Shown here in pieces: positions 1-64,000 of a stretch of 64,000 bases of DNA; position 1 is the stretch's first letter, and each line of letters begins with the position of its first letter. The notes beneath the pieces were generated by a model, which worked only from the letters and a program-made list of their open reading frames with translations, was not told the origin of the DNA and ran no database searches. Position numbers and translations under genes: made by a program. The stretch is from Diphasiastrum complanatum (Eukaryota; Streptophyta; Lycopodiopsida; Lycopodiales; Lycopodiaceae): positions 40,899,368 to 40,963,367 of the forward strand of contig CM055103.1 of assembly GCA_029204225.1 (NCBI GenBank), written 5' to 3'.

Positions 1-336
1 TATAAATAATTGGATTGCGAATATTAATGACATTGAAATTTTAGAGTCTCACTTGTTCGCAATGTCGTGGCAATACTAAAGTGTCATGAGAGTTCATCGA
101 TATACATTTTGTTGAGTCGATTTGAAATAACTTACTATGAAATGTTTTGATGTTCCCCCTTCACTAATTTGAATTGGAGCAACATTCTTAAGTTAAGATG
201 ATTCCCTCGTGTTAACAAACACATGCGTCAGATTCATATGAAGATTGTAATCTTTTATTGTGCATTACTAAATAAGTTATTTAAGATTCTGCTGATATTT
301 TTTGTGTTAAGCTAGCAGTGACTCCGATTTTTGTAG

Positions 337-2509
337 GTGGGAATAATGGCGGATATCCGGGCATCAATATTAGAGGAGGTTGATTTTTGCAAAGAAGCTA
401 CCAACATTGAGAGTTTTAGAAATTACTTGAATGTTATGGGCCTCATGGATCAGGCGGCAGCACCTTTTGTCTATAGCCATTGTAGCAGTCGCTATGTGTT
501 AACAATGGAGCGTTTCTTTGGTGTTCCTCTTACTGATCTGAACTCTCTTAAATCAATTGTTCCAAACCCAGAGGCCACATTGATCACAGCACTTAACGTC
601 TGGTTCGACCTTTATGGCACTAATGTTCTTAAAATAGTTGTCAATGTCAGGTTGATTGTTTTTTCTGGATCGGTGTTTTGAGGAGTGAGAATGTCCAATC
701 AAAAGTTTGTGCATTTATTGTCAATTTCACAACCTGCATTATGTTCGTTTTAAAGTATCAAAGCTGATCTGATGTGATGGTACAGGTTTGGCAGCTTGGT
801 AGCATGTGAAACATTTCATGCTGATGTGCATGCTGGCAATGTCTTGGTGCTTAATGATGGGAGGGTTGGATTTATAGACTTTGGTAAAGATTTTTGCAGC
901 ATTGTAAAATTATCTAGGAACTGTGTGATTCAAGATGAAAAGACTTTTTGTAACGTTTCAGTCAAGTTGTTGATAGATTGTTACTGCTATGACTCGAGTA
1001 AATGCCACAATAATCTGAAGAAGGCTAGAGTTTGGGAAAAAGTAACTTCTTCTGACAGGTCATCTGCATTGGCATCTTTCTAGCATGCCATTTTCATCTT
1101 TTAAATTTTAGGTACATTCGGACTTTGCAATGCCCCGCCGAGCACTTTCCAAAGAGTTATGCAAATGGCATTCAAGGATTGTCATAAAAGGATGTAGAAG
1201 AGTCAATACTATAAGCAAGTATATTGCTTATTTACCTTCATGTTTACAAACTTTCTCCAAACAGTACAATAGTAAGTGCTATTGGTGTGAACCTTTTCAG
1301 CTGCATTTGACTCCTACTGGGGTTGATAACTGTAATTTTAGCTTCTTGTGACTCTTGCTGGAGTAGATGATTGTCATTTAAAAAGAAAGCTGTTAAAGTT
1401 TTTAGCCTAGCTTAGATTAAGTGCTTTTTAGTTATTGCTTGCGTGGAATGCATGAAGTGGACCTCACATGATTGCCATCTCCTCTTCACATAGCAAGTAC
1501 CTTGGCAATCTTTTTATTTGCTCTAAGATTTTGTTAGTGACTCCTTGAGGGACGTGTGTATTCCCTGATCATCACGTTGTGGCTGAACTATCTATTAAAT
1601 ATTATAGATGAAGTTTCTTGGCTGTCAAGGCTTGATTGTAGGTAAGCCCATTTAACTTTTATAAGAGGAAAGGACGTTAGATCGTATGCTGTCAATAGAC
1701 ATTGTCTGATAACATAATGAATAGATCTTGAAGTTAAGACTGCGACAAACTGTGCAATTGATGTAGGAATCGTCGGACATATTTCTCCATCTACATGGGG
1801 AGCACTTGAGACATTTCTCACCTCAATAGGAAGTCAGGATTACTTTGCAATGGCTACCTCTTTAAGACAGATGGGTGCAACAGATTACGAACTGGACATA
1901 GCTAAGTTTTCCAAGGACCTTGAGAAGATTTTTTTGTCTCTACAGGTGCCAGCTTAGTTTTTATAGTTTCATTTCATATTAAGTTCATATAATAGCATGT
2001 GGTCTTGCTGGACTTGTCATGCTTAGAATTTTCATACTTGCAGGAATTGGACTCCGATGTTTTAATCACAGCTGCTGGAGGCCCTCGTAGCACTACAATC
2101 TCAGCAGCTATAGCCATTGATGAACAACAAATAAATGCGTTACTTCTTGATGTGGTTTGCATTACACTTTCGTCCTTTATATAAATCATCAGCAGATCAT
2201 GACTTCTGGTCTTGAACTTTCTAGATCTTTGCATCTGTTGAGACTCTTAGTTTGTTGCTTTGTGTCTGGGTTTGTATTAAGGATATATACAATGAATAGG
2301 GGATAAGGAGTGCTAACCAAGTGGTAATTGGCTGCATTTGTGATCAGATTCGTGTTAGTGAAGCTTATGGAATACGGTTTCCACGTGAATTTGGTCTACT
2401 TTTGAAGCAGCTGCTTTATTTTGACCGCTATACTCGCTTACTTGCTCCTGATCTGAATATCCTTAAGGATAAACGCATTGCCATCCAACATGGTAGAGGA
2501 GTGAACTAG
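337..2509 (+). CDS. ABC1K9: ABC1K9-like atypical kinase, 3' half, five exons
   Basis: This is the C-terminal part of a plant ABC1 (AarF/COQ8-type) atypical kinase; plant members sit mainly in plastids or mitochondria and affect prenyl-lipid and quinone metabolism. I read exons 337-602, 786-883, 1767-1945, 2044-2154 and 2348-2509, all with GT-AG introns. They join without a frame break to 271 residues ending in TAG, and upstream exons lie left of the window. Visible motifs are the EVDFCKEA helix, the catalytic-loop-like FHADVHAGNVL (second exon) and the metal-binding DFG-equivalent FIDFG, completed across the intron to FGIVGHIS. The last exon holds VSEAYGIRFPREF and a conserved C-terminal block. 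As I recall the plant family, this order matches ABC1K9 best. Intact splice sites and frame suggest a working gene. ABC1K family confidence is high; the specific subfamily is from memory. Confidence 0.85.
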
Positions 2510-3414
2510 AGTCAGGATTCTTTCTCTTGATCCAATTTCTACTGAGAATGATAGTTTCATTATTACCTTCAAATGGAAGCGGAAATCTAGCTCAAGATGA
2601 AAGTATTTCTGGATATGGTTAGATGGCTGCAGATCTTATATTAGTAATATAGTATTTTAAAGAGCAATTTGCCAATCAACTGAGGTCTCATTGTACATAT
2701 GGGAATCCGGTAAGGGAGGAGAATGAGCCTTAAAGTCATCCTGGATCAGATGTGCCTAAGAGAGAAGGTAGTGGAGAGCCTAATCTGCTAGCGATTCAAA
2801 AGGAGGGAAATGAGCCCTCAAATTTCTGAAACACACTAATAAGAAGAGGGAAAAAAGGCTTCATTCTTTGATTAACCACATTATGTTGAGGAGAAGCTGA
2901 TTTTTGTCTTGTTAATGTAAATTTGAGCTATAACTCAGTAGAAGCAAATCTGAATGTCAATTCAGCTCCGTGATGAAGTTATTGACAGTCAGGGGATTTT
3001 GTTTGTTATGAGTAAGCTTTCTAGACAAGATGATGAAGTTGCTGCATGAATTGCCGTGTGAAAGTCAAAGGATGATTTATTGAGAATGAAGTTTGTAAGA
3101 TAAAATCAGAGGAGAGATCAAGAAAGTTTTCAAGAGATATCGACAAGTTGCAAAATTCTGATCATACTGAGGGATCTTATGACACCTCATGCTTCTCTGG
3201 AATGTCTATCATGACATCGTGTAATAATGTCTTTTCTTCAAGGCAAGAAATAGTTAGCAGAAAGTTACGAAGCAAAATCTACTCGTTGCAAGTTAGATTG
3301 CTATGCATGAACGTTATTTTCATTGCTATGCATAAGGCAGTTATTTTCATTGCTATGCATAAGGCAGTTTTGGATTGTTGAAAAGAAAGCTTGTATTCAC
3401 AAAATGAAATTCAC
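2510..3414. other. Non-coding stretch downstream of ABC1K gene
   Basis: Only short ORFs without recognisable domains are present. The first few hundred bases probably include the 3' UTR of the kinase gene. A 25-base block containing ATTTTCATTGCTATGCATAA is repeated in tandem near 3314-3364. No gene is seen. Confidence 0.5.

Positions 3415-3447
<33 letters not shown>
3415..3447. repeat. (CT)n microsatellite
   Basis: Uninterrupted CT dinucleotides. A second CT tract lies about 280 bases downstream, in a CT-rich pyrimidine region. Confidence 0.95.
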
Positions 3448-3450
<3 letters not shown>

Positions 3451-3726
3451 TCACATTATTGCTATTTTTCGTTCTAACCCTAAAAGCCCCTAGAAAACCC
3501 TAAAATTTTAAAAAAAACTGTGCTCCTCTCTCGCGCTCCTCCCCTCTCTATCGCGTGCTCTGTTTTTTATATATCTCTCTAGAAGGTTCTCTCTCTAGAC
3601 TGTTCTCTTTCTAGACGGTTCTCTTTCTCCCACTTTGCAATGCTTTTCAATTGCCCTTCAAAAACAAATTAGGGCAGACATGGTCCAATGAAAACGCTGA
3701 AATTGCGTTTTCTCCAACACTGCTTA

Positions 3727-3728
<2 letters not shown>

Positions 3729-3768
<40 letters not shown>
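3729..3768. repeat. (CT)n microsatellite
   Basis: Uninterrupted CT dinucleotides, in the same pyrimidine-rich region as the tract at 3415-3447. Confidence 0.95.
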
Positions 3769-3770
<2 letters not shown>

Positions 3771-3854
3771 ATCCCCCCTTTTTTGTCCATGGTTTCTTGG
3801 GGCATAATTGCCCTACTTTTATAATTGGGGATAAACTATTGCATGTACACTTAG

Positions 3855-4040
3855 TTGCCCGTTCCGGAACGGCAGAATGTGTTCCATTCCGGAACAATGC
3901 CCAAAATAGAAAAATAAAAAAATACGTTTTTTAACAAAGGATTCAATTAATATAAATAACTAAAATAATTAAATGTATATCAATATTGTTCCAACCAGGA
4001 ACGTTCCGGAACGTTCCGACCCATTCTGATCGGAACGGGC
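3855..4040. repeat. Cluster of GTTCCGGAAC-type palindromes
   Basis: Several copies of the self-complementary core TTCCGGAA occur here, for example in CGTTCCGGAACG and CATTCCGGAAC, with the related ends CCGTTCCGG and GATCGGAACGGG. The block is AT-rich between the palindromes. It could be a degraded MITE or the end of a DNA transposon, but no target duplication was identified. Confidence 0.4.
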
Positions 4041-5489
4041 TTCTAAGCATGCATACTGCTTTCTGCCAAAGCCCATGGCTTTTTAGCAGGAAGGGATTCA
4101 TGGGCACAAAGCCCATGGGCTTCTTTTCATGAAGCATCATAATAAGGATGTTAGAGGAAGTAAAATACGAAAAAATTCTGCCATGTTTTTACGCTTGGTG
4201 AAGACCTGGGTCAGATTGTTACCTGCTTGATCACAGCATACTAGGTTTGAATGCTAGACCTACAGAGCAACAATTTTCTTGAAAAGAAACCCTAAACCTA
4301 AATCCAAGAAGAAGCATAAACATTGAACAAGTGTGATTTTCATTACACAATCTTAAAATTGGACATAATTGAAGAACAAATCTGGAATAAATTATGATGA
4401 GTATTTTAAAATCTTTGCTACATGATTCAGATTTAAAGGTATTCCAACCTTCAATAGAAAGATGTTGCAAGAAGGGCTCAAATCATTGTAGCTAAAGAAT
4501 TCAAGGAGCTGAGCCTTGCAAATTCTTGGAAGCAGAGGGTAATTGCCTCTCCATTTGTAGAGCCCCAATTATCTCTTGCTTCTCAACCCCACATACCCCA
4601 CGTTAGTAGCATTGGTGGATAACTGCTCTAGAAGGAGAAGGAAGATGATAACGATGCACAACACATTCGCATGCACTATTTTGACTTAGACTTGGCCCTT
4701 TAATGATGACTTTTGCCTTTTGTATTAAGATTTTTTTCTTTTATCATGACGAGTATAGTTGGAGAGAAGCGGAATTGGTTTGATACTATTGACACTATAT
4801 TACTCCTTATCGATATACAATTCTCAAAGTGGAATTACACATGTATAAAATTTACAACCACATTGTACTCCACATCTTTGATTCATTGATTCATAGACAA
4901 GGATACTTTTTTTTCCCTTCAATGTTAATACTTAAGAAACTTGATGGCATTCCTTCTAAATCTTTTTGTATAAATTTATATTTTAATTTCAGATCACACG
5001 TAAACATCAAATCTTATTTCAGTCATTAAAAGTCCATGGTCTTCTCCCTCTAATCAAGAATTGAGTTGAATTTTGTAGATATTTTTGGATACTCTTAGAA
5101 TAGAAGAGGGTATTCAACAATCAGCAAAACTATTACTTTGATGATAACTCTTTCAATCTTTTTTATTTTTTTAAGGGTAGTATTTGGGAAACATAATGAT
5201 ATTTCTTGTAACACAAGAAAGAATAAAAAAATGTGTTTCAAGCTTTATTTTGAAATGGGATGTGCTATGAAATGGTACAGAACAAAACACATTCTGGTTG
5301 AAACGGTTTGAAACGAAACACATTTAAAAGGTTTGAAATGCATTCCAGAACAGTGCGTATGCATCATAGTTACCTCAAACTATGTGATTGTTACGTTCTG
5401 TTGCTATGTTTGAGCCTTGTCTGTGGCCATCGAGCATGTCACATTTAAAAAAACAAAAACTATTACGATTCTTGAATTGAGGCAAGGCC
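4041..5489. other. No gene recognised
   Basis: AT-rich sequence with only short ORFs on both strands and no recognisable domain. A short run at 5270-5360 repeats TTGAAACG/GTTTGAAA-like words. Confidence 0.5.
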
Positions 5490-5564
5490 CTAAACCCCAA
5501 AATATAAACCTTGGGCTCTAATAGCTTCACTAAACCCCAAAATATAAACCGTGGGCTCTAATAG
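5490..5564. repeat. Two-copy tandem repeat, period 40
   Basis: A 35-base block containing CTAAACCCCAAAATATAAAC occurs at 5490-5524 and again at 5530-5564 with one mismatch, separated by 5 bases. The unit contains a CTAAACCCC word, but this is not a telomeric array. Confidence 0.9.
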
Positions 5565-7570
5565 GTTTAGCTTTTAAAAAAGAAATTAGGCGTAGGATCC
5601 TGCAACCAATTGATTCTCTTTTTTCTCTACACCTTGGCTTCCCTCCATGATTGGTTGTTGCGCTCTTTGTTGTTCATTGTTCCCTTGCTATTTTGAAGAG
5701 TATTTTCTACTCTTGGTGCACCATGGATCTAGATGAATTGAAGCTAAGTCTTCTGAGCATTCTAAAGCCAATAGAATAATCAAATTGCAAAAATACTCAT
5801 TCTTTGTCAAGTTATCCATGTTTGCTTAGATAGTTTTCTGCTTTTATGTGCTGGATTCAAATTGCTTGTTGGCGATCAATAGTTGCTTATCAAAACCTCT
5901 TGAAATTCTAGAGACTTTTATGGAAGACTAGAGCGCCCTAATTCTCATAGTTATATGTTTGCTTTATAGATGCTTTAATCCAATGTGTAATGGTCAATCA
6001 AATCGAGCAACTACTTTTTGCTAGTAGCAACTATTTACACTATCGAGCCAGAGGAACACTCCACCATCAGGTAGACTCATTGATATCTTGTTAACTCCAC
6101 CGCCAATAAAGGCCTCTTAGAAGTGTGGAGAAACATTTTATTTGTGCTCTTTTAAAAAAAAATTGGAATAGATTTAGTCTTATAGTGTTCCATTACTAAA
6201 AAGGACTTCAGTTTCTCGATAATGTTTATAACAGGAAATTGCAAGGATAGATTTCTTGCAAACTGAGATTGAAAGTATGCAAGAAACATATAATACACTC
6301 AACACTTGCTTTGCCTTTGGTTACATAATTTCATAAGTTTGATTCCATAAGTAGAAAGCTGAAGCCTGAACAGTGAAGGCTAAAGCCAAATCACAAGTGC
6401 ACATGACAATGTTGAATGGACATTGGAATTTAGAGTGTTGGACACAAATTACAATCCAAACTCGTTAGTATCTACTTCACAAACAATAGATTATGTTCCA
6501 TGCTCCAACATTCGTAATGTTCTGACTAAGTTTCAAGCAATCAAACATCCATCGCACATCAATAAGTACAACTCGTTGCAAGTAAATTGGATAAACATTT
6601 GAATAAAATATTAGAAGCTAAAACTTAGAACTTATATTAAAAAGCAAAATTAAATAGCATTATAGCAAACATTCATCATTGGTCTTGTGCTACCTCCTAT
6701 CATGTCGTGCCAATTCCCAATAATACTTTGAAAATATATCATTAGTAGCTACAGCCTTTGTCTATGCATGGATTACTACAATGTCTATGGATCTAAGGCA
6801 ACCTAGGCATACCATCTCTCTACATGTGCTGAACTAGCCTCAAGTTGGTGGTGCAATAAAATTATCCAAATGGCGCATAACAAGACTTATGTCATAACCA
6901 ACTTGTGATAACAAATTCGCAATGGAATCATAATAAAGCTATTGCATATGTCATAAAAGGTGGATAAAACTGGCTGCCTTGTAAGAGCCCATATTAAGGC
7001 GGTTGTGATAACCAACATGCTATTTATAGTATGGCATGCAGAACTAGAAAAGACTGGGAAGAGACTACAATAAGTTGCCATTGAGAAAAAGAAGACTTTA
7101 AATGAGTTGTCAATAGAAAATAAGTATGTTCTAGCTACATTGGAACTTATGAAACCTACATAAGAGATGCTATTCTAAAAAATGGACATTTAAGGATCTT
7201 GCAAAGATCTACCATGACCTACATGCATGTGAGATTGCACATCTATCAAACATGGATGGATCAACTCAGATTTTCAAGAGCTTCTAACACACTTTGAATC
7301 TAGGCAAGAGCTCAATCACACAAAAAGTTATGATTATCCAAAGTCAAGCAAGTTTCTCACATATCCTTGAAAAAACTAAGTAAAACTCATTATGGAAGAG
7401 CTACACAAGCACCTTGCTCTCAAGTAGAGAGAGAAAATCAATGTGGTCTTGGGTAGAGAATATATACAATAGTGTGCAAGTCAAAAAATTGTCTATCTCT
7501 CAAAAAAAGATGTGTACATAGAGAGTTCACTTCCATATAGTAGCGACTCGAGTTCTTGCTACACAAAGCA
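5565..7570. other. No gene recognised
   Basis: Only short shadow ORFs. From about 7250 the text becomes LTR-like, with runs such as GTAGAGAGAGAAAATC that recur near 32.83 kb. It may be a degraded retroelement end. Confidence 0.45.
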
Positions 7571-7582
7571 TGTATCAACCTT

Positions 7583-7800
7583 TAATTTTGATTGACCCCA
7601 TAGATTGCACCTCTCACCATGATTGGACCCCAAGATTTGCACCTTTCAAGATGATTGGTCCACATGGTTTGCACCTCTCAATATGATTGACCAAGTTATT
7701 TGCCCCTCTTAACATGATTGGGACAAATGATTTCCACCTCTTAATGTAATTGGCCTCGTGATCTAGACCTCTAAATATGATTGGTCCATATGTACCAACG
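7583..7800. repeat. Degenerate tandem repeat, about 35-bp period
   Basis: About six diverged units each contain an ATGATTGG-like word followed some 15 bases later by TTGCACCTCT or a variant. The unit boundaries drift and some units have single-base changes. Similar GGTCCAAT words recur near 31.87-31.95 kb and 33.0 kb, which suggests a repeated part of an LTR family. Confidence 0.7.
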
Positions 7801-7829
7801 AGATGTGGATTTGGGTGCATACTAGAAAA

Positions 7830-8840
7830 TTTCTAATCCTTACATTTAGTGACAAGTGTCACCATCTCACTAGAACTCGAGTTGGAAGCCTTTTGACTTT
7901 TCTAAATTATTATAAAAATATGTACAAGGTGGTAGTGGACATATGTACATGAAAGTAAAAAACAATGAAGCTAAATTTTGCATATTTTTCACACTCCTAA
8001 AAAATTAGCTTGATGAGATACTAAATCCATTCAAAAAACTAAGAGGCTAATCCTAGATTCTCAAGTGGATCATGTTAAAGTACTATAATTCAGACTTTAA
8101 ATGAGCCTCATAATGACTCCCAAGTGATTGATTGAATGCAAACTAGACATCAAAAATCACGATCTAGATTGACAATTCTACATACATCAACCAAGAGCAA
8201 TCATAAATCATTGATCTACTTGAAGATCGGACCCCCACACGTGTGGTATGACCTTCAGTACAACCATTTATATTTCATTAGATCACAAGAAAAAAACTAA
8301 GTACATAGTGTAGAGAGTCGAGATTGCCAATGAGCTCTTAAAAATCCCAAGGCATAACTATGAAGAGGAGATAGCACATACAAAAGATCTTCCCCACATT
8401 GAGTCAGGTGAAAATTCAGCATGTAACGGGGAAGGTGATTGAGAAATTTTGCCCTGATTTGCCATTCTAGCCTAACCCTTGAGTTTTGCCATGTTGGTGG
8501 CTAGATTGATCAACCAACTCCATGATTTTAGGGATTTGGTCCTATAATGTAGGAATCATCACCAAACAAACTTGACGAACCTTATGAACATGATCTAACA
8601 TATTCTAGAGTGGATTCATAGGTGGAAACATTGCCTCACACATGTGGGACCCACCAATATACATATTTACATGGTTTAACTAAGCTAGATTTGCCAAATT
8701 TAATATTTTTTCACACTCCTCCTCGAATCTAGCTATGGAGACTATGATACACTTATCAATTACTCCAAGCAATGATCTTAGCTTAACAAATAAATCCTTA
8801 GACAAGGATTTAGTGAATAAATAAGCTAAGCAACTCGATG
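7830..8840. other. No gene recognised, probable retroelement debris
   Basis: No ORF of interest. Parts read like a decayed LTR or UTR of the families seen elsewhere in the window, but no boundaries can be set. Confidence 0.4.
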
Positions 8841-8847
8841 AAGACAC

Positions 8848-9480
8848 GTGTTGGAGCTTGATTTCCTTGGCTTGGCTGGATCTCGAAGGCCAGCTGCTTC
8901 CCTTCCTCCTAGAGCTATCCCGGCCAAGAGACCCCGGATCATCCTGAGCTTTGAGACAGATGCTAGAGAATTTGATTCAGATCGAGAATATTCACCTGTT
9001 TCTCCTCCTGTTATTCGTCCAGCTCCTCAGCAGGTTTCTTCACCAAAAGTGTTGATTACCCAAGAGGAGCTCAACAAAATAACAGAGAAATCTGTAAATA
9101 TTGTATCTACTTCTTTTTCTGCTCCTGTACATAATCTTTTTGTAAGAATTCCATACGATCCTGCCCAAGTTTATTTTGATTTTGACCATTATAACCAGTA
9201 CAAGACCTACATAGCTAATAAAATTGATCTGATTTTTTTCTTCCAGATTCATGTAAAAGCTTTAGATTAGGTCCCAAATTTTGTGCCGGGCTGAAAGAGA
9301 AAACTTCAAAAATTTCAGATGTAATAGTAGAAGCAAGAGTATCTTTTTTGCAGAATAGTATTAGTTCTGATTCCCATGGTATAGTTTTTGTCGTTAGTCC
9401 ATTTTTCATGGGAGCGATAAAGTCAAAAGATGCCAATTTTGAGAAGGGCTATATATTTTATCAAATGCAGTCATGTGGCG
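8848..9480 (+). pseudogene. Unrecognised ORF pair (140 aa plus about 75 aa)
   Basis: The first ORF (8848-9270) encodes a 140-residue protein with a Pro/Ser/Arg-rich N-terminal third and a later segment with VHNLFVRIPYDP and tyrosine-rich text. A second frame opens just before the first ends and runs to TGA at about 9480 (LGPKFCAGLKEKT ... GEILFDSI). The overlap fits either a one-base frameshift or an intron ending near the TTCTTCCAG at 9237-9245. I do not recognise either part. The surrounding sequence is repeat-rich, so a retroelement gag-like or orphan transposon protein is possible, but no zinc knuckle, protease or polymerase motif is visible. Confidence 0.4.
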
Positions 9481-9732
9481 AAATTTTATTTGATTCCATA
9501 TGAAAATAAGTAAGGATTGCTCTTTTGTTTTTGTTGCTTTAATCTGGATTGTTGCATGCGGCATTGCTTTAATAAGTAAGGATTGCTTTCATAAGTATGG
9601 ATTTATCGATACTTGTATTTTAGTTGTTGCAGTACATACAAACAAAAAATCTCGAAAAAACAACAAATTTAACGCTAATCTAACCCCAAAAATCCAATTT
9701 TTTGGTGGAAAAAAGAATGCATAAGGGGGGGG

Positions 9733-10771
<1,039 letters not shown>

Positions 10772-11118
10772 AATTTCAGATCATTAAGATCCAAAATATC
10801 CCTTTGATCTTTGGTTAGAAAGACAAGCAATCACCAACCTTGCCAATGTAGAAAAATCAACATCTATACTATCAATGAGATGCAAACTCTAATAGATCTT
10901 GATCACTCATCAATCAAAACATGAAGTGAAGTTGTTGTCCATACAAAATCAGTTAGCTACTGTATTTCACACTTGTGGATCCGAATATAGCATTTAATGA
11001 GCATTCTACACACAAAATTTCAAGATATCACTAATATAGTGCACCAATGGATAGTAGATGACCCAAAGAGAACCATGTATAAGCATGAAATGAGATAGGA
11101 GAGAGAGACAGAGAGATC
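10772..11118 (-). mobile_element. Partial LTR, copia family A
   Basis: This block matches, with scattered differences, the reverse-oriented LTRs at 22727-23353 and 27027-27569. Shared words include AAGATCCAAA, ATCACCAA, TATAGTGCACCAATGGATAG and GAACCATGTATAA. Only the terminal part is present. It joins directly to a different copia body, so it is a fragment from rearrangement or nesting. Confidence 0.75.
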
Positions 11119-12740
11119 TTCTCTTCCCCGGCTTGTGAATATCTTCAACTCGATGGGATCGAACAACTTGTAGGCTTGATCTGAAGTAGTGTAGTTGATG
11201 AAAACTCATTTGATACTCTGGAAATCGAGCTTATTCTTGAGATCACGAGGTATTTCTGCACTATACATCCAAAAACTCGTAAATTTGATAAAGAATGTTT
11301 GGTACCTATCCAAACTTTGATTGGTGTTTTGTCTGAGAGGCCTTTAGTAGGACATCTATTTTGAATATAGGTTACTGTTGAAAAAGCTTCAGCCCAGAAG
11401 GACTTCGGAAGTGTAGCATGTGATAAAATACACTTTGCCGATTTGACTAAGGTTCTGTTCTTTCTCTCAACAAGACCATTTGACTAAGGCAAATAGGAGG
11501 TGATGTAATGTTGTTCAATGCCATTGTTAAGGCAGTACTCCTTGAAATTGTTGGAGATGTATTCTCTCCCAGTATCTGACCTCAATGCTTCGATTCGTTT
11601 GCCAATTTATACTTTGCATCTAGCAATGAAGGAGTTTGCATAGGTCCACATACATCTGTTTGAACAACATCTAATAGACCTTTTGTTGCATGCATATAGT
11701 TTGATCTAAAAGAAATCCTAGCCTACTTTTCAAAAATGCAGTTATGACAGACATGGAGATCGACCTTACCAGAAGGATAGTCGAGATCAAGAACCATGGA
11801 TTGCCTAGACATTTTTAGAATATATGCATGATTCATGTGTCCTAACCAATGATGGCATAATAATGCTTTATTGACTAGAACAGAGGTTTTCAAGGCCTGA
11901 CTAGACTCAGAATAATAGTGTGCCAATCTATATAAGTAACCTTGCTTCTTGCCAAGTGCAAGGATCTTATCACTCTTCTCAATAATTTTGCATTAATCAG
12001 ATTTAAATTCTACCTTATGAACTAAATCTGTTTCGATGATTGTTCTTGACTTTGAGTCGGCTTCTGATTCATTGCAGCTTGCTTGGAGCTTTTTTGCTTT
12101 TGTCGCTTAGAGCCTTTGTTGACATGTAGAGCCTGCAAGGAGGAAGTAGACGATGTGTCTTGACTTTTTCTATTATCTTCTTGTAGCAATATAGTGATAA
12201 CTCTAGTAAGAGTTCTGAGTGTGTCGATATGATCATCACCCAATACTCATATGTAGAAGGCAAGCTTGAAAGCAATGTCATGATTGCATCTTGATCGTCT
12301 ATGACTGATCCGACAGTGGCCATCTGTTTCAAGAGATTCTTAAACTGGTTAATGTGACTCTAAAGTGAATCACAACAGACATTTTGAATGTGAAGAATTT
12401 CCTTCGTAGATGTAACTTAGTAGTTACGTTCTCACGTCATGTAGTGAGTTCAGAGTGTCCCAAACATCTCTTGATGTTTTAGCTACAGCTATGTGTCCAA
12501 TTTGTGTATCTGATATATTGAGGATAATAAGCGCAAAAGATTTATCGTCCTTCAATTTTCACTTTGAGTCGTCGTCTTTAGATTTTACTACTGTACGTGT
12601 AACAATATCCCACAACTCGTTGGCAATTAGCAAGGTCTTCATCTTAAATTTTCACAAATGATAATTGGATCCATTCAGCTTGTCTGCGATAAGGCCGACT
12701 TTACTTTGAGAGTCCATTTGGAACTTAGTTTGTCGATTGT
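11119..12740 (-). pseudogene. Decayed Ty1/copia gag-integrase segment
   Basis: Read on the reverse strand, 12332-12022 resembles a copia gag (UBN2-type) segment in two overlapping frames. 11926-11723 matches a GAG-pre-integrase segment (LCHHWLGHMNHAYILKMS, then a Cys pair near CHNCIFEK, the HHCC-type zinc binder). About 11.6-11.2 kb carries integrase-like text in shifted frames, with remnants of the NGxxERKNRT block. There is no protease DSGA, reverse transcriptase or RNase H. Many stops and frame changes make this a dead fragment. Its gag end runs into the gypsy-like LTR at 12827, so the younger gypsy-like element probably inserted here. Confidence 0.75.
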
Positions 12741-12826
12741 ATTGATGACGCTAAGATGTAGTAATGCCAACAACAGAAAATCAATTCTCTGATACTGAAA
12801 GATTGGAAAGAACTGAAGAGTTTGAT

Positions 12827-13544
12827 TATTGGAGAGTTTGCGGATCCCAAGGCAACTCTAACCCTAGTTAATAAGTGAGAGGGATTTGGCACCCTACGTG
12901 TGTAAGTCCAACCCGATGATCACATAGAGATTTGATTAATTAGAAAGTTAATAAAAGGACTTTAGGCCTTTCTGTGGGACTTTTAATGTCTCAAGGCCTA
13001 AATGTCAAGTTAGTGAATAAAGTTGGGTTTCCTTCCAATTTGGATGGTTTCCACCCTTTTTTAAATTTTAATAGTTAGGGAGACATAAATGGACCAATAG
13101 AATTCAGAGGCTAGGGTCCTCCTCTCTACTATAAAAAAAGACCAACTCGAGTTTACTACACATGTACATAAGCAGATTGGTTCTCTTGTGAAATGGATTT
13201 ATGAATGTCCTTGCTCTCTATCACTTTTCCTCCATCTCTCATGCTTTTATTGTGTTTTGCTAATTGTTGGATCTGATTGTTATTGGGATTGCATATTTTT
13301 ATACTTTTTATGAGAGAGAAAGGGAGAGAGAGAAAGAGTAAGCTATCTTCATTGTGGATCTAGTGTTAATGCTTAGGGTTAGTGGATGGTAGAGTTAGAT
13401 GTGAATCTTCCATTCATGCTGAAATCTGACTTATGCTATCGCTCTCATGGGAACAAATCTACGCGTGACAACTAACTTCATTTCCTCAATGCTAGATTGA
13501 TTAGATCTTGGGTTGAGGATAGGCAAGGAAAAAAACCCACTACA
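12827..13544 (+). repeat. 5' LTR of gypsy-like element
   Basis: It starts TATTGGAGAG (the other copy starts TGTTGGAGGG) and probably ends CCCACTACA just before the TTGCCGG primer-site region. Identity to the 3' LTR runs to about 13412-13420. The last 125 bases have no counterpart at the 3' copy, which therefore seems truncated. It contains a TATAAAAAAAG-like box at about 13130. Confidence 0.8.
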
Positions 13545-13876
13545 ATTTTGGCATTGTTGCCGGAGAGCTATGCCAATTTTTCAGTTTGCAGCATGTTTGT
13601 TGGATGGTTAGCTTGCATTAGGCATCTTGTCGTGGCATGAATAGTGTTAAATCTACATTTAGGATTAGTTTGGGAGTGATTTTGCCTGATTTGAGTGGAT
13701 TTGCTTGTTTGAAATCTAATCTGATTGTGGAACAGAAAAAGCTATTCAGATCACCAATCTTAAGATCCATTTGAATCTGAGATATTAGAAAAAACAACAA
13801 AAATCGGTCAAATCTACTAGATTTTGGTCAAAAGGAGGCAAAAATCATCATCAGAGCTGATAACTTTTTGTCCTCG

Positions 13877-14432
13877 AGTCAGTTTGAGAAAAATCCCACT
13901 TTATTGATAAATCTGAGAAGGTTACATTTCAAGTGTGTGACCGACCCTAGTCTCCGGAGCACTAGCATGCCAAGGCGAGAGCCATGACAACATTCCAGCA
14001 AGGGAGGCTGAGACTTGGTTGGAGCTCGCCCTGAGTCGCAACCCGCACTCCCCTATAGTATTGGTGGGATTCGGCACCCCCCCCCCCTCATACCAAGCAC
14101 TCTACCCAGGCTGGTAAAGCACATTTTTCTCTCTCTAGATTTTCACTTTCTAGAAGGTCATTTTCTCTCTCTAGATTTTATTGATCCCCAGGCTTCCTTT
14201 AATCATGCCTAGATCGTGTGAGGTGATTGCACATTGATCTGAGCTCTCTGGATTTCGCTAGAACCGATCAAAGATTTTCAGCCATAGGAACTTGGCGCCG
14301 ACTGGATTCTGGTCACAGTGGTGCCGACGTCGTTGGCGCCGGGAGCAAAAGGGGCGCTGCTGGCGCCGGGGACAATGCTGGCGCCAGTGGCACTGGAAGT
14401 AAAGCTTATGAAGATAGCTTTACAACATCCAC
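13877..14432 (+). repeat. Internal direct repeat, copy 1
   Basis: It starts AGTCAGTTTGAGAAAAATCC and matches 17431-17979 nearly base for base. It includes a segment coding a Gly/Ala-rich gag-like leader (RTDQRFSAIGTWRRL). It carries a run of Cs at about 14079-14088 that is shorter in copy 2. Confidence 0.9.
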
Positions 14433-17430
14433 CCCACCTTTATAAAATCTAATGTCCTCATCAGATGTCAGATTAAAGTAAAGGTGTCTCCCATTTAAAA
14501 TAACTATACATTTAAGCTATTTGGCACAGTACTCAATTTATTGGCCACTTTTTATTAGCATTGAAGCTGGCACACCACAAGTCAGAGGCTCAGCTCTTTG
14601 TACTGAAAAATTACATAACTTGAAAATATCTCTTTGTCTGGGAAAAGCGTAGATTTGATATCGCTTTTGTAAAACCCAAGAATCTTATTAACTGGTGACA
14701 GAGGCCTTTCTTTTGAAATGTTTGCCCCTGTCGCTTCTGACTTTCGACTTTGGAACTCCTTTGAGCTCCTGATTTGTCCTTGATGCACTTTGTGTTGAGC
14801 TCCCTGAGCTCCAGATTTGATCAGTTTCGCACAGGTATCAAGGCTCCTTGAGCCAAAAGATTTAACGTTTGATTGTCCACTTTATGGTCCACTCCGTGCC
14901 TTGTTGCTTTTGCACCTTGATTTCTCTCCTTGTCCCAGCCTGATCTTGATACTTTTCCATCTTGGCTCTTTAAGGTAGGCAAAGATTGAGTACTCCGCAA
15001 TGCACCTCTCACTTAGCTTGAAGTAGCTCTTTGAATCAGCCCAAATGTAACCATTGACTCGTGGAAAGCCAAAGGGCTGCACCAGTTTGATCCGCATACG
15101 AACTATCTCTTCGCGTTTGTTTGAAGCACCATGTCCGTCGCACAAAACTTGACTTTCACAATTCCATCACTGGTCAGTTGCCTCACAGTCAAAACAAGAA
15201 GTGTACATCGAGCTTGGCTTCAAGTGGCTCTCTTTGAATCAGACACATGCACCAAGAGTTTGCACTAGTCTGATCTCAACGCGAACTGTCCCTTGACGTC
15301 CGTTCGAAATACCAAGTCTCTCATACAAGACTCAACTTTCACAGTTCCTTCATTGATCAGCTGCCTTACACGTAACGCAAGCCAGCGTACTCATATGTTT
15401 CCTCATCATTGTTGGTCCAGAGAAAGCCTATAACAAGCTTTCCTTTCCACAACAAAAACTTGTCAACTTATTAGGTCCAAAGTTTGCCAGTCTCCTCGTG
15501 TGAGTATAGCTAGGTCACCTTGAATTTGCCCCCGTTTTGATCAACTTTCATTCAAAATTTGCCCCAAGAGAGAGGTGTGTGTGATAGTTCCTCTCCACTT
15601 ATAAAATCAATTGATCGGACTTAGAGTAGAGTTCTCTGGACAAAAAGCCTTTCCAACATTTTGCTTCCCATCTGCTAGGATTATGGCTCGATCCAACTTG
15701 TTGCCAATCTCTGAAGAGGATCCTAGTCTTTCCCCTTTGAGGAAAAACCCAACTGATACTGGATATCACCCATGCTCAATGAGTTTCAGTTCCGAAGGTG
15801 TGCGTCCCAAAATGAAGACCAACTGCTCCATAGAAGATCTCCCCTGAAATTGCCCTTTTCAACTTTTGACTTCCTGCTTGCGTCTTGGTGGGCGTTGTCG
15901 CAAATGAAAATAACCCAAGAAACAGGCTAGCCATCCATCCTTTGCAAATATTGAGTTGTTTCGTTGCCGTTCACGTGCGAGTACTTGAACTGCAAATCCG
16001 CCCCACAAATTCTGTAGTCCTCTTTGTTTGATGGTATCAGCCTTCAAAAGAAAGGTTCCTTCTTGAGCCATCAACTCCTTGTATCACAAGCAATCATGCA
16101 AACCAGGCAAAGAACAAGTACTAAGACTCACCACGAATACATAGAGAAGGCACTCAGGCAGGTTTACTAACAAGTAACAAAGACAAGGTCCCCCTTTGAG
16201 ATGGTGCTGCCAACGGACCTTTGCCTGGCCACGCCCATACAAATCGATCACAGAATCAGCCCACATAAGACACCCCTCCAACTATCTGTGCTTTCACCAT
16301 TAAGCAGCACATTGCCTCAGTCACGCCCCACCACTTTTTGGTTGATAGCCCTTATAGCTAAACGATTGGCAGCTAACCACCTGTGCTTTACACCCGAATT
16401 CGAGCAGCATCTCTGTATCAATGGTTAACCCGTACAGTTCAAATATGTCGCCCCGCACCCCACAAGGTACAGACTGTGCTTTCACCTACCTAGACAACAC
16501 TTTGTCTCATCCGTCCTACGTGCAGACATCGCCAAGCCCGAACTGCGAGAACTGACCGTGCTTACACCTCGAGGGCAGCACTTTGACTCATCAAGTCCCC
16601 CGTTCTGCCGACCACCCCGATCGTGGACGTACCCATGCTTACACTGTGGGCAGCACCTTGCACAACAGTTGTCTTGATGAACCCCAAATAGTGGCCATTT
16701 CCGTGAGATCCGCATAGCTGACTGGCCAGTCAGCTCTGATACCACATGTAGCGCAGGCATCCCAAAGGGAGCCAGGAACCACAACTTAGCTTCCCAGCCT
16801 TCAACTCTTTCCATCCAAACCCACTTGACATACAAGCAGCCAACTTGCCAACAAGGATCAGACTTAACCAACTTGAAGTTCCGAAAACCAACATTGAGAT
16901 CCAACCTGGCGCCATGCCAGATCGGGGGTCTCGATGTGGCTGACTTCGCTCCAAGCAACCCGTCCGACATACATCAAACTTAACCAACTCAAAGCTTCGT
17001 TACAAACGAGTAACATCCATTCCAAGCAAGTAGTCTGACTTACATCAGACTTAACCAACTGAAAGCTTCGTCACGAGCGCTGGAAGCCAACCTGGCGCCA
17101 CGCTAGACTAGACAACCATAAACAGGTAACTTCCACCCGAGCAAGCCATCCAACTCAGCCGACAGGTTAGAGCCCGTTCCCCAAGAGATTAACCCATTCA
17201 CGTTCATGCAAGGAACACTCAGAACCACAAGCCACGACAAATATGGAGACAACCAGTTGCTGGACCAAATGATCTCGACAGCATACCGCTGGCGCCATGG
17301 ACCAAATGGTCCCAATGGCATACCGCTGGCATCCCGGGATATGACCCTCAACTATGTGCCAACTTAAAAATTTTGAAGCGGCCTTACAACTGTCGCTTTT
17401 ACCGAACACTGAAACCTAGAAGGTAATCAG
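14433..17430. mobile_element. 3-kb segment between internal repeats, retroelement-like
   Basis: No domain-bearing ORF was found. On the reverse strand TGGTATCAGAGCT (about 16731-16743) looks like a methionine-tRNA primer site of a copia-type element. Around 16.85-17.10 kb the word ACTTAACCAACT followed by AAGCTTCGT recurs several times. This fits a non-autonomous insertion with sub-repeats in reverse orientation. Its LTR borders could not be fixed. Confidence 0.45.
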
Positions 17431-17979
17431 AGTCAGTTTGAGAAAAATCCCACTTTATTAATAAATCTGAGAAGGTTACATTTCAAGTGTGTGACCGACC
17501 CTAGTCTCCGGGGCGCTAGCATGCCAAGGCGAGAGCCATGACAACATTCCAGCAAGGGAGGTTGAGACTTGGTTGGAGCTCGCCCTGAGTCGCAACCTGC
17601 ACTCCCCTATAGTATTGGTAGGATTCGGCACCCCCCCTCATACCAAGCACTCTACCCAGGCTGGTAAAGCACATTTTTCTCTCTCTAGAATTTTCTTTTT
17701 CTAGAAAGTCATTTTCTCTCTCTAGATTTTATTGATCCCCAGGCTTCCTTTAATCATGCCTAGATCGTGTGAGGTGATTGCACATCGATCTGAGCTCTTT
17801 GGACTTCGCTAGAACCGATCAAAGATTTTCAGCCATAGGAACTTGGCGCCGGCTGGATTTTGGTCACAGTGGCGTCGGGAGTGGCGCCGGGAGCAGTAGG
17901 GGCGTTGCTGGCGCCGGGGACAATGCTGGCGCTAGTGGCGCCGGAAGTAAAGCTTATGAAGATAGCTTTACAACAACCA
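17431..17979 (+). repeat. Internal direct repeat, copy 2
   Basis: Second copy of the 13877-14432 block. Here it runs straight on into the gag zinc-knuckle ORF, so this copy is in the original context and copy 1 is the duplicated or separated one. Confidence 0.9.
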
Positions 17980-18620
17980 CTTGGATGTTTTGCATGTGGA
18001 GAAAATCACAGAGTTGTAGAATGTCCAAATAAAAAGAAATTTGTACCATTTTATCGTGACTGTGGTTATGAGCATTGCTATAAGGAATGTCCGGCAAAAC
18101 CAAAGCCACCATCGGCTACAGCTCTTGTAAATTTGATAACAATCAAGCAAAGACTAGTAGCTCAGAATAAACCAAGTGTACCCTTGATGGTGGTCACCAG
18201 AGCACAGAAGCAGAAAGAACCGGTAGCAGATCCAATACCTGCTGATTCTATACCATTAACTGATATACCAACAACATCTGGAGTCTATCCAAATCTTCAT
18301 GCAGAAAAAAGAAGATATCAGGATATTAGGCAATGGATTAAACATCTGCAAGAAGAAGAGAAGCTTGAAGCTGCTAGAGCAATAGCCGAAGTTCGTTCTT
18401 CACCATTGCAGCCACCGAAAAATTCACGAACAAATATGAATGCTCAGTTGCATCATCATGAAGAACCCTTTAAGATGATTGAACCAGAAGCACCTCAAAC
18501 AGAACTGCTCATGAATATTTTGTCTAGTAACATTAATATTTGTTGGGAGAGTTCCTGAAGTTGGTGCCAAAAGCAAAAGAAGTATTAGCGCAAAAGTTAA
18601 CTCAAGCTGAACCATAAATT
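17860..18620 (+). pseudogene. Gypsy-like gag segment with zinc knuckle
   Basis: One frame runs 17860-18558. A CCHC zinc knuckle begins at about 17983 (CFACGENHRVVEC, pattern CX2CX4HX4C), followed by a second Cys/His cluster (CGYEHCYKEC). Such knuckles bind the element RNA in retrotransposon particles. The C-terminal part is charged and low in structure. The frame ends just before the protease region, which is in another frame after a short gap, so at least one frameshift has occurred. Confidence 0.75.
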
Positions 18621-18739
18621 CATCAGGAGGCACTTTTTTGTGCTGGATTTGAAGAATCTAATGAAGTACTCCATGTCAGAGCAGCTTGAAAAAGTGAACA
18701 AAAAAATATCACCCTGCCGATACAGCATAGACAATTTCC

Positions 18740-19208
18740 TAATGAAGCAGCTGTGATAGATGGCGGTTCAGGAGTTAATCTGATTTCTACAAAGCTATGT
18801 GCAAAATGGGGCCTTACAAAGATAAAACCTATAACTTTTGCCATTAAGCTAGCTGATCAAACGACCGTTCGTCCGCAAGGAATGGTTGAAGATATATCTG
18901 TCAGAATTGTCAGAGTATAGTTCATCATTACTTTCATAGAAATGGACTTACCAGAAGCACCAAATGTCTACCGAGTCCTATTGGGACGCCCATGGGTACG
19001 AGTTGTGCAAGTAATTCATAACTGGGGTACTGAAAAAGTCACTTTTGAAACTCGTGAACATGCAGTCAAGGTTGATCCTGTAACTTGGACTATCAAACCA
19101 ATGGTTCAAAAAGAGGATGATAATTCATCAACAACGGATCATACTTGTGACCGACCAATAAAAAATTTGGGAGTTCATTACGATTCTCAAACTGATACTG
19201 TCAACTAG
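18740..19208 (+). pseudogene. Retropepsin-like aspartic protease region
   Basis: The motif IDGGSGVNLIS at about 18758-18790 matches the D-S/G-G active-site loop of retroviral-type proteases (here DGGS). It is followed by a flap-like stretch and VLLGRPWVR, the ILGRPWL-like block common in gypsy proteases. The frame 18942-19208 is separated from the active-site part by an in-frame TAG at about 18918. Enzymatic use in this copy is therefore doubtful. Confidence 0.75.
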
Positions 19209-19247
19209 AATGAAGCTCTTGCAACGATTGACTGTACAGCATGATAT

Positions 19248-19987
19248 ATGTGTCAACAAGGTAATCAGGCAGATTTGAACGAGATTTCATTATTTGATCG
19301 AATCTTGGATACACCGATCACTTTTTCATTGAATGTGCTGAATGTAGCTTGGATATCAACGGAGCCTATACCAGATCCGATTGAAAATGAACTCATTCCT
19401 GTGAGTCATGCCTTGACTTATGATGATGATAACGTAAAGCTTATTGATGAGCATATTCTAAATCATATGGATCCGATCAGGTTTGGAGTGCGTAATATTC
19501 CTGATGAACCAACAATAAAACTGCCAAAGTAGTTATATTGAAGGAAGACAGGATCACAAGGTCAATGACGAAGAAACAATTCAAACAACATTATAATACG
19601 GTCCTGAAATGAGAAAATCCTCCTCAAAAGATTGATTCAAAGAATGTGCCACCCTTATTGGATAAAGACAAAAGAAATTTAAAGGATGATTCTACAAGTC
19701 AGAGTTCTAGCAAGACAACATCGTCTAGGAAGTCTTCACCTTCGAAGAAGAGTTTATCTTCTCAAAAGTCATCACCTTCACAATCAATTCCTGCTAAGAA
19801 GGCTAAGCAAAGATCCAAGACAAGTCCTTTTGACAAAGAACAAACAGATGTAGTCCAGCATGATATGCCCGAGCATTTCAAACGCTATACACTGGATGAT
19901 GTGGTTATTATGTTACCCAAAGCACATCGTGAACCCAAAGAACAGGTGTTAGAGTCAAAAGATGTGAGAAGGTGCAGTATCATTTAA
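19248..19987 (+). pseudogene. C-terminal ORFs of gypsy-like element
   Basis: Two ORFs (19248-19532 and 19646-19987) follow the protease. The first is acidic. The second has a serine/lysine-rich low-complexity tract. No polymerase motif such as YxDD or an RNase H core is visible. They may be the remains of the linker after the protease or unrelated filler in a non-autonomous element. Confidence 0.5.
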
Positions 19988-20075
19988 TAAAGATTCGGCG
20001 TGAAGCAAATAAAAGCCCACAATAACTGCATCTCGTAGGTGTCGTGGGACCGCCACCAGTTTTGGTGGGGGATAC

Positions 20076-20678
20076 TGTTGGAGGGTTTGTGGATCCCAAG
20101 GCAACCCTAACCCTAGTTAATAAGTGAGAGGGATCTGGCACCCTGCGTGTGTAAGTCCAACCCGATGATCACATAGAGATTTGATTAATTAGAAAGTTGA
20201 TAAAAGGACTTTAGGCCTTTTTGTAGGACTTTTAATGTCGCAGGGCCTAAATGTCAAGTTAGTGAATAAAGTTGGATTTCCCTCCAATTTGGATGGTTCC
20301 CATTCTTTTTTAAATTTGAATAGTTAGGGAGACAAAAATGGACAAATAGGATTCAGAGGCTAGGGTCCTCCTCTCTACTATAAAAAGGGACCAACTTGAG
20401 TTTGCTACACATGGACATATCTTCATTTCAATAAAGCAAATTGGTTCTCTTGTGAAATGAATTTATGAATGTCCTTGCTCTCTATCACTTTTTCTCCATC
20501 TCTCATGCTTTTATTGTGTTTTGCTAATTGTTGGATCTGATTGTTATTGGGATTGCATGTTTTTATATTTTTTTATGAGAGAGAAAGAGTAAGCTATCTT
20601 CATTGTGGATCTAGTGCTAATGGATGTAGTGTTAATGCTTAGGGTTAGTGGATGGTAGAGTTAGATGTGAATCTTCCA
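20076..20678 (+). repeat. 3' LTR of gypsy-like element (truncated)
   Basis: It matches the 5' LTR from TGTTGGAG to GTGAATCTTCCAT. It lacks the last part that the 5' copy has before the primer site. The text beyond 20690 reads like a copia leader (GTTCTGATACCATG). Confidence 0.8.
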
Positions 20679-22050
<1,372 letters not shown>

Positions 22051-22513
22051 TCAGTAAGAAGGAGAATAATCCAACAACTTGGTCTTATCATGAAGAGTTA
22101 TGTTGACATAGCATGTGCATCCAAACATTTTAAGAAACTTGACACTCGACCTCCTCTTGAATAGCATCTCAAAAGGTTTCCTTCCATCCAAAATAGTACT
22201 CAGCCACCTATTGCACAAGAAATTAGCACACAACAAGGCTTGATCCCAAAATGGCTTATCAAGGTTAGCACTTAACCTCATGGCTTTAGCACTCTCACAT
22301 AAAGTCCTATTCTTCCTCTCGGCCACTCCATTTTGTTGTGGGGTTTTGGGACTTTGGTGTTGTATACTCTCTTTTGATCCTATGCTCATCAATGTACTCT
22401 CCACCATTGTCACTTCTTAAGCACTTGACTTTTGTGGAAAATTGGTTCTCCCTGCCGTTATCCAGTATAAGGTAGTCTATGTGACTTTGACAAAGCACAA
22501 GACTCACAAACAT
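22051..22513 (-). pseudogene. Ty1/copia integrase C-terminal fragment
   Basis: Reverse-strand frames carry the integrase end: LRSDNGGEY (second catalytic Asp region), TPQQNGVAERKNRTLCES (catalytic Glu region) and the downstream block ending GCTCYVN. These are the marks of the copia rve domain. It is closely related to the element at 28.2-29.3 kb but interrupted by a frame change near 22.35 kb and lacking the first half of the domain. Confidence 0.85.
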
Positions 22514-22726
22514 GATTGATGCTATATCTAGATTTAGTTCTAGATTGTTATTTGAAGTTTTTGGTGGATGAAGATGGTTATGAATATTATTTTGGTATGC
22601 TTTTTGTCTTTAACTACCTGATGGTTTGGAATTTGATAACTCACATTTTGGTTGAAGAATCCAGTTTGAAGAATATTATTAAAATCTAGTATTTTTCTAG
22701 TGAAAAATATATTGGAATGATTCTTG
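22514..22726. other. Short non-coding spacer
   Basis: AT-rich, between an integrase fragment and an LTR. No feature seen. Confidence 0.4.
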
Positions 22727-23353
22727 TGAAGAATTTCAAATCAATTAAGATCCAAATTCATAAAATGATCTTGGGTTAGAAAGACAACAAATCACCAATC
22801 TTGCCAATGTAAAAAATCAACATCTATACTATGAATGAGATGCAACTCTAATGGATCTTGATCAAACTTCAATAAAAACATAAAAAAAAGTTGATTTCCA
22901 TACAAAAATATTAAGCTACTATATTTCACACGTGTGGATCTGAAAATAGCAATTAATGAACATTCTACACATAGAATTGCAAGATCTCACAAGTATAGTG
23001 CACCAATGGATAGTAGAACCCAAGAGAACCATGTATAAACATGAATGAGATAAGAGAGAGAGAATGTATCCTCTTCCCACGAGTTACATCCTTTTATAAT
23101 AGGTCCAAACCTAAATTCAAACTTTGGTTTCCCTCCATAATGAACACCCTACTATTTTTGTGACTATATTCAATGTCTCTATCACTCAAATTGAATCTCT
23201 CCAAAACTCGTGTTCTATAGGTTCCCACAGTTTTCAAAAGTGTTTACTCAAATGCTTTTAGACCAATTTAACTTTGAAAAGTCAAACTCTAAGTCTCAAT
23301 TGCCAAATATACAAATATGACCAAAATAGTAAAACTAGTTGAAATCTTTCACA
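22727..23353 (-). repeat. LTR, copia family A
   Basis: Read on the reverse strand it starts TGTGAAAGATTTCAACTAG immediately after the purine tract GAGGGAG and ends TTCTTCA. It is related to 27027-27569 and to the fragment at 10772-11118. It includes a short GA-rich tract and a TATAAAAGG-like box near 23095. Confidence 0.85.
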
Positions 23354-24496
23354 CTCCCTCTTCAACTAGTTTAAGCATAGACTTTGAAAACACTCCAAGT
23401 GAAGTCCTATGCTTCATGAAGAAGTCCTTTCCCAATGCTTTGAAGTACCATTCATAATTGATATAGAGAATAGTGTCCACTTTGGATGCTTCACTATTTC
23501 TTACATCAATTTTACATATCAAGATGTGAATAGAACATGAAAAACCAAATAGAACGTAAATGAGATGATTCTTCCATGCTATCAACTTTGAACTCTCTGA
23601 AAAATTACAACAACCAAACAATAAATGTGAATAATAACCATTTGCTTGCCTGTATACTCCCTCTTTGTCCTTGCTTGCCATGTATCCACCATGAAACTTC
23701 ATGAATGAGCCTCCATCTCCATCTTGCCACAAGATGCCATCATCACTTGATGACTTGATCATAAAAATGAGTGATATAATGAAACTCCAATAGCTTCATT
23801 TTCATAAGCAAAAATAGCCAAGAATGCTAGTACAACTCCAACATCAAAATGATGCTCACCAATGTAGCTAGTTTTACCATATCTTGACAATTTGCACACA
23901 TCCACATGAAATTGCTCAAACATGAAATATAACAAGTAAAGTAAACTTGAACAATACTTCCTTGCTACTCCTTTGACCTTACTTGAGTCCTCAATAACCT
24001 GAAAAAATAGATCCATACCATCTTTTCCAATTGACTCACCTTTGATGCTCTTGACTAGCTCCAAATTGCCAACTTTCATTTTGCCTTGTTGAAGCCCTTT
24101 GAGATCAATCTCTTGATTATCAACTTGACCATCAAAGTCATTGAACAAAACTTATTTTTTAGATCCATTACTTGATTTTCTAGCATGATATCCAATATTT
24201 ACTTGCATAGCATCATCTACACAAGAAGATTCACCAAAAGAGGTTAGGAAAGCAAAATAGTTTCTAGCAACTATTGCTTATCCTTTTCATCATAAGTGAG
24301 CCTTGAAGGCATTTGTCTTTCACTTGATGTTCTCCTTGGATTTTGACTTGATGATGGTCCTTCATCATCACCATCCAAAGTAGGATCCTTTACATCAACA
24401 TTAAGAGTGTTAGATCCATCCTCATCACCATTAATAATGCTTGAAGATACTTTTGGAATGTTTCCCTCATAAAAAATGACATCTCTACCAACAATC
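23354..24496 (-). pseudogene. 3' part of copia family A with non-polymerase insert
   Basis: From 24496 downwards the reverse strand reads the copia linker after integrase (a GPSSSQ-type motif, then a Ser/Asp-rich stretch), in broken frames. Two long frames then follow, 24148-23759 and 23762-23349, which contain SLLYLLYFMFEQFHVDV, SSSDDGILWQDG and HLLFGCCNF and end LKLVEEGV at the LTR. No RT motif (YVDD) or RNase H is present where they would be expected. Related text occurs at 27577-27987 and 57001-57386. The insert is unrecognised. Confidence 0.6.
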
Positions 24497-24499
24497 CTT

Positions 24500-25430
24500 A
24501 CAGTTACTTATGAAAGAAGCCAAAGTAAACTGTAGAGTCTTGCCTATGGCTACATACGCTTATGGTCAACGAAGTGAAGTCTATAGCTCACCACCAAAAT
24601 CACCGCAAGACACCGTAAGTTATCACTTATGGTCACATATGAAGACCAACGGAAGGAGTCAATTGCAACAAACCGCAACACTTCAGCCTATGGTCCATTG
24701 CGATGCTTTAGCAAATCAAACATTTTCATGCTTCTGATGCGTATGAAGGAGATTCTTCTGCTGTACCTCTTCACATCTTCACGATGGAACAATTAACCGA
24801 TCTACAGATCAAGTACAAGGGCTATTAATAATCTTTTAAACTATAATTAGAATAACTAAAAGATCTTCTGACAACTATATAAATATCTGAGCGATATGAA
24901 TATACAGAGTCATACGTGTATATTCAAAGATAATCGCTTAATGTATTCAAAGAGATCAAACAACCAAAAGCGGTCTTCTAGTAGCCGACTCCTCAAAGTT
25001 AGTCATCATTTAGAGAGAGTAAATAGTATTATGAAAGATAGCATTCATTAGCTCATATAAGTAGGATCACGCACTTCACGCGATTGTTTTGTGATCTAAT
25101 ATCATTGTTACTACAGCACCCTTTAATACAGAAGCATTGTTTTTCCATATCAGTTGTATTCATGTCAAATGTTTGAATGCCTGTCACTCTTTCTCTCTCT
25201 TATCAGAACTTGTCAGAAATAGAGAATAGCAAGAGTGTCTCAGATGCCTAATTGTTCACATTCTCTATGATTGTCTACGACATGTACTTTGACATCTAAA
25301 TAAATCAGAACTGCTTTGCATTCTTAATCTCTAAGTAATACAAGATCCTTCTTCATCATTGTTTTTCTTTGGTGGGAATGACCTCTATTCCACTACGGCC
25401 TGTGAACATCCATCTTGTGTCCCATCATAG
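24500..25430 (+). repeat. LTR, copia family B
   Basis: Approximate borders. It shares long blocks with 37500-38040 and its end with 49560-49700 (AGTAGGATCA, CACGATTGT, GTGATCTGAT/GTGATCTAAT, TTGTATTCATG). It is followed at 25431 by TGGTATGAGAG, a one-base variant of the copia methionine-tRNA primer site, and by a gag ORF at 25548. Confidence 0.75.
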
Positions 25431-25547
25431 TGGTATGAGAGTGCACGATTTTGGGATGCACTAAAAGTCTTGAGATAAAGTCCTTATAAGTTCATATTTC
25501 AGAGATAGTTTTCAGAGATAATTTGTAATCTCTGTTCATCGATCATC

Positions 25548-27026
25548 ATGGAAGGCTCAACCTCAAAGATCCACTTGATCAACAAGTTCAATGGAGACGA
25601 TTTTCACATGTGGAAATTCAAGACGAGGATGATCCTAATTGAAAAGGAGCTATGGGAATACGTCAATGTATCTATAGCCAAACCGGTGGAACTTGAAATG
25701 CTACTAGCATGGGAAGAAAATGATGGCAAAGCTCTTACCATCATATCCTTGAATTTGAAAGACACTCAGATATATCATGTATAAAACTATACCACTTCAA
25801 AATAAGCATGGGACACTTTGACAAGCATTTATGAAACATCAGATGTTTCAGCTCGTCTCTACCTGAGAAAGAAGGTCCTAACCCTCAAAATGAACGAAGG
25901 AACCTCAATTAGTGATCATTCGAACGATTTCAAGAAGTTGTTGAATCAACTTACTGCTATAGGTTCGCCAATAAGAGGACTCTATGATGTCTCTTCTAGC
26001 CAGTCTTCCATCCTCCTACAACAATTTGGTGTTGCTTTTGAGCAACACTCATGCACTGTCTCTGTAGAAGCTGACAACATGCTTATTATAGGAAGAAGTA
26101 TAGAGAAAGAGCTTATCTGCGATGAGTAGCAAGTCAATGGACTTGTACTCCAATAAGCAATGTTCCAAGAAGAAGAACTTCAAAGACAAGAAGATGAAGG
26201 CTGAGCAGTTAGACTCAATGCAACCGCAACAACCACAGAACAGTTGACAACAACAACCTGCTAAGACCAAAGTATTTTGCAGATACTGCAAAAGATCCAA
26301 TCATGACATCAAAGACAGTTGCATTCTCAAGCACAATGAATCCATAAAGAAGATGCAACAATACCAAGAAAGAGGCTTTGACTCTGTTAGAAATTCCCAA
26401 GAAGATGAAAAAGTGTTGATGGCACACAAGATGAACCCATTAGAGGTGCCATGGATTGGTATCAAATATTTTGATATTTTCTTGGATGGGTATCTCAATT
26501 CTGATGCTTCTCAGCACATGACACCATGTAAATTTCTATTCGAGGATTTTGATGCTCATTTTGGCATCAAAGATTAGGTCATTTAAACATGAGGTCGATC
26601 TTGTATATGCATCATAATAGCTTGGTCAAGGATATGAATATTATTGTTGTCTCTAGCAGAAGTCAGACTATATGTGAAAATTGCTTACTAGGAAAACAAC
26701 CTAGAACTAGATTTCCAAAAGGACAAGCCAAAAGAGCTAAGTCCATTCTATCACTAATTCATACTGACTTTTGTGGTCCTATGATTATGCCCTCTTTAGG
26801 CCAAACCTTATATTTCATCACATTTATTGATGACTTTTCCCGATTTACCAAAACTATGCTCATTAAGAACAAGTCTGAGGCCTTTAACTATTTTAAGGAA
26901 TTCAAACAGTTTGTTGAGACTCAAACTAGTCAGAAGATCAAGACTCTGTGGTTTGATTCAGGGGGAGAGTACATGTTTGATGAAATGGCAGACTACTTAG
27001 CTTTATGTGATTGCACCATCAATTTG
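25548..27026 (+). pseudogene. Ty1/copia gag-protease-integrase, truncated
   Basis: Gag begins at 25548 (LINKFNGDDFHMWKFKTRM, a UBN2-type start) and continues after a stop in 25818-26129. A CCHC-like knuckle lies at about 26276 (CRYCKRSNH...C). The protease active site seems damaged: NSDASQHMT at about 26500 where DSGAS is usual. The integrase frame 26589-27029 has CENCLLGK, HTDFCGPM, FIDDFSRF and WFDSGGEYM. It is cut exactly where the family A LTR begins at 27027, so a later element inserted into it. The right half is not obviously resumed. Confidence 0.85.
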
Positions 27027-27569
27027 TGAAGAGATTTAGATCAAAAAGATCCAAAACATCCCTTTGATATTTGGTTAGAAAGACAACAAATCACCAATCT
27101 TGCCAATGTAGGAAAATCGACATCTACTCTATGAATGAAATGCAAACTCTAATAGATCTTGATCAAACATCAATCAAAATATGAAATGAAGTTGATGTCC
27201 TTAAAAAGTAAGCTACTATATTTCACATGTGTGGATCTGAATATACCATAAATTGAGCATTCTACACACAAAATTGCAAGATATCACCAATATAGTGCAC
27301 CAATGGATAGATGACCCAAAGCGAACTCATGTATAAGCATGAAATGAGATGAGAGTGAGAGAATACTCTCTTCCCATGAGTTATATCCTTTTATAGTAGG
27401 TCCTTATTTCAAACTTTGGTTTTTGTTCCATAATGAAAAATCCTACTATATTGTGACTAGATTCAATGTCTCTACTACTCAAATTGAATCTACCAAAAAC
27501 TTGTGTATTACAATTTTCCACACTAAACAAATATAGCAATTTTGACTAAACTAGTTGAAATCTTTCACA
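27027..27569 (-). repeat. LTR, copia family A (3' LTR of next element)
   Basis: On the reverse strand it starts TGTGAAAGATTTCAACTAG and ends near TCTTCA. It is similar to 22727-23353 but about 80 bases shorter. It interrupts a forward-strand integrase ORF. Confidence 0.85.
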
Positions 27570-29887
27570 CTCCCTCTTAAACTAGTTCTAGCATAAACTT
27601 TGATAACACTCCAAGTGATGTCCTATGCTTCATAAATAAGTCTTTTCCCAATGCTTTAAAGTAGCATCCATAATTGATATAGAGAATAGTGTCCACTTTG
27701 GATTCTTCACTATCTCTTAGATCAATTTTACACATCAAGATGTAAATAGAACAAGAAGAACCAAATAGAATGTAAATGAGATGATTCCTCCATGATATAG
27801 ACTTTGAACTATCTAGAAAATTACAGCAACCAAACAATAAATGTGAGTGATAACCATTTTCTTGCTTGTATCCTCTCTCTTTGTCCTTTCTTGCCATGTA
27901 CTTGTTGATAGATTCATCTTGGTTTGTCTTCATCTTGAAGATCCATTTGCATCCAATAGCTTTCTTGTCCTTAGGTAACTCCACCAATCTTCATGTTCCA
28001 TAAGAGCTTGATACTCAAGATCCATTCAAGAATGCATTTGTAATATCCAATTGCCATAGATCCCATCCATAAAGAGTAGCAAGAGAGATGATGACCCGAA
28101 TGCTTACCATCTTTGCCACGGGTGCAAAGGCTTCATCATAGTTAGTACCATGTTCTTCAGCATGTCCTTATGCCACTAACATTGCCTTGTTGAAGCCCTT
28201 TGAGATCAACCTCTTGACCATCAACTTCACCATCAAAGTCACTGAACAAAACTTGTTTTCTAGATCCATTACTTGATTTTCCAGCATGATAACCAATATC
28301 TACTTGCATAATATCCTCTACACAAGAGGATTCACCAAAGCATGTGAGAAAAGAAAAATGAGTCACTTCCAATTGCTTACCTTTCTCATCATATGTGAGC
28401 CATGAAGGCATATGTCTTTCCCTTGATATTCTCCTTGGCTTTTGACTTGATGAAGGTCCATCATCATCACCATCTAAAGTAGGATCCTTTACATCAACAT
28501 CAATAATGTTAGATCCGTTCACATCACCATCAATTGAAGACACCTTTGGAATATTCTCCTCATCAAAAATGACTTCTCTACCAAGAATCACCTTATTAGT
28601 AGTAGGAATGTAAACCTTGTAGGCTTTACTCACCTCACTATATCCAACAAACATACCTTTCCTTGAAGATGGATCATGCTTTGTTCTATCATCAAGATTT
28701 ACGTTGACATAGAAGGTACATCCAAAAGTTTTAAGAAAGTTGACACTTGGCCTCCTCTTGAATATCATCTCAAAAGGTGTCCTTCCATTAAAAATAGCAC
28801 TTGGCCACCTATTGCACAAGAAAACACAACAAAACTTGATTTTAAAATGGCTTAGCACTTAACCTCATGGCTTTGCACTTTCACATAAAGTCCTATTCTT
28901 CCTCTCGGCCACTCCATTTTGTTGTGGGGTCCTTGGTGCTGTATACTCCCTCTTGATCCCATGCTTATCATTACAAAAAGCCTTAAACTTGGTAGATATG
29001 TACTCTCTACCATTGTCACTTCTTAAGCACCTGATTTTTGTGGAAAATTGGTTCTCCCTTGCATTCTTGAACTTAACAAAGACATCATACACTTCATATT
29101 TGATCTTTAGTAGATAGATCCAACAAAATCTACTAAAATCATCAATGAAAGTTACATACATCTTAGCTCCACTATTGCTAATTGTAGTAATTCCATAAAT
29201 ATCCGAATGTACAATTTGAAAAGGCTTTGTAGATCTAGATGTAGATCTAGCATAAGGTAGTCTGTGTGACTTTGACAAAGCACAAGACTCACAAACATGA
29301 TTGATGGAAGACCAATCACAACCTGATTCCTAACCATTACCTCCAAGGACTTGAAGTTGAGGTGTCCCATCCTGTTATGCCAAACCTCTTGAATAGACAT
29401 TTGCTCTCTTGCAACACATCCAACTTGCTTAGCAATAACACAAGCATCTAGTTTGAACAGTTTCCCTAACCTTTTACCTTTTGCAATCAAGATATCCTTC
29501 CTTTTGATCATATAAGCATCTCCATCAAACTCCACTTTGAGGGGTACTTAGCAATTGACTCGCGGTAAGTAACTTCTTTATAATTGATGGAATGAACAAA
29601 ACATTCTCCAAATGAATGTTCTTATTTTTAGAGAGAGAAATAGGAATTGTGCCAATCCCCTTGATCACCCTCTCGTCATCTCCATATGCCAACAAATAAG
29701 TGAAGTACTCTTTGTGAAAAGTCATGTGTGAACTTGCTCCACTATCAATCCACCATGGATCTAGATCTCCATTATTAGCAAGCATACATGAAGACATCAC
29801 AAAAGCATCATCAGTTGTATTTTGAACATCCAATCCGTCCTCATCAAGAGTTAGATTACCTTGCTTGTCTCCTTGATCTCTCTTCAA
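27570..29887 (-). pseudogene. Copia family A element: protease, integrase, truncated RT
   Basis: Reverse-strand frames in order: protease in 29887-29525 (WWIDSGASSHMT), GAG-pre-integrase in 29535-29152 (WHNRMGHLNF), integrase in 29278-28865 (HSDIYG, FIDDFSRF, LRSDNGREY, PQQNGVAERKNRT) and the integrase tail plus linker in 28858-28157. Last is the start of RT in 27987-27577 (GCKWIFKMK). The RT frame then switches, after about 30 residues, to text unrelated to RT but similar to the insert at 23.35-24.15 kb (HLLFGCCNF, KHRTSLGVLSK). There is no YVDD and no RNase H. This is a rearranged derivative, interrupted by several frame changes. Confidence 0.85.
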
Positions 29888-30533
29888 ATTTACATCTACC
29901 GAATGACTTAGTAAAAATATCTGTCATTTGATCTTCAGATTTACAAAAAACAAGATCAATGGCTCCATCAAGAATTTTCTCTCAAATAAAATGATAGTGT
30001 ATTTCAATGTGCTTGGTTCAAACATGTAAAACTGGATTTTTGGCAAGGTGAATGTAGCTTTGATTGTCGCAAGATATAGTAGTCGCATCCACCTGTGGCT
30101 GACCTAAATCCACAAGCAATCTTCGTAACCATACCGCTTCTTGTGTAGCATTGTTGAGTGCTCGATATTCAACTTCCATTGATGATAAAGCAACTGTAGG
30201 TTGCTTTTTGCTGCTCCATGAAATTGCAGTTGTACCATAACTGAATGTATGACCACTGGTAGATCTTCAGTCATCAATATTACCTGCCCAATCAGCATCT
30301 GTATAACCTACCAACATTGGCGCTTCAGGCTAATCATACTTCAAACCAAAATTCAATGTCCCTCGAATATATCTGAGAATACGTTTAGTAGACTTCCAGT
30401 GTGCTTGACTAGGATCTTGCATAAATTGACTAACAACACCAACAACATAAGAAATATCAGGTCGTGTGTGTGTCAAATAAATCAAACTACCCACCAGTTG
30501 TCTATATAGATAAGCATCCACTTTCTCAGCCAC
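29888..30533 (-). pseudogene. Copia RNase H / RT C-terminal fragment
   Basis: On the reverse strand 30533-30330 reads LVGSLIYLTHTRPDISY and ILRYIRGTLNFGL, the block between copia RT and RNase H. Lower coordinates give SSMEVEYRAL and a degraded KHIEIHYHFI ... DIFTK ending. Single-base changes split the frames. It belongs to a copia lineage other than the one to its left and is a 3' terminal piece. Confidence 0.85.
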
Positions 30534-30540
30534 TCTCTAT

Positions 30541-31555
30541 TTCAAAAGTGATTGTGAATAGAGATGTCATGTTGCATGAAGATTCAATCTTGGAAGTGGC
30601 CGAGATCAAGGCTTCTCAAGAAGCATCACAAGTTATCTTTTTTGAAGGTATTCAAGTTATGATGGGGCCAAGGTGTGAGGAGGAGTTTCTTCTTTATATG
30701 ATTTCAAGAAGATCTTCATGATGCATGGCCGAGTCTTTATGGCTCACCTTACATGACAAAGTGGGGCATCTTTCATATATGCTTCTCTTCCTTTGCTTGA
30801 TATGCTATCTTGCTTCATTGAATTTTTTGGATCTCAAAGTTCAAGAAAAGCTATACTAGTTTTGTATGATGCTTATGGTATGGACATGTTTCTTGTCATT
30901 ATTGACTTAGATATGTTTCCAATATTTTCTGAAAGCAAGATATTGTATTGTCAAAAGTATGGTCTTGGTCCTAGTAAGAACAAGATTGAGCTTGGTACTC
31001 ACTTTTTTGAAAATCATGTTTTCACATGTTTTGAGGCAAATTGTAAACTCCTCTTGAAATTAAGTGAAGCATCCAAAGTGGACCCTTACATCCTTGAGAG
31101 AGTAACTAGACTAAAAAAGATCAAGGTAGTCTTTGATATCAAGATTAGATCCATCATGGATATAGCTCATTGTATGTGGACTAGTCAAGCTAGAAAGCAT
31201 AATCTTGATAATCATCATTGTTTCACATCTTATGATCTTCATTATGAGGCTTGGAAGCCTTAGATTTCTCTATTTATGGTGCATCCATCATGCAAGTGGA
31301 ACTTTCAAAGCAAAGATCATCATCAAGCATGGAGGAAGCCCATGATCATAGTGGCATATTGGTGGAGCACTCTTCAAAGGCATTGGCAAGAGATCTCTAC
31401 CAAAGAGATCTTATCATGGATATGGTGAGGGTGCTGCTATGATGGATCCCTTGGCTGATCTTCACTTCTTATGCATACCAAAGGATCCACTCAAAAAGAT
31501 TTACAAACTTCTCAAGTGATCTAGTACCTTTCCAAGCTATTTTTTAAGGAGGAGT
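30541..31555 (+). pseudogene. Copia linker followed by unrecognised ORFs
   Basis: 30545-30720 reads KVIVNRDVMLHEDSIL, the usual end of the copia integrase/linker region. The next frames (30793-31263 and 31251-31442) have no RT motifs and are unrecognised. A shared word, SEASKVD, also occurs in the insert at 23.35-23.76 kb. The region ends with a purine tract AAGGAGGAG before an LTR start at 31556. It therefore looks like another copia-derived unit whose polymerase region is replaced. Confidence 0.5.
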
Positions 31556-31950
31556 GTGAGAAATTGGCAAAAATCTAGCTTGATATTTTTTATGATAGAA
31601 GTTTGTAAGTGAATATCACATGTGTGGAGGGTGTTCCCACATGTGGAGAATTGTAAAGTAAATAAAAAATGTTTGATATAGGGGTCTCATAGAATTTCAT
31701 AGTCAAGCATTTAGGTGTAGGATGTTGATAGGGTCAAATTTGGCATAGATGGCAAATTATCCATTTCCACTTGTAATGCCACTATTGAGCCAAAATAGAT
31801 TAGGAGGCCAAACTCGTGCCAGTTAGAGTGTAGACAAGTGTACTGCTTTTGTTTGATGAAGTTTAAGAGGTCCAATAGGATTTAGAGGTGGAACCATGAG
31901 TGGTCCAATAGAATTTGAGGTTTGCTTGAAAATGGTCCAATAGAATTTGT
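31556..31950 (+). repeat. LTR-like segment, family D
   Basis: It starts TGTGAGAAATTGGC after a purine tract and carries three GGTCCAATAG words in its second half. It is cut by an RNase H fragment at about 31952. Similar words in reverse orientation occur at 32.97-33.05 kb. Confidence 0.55.
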
Positions 31951-31951
31951 A

Positions 31952-32304
31952 TTCCAGTTTTGTGGTAGTCGCTTTTCCTGGTCTAGTAAGAAGCAAAGTA
32001 CAATTGCTCTTTCCACCACAGAAGCAGAGTATAAGGCAATGTGTAGTGTAGCACAAGAAGCCATATGGTTGAAACAAATCTTGGAAGAAGTTGGCATGAG
32101 GCAGAAAATCCCACGACTTTACATAGCGACAGTCAGAGTGGCATTCAGCTAGCAAAGAATCCAGTGTTCCATGCGAGAACTAAACACATTGAGATTCAGT
32201 ATCACTTTATACGTGAGAGGCTGCTGAGTCATGAAATTCATGTTGTTCATTGTAGCACAGAAGGACAACTAGCTGATATTTTCACTTACTGGAGAAAAGT
32301 TTGA
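31952..32304 (+). pseudogene. Copia RNase H C-terminal half, family C
   Basis: Forward frames read SWSSKKQSTIALSTTEAEY (the catalytic Glu/Asp region of copia RNase H), then HSDSQSGIQLAKNPVFH and ARTKHIEIQYHFIRE, ending QLADIFT. One frameshift lies near 32.10 kb. It is followed by a purine tract and the family C LTR. It fits as the missing end of the reverse-strand element at 33.06-37.43 kb. Confidence 0.88.
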
Positions 32305-32400
32305 TAAGTTTAGATCAAAGCTTTTTGTACTTAAAGTTTGTTGACTTTAAAGCTATGTATATGACTGTATAAAAAGTAGACTCTACTTTAAGGGAGAGAG

Positions 32401-32663
32401 TTAGAATTAAAGTAGACTCACTGTGTTACTATGTCCTATCAGTGGATAAGGATCAGTTGGCCTCGCCACGAGGCAAGTCGATGGGACACGCATCCCGCCA
32501 ACGGCAACCCGGGTCATGCATGGGTTGCCTGAGTGAACAACTATATGTACAGTGTAATTTCATTTTGAGAAATACAGTTGCTATGTGAGCTTGTTGTGGA
32601 GAGTGTTTTCTGTCTGTGTTACTGTGTAGCATGATCTGTGTTCCTGTGCAAAGCAAATTCTAA
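32401..32663 (+). repeat. LTR, copia family C, forward copy
   Basis: It starts TTAGAATTAAAG after GGGAGAGAG and ends AAATTCTAA. It is a near-identical inverted counterpart of 37156-37425. Confidence 0.92.
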
Positions 32664-33057
32664 GTTGTAGATGCACCAAGATCAAGACTAGATTGAGATT
32701 CAAGATCTATCTTTGAATCTATGGCAAAAACAGACTACTACATGCATTCAATCACTTCCAACTCTCACTCACACATGTGGAAAGTGCTCCAAAAGTAATC
32801 TAAGTAAAAATAAGCTGCTCCCCTCAGGTAAAGAGAGAAAATCATCAATAGCTCTCGGGTAGAGAGAGAAAGCTAGAAAATCACTTACGCTCAAAATCCA
32901 CTCAATCTCAAAATCAATTAGATACAAATGAAGAGTACAACGATACTAGTAGATCCACGAGCTACCACTATGCTTATCTATGATTGGACCACGCTTTGCC
33001 ACCTATTAATTCTATTGGACCATTGATCCATGCACCTCTACCTTGTGGTGGATCTAT
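32664..33057. other. Non-coding spacer, family D LTR-like
   Basis: It holds GTAGAGAGAGAAAGC-like words and GATTGGACC words in the reverse sense of those at 31.87-31.95 kb. It separates two parts of a broken RNase H domain. Confidence 0.45.
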
Positions 33058-33365
33058 GATCATCATACTCACCTCCCCAATCCGCATCCACATAGCCACA
33101 CAACTTAGGTAAACCATCATGCTTCTTGTAAATCAAGCCATACTCTGAAGTGCCTTTCACATAACGCAAAATGCGTTTAGCTGCCTTCCAATGCGTTTTC
33201 GTAGGTGCTGCCATAAACTAACTTACAATGCCAACATCATAGCATATATCTGGTCTAGTCGTGGTAAGATAAATCAAGCTCCCTACTAACTATCTATACA
33301 ACGTAGCATCAAATGACTGTGACTCATCAAGCTTAGAAAGCTTTTTACCTAGTTCAATAGGAGTG
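33058..33365 (-). pseudogene. Family C RT end / RNase H N-terminal half
   Basis: Frames with stops read LVGSLIYLTTTRPDI, AAKRILRYVKGTSEYGL and CGYVDADWGG, and then similarity stops. The Asp in YVDADW is the first RNase H catalytic residue. Confidence 0.8.
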
Positions 33366-33366
33366 T

Positions 33367-33849
33367 TTACTGGTTTGCAATCCTAAATCTAAACCTGTGC
33401 AACAACTCTTTGACATACTTCACCTGTGTTAGACCCACTTTGTGTCCTTTTTGCCACACTTCTACTCCAAGGCAGTAATGCATCAAGCTGAGATCTGTCA
33501 TTTTGAATTGTTCCATGAGGTCTTTCTTGATCATGTCTATCATCCCTTGATTATTTCCCGTAATAATCAAGTCATCAACATAAAGAACAATCAAAGCAAC
33601 CATACCATCAAAACATAAGACATATAGATTTGAATCAGAATGTGTTCTCACCATCCCCTTTGAATGAAAGTAGGCATCAATCCTGTTATACCACGCACAT
33701 GGTGCTTGTTTAAGACCATAAAGCGCTTTCTTCAAGCAACATACGTTATTTTCCTGTCCCTTCTCTACAAAGCCTTCAAGTTGATGCATGAACACTTTTT
33801 CTTCTAACTCACCATTTAGAAAAGCAGATTTCACATCCATTTGATGCAA
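33367..33849 (-). pseudogene. Family C reverse transcriptase (RVT_2)
   Basis: A 160-residue open frame with MHQMDVKSAFLNGELEE (first catalytic Asp), LYGLKQAPCAWYNRI and the active-site box LYVDDLIITG, then MTDLSLMHYCLGVEV. This is the copia-type RVT_2 domain, which copies element RNA to DNA in cytoplasmic particles. The N-terminal RT part above 33.85 kb is in broken frames (a palm start near ETFAPVC at about 33.91 kb). Confidence 0.93.
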
Positions 33850-33962
33850 AGGCCAACCAGAATGTGAAGCTCAAGCAACAAGTAGACGTAGAGTATTCTA
33901 CTTACAAACCGGCGCAAAGGTCTCCTCATAGTCGATGCCTTTACTTTGTGCATACCCTTTGA

Positions 33963-34660
33963 TCACTTTGGTAGTTTCATCTCAGCTAGCATAGATCTGG
34001 CACTTTCCACAATCGTACGACTCTTGCGCTCAGCTACACCATTGAGAGCAGGAGTATGAGCTTGCGTAAATTGTCTTTTAATCCCACATTGATCACAAAG
34101 GTCATTGAAGTCATTAGACTTGTACTCACCTCCACTGTCTGATCTTAGGACTTTGATCTTCCTACCTGTCTGATTTTTGACCAATGCTTTGAGCTCTTGA
34201 AGTTATCAAATGCATATGATTTCTTCTTCAAGAAGTAGATCCACGTCTTACGTGACATATCATCAATAAAGGTCATGAAATAGAAGGCTTTACATAAGGA
34301 CATGGTCCTCATAGGCCCGCATAAATCTGTGTGGATTAAATCCACGATGTTCTTTTCTCTTGCAACACCCCCTTTATTGAACTTCTCTCGATGCTGCTTC
34401 CCATATACACAAGATTTGCACATCGATTTCAAGTGATCTTCTATGGTAGGCAATCCTGTTACCATCTCCAATTTTCTCATCAAACTAAGGCTTCCCAAGT
34501 TCAAGTGACCAAGCCTCTTATGCCACAAATCAGTTTGCGATGGAATGGATGATACAAGTCCATGTTGCCCCTTAATTGTAGCATTCAACCTGTACAATTT
34601 TGTATTGGGCTCTCTTACTCCATCCGCAATAACTTTGAACTTTTGGTTCACATCCTTCAC
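33963..34660 (-). pseudogene. Family C integrase with pre-integrase zinc domain
   Basis: Two overlapping frames. 34660-34145 holds DLWHKRLGHLN and CKSCVYGKQHR (HHCC zinc binder), then HTDLCGPM (first catalytic Asp) and FIDDMSRKTW. 34184-33963 holds LRSDSGGEY (second Asp) and PALNGVAERKSRT (Glu). One frameshift near 34.17 kb breaks it. Product role: joining element DNA to the host chromosome. Confidence 0.93.
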
Positions 34661-34681
34661 AAAGCAACGATCATGGGCGAA

Positions 34682-35215
34682 TTATACTTTCAACTTTTGA
34701 TCAGTAATGACTCCAACAGAAAGTAGATTCTTCTTCAAACTTGGTACGTAAAGTACCTCCCTAATCATCCTACTTTTTCCATCAGGTAGTTGGATTGAAA
34801 TGGTGCCTATCCCCTTGATCTTGCACACCTCACCATTTGCTTGTGAAACAGATGTTCCATTATCCAACACTTTCAAATTACTGAACCAATTCTTGTTATC
34901 TGTCATGTGTCTTGTGGCTCCCGAGTCAATATACCATGCTTGATCATCTTGATTAGATGACAATGCAGATATGAAGATGCTAGAGTCTTCAATCTCACCC
35001 TCATTTAAGGTTACCTGCTTGTTTTGGTTTCCCCTTGCCTTGTTCCACCAGGAATTTGCGACATTCACTCTTCCAATGGCCCTTTTTACCACAATGGAAG
35101 CACTTGTCTTTCTTCTTAGCTTTACTGGAAGATCCCTCGTCCTCCTAAGACTTGACAAATTGTTGCTTAGACTTCTTCTTGCCCTTGCCCTTGCCTTGTT
35201 TTTGGCGTGTCGCAA
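34682..35215 (-). pseudogene. Family C aspartic protease region
   Basis: Contains WYIDSGATRHMT (active-site DSGA) and YVPSLKKNLLSVG, typical of copia proteases. The start of this frame is out of frame with a gag zinc knuckle (CFHCGKKGHWKSEC) that lies on another reverse frame at about 35.06-35.11 kb, so a frameshift separates gag from protease. Confidence 0.92.
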
Positions 35216-35831
35216 GTGCCTGATCGTCGGTATTTTGACATCTAGCTTTCATCATTTCTCGTCGTTGCTCTTCCTGCATCAAGATTCCTGTGAGCTCGTC
35301 AAAGGTTGGCAATCTTTCTCTTGATGCTATTCCGCTCACAAACATCTAATAGGGTTCTGTAATGCCGCACAATGCATTGTGCACCAGCTCCACATCACGT
35401 TTGCGCTCACCAATAGAATGCAGTTCATCTCTCATTGTCTTGATTCTGGTCATGTACGTCTGAATGTGCTCTCCTTGCTCTATGTGGGCACTATTCACCT
35501 TTGACTTCAGAAACATGATTCTTGATGGATTTGACATCTTGAACTGCTCCTTTAGCACATCTTATGCCTGTCTGGGTGTAACAGCATCACAAATGTGGGT
35601 AATGATGTGATCCTTCACTGACAAGTTAATGAACGTCAAAGCTTTCCTCATCTTTTTGTCGAACACTTTGATATCTGCTTCATTTGGTGGCCTTCTCTCA
35701 TCACCTGTGATGACTTCCCACACGTCTTTCTCCATCAGTATGTTTTTCATTTTGAATTTCCACATTGCATAGTTGGAAATCCCGTCCAATTTGCTACTTT
35801 CACTCAAAATGGACTCTCCCATGTTTGCCAT
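35145..35831 (-). pseudogene. Family C gag (UBN2)
   Basis: Starts at 35831 with MANMGESILSESSKLDG and NYAMWKFKMKNILM, a copia gag head. The frame continues through two single stops (at about 35561 and 35348) in the same phase to 35145. A Lys/Gly-rich linker precedes the zinc knuckle. Removal of two point changes would give one open gag, so inactivation is recent. Confidence 0.9.
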
Positions 35832-37138
35832 TGCAAAACTGCTTGAAACTTCTGCCGTAGGCTAAAAACAGTATGCCGAGGCCAACAGTGATGTCAAAAG
35901 TTGAAAATGATGACCTGTGCTTTTTCCCTTACCAGGCCACTCGCCGCTTTTCCACCAATTTGAAAGCCGAATCGGTGTCGCCTTCTGAAATGCACTTAGT
36001 CGTCAACTCCCAACAACGTGCCCAGTGGAATGGTGAAATTACTTTTGGCGCACTCTGAACACTTTCTCCATTGAAATCACTCTGTTTTTCTGTACCGTAC
36101 TTGCAGGTACAGTCCGGGTGCCCTTCATTTGGAGGTTATAGCCTTTCGTTTGGGTCAAAACGGGCAAAGGACCCAAAAATAGGGACTTTTCTAGTTTTTG
36201 AACTGTTTCTTCACCTTGAAGAAACTTCACTCTTCACTTGTGAAGGGACCCAACTCCAATTTCAATATGAAAATTTTTAATGAAGTTGAAGGCCAAAATG
36301 CACTTCACTTCTTCAGGGTCCTCTTCAACGACCCTTCAGACTCCATCCAAAGGTCGATTCTGATCCAATCGTGGATATCCCTTTTGGATAGCATGAACTG
36401 AGTCGTTGATCTTGTAGCTTCTCTATCCAACAGATCTGAGCACTCTTGTGCACTAATGGAGAGTCTTGTAAGCGCTACCCACTCCGAAATGCTATGGTTT
36501 CACTCTGGTTCCACGCGCGAACAGTCCGCGACCTCCCCGTCTACGGCTGCGCCTCCCCACACTCGTTTTTGCTTGATCTAACTCGCCTATGGATCGATTT
36601 GAGCACGATCTAAGGCCTGGAGCAAGGTCACCCTACTGACACCAAGTTTGTAGAGTGCTCATTCAAGAAATTCCGTGGAGAAATGGTGATTTTAGCTCAA
36701 CTTGACAAAGTGGCTTTTTTCACCTTTTACCGCAAATCTACTAGGTTAATTATCTGGAGACAAATCTCTGTCATAAACCTTAGAATCTCTCCATAGCTAG
36801 TTGACAATGTGATTAGCTTCCTTCTTGTCCTTATGGCATCCAAAACGGTGCACAAACAGCGAAGAAATCGCCAGTTATGTATAAAAAACCGTAACCCCAA
36901 CCCGGTTTCAATTTTCAGTTGGCTTCAAAATTGTCAATTTTTCACCAAATTTTTCCCTGTTTGATGCTATGCACAGGCTAATAATCCCTCTACTGAGCTT
37001 GGCAAGCCTCTATAAACTAGAAACCGTGCACCAGTGCTTCTCTTTCCGTCTTCAACCCGCCGTAAACCCCAAACTCTCAGAAGACAGTTCTCCCGAAGCT
37101 CTCTTCAACGACGATGTTGTACTGTGTACACTCCCTCT
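35832..37138 (-). other. Leader of family C copia element
   Basis: About 1.3 kb between primer site and gag start. Forward ORFs here (for example 35873-36058) have no recognisable domain. No gene is seen. Confidence 0.6.
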
Positions 37139-37153
37139 ATGGCTCTGATACCA
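37139..37153 (-). promoter_or_regulatory. Primer binding site of family C copia element
   Basis: The reverse complement reads TGGTATCAGAGCCAT, complementary to the initiator methionine tRNA used by most plant copia elements. It sits two bases inside the LTR. Confidence 0.93.
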
Positions 37154-37155
37154 AT

Positions 37156-37425
37156 TTAGAATTTGCTTTGCACAGGAACACAGATCATGCTACACAGTAA
37201 CACAGACAGAAAACACTCTCCACAGCAAGCTCACATAGCAACTATATTTCTCAAAATGAAATTACACTGTACATATAGTTGTTCACTCAGGCAACCCATG
37301 CATGACCCGAGTTGCCGTTGGTGGGACGCGTGTCCCATCGACTTGCCTCGTGGTGAGGCCAACTGATCCTTATCCACTGATAGAACCTGCAATACAATAA
37401 CACAGTGATTCTACTATAATTCTAA
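37156..37425 (-). repeat. LTR, copia family C, reverse copy (5' LTR)
   Basis: Inverted near-identical copy of 32401-32663. Reverse-strand ends are TTAGAATTATAG and CAAATTCTAA. Confidence 0.92.
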
Positions 37426-37499
37426 CTCTACACACCTTAGGAGATCACAAGTACATGTTGTGGACAATCCACACGTGTGAAATCAACAATAGTTTCACC

Positions 37500-38040
37500 A
37501 AAGGCATGACAGACTACCGTAGAGTCCTGCAAACGGTCCATTATGAAAGAGACTGAAGTAAACCATAAAGTCTTCCTTACAGTCACATGCGAAGACTCAC
37601 CGCCAGGAACCGTGAGTGTCTAGCTTATGGTTACTTATGAAAGAAACCAAAGTAAACCATAGAGTCTTGCCTACGGCTACATACGGAGTGAACGAGCCGC
37701 AAGACACCTACAAGGTCTTGCTTATGTTCAACAACTTGAAGACTACAGCTCACCACCAAAGGCACCACAAGACACCGTAAGGTATCACTTACGGTCACAT
37801 ATGAAGACACAGAAGGAGTCAACCGCGATGAACCGTAACACTCCAGCCTACGACTCATTAAGTAGGATCATGTGCTTCGCACGATTGTTTTGTGATCTAA
37901 TATCGTTGTTACTACAACACCCTTATATACAAAAGCACTATTTTTCCATATCAGTTGTATTCATGCTGAATGTTTGAATGCCTCTAACTCTTTCTCTCTA
38001 TTATAGAACTTATAAGTGTCCTCTCACTTATACTCATAAT
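37500..38040 (+). repeat. LTR fragment, copia family B
   Basis: Shares blocks with 24500-25340, including ACACCGTAAG, AGTAGGATCA, GTGATCTAATATC and TTTTCCATATCAGTTGTATT. No primer site or gag follows, so it is a solo or truncated LTR. Confidence 0.75.
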
Positions 38041-38778
38041 AAGTGTACAAATTTCCTCACAAAATGATTTCAAACTATGAATGAGAGGCTCATTCTTGAT
38101 CTTACAAGATCCAAGAGCATACATTTGATGACAAAACTATTTTTTTTTCCAATTGATTTAGAACCAATTCTAAGCCATTGAGAACATAAGATATGTCCTT
38201 ACAAGAGACATCATACAAAACTAGCATTGCTTCACTCTAATTTTGAGATGAAAAATCATCAAAGCAAAATGGTTCATCAAATGATAGAAGGAAAGCACAA
38301 ATGAATGTGTTGGAGTAGATACCACTTTAATTTTGCTTCTCTTTCCCATGCAGTGTGAGCCACATAGACTCGGCCTCGCCTCTTAAAAATCTCCTTGGAA
38401 CCATGAGTTGAGAAGTCTCCTCCTCAAGCCTTGGCCACTGTCCATCATACCCGTGGATTGTTGGTAGATATGAAGATCCTACCATCATCCTCTTGATTGA
38501 GATAATATTATCCTTACTCCTTATATGCAAAGGAATGTAGACAAAGCATATGGATCTAAAGAGCCCCAAATTATCAACTTGTGAAGCAAATCAATACTTG
38601 TTGATTTTTTTATGGAGGATGGGCCTCCACTTTGTCTCCTATTCAACAAAAATGAGTTCTACAAAGACTATGGTTGATTGGAAGAAATCAATGATCAGAA
38701 TATATGACTTTTCCAATACATTTTGCATAATGTGCAGGGAGCTCACTTTCACATATATTATAAGCTTGGTATCTTGAA
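38041..38778. other. No clear gene, possible copia linker remnant
   Basis: A reverse ORF 38569-38327 carries a basic Ser/Arg-poor linker-like text ending AESMWLTLHG, a phrase also seen at 30.72 kb (AESLWLTLHD). It may be a copia linker remnant. Nothing else was seen. Confidence 0.4.
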
Positions 38779-38779
38779 A

Positions 38780-38957
38780 GAGAAAAACTGCTACGTTCAT
38801 GCATTGTCCACATCAAAATACCTTTTGATTCAAATTCTTGAGATTCAAGAAGACACGAAACATTGTAGGAGAAAAACTGCTACGTTCATGCATTGTCCAC
38901 ATCAAAATACATTTCGATTCAAATTCTTGAGATTCAAGAAGACATGAAACATTGTAC
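38780..38957. repeat. Two-copy tandem duplication, period 89
   Basis: GAAAAACTGCTACGTTCATG begins at 38782 and again at 38871. The two 89-base units differ at only a few positions. Confidence 0.93.
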
Positions 38958-39136
38958 ATATGAAGTCCTCTATATATTCCATTCCAATATTGGTGTAATT
39001 TGTGCAATCACAATGATCATTCCATGGATCTGGCTATATAAAAAATACAACACATGTCATTAGTGTCATTCTCAAACACTCAAATATGGTTAGAGTTTAA
39101 TTATGAACAAATATCATGAGATTTAAAAATTGTATG

Positions 39137-39172
<36 letters not shown>

Positions 39173-40877
39173 TCTTCTGACAAATCAAAACATTATTGCA
39201 TGAATGAATAACAACATACTCACAAGAATGCATGTGGCAGGATAATAGAAAAAGACAAAACACAAAATAGACAAAGGTAGTCGAAAGTCAAAATCTATAA
39301 ATACAACATCAATACACATACTTGTTGACCATTGTAAGGTAGTTGCAACAATGGTTCAATAATCTAAAAAGCATAAGTTCACACTGCCTCTTCAATGAGT
39401 GTGAGTGGCACTATTTAACACCAACAGTGAAACTATTCTTTCCATCTCTACTTCATCAATGATTCAACTTACATTGCGACTTCCTTTCTTTGTCCAATCA
39501 GCATCAACAGTTGCACCATTGTGATAGTCTTCTCAATCACAATGTTCATAGGTTTAGGGTCTATCAACCACAATAGTCGAAAAGTTCTTGCAACTCAAAT
39601 AACCTGCAAAGTTCTATGAAAAACCTGCAACAACAGATAACCAGCAATGATGATTAAATGATAATGATTCATATTATGACTTGAAAGTATCAACATTAAG
39701 TGTACGAGGTATTCGTAGAACTTACAACTTTGAGTTCTTTAGTACAATAATCAGCTCTTTCAATACTTTCCTTGCTTGTCGCGCTTGTTTCAAGCTCATT
39801 GAAGAAGAACCAAGTTGTTGTTTATCCCCATCACCTACGCTCCCAAAAGATTTTTGTTTTCACAAAAGACAGACAAATAATCCAAGCCATGAAAGTTGTC
39901 AGAAAATGCTATCATGCTAATGCTATCAAACATATAAGCATTCTCCTACATCTTCTAAAAGCACACCTCAAGTCAGGCACTTCAGGATTCAGGATTCTAA
40001 AGTTCCAAGCCAACTGCTTGTTCAAAGAGTGAACAAAGTCAAAATACATGGAGGACATACAAGTGAAGCACAAGACACGTCTACAAACTATAATTTTAGA
40101 GGCATTGTAATGGCTCTCTAGTTAGCATAGGCATCATGTGGTTGGATTTTGACTATAGACAAATATTCTTGTCAAAATATATATCACAAAAAATTCTAAA
40201 GAGTTGAATTTGGTAACATGTGTATTATTAAAAAAAAAATTTGTGAGTATGTAGATATAAGATCCCTTATTGCTCTTGATATATGAAAAGTTGCAGAATT
40301 TAACTAGAAGAAGTGCAAAATTTGCTAAGCCTATATGACCTCTCTAGTGAGAATTATGAGCCTCGAAGGCCTCACTGCAAGTCAACTGATGGATGTGAGA
40401 AAGCTTGAGCCCCTAGGTCCTCAGTTTTGACTTTTGATAGGGACACAATAACATGATGATGCATCAATTGACCATATCAACTACGGAAATAGAAGACTCG
40501 TCTGCCACAAACAAAAGCAATCTGTCATATGTAATTGTTACAATTGCAAAAATTTAGAAAACCCAATACAACATTCATATTTATCAATGTTTTTGGGTTG
40601 AATTGTGAACATTTCACAAAACACAATACAACATTGACATAGTGGATTGTTTTAGAGTTACCTTAATACCTCACTGAGCACCATGAAGCTAATAACATAG
40701 AAGGTGATAGCAGCAATAGCAGCAACTATGCGCACTTCTTAATGCACTTCCGTTTCAGAAAGCAGATTTTCTAAAGTCATCTATGACAAACAACAATAAA
40801 AGATATTACCTTTGTAATAGTTGAGCTATTGTGGGCTTCATTGGAGTTGTTCTAGGGAGCTTAAGTGAAGCACCTGC
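38958..40877. other. No gene recognised; contains (AC)n at 39139-39172
   Basis: AT-rich text with an AC dinucleotide tract (39139-39172). Short ORFs at 39.68-40.03 kb have no recognisable domain. Confidence 0.5.
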
Positions 40878-41010
40878 AAAAACAGCCAACTGAGAAAAAA
40901 CAGTCAACTAAAAACACATCAAACTAAGAAAAAATAGCCAACTAAGAAAAAACAGCCAACTGAAAACAACCAACTAGGAAAAAACAAAAAACAGCCTGCT
41001 GAAAAAGCAA
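40878..41010. repeat. Degenerate tandem repeat, about 18-20 bp
   Basis: The word ACAGCCAACTGAGAAAAA and variants recur about six times with drift in spacing. Confidence 0.75.
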
Positions 41011-42570
41011 TCAAAAGGTATACAGAATTTCAAACAAATTGAACTTGGCATAAATGGCACTACATTATAACTCTTACCAAGAATTGAATGATCACCAACC
41101 ACCTACTTGAACCCCGACTACATCGTGCTACAACATACATCGACATGGAGTTTGTAAAGGCCTTTGCAAGATTTTACTTATAGTTGGAAGTCAACAAGTG
41201 TACCACCAAAAAATTTGCTGCCACTCTATTTCTGCGTTGCAACTCACAAGCACTCAAAAAATGCAGCCAATATTAAATCAATCAAGCTCTTGAAAAGCAA
41301 TAGATCTTAAATGCATGATACAAATCATTTTCATGTTCAATCTATAGCTGATTAGCTTCCCTCCAAAAAACAAAATTTAAAAAGTAATTATATAAACATT
41401 GCCTTGACACACAATATTGCAAAAGTACAACACTTTATAGGGTTTCCTTGAAATATGGTTGGACTTTTATCACAGTTATCACAAAACTTTATATCAAAAT
41501 TTTACATGATACAAAATGGTTTTTAGTTTAATTGGTTGGTACTTGGTACCTTTCCTATATCTCAAAATTATGATACTATGTTGCAAAAGTCCTGCATTTC
41601 AAGAGGAACATGCAACATACATCATTCTACACAAAAATTACATTGAGAACTAAGTTTAAGAGAAATCCTCCTCTTCAAACATTCTTGCATCTGCAATAAG
41701 GTCCTCTTTGTCATCAATCAAAATTTCCTCTGATATGCCAAGTCGACATCACTGCAAGCTGGTTATAATTACAGCAATGCTGAAGATGCGTATCAGGTCT
41801 AGACTTGCATCACCAAAATCCATAATTTCAAATTTAGCAGACAATAAACTCAAACAGTTTCTATAGAACCCATGCACTCCTATAGTGGCATGTGGAGTTA
41901 CACATGGTATGTAATGGTTGCATGCATGTAGAGGGTCTATCAATTGGATTTAGATTAAGACCAGATTTCATGGGGATTACATGTCATCATGCATAGACTA
42001 TCATAGACCATATCTATATGTAGAAACTTGACCTTCTACCACAAAGAATTCTTGAGTTCTTGTCTCCGTTCTGTATCTTCTATTCACATATTGTGGCTTG
42101 GAATTGAGATTTAAGTGGCTAATTTTAGGCCTCTACTTGATTGAGTACTTTGGCTCCAGTATCTCCTTTCACATTAGGAGAAATATGGGCTCAAAATGGG
42201 CCCTTTAAGAAATTTCACTCTAGAGAGAGGTTACATAGAGAGAGAATGCAAACCGATAACTTTTGGTCATCATTTTTTGAGTTTTCGGCCTTGCCCAACG
42301 TTTAAATAGCATGGTTAACTTCAGACAATAGTTAGTTAAGCATGAGATGTAATAACTTCTCTTCATGCTCGTTCCAAAATTCGGGACTAGAGCTTTAAGA
42401 GTGAAAATCTTGGGGTGCTCAATGCAAAAACTGAAGCAGGAGAGGCAGAACTTTTGAAATCACTGTATGCTTATAGTGAAATATGAGGCGGGATGATTTT
42501 TCAATGCGACATAAACATTACAAAAGTAAGGAATGCTAGATCTATTCATATTGATTTACTATAGTTTGAT
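41011..42570. other. No gene recognised; left flank of element 1
   Basis: Only short ORFs. The left terminus of the downstream multi-gene element must lie somewhere here or just before 42.58 kb, but I could not find an inverted repeat or target duplication by eye. Confidence 0.45.
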
Positions 42571-42578
42571 TCATTTAC

Positions 42579-45270
42579 ATGATTGTAGCTTTGACAATGG
42601 CAATTTTCCTTTTGCATGTTGCTCTTCCGATGGAATGCACTCCAATTATTAAGGAAAATGCGAAAGTTGTAGAGAATACTGCTACAATAGTCAGAGAATT
42701 GAGAATGAATAATCATATGGATATAGATTTGTGGGTGGATGGATCAATTTATCCTAATGATCCAGCTACCAATTTGTGTCCAGATTTTAAGTCCGTAACT
42801 CATCTTCTCAGATATGTATGTGAAGGAAATAGCGGATTTCTTGGATATTGTCAAAGGTTGCGTGATATTGGAATGCATAGCATATCTTGTCTTAATCAAC
42901 AATTACAGTTTGCTAATCAACAATTGCAACGTGCAAATCAACAATTACTTCATTATGTGCAACACACTAGTGTTGAAAACAATGCACTCAAGAATGCTAT
43001 GTCAGAGTTGAATGCTACTATCACTACTCTTCGGGGATCAAACGAAGAAATGTTAGAATCCATGGAAAAGTTGCTTTCCGAGAGTTTAAAATATGTTGTT
43101 GATATAAAAGTTATAAAAAGGCAATGATGAAGAGAAAAAGAAAGAGAGTACCGATGAAGAATATTGATGACTTATCTACACATAGCGGCAATCAGAAAAA
43201 AAAAATTCGAGCATTCAAGTATGTTGTCATATAAACTGTTTATTTGATTTGTGTATGTCATTCAAGTTTGATTTGCACTTGATAACATGGATTATTTATT
43301 TATTAAACATAATTTGAGTTTCATATGTTTGCTGCAGATCATGTTTGGTGGCAAAAAACTATTTAACAGATCGTTCATGCATTGGATCATCTTTAAGTCA
43401 TGTTTTACCCAAAAAAATCAACAAAGAAAATGATAAAAAAATGTTCGGTTTGAAAAAATGAAAAATGAAATTGTAGATACTGTTTTGATTAAGGTTCAAT
43501 CATACTTGGATACGAATGTGATACAAGGTGCATGTAATGTATCTGGAATTAGCAAAAATACTTATTCTACATTTTTTAGAATAGTTAAAGAAGCTCTTTC
43601 CCAAGTGATGGTGAAGAAAATTTATCTTCCACATCCATATTGGGTAAGATTAGCTAGAAATTTTTATAATGACGGAATGTTCAAAGTAGTTGGCCAACCA
43701 CTTCATATAACTGAATTATACATATCAGAATATGGTGAGCTCAATTACAATGATTGCAATAATATTTTTCTTGATATTGAAAATGTTCTAAAATACATTA
43801 TTTGATTCTATAAACTAGACGAACATCAAGTAAATGGAAAGATCATTATTGTAATAAAATTGGATGAATCTAAAATCATCAAGGGTCAGAAGTTGGAACG
43901 AGTGAGTGTCACTTTGATGAACAAAATTTCAGATACAAATGATCGAACATTTAGTGTTCAATCAGAAATTCACATATGGTGGTTGGCGGCATTCCAGATA
44001 TACATTTCAATTTTCATTTAGAATATCTTTATTAATAATTCATACCTTGTCAGTTTTTATTAATATGTCATGCATTACTTGTTTCTCTACAGGTCTTGAA
44101 AGAGGACCATAAAAATACTTTCATGGATATTTTCAAAAACAAATTATGCCAAAGAGACATTTGAGGGTGAGAAATTTATAGTCGAAAACCATGGAAGTTT
44201 TCAAATTCAATGGCACCTTGCAGGGGATTTGAAAATATTAAAATGTATGTATAATGTCTCTCATGGGGCAACATCAAGGCATCTATGTCTTTATTGCATG
44301 AAGGATCGCTACAATATGAATTTGGGACGATCAACAAACACTGGCCCAACACGAGAAGCTACGATCCAAATATGAAAAGTGTTATGCCAATTCCATTAAA
44401 ATATGTTCACATATGCACATTGCATGCTGAGGTTTGTATTATTGAAAAGCTGATTTACCTGCATATTCTACTAGCATGGAATCATAAATCGGAGTTTGTG
44501 GCTAAAGCAGTAATTAAGAGGTTGGAAATAGTTCTGTCAAATGCGAGACTACATAAAAGGAATGTCACGATTGAAAAAAGTGACATACTCTCCGGGAAAA
44601 AAGGAAACGTTCCTAATAAGCCATCAATTATTGCTAAAACAAGGAGATTCTTATCCAATCACACATGCAAAGAATCAAGTGTCACATAGAAATTTGGAGA
44701 GAAAGTGTTCAAGCCACACGAACACTAGAAGGAAGTAATCGAGTGGAAAAGGGACAAGTGTGGACCAACTTAGACAAACTCATAGGTGTTGTCAGGAAAG
44801 AAAACCTATCATTAGAAGATATGAGAACTTTGCAAAATCATTGCACCACATTTGTAAAATCTGTACATGATTGTTGGAGAAAAGACAACGTTACTCATTA
44901 CATGGTGCTAATCTATATCATTATCTGGTACTTTTCTCATTCAAGCTTATATTATTTTTCTACTGATGTAACTAATCAAAACTATTGTTTGTAGCACATC
45001 CTTCTTCATCATGCAACTTATTTTGCAAAGGAATATGGGAGCTTAAGTATCTAGTCATCACAAGGCATGGAAAAATCTCATTGGCAAGCAAGGGGAGCAT
45101 TTCATAGAGCAACAAATCATGGAGGACACAATTCAAGAAATAAATATTTAGTTCAACTTTTTCAGTGGTTTTATAGAAGAGCACAATTTAGATATCAAGC
45201 TAAAAACTCGCCAAGTATTATGATATTTCGAAAGACATTCAAATTCATAACAAAAGAGAGATCCTTGTAA
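42579..45270 (+). pseudogene. Transposase-like gene of element 1, four exons
   Basis: Proposed exons: 42579-43218, 43338-43997, 44093-44904 and 44995-45270. Exon 1 encodes DLWVDGSIYPNDPAT, a SVTHLLRYVCEGNSGFLGYC block and a Gln-rich coiled coil. Exon 2 has IQGACNVSGISKNTY and, past a stop at 43802, VNGKIIIVIKLDES (candidate catalytic Asp) and a terminal WWLAAFQ. Exon 3 has WHLAGDLKILKCMYNVSHGA followed by a CLYC pair. Exon 4 has SSQGMEKSHWQARGAFHRAT. The GDLK-CxxC and EKSH blocks resemble some DDE/RNase H-fold transposases, but no family was matched. Damage includes stops, frameshifts near 43.13, 43.46, 44.16 and 44.33 kb, and a lost GT at the exon 2 donor (CAGAT). Confidence 0.6.
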
Positions 45271-46733
45271 ATTCTAAATTTTTTCTCTTGCTCATGTCAA
45301 TGTAACCCGAATAAAAGGCCATTGCAGATGATCTTTTTGTAGTCTCATTGGGAGTATAACCCAATATCTTAATAGCCAAATCTCTTTTCACAAAAATTAT
45401 TTTATATGTTCCTCTTGCGTACTTATGGCCTCCTAAACAAACTGATAATGATTTGATGGCCATAATGACAGTGGTTGCATATGGATTAAAAGATGAATGA
45501 TATACACAAATCTCATTATTTTGAAAGTGTTTCAAATAATGAGATAGAGACACATCTTTTCTCTCGGCTGATACACCACAGACGCCTCCATGTCTCATAC
45601 CAAAGGCATCTATTTCAATAGCATCCTGTAAACGAGAAAAATAAATAAATTTAGAATTATACATAACACTGCAAACTCAATAAGAAAACTGAACAATATC
45701 AATACCAATATAATATCTACGTACCAAATCATAATCATCTTAATCAATGACGTTTGCTCTGCTAATGTCATGTCCTCCAATGGCCTCTACATTTCTAGAG
45801 GAGATATATCTAGGCCTTGGGGGATATTTTTTTTGGGAATTCCAAAAATTCCTCCTCTGTAGGCAAAGTTTTTTCATAGGCTTTAGATTTTTCAATCATG
45901 GCCTCCAAGGCCTCATTGCCAGATTTCCAATTGCCATCTTTATCATAATCTATCTCACTTTCAAGGTCATCATATGAGTGTAAAAAAACCTCAAATAAAT
46001 TTTGAGCAAAAATTGAGAGGATTTCATCTTCTCTCAAATTCAAAACATCTTCTATATCATTAAATGAAATATAACTTTCATTATTTATAAAATATAAGCG
46101 AACATCGAGTAGAGTTAATTGATTAACAGGAGATGCAGATGGAAGAGAATCAGAGAGGATTATAGAACGAGGGAGAGTTTTTTGATAATCTGAAATCATA
46201 GATGCTTCAGTCTCAACCCCTATATCAGTATCTGAATCATCTACATCAACTGGAGCAGGTGCAGATGCTTCGATCAATGGAACAGTTGAAGATTCAACAG
46301 ACTCATCATCTAGAATTTCAGCATATATGTAAAAGACAATTGCCACTCCTTTGATAAGAAGGCCACATATTCTTTTGTGGATATCACAATATATATTACT
46401 TTTGAAATGGTCATGCAGGTTAGAGTATTTTCTATTGTGTTTATACTTAGAGGATGGTTGGGAATGCACAAGGCCCTAAAAATGAACGAAACAAAAACTA
46501 TCTATATCCAAAACAGGAGTACTAATAAACTGAGAAAAATAATCAAGATAAGATATTAAATTATAATGATTCTCATAAACTAGTTTATTGATATCGAAGG
46601 GAGCAAAAAAAATACTAGCAAAATACTCTAATTTCTCAGATGGAATGTCACTGGCATTAAAAAAATTCAGAAGTTTGTTATCTGAAGACATGGAGGAACT
46701 AGCCATATTCGAGGAATGAACAAGAGTGCACAC
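45245..46733 (-). pseudogene. Gene X of element 1, unknown function, reverse strand
   Basis: Reverse frames 46733-46476, 46469-45810 and 45664-45245. The first matches the N-terminus of the element 2 gene (LDYFxxF, then SxPVxxI). The second is acidic in the middle and ends with a conserved block, ESYISFNDIEDVLNLREDEIL. The third has NEICVYHSSFNP and KIIFVKRDLAIKILGYT. The intron between 45724 and about 45629 matches one in element 2. It contains stops and frameshifts. VKRDLAIKILGY recalls the start of BRO-N-type domains, but that is only a visual likeness. It is convergent with the transposase gene, the 3' ends meeting at about 45.25 kb. Confidence 0.55.
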
Positions 46734-47721
46734 GTTGATCCGATATTGTTAGGACAAGATTAAAATTTGTCGCGAGCACACTTCAAAATTGGCTGATATC
46801 AATCTAGCGCGCCTGAATGAATCCTACCATACACTGTTTGGGAAGGCGTGCATCGATTCGATATCGCAAGATAGAAAGAAAACAAAAGACTAGTGAGTTC
46901 AAAATAAAAGATCACAGAATCGAAATATGGCAAGTGGTGTCCATATTTATAGCCAATTCTTGTTGATCATAGCCATACATTTGTCAAATAACGAATTGAG
47001 AAACACAACCTATATTTATCCACCAATCAAAGTGAGATTTGGTAGACTCTTCATACTGTTAAAAGTTACGCAGAATCTATCGAGTCAAGTTCTGATCATT
47101 CATATTCCGTCCAATATCAGTTCAGCGCGCGAAAATAGCACCTCTGGTTTTCACATGCTGTATATGCGCGTCGATTAGCTATCGGGTGAAATACTGGCTT
47201 TTGGAATTTTCGAAAATCATAATGATTGGATATAAAAAAGGTCAGATATTTATAACTTAACCTTGTCAATTTCAGCAATAAATTGTAGATGTGACCATAT
47301 TTTTGTAGATGTGACCATATTTTAGTTTAAGTTAGTTCTGGTTTATTCAATATCGGCTAATCATTTTGATGATAGATGGATATTTAGTTTGATTTGATTG
47401 ACAAGCCTCGGAGTAATTATCATCGTAATTCGAACCTCGGACATCCAACCCACCACGTTTGCAATCATTTTGGATTTTCTCTATATATACTGATGGACGA
47501 CGCTGAATTTTTTTTGTTTAAAGTTCTTGCAGTTCTCTAAATCCATGCGATTTCGATTCAGCGCGCTCGAAACAAACTTCCTACGATCCGCTATTACTCG
47601 CGCGCGTCCATCCGCTAATAGCTATCAGTTTGGTTGAGCTCAGGTATCGGTTCGATGCGCTTGACCTGACTTCTGATCTTGGGTTTTCCTTCATCGCACG
47701 CTGCTCTGATATTGGACATTA
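46734..47721. promoter_or_regulatory. Divergent intergenic region with recurrent GATATCGG/GCGC motif
   Basis: Non-coding DNA between gene X and the H3/Ulp1 gene. Motif copies in both orientations include 46728-46747, 46794-46812, 46846-46866, 47111-47131 and 47643-47660. Partial forms lie at 47166-47186 and 47547-47570. The consensus, read by eye, is ATATCGGWTCRACGYGC. Local GCGC density is well above the surrounding AT-rich DNA. Confidence 0.65.
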
Positions 47722-48193
47722 ATGGTGCGGACCAAGCAAACAGCACCGCCACCCTGGTGGAATACCAATCTCAGGAGCGTGTCAGGGAAATCCGCCACCA
47801 CCATCTCGTCCACCACCACCTCCTCCTAGGCCAAGGGGGAGAAGAAGAGACCCACCTTGGCTCAAAGATATTCGGAAGCTATAGAAGACAAATAATCTTC
47901 TGATTTCAAAAGCTCACATATAGGGATCCATCAGAGACGTTACAAGAAGTCTATTTGCACATGTGAGATGGATGATAATGATAATTGAGGCATTGCACAC
48001 TACATATGAGGATTTTCAGGTGAAATTTTTTTCAAATACTGTTGTTGCAGTTGTCCATGCCAAGAGGGTGACCATCATGCCTAAGGATTTCAACATTGTG
48101 TTCAGGCTTCGGGACACATATGACAAATATGTAGAATACTTTAGACCTACTCCCTCCTCTCCTCCAAAACAATATTTAGAGAGGAGAAAATGA
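47722..48193 (+). pseudogene. Divergent histone H3-like domain in transposon
   Basis: Frame 1 starts at 47722 with MVRTKQTA, where H3 starts MARTKQTA. After a frame change the core runs from 47861: LKDIRKL, then a stop (47882), KTNNLLI, a second stop (47921), IRDVT, a W in RW, EAL, YEDF and an exact HAKRVTIMPKD followed by FNIVFRLR. From L48 to R131 it aligns to H3 without gaps, about one third identical by hand. The tail-to-core spacing is 136 nt against 141 in H3. EDF, KDF and RW are reminiscent of plant CENH3, but loop 1 has H3 length. The frame stays open past the H3 end to 48193 towards a Ulp1-like part. As written it is a pseudogene. Confidence 0.8.
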
Positions 48194-49178
48194 AAGCAAT
48201 CTCAACCATCCCGGCTTGTCAGAGCGGGAGTGTTTCAAAGAAGAGGAGGTCTCTTGACCCTCCAAATAAAATGAGGGATTTTTCCAAGCCATCTCCTCTG
48301 GATGAGATTCTTTCTTCTAGGCATTCTCCTCCCAATTTTCCTCCTAAGTCTCCTTCTTCTCCTCCCAAAACTCCATCTTTACCTTCTCCTGCTAAATCTC
48401 TCTCCTAATAAATCTCCTCCTCCTACCCCCATAAATTTTAGTTCCCCTCCTCTTGTTCTAGGAAATGATTTAAATGACTTTGTTAATGTAAAGGTAGAAT
48501 CAATTTTGAATGACAATTCTTTTTCTGGTTTATCTGTATTACTTCCGTCACCCCTTGCACTTGCCTTTGTAAATACTCCTCAATATGTACATTATGACCA
48601 ATTGTTAAACACGTATCTTAAAGCTTTAGATACAGGTGAATTAGAAAGTAGGGATAAAATGTTAGGTGACAATGTAGGAGGTGGGGCCATTCAATACTAG
48701 ATGGAGTTTCTCCAGACCCCATTGTTTATAGATGTAGCATTGTTTCCCCTTCAATTCATGGCTACATTTTATTTCCCTGATTTCAAAAGTCTGCACGATG
48801 ATATGCTCCAATACGTCAGTTTGGGGACTCCAATTCTTGTGATGTCATACATAACAAAGTAAGTGTCTTTTTTTCAGATTTTTTTTTTTGAAATTTTCAT
48901 ATGAATTTTGATTTCACATTGATTCTCATAAATTTATTGTTTTCTGATTGTAGTGATCATTGGAGCTTATGTGTGTTGTCCTTATACGTCAATGATGAGG
49001 GTGTGTGTCCAGTTTGTTTAAAGATGAACTCTATTACACACATACACAAAATTGCCAGGAGCCATATCCAGAAAATACTGGAACTCTTTCTAGTACCAAA
49101 TGCAAAAGCATATATGAAGCTAAAAATTGTTGATGCAGAGGTAAAAATTTATCAATATCGGTTCGACGCGCCCTTGTA
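48194..49178 (+). pseudogene. Pro-rich linker and Ulp1/C48-like protease, element 1
   Basis: A basic KKRRSLDPPNK patch (about 48240-48275, possible nuclear signal) and a Ser/Pro-rich linker precede the frame 48302-48858, interrupted by TAG at 48698. This frame ends ILVMSYIT and splices (donor 48859, acceptor 48953) to an exon giving NDHWSLCVL. Ulp1/SENP proteases, which cut SUMO-like tags, show a hydrophobic strand followed by HWxL at this place, so H is the candidate catalytic His. The next expected Asp seems replaced by Asn (MNS). No catalytic Cys block (DCG) was found before the frame ends at 49178. It looks like a truncated or dead protease. Confidence 0.6.
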
Positions 49179-49311
49179 GTTATTGTTTGATTTCTTTTCA
49201 TAATGTGTGCACTGATCCGATATTCAAACAATATATTTTGGATATCGGTCTCACATGCGCATGTCTCCGTTGTAGATTTAATTATAACATCCTGCACGTT
49301 GATCCGATATC
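49154..49311. promoter_or_regulatory. Right-side cluster of recurrent motif copies
   Basis: Copies at 49154-49171 (AATATCGGTTCGACGCGC), 49207-49224 (reverse), 49240-49260 (partial) and 49294-49311 (reverse, GCACGTTGATCCGATATC). The reverse copy at 46728 shares CACGTTGATCCGATAT with the last one. Confidence 0.65.
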
Positions 49312-49359
49312 TCATAATGTTAAAATCTGGATTCTGTAGTCCTCCCACTAGGTTGATTC

Positions 49360-49965
<606 letters not shown>

Positions 49966-49967
49966 AG

Positions 49968-49980
49968 TGGTATCAGAGCT
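49968..49980 (+). promoter_or_regulatory. Copia primer binding site
   Basis: TGGTATCAGAGCT, complementary to initiator methionine tRNA, directly follows the LTR. Confidence 0.9.
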
Positions 49981-50011
49981 GATAAATTCACAATTCGTCT
50001 GATCCCACAGA

Positions 50012-50458
50012 GTGATATCAGAGCCCACAAAGAGCTATCACATTGACTATGATGGCCCTATTTGTCCAGCTGTCCGTGGCTCCCAAGCTCGCTATATCAT
50101 TGTATCTACTGACTACTTGACGAAATGGGTAGAGCCAAAGCGGCTCTCCCATTCACCCATCGTTGTTTCCACCATTGCAGCTCTAACTACTTCCATTGTC
50201 ACTCATGTTCTCACCACCATCTCCACCACCGCTGTTCCACCCATCACCACCATCTTTGTCACCAAACCTCTCCCACCACCCATCATAACTTTGCCACCTT
50301 CGGCCAGCCGGGACTCTCAGGCTCTGGGCTGTTGGACTGCCTTATCCGGCCTCCAGTGGCAACTTCACCAGATGCTCAATGAAAGAGCTACTGAGCAATC
50401 TCGAGGCCAATTGGTGGCAGGGCAAACACTACAAGCCTTGAATAATCAGGACACGTAG
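50012..50458 (+). pseudogene. Gypsy integrase fragment fused to low-complexity ORF
   Basis: The 148-residue frame begins with a copia leader but reads HIDYDGPICP and ARYIIVSTDYLTKWVEPKRL, which is the core start of a Ty3/gypsy integrase (GPI... YIIVxxDYxTKWxEA). It then turns to Thr/Pro-rich text and a Gln-rich end. There is no second catalytic Asp or Glu. It is a scrap of gypsy DNA placed next to a copia primer site. Confidence 0.7.
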
Positions 50459-50639
50459 TTGAAATGAGAGCAGGAAAAAGAGAGGAATGAGAGCTAAGCA
50501 GTGGTCCACCAGTTGATAGGCCAGCAAAAAAAAATAGAGCAAGTAGCTCAACAATACCAACAGCTTGTGTCCAAACTTCAGACCGAACTAGACAATCAAC
50601 ATGGTAAATAATAAGATGCATGTTTTCTTGTCCATAAAG
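50459..50639. other. Spacer, no gene
   Basis: Gln-rich coding-like remnant without a clear frame. Confidence 0.4.
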
Positions 50640-52248
50640 ACTTTTTTACTATAAGTTAAACAAGACCTCTAAACAATCTGAAATATGTTATGTGCCACAA
50701 GCATAGAACAAAGACCAAAGATGAACCTATTTTTATTTTTCCCTCCAACAGTTGTCAACTTGAATAAGTAAGATGGGAGGGAGATTGCCACATGCAAGTT
50801 GCACCTTTCGTATTGCTCGCATAATGGATGTGACCACCTGATTTCTATCATGCAGATGCAAGGTGTCTATCCACACATCACAGAGCAATTTGAATCCGTG
50901 AACTAGCACTCCACAAACATGCATTTTCAAAAAAATGGTTACCCTCCAATCTTGGAGGAGTTTTTTTGAAATGGGACAATGTTGTTGTATTTTGATCCAT
51001 GCCATCAATAATAAGGCACAACGATTGCTCTAGATGTGATCTTGATTCTTCTTTCTTGTATGTGTATAGCTTTCTCGAGTCGAAAACATGCAATAAGCGA
51101 CAATTTCTCCTTGCAATATGGCAATTTTGCACCTTAATATCAGTTTCGATCACATTTTTTAGCTCATCACAAATCTTGCATTTGGACATTCTTTGTTTTG
51201 TTGGAGTCTTGACATGTTGAAACTCGTGTCTGCACAACCAATACAATATATTTCTGGAGATTGTGGAAGTTCTTTGTTGATGGAATTGAAGACATCACCT
51301 TTAGACATGCCAACAGGGAGATGATGTTCACAAGGAACTACTCCATCTTTTGATTTATGTTGAAGATGCGGTTGGGGTAGAGCATGCTTTTCCAAAATTC
51401 CATGCATAATAGCAATTCCCCGTCTTGAATGTGTGCGTTGTTTTAATGTACCTGTGTTTCCATGAAATTTTTAGACAATATTGTTGTGTGCCTCTGAGAT
51501 TATCTGCCAAAACATTCCATGGAAAACTCCCAATAGATCTTGAAATGCCTTTGAACATATGGTTTTATCTGAAACTACGGGTTTACGTCTTAAATTGGAT
51601 TCTTCCCACATATTGCACGCAAGGTTCAAATTATCTCGTGCCTTCAAAAAACACCTGAACATTTGTAAAAGGTACTTATGTTTATCCGATCCTCGCTTTC
51701 TCCATACACTTAGTCTCAAGTCTTCACATTCTTTGTTCTGTGTTCTTCATAGTGACGAATGCAAACACATGTTTTCTTTTGCAATTTCGAGAAGCTCCAA
51801 AAGATTCAAAACTTGGATCATGTTGCATTGGACTTTCAAAACTTTGCTCGTGTGATTGACCAACTCTTGATACAGATTCTTTTAACATTTCATTCCAATT
51901 ACCTATCTTGTCGTCTTCATCGACATCAAACATAGAAAAATTTGAATCATGTTGTCTAGAAGCATTAGAAAGCAACGTTGTAGAAGATGCACTTGTTGTC
52001 TTCTTGGATTGTCTTGCCATTTGAGAAAATCTACGGTGACTGTCGGTGATAGCATTCGCTTGAGATGGATTGCACTGTTCATTTTCCACATTAACATTTC
52101 TCATATGCATCAATAAATTTAAACTAGACCCATTTCGCCGAGATACATCATTGTTAACCACATCGTCTATCCTAGTTAGGATGTGAATTCCGTTTTTACA
52201 TTTTTTTTTTTTGTCTTTTTTTTTTACATAAATTTTTTTTACACGCAC
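50640..52248 (-). pseudogene. DUF7869-like transposon-associated gene, decayed
   Basis: Reverse frames, in order: 52248-51724 (basic start, then Ser/Asn-rich, no domain), 51719-51471, 51407-51159 (Cys/His rich: YCIGCADTSFN, then a Cys), 51246-50878 (CLIIDGMDQNTTTLSHF) and 51008-50690 (GVLVHGFKLLCDVW, ILLIQVDNCWRE). The DGMDQ ... HVxGxLVHG ... LPPxLxxQxDN order is what I know from the DUF7869 domain, found in repeated, transposon-like proteins of plants, protists and animals. No enzymatic function is established. Several frame breaks make it non-functional. Confidence 0.65.
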
Positions 52249-52319
52249 CTTCCGGGTGGAAGGTGCATGTAAAAAACCGAAAAAAATTTTACGTGCACCT
52301 TCCGGTGTCCGGAAGGTGC
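52245..52319. repeat. Two perfect hairpins with shared stem sequence
   Basis: 52245-52266 reads GCACCTTCC, loop GGGT, GGAAGGTGC. 52295-52319 reads GCACCTTCCGG, loop TGT, CCGGAAGGTGC. Both sit in A/T homopolymer-rich text. They might be a small element's terminus. Confidence 0.85.
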
Positions 52320-53057
52320 CTATAAAAAAAAATTAAATTTTTGCCCCACAGATTACGTTCTGTGAGGCTTCACCATTTCCTTTGTAAAAATTTAAAAACT
52401 GATTTTACAGTGGGCAGTCGTGACTCGCGCGTTGCCACACAAACCTAGCAGGTGAAAGGAAACAAGGAGTTTTTATATTTCGCATGAGCAACTGATTGAT
52501 CGACCCCACTTTCTCCATCTAAATTTTGGCTTATGATAATCCTTACGGCACTGACAATATCTATCTCGTACGTCTCTTGGTTCCAAAGTTCGACCTGCCA
52601 GGGAGCTGATTTATATGCTCGAAATATGTATTCTTTGTAGATCATCATACGAGTAGGTGCACATTAAGTCGTTCTATGTTTCATTAATATTTTGTACATC
52701 GGGATTCAGGATTCTTACGTTTGCTTACAACCACTTCAGACACGTCAAGTGTTTACACAGATAGGCAATCCTACAAGCAATGGACTGGTTTTAAAATTTA
52801 TGATTGATATTGAAACAAGTAGAAAGACAAAAGTTTAAAATTCAGCTAAAATATGACCTTGAAAGAGAAAAGGAGAGAGCCAAAAATCTAAAAATCAGGT
52901 AAAATATGAGTTCAAGCGACTTGAAGAAAAAAGAGTGTGAACACTGATTAAACTATATTAATAATATAGTTCCCTGTTACTTTCATGAGTCATATCCCAA
53001 ATTGGCCCCGAAATACTTCTTTGACCACTGAGTGTCCCCCGGGAGCTCTCTGATGCT
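52320..53057. other. No gene recognised
   Basis: Short ORFs only. 52340-52420 shows weak similarity to 53215-53300 (GTAAAAATTTAAAAAC-like text). Confidence 0.4.
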
Positions 53058-53178
53058 GCCTGCAGGGAACGCATAACTGTTTCCTGCTCAAAAATTTAAG
53101 AAGTGGTGCATAGATGCCCGTTACAGAGCAGCCTGAAAATCTAAATGGATATGGTTCCCTTTGAAACCTCTAATTTTT
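53058..53178 (+). repeat. Diverged copy of bHLH 5' coding segment
   Basis: Resembles 53437-53550 (shared GGGAAC...CATAACT, GATGC, CAGAGCAGC, TTGAAACCT). A tandem duplication about 380 bases apart in the same direction. Confidence 0.7.
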
Positions 53179-53370
53179 TTAACGTAAGGTGCATGTCAAA
53201 AAAATTTGGCTTAAATTTCTTTTCCCAAAAATTTTACCCTCGGAGGCGCCATAATTTACTTTGTGAAAAAAAGTTAAAAACGCTGCTCTGGAGCAAAGGA
53301 TATGAACAGCGAATGATAACGTGATTGTCGTTTGCAATAATATTTATCACTTGGCATATTATCATAGGCT

Positions 53371-54282
53371 TTGAAGACAGTGTTTCAGAGCCATTGGTAC
53401 TTGATACCTATCTTATCTGTAACGAATTTTGCTGTGGCACTTGCAGGGGAACTCCATAACTATACCCTGTGCAAAATTTTAGAAGGAGATGCATTGCAGA
53501 GCAGCTTGAAAATTCAAATGGACATGGTGCTATTTGAAACCTGCAATTTTTTTTCTGAAAAAGAAAACTCTAATTCGGTCGGATCCTTTTCCTCCTTTGA
53601 AGCAAGGGAAATTCAGACGCCACAATCAGCTGGCAATGTTGAAAATCTAGTGGGTGTAATGTGTTACGAACATTATGACGGGGCGTAGCAGTATTATGAA
53701 AAGCCTGCAAAGATAAGTAAAACAAGTTACTCGCAAGACCAAAACAATCAACAAGTGCAAGCTGTATCAGAGTTTTGTAAGATGCCTGAACAAACATTAC
53801 CACACGAGCAGGAAGAGCTGCAGGATCAGTTTCTAGAAGAGGATATTTCTTCCTTTGCTGAACTTCTCAATGAATTACAAGATGAGACGTACGATCTGGT
53901 TTCTCAAATTACAACCATCCACGGAGATTTAGAGTTCGGCCATCTTTACAGAAAGAAGACAGCTGTGTGGTCGATGATGCTCTCTTAGCAGCCACGCTCA
54001 ACGATTCAAATATTGTTCTACCGTCAAGCACAAGTCAAACGCAAGTCAGATCAACTAATTCTCTCACTTGACACCTCAAGGGCAACGGCTTGCACTCAAA
54101 TCAAGAAGTCGAACACTATCACGGCGGAACGTAAGAGGCGGCAAAAGCTGAGGCTGCTGAGCCAACGTTTTATTGCTCTTTCTGCTGTCATTCCAGATCT
54201 CAAAAAGGTAAAACCAGAACATACTCTGAATCTCTTGAAGAGTAATCTTCTTAGTTCGGTAGATTATGTAAGTCTTCACTAA
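53371..54282 (+). pseudogene. bHLH transcription factor, broken copy
   Basis: Frames 53371-53688, 53755-53988 and 54013-54282. The last holds the bHLH basic region and helix 1: TAERKRRQKLRLLSQRFIA and LSAVIPDLKK, close to plant bHLHs of the NAI1/bHLH18-25 group as I recall them. E and R residues for E-box contact are present. The second helix is lost (a stretch of Leu/Ser text replaces the usual KASVLGDAI). Upstream frames are acidic and may be the N-terminal part. A stop separates them. This is a pseudogene, split at 54.28 kb by retroelement DNA. Confidence 0.7.
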
Positions 54283-54825
54283 GTCTTCACAGGAAGCTTA
54301 TTTGCAAGCAACACGTACTGATGTGACTCACTCAAACTATTCAATGTCAATTGTACGATCTCACGATCTTGTACTCGCTCTCCAAGTGCTGCTAATCGGT
54401 CATTAATCTCTTTGATCTTCAGTATGTGATCGTGATCTACAATAGTTGCGCCATCATCTATTCGCAATGTATGCAACTTCGTCTTCAGAAATAGTATGAG
54501 ATGTATTTGTCGTTTCAAACAATGCATTCAATGTATCCCACGTTTCTTTTGATCCTTCTGAATCTGAAATATAAGGAATAATTGCATCTTTAACTAATAA
54601 GTTGATGACATTCTGGGCTTTCCTTTTTCTCCTATAATTTACTTCGTGGTTATTGCAAGCTAAACAGACTAGAGAAAACAGTGATAGTAGCATCTGGTCC
54701 GTGCTCATCAAAGTCCACTGAAGAAAAAGAGAGGCCTTGTTGGAAAGATACTTGCAGAGGTCGAGGAGAGTCATTTGTTGGTGAGCAATGTGCAGATTCC
54801 TTCGTTTTCCCAGACAGAACTCCAC
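54279..54825 (-). pseudogene. Copia gag fragment inserted in bHLH copy
   Basis: Reverse frames 54825-54454 and 54527-54279 read VINLLVKDAIIPYISD, SKETWDTLNALFE and LHTLRIDDGATIVDH, the UBN2 gag core. They overlap by a frameshift. No LTR was found at either end. Confidence 0.78.
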
Positions 54826-55046
54826 GTAATTCTCATAGCTAAAGTAAGTGAGCTTGAAGGTGCTAGTTTCAACAGATGTTTCTTATGCAAATGCATTTGT
54901 GCATCGTGTCACTATTCAAAATTCCAGAGTATCCTCTCTCTAAACCCGGATCTTGGTTTGCTGATTAGACGCAATGTGTAGTTAGTACAAGAGCTTGCTT
55001 GTCTGGTTACTAACAAACTTGAATTACTGGTTATTGCTCCTCTTAT

Positions 55047-55128
55047 AGGTGCAAGAAAACTGTGATCTAACAATTGAAGGGATTGTGCAAGCTTTACGAT
55101 CTCTTTTGATATCACTTGACTGATAAAC
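55047..55128 (+). pseudogene. Possible bHLH C-terminal exon
   Basis: Forward text VQENCDLTIEGIVQALRSLL resembles the C-terminal ACT-like part of plant bHLHs. It ends at TGA. Placed as the likely end of the gene interrupted at 54.28 kb. Confidence 0.45.
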
Positions 55129-57000
55129 CCTCTGATAGTTTTCAACTTTTCCACCAAACAGTATTATCAAACTTTCTTGAAGAGAAATTTTATAGTCTTG
55201 AAACTCAAGTGAGCTCGCTCACTCGGATAATACTGGGAAGTCAGTTCTGTAAAAGAAATGCATCAACCACGGGTAAAGTTTAGAGACATGATTTGTCAAC
55301 TGACAGCTATTTCATGACCAACTAAAGCATTGCCTTCATTATTCCGGAAGCCATTTCTCGATGCAATTACTGTTCGTTGACAGAATTTCTACTGCACTGT
55401 TCATAATTTATTCCATTTATTGGACCAACCTCGCACCATTCTGAGATGACGTTTCTGTTAGAGAATGTTCTATTTTCATAAAAGTAAGTCTCTTATGTAT
55501 GTAAGTCATATGGCTAGTACCCAAGAGGATTAGTCCGTCAAGATGTTTCAACATCGCCTGTCTGTCCGTAACGTGTACTCAAAGTTGCCCTCATTTTCTC
55601 TGATCGTTGAATATGATATGTAATTAGCTATATTAATGTTGTCTCTCTCTAACGTCTCTCTTACTCTGTGCGATGGATCTGCGCTTTGTTTGCTTCTGTT
55701 ATTCTGGTTTAATCTCTGATTATCACTAAAATGCGATCAGAGTCAAAAAAAAACATGCGATCAGTGTCAGAAAGCTGAACACACCAAAGAGTAGCAGATC
55801 AAATCGAATCAAAAGCTGAAGCTTTCACATGAAGTGGGAGCAGTGACAACAATGTTAACTGAATAATATGTGTACAAGATCATGTTAGATATTATTACTC
55901 TGATAACTAATGCATTGGGGTGAATACTTCATTAAGTGGGAGTGTTAAGGAGAGTAATGTATGATTTCACACTTATACAACAAAGAGCCTTGGGTCCGGA
56001 AAGGACAGGTTCTCTCATAACATCGCCTTCTCATGGTCTCTATGGAATGGGCAGTTCTCCATTATATCATAACCAATTAATGTAAATTAATGGATGCTTG
56101 GTGCATATTGTGCCCATTTAGTGCGCTCCTTAAGAAGCTGAATACGTCACTGATTTTTTCAAAAAGAACTTGATGCCCATTTCAGCCTGCACGTCAAGGC
56201 ATCAAGCCTGCGTCTGCCACGTGGCAGCATCAGAGTGGGCAAAAAAAGTCAACTGAGCATGTAAAAATTTTCAAAGTGAATGAGACCGGGCACATGCCAT
56301 TCTGCCCAGTTCGGCTTTCCAAAAAATTCTAGAAATCCTTACCGGGTAGAGCCCGCGGCTCCTTTTATAATAAGTAGTTGCTTCTCTCTCTGTCTCTCTC
56401 TCTCTCTCCTGCATGATCTCTAAAATATAATACTGACCATTTTCTGGATAGGAAATGTGTAAATTTTCCTATTCTCATCAACCTTAAATGGTAATAAATG
56501 AAGGTGACCATATATTTGTGGCCCTTGTTTGGCACTTTGTCTTCATTGGCCCTTTAATGCAATTACAACGTTGATCATATGCATGAAGACTCAAATAAAA
56601 GTCAATAGGGTATGTAATACTTGCCTTGACACAAGGGCCACCAATCTCAAATCCTTTCTTTTTCCAAGCAAAAAAGAACATATATATGGATTTTTATTTT
56701 TCATAAAAAAAAAATTGTCAACTAGTTTGATCTTTTGTATATGGCAATTGAGGTCAATTTGCATTTTAGACTTAGAGATAGATATTTCAAAGTTATATTA
56801 GTCTAAATGTTTTTGAATTACCAGTTTTGAAAAGTGTCGAAAAGTAAGTAGACGAGTTTGGACCCATTCAAATTCGAATGATTGGTACATTGAATCTAGT
56901 CCATATTGTGAGTAGGGTTTTGGATCTAGAAGTTTCTATGGAGGCAAACCACATTCAAAATAGGCATAGACTTGCTATAAATAGTGTACAAGCATGGGAG
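55129..57000. other. No gene recognised
   Basis: Short ORFs, a CT-rich tract at about 56382-56408 and no recognisable domains. An LTR-like end may lie near 56.8-57.0 kb. Confidence 0.45.
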
Positions 57001-57386
57001 AACATGATTCCTTGGAGGTAGTCAAGAGCGTCAAAGGAGAGGTAATTGGCAAAGATGTTATGGATATGTTTTTGCAGCTTATTGAAAACTTAAGCAAGGT
57101 CAAAGCAGTAGCAAAGAAGTATTGTTCAAGTTTACTTTACTTGTTCTATCTCATGTTTGAGCATTTTCATGTGGATGTGTGAAAATTGTCAAGATATGGT
57201 AAAAGTAGCTACATTAGTGAGCATTGGTTTGATGTTGGGTTTGTACTAGCATTCTTGGATGGTTTTGCTAATGGAAATAAAGCTATTGGAGGTTCATTAT
57301 GTCACTCACTCATGGTCAAGTCATCAAGTAATGATGACATCTTGTGGCAAGATGGCACTTGTCCCATAGTCGGTTACTTGGATTAG
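57001..57386 (+). pseudogene. Copia family A insert fragment (unrecognised domain)
   Basis: Frames 56994-57182 and 57186-57386 repeat the text of 24.15-23.76 kb in the opposite orientation (SSLLYLFYLMFEHFHVDV, then LSRYGKSSYISEHWFDVG and a DDILWQDG end). One in-frame stop separates them. Confidence 0.7.
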
Positions 57387-57961
57387 CCGAGAAGCCACAC
57401 AGAGATAGGAAATTGGTCTGTACAGTGTTTTTACCATTAGAGGAGTTCTCAATATCAAAAAGACCCTTTAAGGAATGCCATGTAGGATATACAAAAAAAT
57501 CAAAATAAATAAAACAATATTGTTTATTTGCTTGCCCACACCACTCCCAAGGCCTTCCCAACTCCTAATGATCTATTCACAGTGTCTATAGTCACAATTA
57601 AGAACTGTTAACAATTTTGCAGTATAACTTGACTAAATTCAAAAATATTCTCTCCATTGGTTACGAAAAGGGCAATATTTTCACTGGATCTAGAATATGA
57701 CCGCCATACCCAAATTCGAATCAGGAAAAATTGCAAAATGTTTACATATGCATTCCTTCCACGAGAATAGAAACATGAGCACCAACTACCTATTGGAATG
57801 AAAAAATGAGCGGCATTTCCAAATTTGAATCAAGCATACAAGCATGGAGATTGGATTGATCGTACATAGTATATAATATAATCAAAGATGAGTATTTTGT
57901 TTTGCTTCATAGAATCTGGTCATAGTACTTTGATGCAACTAATTAGTCTATTATTTTTTTT
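57387..57961. other. No gene; left flank of element 2
   Basis: AT-rich with no recognisable ORF. The left end of element 2 is not identified. Confidence 0.4.
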
Positions 57962-60604
57962 ATGATGACATTATATCATCTACATGTGGATATCCCTATT
58001 GATTTGGCACCTTTGCAGAGAAGAGGAGGCAAAGGAGTTCAAATATCTGCTGAAGATCGTTCTCGTTACAGGGCAAAAGGAAAGAAAAACGTGGATTTGT
58101 GGACAGATGGAACATTATATCCACAAGATCCAAGCACTTTGACACATCCCACATTCTCTTCAATAACTCATTTAGTTACATGGATATGCAATGGGCATAG
58201 TGGATTACTAGGATATTGTGAAAGATTACAAAACCATGGAAAACAACTTTATATGAATAAAGTTCACTTTTTAGAAGGTGAGTTAATTCGGATATCCTCT
58301 TATTGTCAGAATAGAATTTGTCATCTCCAAAAGACGTTAGAAGAAAATGAACAACTTCAAAAAAATAATGAATCATTACAGAAGATAACAATCAATATCA
58401 AATCAAAATTAGAGCAAATGCAATCAGTCTTACAGTCTATTCGTATTGAAAACTTACAATTACTAAAGGATGTGGATTTGGTAAAGAAGAAGGCTGAAAG
58501 TAAGAAGCGAAAGCGACAAAGTTGCAAGGATATTCAAACGCTTTCAAAAGGAGATTATTGAAATAGAAGGATCCATGCATTCAAGTAAGCATATTCTGAA
58601 TTTTGTAAGTTTTTCAATGACATTTGGATTTAATTTCAGCTATGGTGATATTTTGTTAACTATCTATTTTTTTTGCAAATCTACATTAGTAGCTCCTCAG
58701 AATATTAAAGACAATGCTTCACTAGGAATGTCATTGGGCACAATATTGACTTGCAAATCCACTGAGCGTATCATGATGAACTATAGAATTTCAAATGTAA
58801 AGTGTAAAATAGCAGAGTCTTTGATGGTGTACATTCAAAATATTTTAGAGAAGACTATAGTTCAAGGTGCTTGTGATTTTGCAAGTATTAGTAGGGAAGC
58901 ATATGCAACAATATTTAAACTAATTAGAGAAGCTTTTAAGCAAGTTCAAATTAGAAAAGTCCCAATCCCTAGGACATATCACTTGAAGAAAGAGAGGAAT
59001 ACATTAAACATAGGTATGCATAAGATCACTGGAACTCCATTTCATATTGAGGAGGTGTATGAAACTGATAGAAGATCGATATTCTATAATTCATCAAACA
59101 ATTTATTTGTTGATCTAAATTACTTGTTGAGATACATCGTCACATTCTATGGTATAACTTATGAAAAGGTGAATGGCAAAATAATCATAGTACTTTAGTT
59201 AGATGAGTCAGAAATTGTGAAAGGAAAAAAGATGGAAAGGGTTAGTATAACTATCATGAATGGTGCTCTATCACAAACAGAGAACCAAGAAGATTTCAAA
59301 TTCAGTGTCTAGTCAAAAAATGATATATGGTGGTTGGCAGCGTTTCAGGTAACTAGCCTCATTATTACATTACATTCATTGAATAGTATTAATACATTGT
59401 AAACTAAGTATGATTAATTCTTTGGACAGGTGATGAAAGAGGATCATGATATATTATCATGGATATTCTCAAGGACATCTTATTCTAGGATCATCAAGGA
59501 CCTTATGGATGGAGGACTTCTCAATGTTCCAGGAGTTGGAGACTTCAATGTTGAATGGCACTTAGCAGGTGATTTGAAAACATTGAAATGTATGTATAAT
59601 GTTTCTCATGGTGCTACATCAAAACACCCTTGTTTGTACTACATGAAAATGGCAAAAGATGTAACTAGGAGTACATGAATTACTAGAGAATATGCAGATC
59701 CAAACTGGAAGCATGTGTTGTCTATCCCCTTAAAAAATGTGCATGTTTGCACTACAGAAGTTAGATTAATAGAAAAGATCATTTATCTTCATATAGTTTT
59801 TGCTTGGAATACTAAGCCAGCATCATTAGCAAAGGAAGCTATCTCTCGATTAGAAGATGTTTTATCAAAAGCAAGACTCCATAAAAGACATGTCAAAATT
59901 TAAAAAGATGAAAAGCTTTCAGGAAAGAATGGGAACATGCCAACTAAGCCAAGCATAGGAGGAGCAAAAACATGTCGTTTTCTATCAAATCATACTGGTA
60001 AGGCTTCTAATATTCAACACTCAGTGTGGACAGATATTATTGCTGCCACTCAGGACTTCGAGAAAGACGGCAAAACCAGAGTACTAAAAGTTGATGTATG
60101 GAAAAAGCTTGATAGTATGATTGCTATTTTAAGAAAAGAAAATTACTTTGATATTGATAAGAAAGCTGTCCAAAGGACTTGTGTCGAGTTTATTTATGCA
60201 ATATCAAAAGCATGGGGAGAAGATCACATCACTCATTACATGGTTAGTATAAAATTTTCAAAATGCTTTCAAATTTTCATATATATTTAGATCCAAACAT
60301 AAAACTAACATTATGATTTTGACATATGCAGCACATACTAAGAGATCATACATCATTTTTTGCAAATACATATGAAAGCTTGAGTGTATGGTCATCACAA
60401 GGGATGGAGAAGTCACACTGGCAAGCACGAGCAGCATTTCATCGAAATACACAACATGGAGGAACCAATGAAAAATGAAACTACATTTGTCAATTGTTTC
60501 AATGGTTCTACCACAGAGTTTAGATTCAACATATAACAAAGTCCACACAATACAACAAGTTTAGAAAAGCATGCAAGTTCATACAGGAAGAGAAAATTAG
60601 ATGA
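57962..60604 (+). pseudogene. Transposase-like gene of element 2, four exons
   Basis: Proposed exons: 57962-58584, about 58679-59348, 59430-60242 and 60332-60604. Exon 1: DLWTDGTLYPQDPST, a WICNGHSGLLGYC block and a long coiled coil ending in a Lys/Arg patch, interrupted by TGA at 58559. Exon 2: KSTLVAP, VQGACDFASISREAY and VNGKIIIVL, then TAG at 59197 before LDESEIVKGKK (candidate catalytic Asp region), ending WWLAAFQ. Exon 3: FNVEWHLAGDLKTLKCMYN, a CLYYM variant of the Cys pair (second Cys lost) and HTGKAS. Exon 4: VWSSQGMEKSHWQARAAFHR. The acceptor before exon 2 reads AA where AG is expected. Family assignment is inferred only. Confidence 0.6.
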
Positions 60605-60833
60605 TTGCTGAGTAGAAGATCATCATTGCTGAGTAGAAGATCATCATGACATGTTCAGAATTGCTTTGCAAATTCATTGAACAAGAGAGGAGAAATACTC
60701 AATGTAAATGTATTGATTGTATTATACCAAAATACAAAGTGTCAACAATTCATCTTCAATAGTATTGTCATGAAGAAATTCTCTGCTAGCATATGCATTT
60801 AATAGATGTGCATTATCCTTATTTCCACTGAGC
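60605..60833. other. Intergenic region between convergent genes
   Basis: Contains a short direct duplication of ATCATTGCTGAGTAGAAG near 60605-60645. No gene. Confidence 0.5.
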
Positions 60834-62199
60834 TCAATATAAGTGGAATACAATGAATGATGAGCTCCTTAAAGGAACATTCCCATCAGTAAAGCCTAAA
60901 ATGTTCAAAACATAAGATCTTTTGACAAAAATGATCTTATTTGACTTAACAAATTTATGTCTTCCTAGATAAAAAGATAAAGCTTTAACTGCCATTATAA
61001 GTCTCTTCCCGACTGGGCTCAGCTTAGAATGAGCAATACAGATCTCATTCTTCAAGAAATGCCTAAGATAGTAGCCCAGTCCACTGTCCCTCTGGAACGA
61101 GGATGCGTGTTGTCTGAAACCACCTCGTCTCGTAGCAAAATCATCTATTACGAGAGCATCCTACAATAGGAAATATGTTAGCAAAAACACATTCAGTGAT
61201 TGAAAACATTCAAATGCAAGGAAGATTAAACACATTCTTCATCATCATCAGCAACCAGATCAGGATGATCAATATAATGATCACGTACTAAAGTTGAATC
61301 ATTAGTGAAGTGCATTAATGATGGACGAGGGAAGCCCATCTGGGATTGAAATGCCGTGAATTCTTCATCGGATGGTCTGCCTCTCCCATCCTCAACTATA
61401 TTTGATAAAGTCTTATTCAGGCATTCTTCACTGGTTATAAGACACTTCTCATCATCAAAATCAATACCAACAACAAGGTCATCTGTCTCAAAATCTACAA
61501 AGTCAGAGAATTCGAAAATTGTGTCGGATAATAAACATAGAACCTCGTCCTCACGATAGTCAAAAAATTTACATAAATCGGCAGTAGTAAAATATACATC
61601 GTCATTAACATAATATACAGGCAAATTGAAAAGACATTTCGAATCCTCCATAGATTTGGATTCATCATCAGATGTATTTTGGCCAATGAAAGAATCAGGA
61701 GAACATCAGTATTTACATCAATGAAGTTACTTTCTATATCAGGAGTGTCGATAAGAAAGTGACTGATATCCTTAATGGCTGACTGAACAGAGGAGGGTAC
61801 AAAAAAGGGGTCAGCAACAGGAACTTCATCATTATCTGGGATCTGAACTAACAGAAAAAGTATGAATCCACTCTGATATTCAACCAATTGACATTTCTTG
61901 TTGCAATACGGACACATAGAACTACTTTTGAAAAGATCAAACAATTTGGTGAACATTTTATCTAGTCTACGTCTAAAAGCTGAGAAGAAATGAACAAGAT
62001 CTGTATAATGCATGTACTGGAGTGGACCTATGGAGAAAACAGGCTTGCTAAGTATATCTCTGAATCTGACATAATGTTCATAAAATACGTCAGAATTTGG
62101 TTGTGCAGTCCTAAAAACATGTAGATATGGCCTGAATAGACTGTGGAAGTAGTCTAGGTTTTTAGTAATCCCAAATTCACTCTCCCAATTTTTATACAT
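60834..62199 (-). pseudogene. Gene X of element 2, unknown function, reverse strand
   Basis: Reverse frames 62199-61495, 61651-61226 and 61055-60834. The N-terminal 234 residues have LDYFHSLFRPYLHVF, a CPYCNKKC zinc-binding-like motif and ILFLLVQIPDND. A shift of frame near 61.66 kb leads to an acidic middle with YFTTADLCKFFDYREDEVL. After an intron (about 61166-61230) the last exon reads NEICIAHSKLSP and IIFVKRSYVLNILGF. The same blocks in the same order occur in element 1. No domain is recognised. The TADLCKFF and VKRSYVLNILGF strings could fit a BRO-N or MSV199-type fold, but this is a guess. Confidence 0.55.
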
Positions 62200-62210
62200 A
62201 TATAGATTCG

Positions 62211-62740
62211 GATGATTATCTTAAATTTGAGAAAGACATATCGGATGCTATAGATACAATTGGTACTCCTTTTTGTTTTAGACTAGATGAACTTGATTTT
62301 AGTATTAATTTTAGAGTTCTAGATTGCCTGGATCTCAAAGACAGACAGCCTTCTATCAGTATTCCTGTAATAGAGTCCGGGCTTACACTCTTGCAATATG
62401 ACGTTGCAAGATATTCATCAAATGAGTTGCTGGTGCAGAGTAACTTCCTGCTTCAGGCCTTCAAGGAGAATAATGACACATTGTCACAATGTCTGACAAG
62501 TGGATTCACACCAGCAACAAAGTATCTGCTCATACCTTATCATACGAAGTAGGTTATATTAAATGCTTCTTGCTGTTTTATGCATTAACATTGGCATTGT
62601 CAATGAAAATAGTTCTTAGAATTGCAACTAAAAAAATTTCAATCTTATTTTGCAGTGACCACTGGAGTTTAAACTTGATCTCTATTAAGAGATCTGTAAA
62701 TAATATTATTAAATGTTTTTGTGTCAAGATGTTGGCCATT
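62211..62740 (+). pseudogene. Ulp1/C48-like protease fragment, element 2
   Basis: An open frame from 62169 (no start codon) reads DDYLKFEKDIS, a hydrophobic series and YLLIPYHT. It splices at 62548 to 62656 to give NDHWSLNLISIKRS and ends at TGA near 62752. IPxHTNDHWSL fits the Ulp1/SENP strand before the catalytic His. The N-terminus is missing and the intron position is the same as in element 1. A candidate Cys block may lie inverted at 63.2 kb. Confidence 0.6.
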
Positions 62741-63398
62741 ACTAATACATGAATGTTCTATTTTGCAGTTAATACATGAATGTTCTATTTTGCAGTTAAC
62801 ATGAATGTCATTATTTGTTTTACTATCCCAGCCTTGATCCATGAGATCTGACAAAGTCTCATCTGATAAATCCTTGCAAACAAATAAAGTTGGTGTCCTA
62901 CCTAGCACTCGAGAACAAATCAACAAATGTATGCAATGAGATAAACCAACTTAGGTGGACACTTTTTGAGCCTATGCTTATCTTCATAGCATTTTTAATA
63001 TCAATGAGTAGCTTGCATCTCAAGGATTCAGAAACAATGCTGTCAGGAGTAGGCCACTCATCACTTTGAAAACTAGGCAATGGAATTGCTTCGAGCTTGC
63101 CAAAACCTCCATCTATTTGTGGCATATATAAAGATTCATAAAAATAGATACCACAATCTGCAACTTCCTTTGGACTTCTTCCTCTGTATTGCAGCTTTCC
63201 AACATCAGAGTGAATCACGTCTAATATGCCTACAAGTGATTGTGCGGGCTCCCATTCACTTATGTTATACTTGGGTTTGCAAATGACTTTCATTGTGCTT
63301 GTTTTTTCATGAACTCTTAATGTATAATCCATAAGGTTTGGTGACAACGAGAGCACTGTATTATTGATAAGCATGAATAGTGGCAAGATGTTTCTCAC
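62669..63398 (-). pseudogene. Reverse ORFs with DCG motif, possible protease C-terminus
   Basis: Frames 63398-62898 and 62926-62669 overlap. The first has EWEPAQSLVGILDVI and SPKEVADCGIYFYESLYMP, then RCKLLIDIKNAM. DCG followed by aromatic residues is what C48 proteases show around the catalytic Cys, and an Arg-rich helix often follows. Orientation is opposite to the HW block at 62.66 kb, so it would require an inversion. It may also be an unrelated ORF. Two direct copies of a word containing ATGAATGTTCTATTTTGCAG lie at 62751-62795. Confidence 0.4.
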
Positions 63399-63429
63399 AA
63401 AAGGAAGGGATCAAAACCTTCTCTCCCAC

Positions 63430-64000
63430 AGTGAAAATGGCTAGCATAAGAACACTCTTAGCATATGCTACGAGGTACAATCTAGAAATTCACCAGATTG
63501 ATGTCAAAGCAGCGTTGCTATATAGGAACAAGAAATTTATATGACACAGCCAGAAGGTTTTGTGGATGAGAATTATCCAGAATTTGTATGCAAACTGACA
63601 AAATGCAGTTATGGATTCAAAAAAGCTGCAAGAGCATGGCCCAGTAGAATTGATCTTTATCTTAAGTCAATCGGAATGCATGTCTTGTTATGACTGTAAT
63701 ATATATACAATCAAAGATGGTGACAGTTTTGTATACATGACACTGTTTGTTGATGATTCTCTAATAATAGGGAATTGCCTGAAATTAATCCAGAAAATAA
63801 AAACTCAGATATCTGATGAGTTTGACATTTTAGATCTTGGAGAAGCGCAAATATGTGTGGGACTGCAAATAGACAGGGACAGGTGCAGAGGGACTCTCAC
63901 CTAACACAAGAGAAATATGCGCTGAAGATTCTGAAAGATTACAAGATGACAAAGTGCAAAGAGAAATGCACAACTCCTATGGAAGCAGTAGCAAGATTGA
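63430..64000 (+). pseudogene. Ty1/copia reverse transcriptase, runs off window
   Basis: Forward frames begin IRTLLAYATRYNLEIHQIDVKAA (first catalytic Asp region) with stops at about 63540. Frame 63611-63904 holds the YVDD-equivalent LFVDDSLIIGN and ILDLGEAQICVGLQI. Its frames are broken, and the element continues past 64000. Confidence 0.88.

Follow-up and report, generated by a model that had tools for sequence, protein, structure and literature searches.

Transposons that carry a histone H3 gene of their own are known from fungi, with H3L of Pyrenophora tritici-repentis (PMC3538342) and elements of Pseudocercospora, Cercospora and Sphaerulina (PMC6710886) described as hAT transposons in the available portions of these reports. 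The original prediction for this locus knew of no transposon described with its own H3, a view that these fungal elements contradict. The clubmoss elements analysed here resemble them in being DNA transposons of many copies that bear an H3-like gene (PMC3538342, PMC6710886). The two groups differ in several respects: the fungal elements are hAT, are found in fungi and come with no mention of Ulp1 in the portions available, with the Pseudocercospora copies inactivated by RIP (PMC6710886), whereas the clubmoss elements show no hAT or Pfam match in gene 1, carry an Ulp1-like fusion in one lineage, lack K9, share H3 between diverged families and display dN/dS below 1.

Plant VANDAL/MULE elements with Kaonashi (KIU) genes are likewise three-gene elements with an Ulp1 domain in one gene, the KIU elements being non-TIR MULEs according to the accessible text (PMC13317346); the present elements possess terminal inverted repeats (TIRs), give no Pfam MULE match and place an H3 fold before the Ulp1-like domain. 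VANC proteins are anti-silencing proteins with motif arrays, and their elements, like copy A below, hold arrays of short motifs in non-coding parts, as described in the accessible sections of PMC5735166. Ginger1 also combines Ulp1 with a cut-and-paste element, the domain lying C-terminally on an integrase-like transposase and histones going unmentioned in the accessible part of the report (PMC2836005). Viral histones provide a further parallel of a selfish element encoding its own histone; they belong to DNA viruses, some being fused to proteins of unknown function, with no Ulp1 fusion mentioned in the available text (PMC9145170). For the self-made histones of DNA viruses and fungal hAT elements, a role for the element is not described in the available portions of these reports (PMC9145170, PMC3538342, PMC6710886). 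A search of the literature, mainly open-access with few subscription papers and no bioRxiv preprints, listed among its matches no plant transposon with an H3 gene and no H3::Ulp1 fusion, and the Ulp1 fusion, the loss of K9 and the spread over families appear new.

The H3-like stretch of the window is shown here to belong to gene 3 of a DNA transposon with TIRs, its identity and its membership in the transposon being almost beyond doubt and a selected function of gene 3 being very probable. The best overall explanation, to which we assign a probability of about 0.55, is that the transposon H3(-Ulp1) gene provides the element's own anti-silencing H3 variant. H3 is a selected gene of plant transposons in two families, with some two thousand termini each in one genome, and this genome is a natural experiment in H3 evolution free of host H3 constraints.

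Two copies of one element in the window

The window, meaning the whole 64-kb stretch of DNA that was analysed, holds two copies of one element type, A from 42172 to at least 49140 and B from 57435, with only the left terminus of each seen. Gene 1 (+) and gene 2 (-) are common to both, as is the latter half of gene 3, which in each copy is interrupted by a putative intron at the same point upstream of DHWSL. Relatives in the same genome include two families, fam1 and fam2, and loci such as L017 and L021, to which several of the following features were matched:

42172..42203, + strand: left TIR of element A (CATTAGGAGAAATATGGGCTCAAAATGGGCCC), named by likeness to a similar terminus at L017 1498 and by CATTAG, which it has in common with the two-ended fam1 and fam2 TIRs
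42570..45270, + strand: gene 1 of element A, decayed; 35-79% amino-acid identity to copy B in matched pieces, with third-position excess
45248..46710, - strand: gene 2 of element A, a protein of no assigned family, decayed; 26-43% amino-acid identity to copy B
46701..47721, no strand: divergent promoter region separating gene 2 from gene 3; CpG o/e 1.32; a motif like GCGCGTTGATCCGATATT in 11 copies
47482..47489, + strand: TATA-like box (TATATATA)
47722..47745, + strand: H3-type N-terminal tip MVRTKQTA; K4 kept, P at the K9 position
47861..48112, + strand: H3-like histone fold; TAG at 47882 and 47921
48113..48190, + strand: C-terminal extension of the histone fold; TGA at 48191, beyond which relatives (L021) read on
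48190..48478, + strand: Pro-rich linker; frame breaks near 48190 and 48405, open at the same place in L021
48479..48858, + strand: Ulp1-like region, first part, by alignment to copy B; TAG at 48698
48859..48953, + strand: inferred GT-AG intron; same place in copy B (about 62549-62655)
48954..49140, + strand: Ulp1-like region, exon 2 (DHWSL...KMNS), by likeness to relative L021
49141..49317, no strand: non-coding stretch; 5 more motif copies; CpG o/e 1.80
49318..49960, + strand: putative LTR inserted in element A, recognised by eye; primer-site-like TGGTATCAGAGC follows
57435..57465, + strand: left TIR of element B; 31/31 identical to the fam1 TIR
57947..60480, + strand: gene 1 of element B, matched to A and relatives
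60837..62180, - strand: gene 2 of element B, matched to A and relatives
62184..62549, + strand: gene 3 of element B, linker and first Ulp1-like part; 87-93% identical over 121 aa to five relatives
62654..62746, + strand: gene 3 of element B, Ulp1-like exon 2, matched to A and relatives

The gene 3 pieces of A and B align with a score of 95 against a shuffle maximum of 51 (1000 shuffles), and the third codon position is the most different in 10 of the 12 exon comparisons between the copies, five of which cover fewer than 30 codons and one of which (gene 1 exon c, 4 codons) is probably in the wrong frame. In gene 2 N (6 codons) it is the first position that differs most, and the last part of gene 3 exon 1 (8 codons) gives a tie. 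Gene 1, in the window as in its relatives, has no Pfam match, MULE transposase and hAT included, and neither gene 1 nor gene 2 of element A exceeds the cut-off of any Pfam family; gene 1 may be termed transposase-like by position and conservation only. The predicted fold of the gene 1 core (10 rows) reached a pLDDT of 44 and yielded nothing of use.

The right end of element A was searched for and not found. The putative LTR would truncate gene 3 of this element, and a second copy of it is absent from the 64-kb window. In copy B the promoter and the H3 part of gene 3 are missing, presumably through deletion, and copia-type sequence adjoins the copy downstream. The linker of copy B matches that of L014, L021, L022, L024 and L028, in each of which an H3 fold precedes it. 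Copia-type LTR retrotransposon pieces are located at 22000-38000, 54282-54882 and 63377-63990 of the window, exhibiting RVT_2, gag_pre-integrs, rve, SH3_retrovirus and Pol_BBD domains and a weak gag match. Beside copy A, 50878-52332 (-) contains pieces of a possible other transposase gene (LIIDGMDQNTTTLSHFKKTP...), which we take to be transposase-like and to belong to a different DNA element. Rfam and tRNA scans yielded nothing of use.

Searches against Pfam profiles and PDB chains both assign the fold of copy A (47861-48112, +) to the histones, with Pfam Histone PF00125 matched at E 3.5e-12 and 47.1 bits (cut-off 26.4) and PDB H3 chains at E about 1e-12. Its frame translates as LKDIRKL*KTNNLLISKAHI*GSIRDVTRSLFAHVRWMIMIIEALHTTYEDFQVKFFSNTVVAVVHAKRVTIMPKDFNIVFRLR. 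The gapless alignment to the H3 core on which the original prediction was built holds, with 30 of 84 columns (36%) identical to a reference H3 sequence not drawn from a database, and so do the two in-fold stops at 47882 and 47921, both TAG, and the exact HAKRVTIMPKD (48056-48088), an 11-residue run identical to H3 with a P of 0.0005 under simulated neutral decay, reflecting either strong loop 2 constraint or an old exchange with host H3. The tip MVRTKQTA at 47722 is the sole place with at least 6 of the 8 residues of MARTKQTA among 127,952 places on both strands of the window. Its distance to the fold, 139 nt against 144 in H3 as counted on the sequence, is close to the predicted spacing, with the correction that tip and fold lie in different reading frames, which implies a frame break between them. 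Alignment scores of the window copy were 142 against plant H3.1 and 141 against Arabidopsis CENH3, both references likewise not drawn from a database. Single-sequence structure prediction of the H3-like part gave a pLDDT of 49 and was of no further use. In scans of viral contigs, neither the H3-like part nor the gene 1 and gene 2 pieces (one each) gave a confirmed match, and a genome-contig collection scanned with the H3-like part gave none either. The window copy of gene 3 is dead. A reading of TAG as glutamine was rejected: among five host H3 genes TAG ends two (L004, L007), TAA two and TGA one, and genes in copies A and B are, as judged by eye, interrupted by TGA and TAA too.

Relatives in the same genome and the Ulp1-like half of gene 3

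A PF00125 profile search of the source genome (1.74 Gb, 5176 contigs) scored 150 of 6325 first-look candidates. Among these, 13 canonical H3 genes reached 164-165 bits; below them, at about 83-110 bits, came H3-like places, many of which contain long open frames. Twenty H3-like loci were examined, mostly picked for long open frames from the top of these 150, a sample that thereby favours intact copies and low dN/dS. An H3 fold with a long C-terminal extension and the linker, or its start, is present in 7 of the 20 (L014, L017, L020, L021, L022, L024 and L028), all of which except L017 constitute fam1. L021 (4776-5768), L024 (4846-5838) and L022 (4223-5215) each contain a single 331-aa open frame running from the tip through the fold and linker to a splice site before DHWSL, their linker protein being the one retained in copy B. 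In L020 the fold and linker are joined in frame with a stop in the tip, and stops occur inside the fold of L014 and soon after the fold of L028.

Twelve further loci (L009-L013, L015, L016, L018, L019, L023, L026 and L027) form fam2, whose H3 gene comprises a tip MARTKQTARDP, a long Pro-rich stretch and an H3 core that in most copies terminates with RRERN before the stop codon; in L009 a single frame of 417 aa spans tip and core, with the frame broken between them in several others. None of the fam2 frames seen continues from H3 into Ulp1, a stop closing the H3 part. PF00125 scores of L017, L021, L009 and L025 are 93-105 bits. Open H3 frames occur in other copies, in L021, L022 and L024 of fam1 and L009 of fam2, and the transposon-borne H3-like domain that had been predicted is upheld, being carried in open frames by two diverged families.

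The order gene 1 (+), gene 2 (-), H3::Ulp1 (+) of copy A recurs in five of the six fam1 loci (L014, L020, L021, L024 and L028), L022 having no gene 1 or gene 2 match within its 10 kb, and the arrangement of gene 1, gene 2 and H3 in L017 agrees with it. Gene 1 of fam2 is 26-45% identical to the fam1 type (matches of at least 80 aa). Gene 2-like matches accompany H3 in 10 of the 12 fam2 loci (not L010 or L013), always on the opposite strand, and a gene 1-like set is found in 7, opposite to H3 in six and on the same strand in L023. Of the other five, L011 and L013 show a single short gene 1 match and L009, L010 and L027 no match. L025 represents a third kind of H3-like gene (4515-4556 and 4923-5204, tip MARTKQTAREPQ) near a gene 2-like stretch, its fold giving side matches to CENP-S and CBF/NF-Y; another H3-like copy, this one decayed, lies at 7098-7339 of the locus.

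The Ulp1-like half of the gene had escaped the original prediction, as had the TIRs, gene 3 of copy B and the loss of K9. In L021 the stretches after the linker read SDHWSLNLISI...KMNS...PQQNDSFNCGWYTL, and the exons, joined by eye, match Peptidase_C48 (PF02902) at E 6.9e-11 and 42.8 bits (cut-off 20.7), with exon 3 borders set by eye and splice sites inferred from the sequence; the C48-like part includes PQQNDSFNCGW. Gene 3 would join an H3 fold to an Ulp1 (C48)-like domain if the inferred introns are right, as the conserved splice sites suggest. Against the truncated pieces of the window, PF02902 gave no match in the exon region of copy A and E 0.048 with 13.9 bits, under the cut-off of 20.7, in copy B; the Ulp1 reading from the window copies alone, unsupported above cut-off by Pfam or PDB, was accepted only after the relatives had been considered. 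The catalytic residues of Ulp1 (peptidase C48) are H, D, Q and C. L021 presents H in DHWSL, Q and C in PQQNDSFNCG and N (KMNS) at the Asp position, and an active protease is unproven, the triad Asp appearing as Asn.

Both families are TIR DNA transposons, with inverted termini at both ends (CATTAGAGGAGTTCTCAATATCAAAAAGACC in fam1, CATTAGGGCCCTTTTTGGACTCAAAAAGGGCC in fam2), elements of 8.7-9.3 kb and many copies. Counted as TIR starts, not whole elements, from the first 22 nt with up to 2 mismatches, fam1 has 2146 and fam2 1998, with backward controls of 0 and 1 and of 0 and 0, respectively. Target-site duplications of 4-12 bases were not found at the termini of the full-length elements E21, E24, F16 and F19, chance 4-mers off the termini aside, and none of 3 bases was detected by eye. 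Among the matches listed, which are exact matches on C1-C3, 14 fam2 termini lie at 48.6-50.2 Mb of C1, all on the minus strand, and 28 fam1 and 9 fam2 termini at 64.97-66.68 Mb, while fam2 termini are dispersed over C2. Centromere targeting, considered for the C1 clusters, was rejected, with both families at 65 Mb and fam2 alone at 49 Mb; the C1 termini often follow one another at 55-80 kb steps, making segmental arrays likelier.

Selection, tail and affinity of the H3-like domain

The H3 core is under purifying selection, the comparison between copies giving a dN/dS of 0.25 in fam1 (bootstrap 0.14-0.43; 6 copies, 15 pairs) and 0.45 in fam2 (bootstrap 0.24-0.84; 12 copies, 66 pairs). These values below 1 argue against passenger capture, by which a host H3 or CENH3 would have been transduplicated into the element, as in fungal hAT, without function for it. 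Such capture has fungal precedents, with hundreds of dead H3 copies reported in the accessible text of PMC6710886, and would suit the dead window copy, but tip and fold occur together in families whose gene 1 is only 26-45% alike and core hydrophobicity is kept, rendering it very improbable.

Simulated neutral decay of plant H3, starting from a protein sequence not drawn from a database, required about 146 substitutions to reach 30 of 84 identities, with 7-22 indels expected (0.05-0.15 per substitution) against none seen in the 84 codons (P about 1e-3 to 1e-8). The two stops in the fold, against 3.4 expected (P 0.33), are as neutrality would give, so that between these counts neutrality of the window fold is opposed by the indels only. 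Of the 31 columns that are always hydrophobic, 28 still hold a hydrophobic residue, where neutral decay would leave 20.6 on average (P 0.001); the column set comes from 7 reference rows, 6 of them not drawn from a database, with extra loop-1 residues of CENH3-type rows trimmed. At family-invariant sites, retained residues show only weak enrichment (Fisher P 0.037, or 0.10 when HAKRVTIMPKD is left out; neutral simulation P 0.05). The original prediction had offered a decayed host H3 retrocopy beside the transposon as its alternative, which the stops and frame breaks of the window copy would fit; it fails against the missing indels, the kept hydrophobic core and the presence of the gene at the same place in independent copies of diverged families, some in open frames, and is hardly credible.

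The domain is an H3-like variant and not canonical H3, with the tip kept to about R8 and K9 gone. Among 22 tips read (12 fam2, 6 fam1, L017, L035, L025 and the window), which represent five kinds of element and not 22 independent losses, K4 is kept in 20, with R in L014 and E in L017, and K9 in none, host H3 reading ARTKQTARKS in the same comparison. In place of K9, fam2 has D in 10 tips and G in 2, fam1 has D in 5 and G in 1, L017 and L035 have A, L025 has E and the window has P. The fam1 tip DRRKQTRR matches ARTKQTAR at 5 of 8 positions in a register set by eye. Nearly all of the tail beyond R8 has gone along with K9, whose loss may therefore be incidental. Within the fold, the seven rows compared (host H3, the window and five further transposon rows) all agree at R83, H113, K115, R116, T118, D123 and R129, and R63 is missing from every row but host H3. 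Residues that we take to contact DNA are kept at 6-8 of 11 positions, and those presumably forming the H3-H3' bundle at 4-7 of 7.

On the CENH3-like character suggested as possible by the original prediction, the features point both ways. A65 is common to the transposon rows and two plant CENH3 reference sequences, and P63 (LIPRAPF and the like) occurs in fam1, L017 and 11 of 12 fam2 copies as in the same two CENH3s, neither residue being that of host H3; KDF and RW are present in the window copy. Loop length and tail tip are H3-like, however. Loop 1 of the plant CENH3 references is two residues longer than that of H3; in the compared transposon rows it has H3 length, with one additional residue in fam1. 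In a tree of 18 rows, with CENH3 represented only by references not drawn from a database, the window copy joins L017 (94/92), its long branch (1.16) making its place less sure than that of L017, and a starred split (97/97) sets the window, L017 and fam1 apart from host H3, CENH3-type rows, fam2 and L025. No more than two of the 15 inner branches carry a star, branches are long, and the tree does not separate an H3 from a CENH3 affinity. A CENH3-derived protein acting at centromeres, for targeting or drive, would account for A65, P63, KDF and RW, but is opposed by loop 1, by a tree that does not group the transposon rows with CENH3, and by termini that are dispersed over C2 in fam2, among the matches listed, or clustered on C1 in apparent segmental arrays; we regard it as quite improbable.

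CpG-rich islands and a possible role of the H3 variant

CpG o/e on the two sides of gene 3 in copy A is 1.32 (46701..47721, the highest 1-kb stretch of the window) and 1.80 (49141..49317), where the median 1-kb stretch has 0.41. With a matrix fitted to these same flanks, 16 of the 19 window-wide sites of the motif like GCGCGTTGATCCGATATT fall in them (mean under the null 0.2, maximum 5 in 200) and 3 elsewhere. With motif-like sites masked, 20 of 49 CpGs remain in the island at an o/e of 0.74, so the CpG excess is partly the motif itself, and the island may be an ordinary promoter. Each of the four full-length elements exhibits one CpG o/e peak of 1.1-1.5, located between gene 2 and gene 3 in fam1 and at 1.0-1.75 kb in fam2, where it does not adjoin the H3 gene.

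According to the anti-silencing reading, the element would make its own H3 variant, which would pair with host H4, enter nucleosomes and be deposited most usefully on the motif-rich, CpG-rich non-coding island of the element. With K4 kept and K9 gone, H3K9me2 would be barred from such nucleosomes, which would break the loop by which plants couple H3K9 methylation to CHG DNA methylation at these places. The Ulp1-like half might strip SUMO from silencing factors, and in fam2 the separate K9-less H3 would do the nucleosome job alone. This mechanism, drawn by analogy with the Ulp1-carrying VANC/KIU genes, is tentative, the odds lying somewhat against it. The broader proposal, that a plant DNA transposon superfamily turned H3 into an anti-silencing device, fused to a SUMO protease in one lineage, which remodels the element's own nucleosomes and so blocks the upkeep of H3K9/CHG methylation, is doubtful. 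The K9 required for silencing is absent from the tips read and K4 mostly retained, offering a direct test of whether a parasite escapes heterochromatin by replacing the nucleosome.

The main rival is an architectural role in transposition, in which the H3-like protein would bind transposon DNA or target nucleosomes and steer integration, with silencing unaffected. The retained DNA-contact and H3-H3' residues favour it, and integration may be unusual given the absence of target-site duplications at E21, E24, F16 and F19, but the loss of K9 with K4 kept and the CpG islands are left unexplained, and we consider this role unlikely. The element's own anti-silencing H3 variant is retained as the preferred reading.

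In all three pairs of copies compared, the frequency of C/T differences at CWG is 2.1-3.5 times that at CHH, the footprint expected of methylated plant transposons, and the CAG-to-TAG stops fit this CWG footprint. TAG also occurs, as judged by eye, in most rows with stops among the 150 scored candidates. The CpG-rich interval between gene 2 and gene 3 of L021 (4058-4945 in element coordinates) contains the repeated fam1 words CACGTGTC and ATATCGCA, which are unlike the copy A motif, as expected if motif and binding protein co-evolve.
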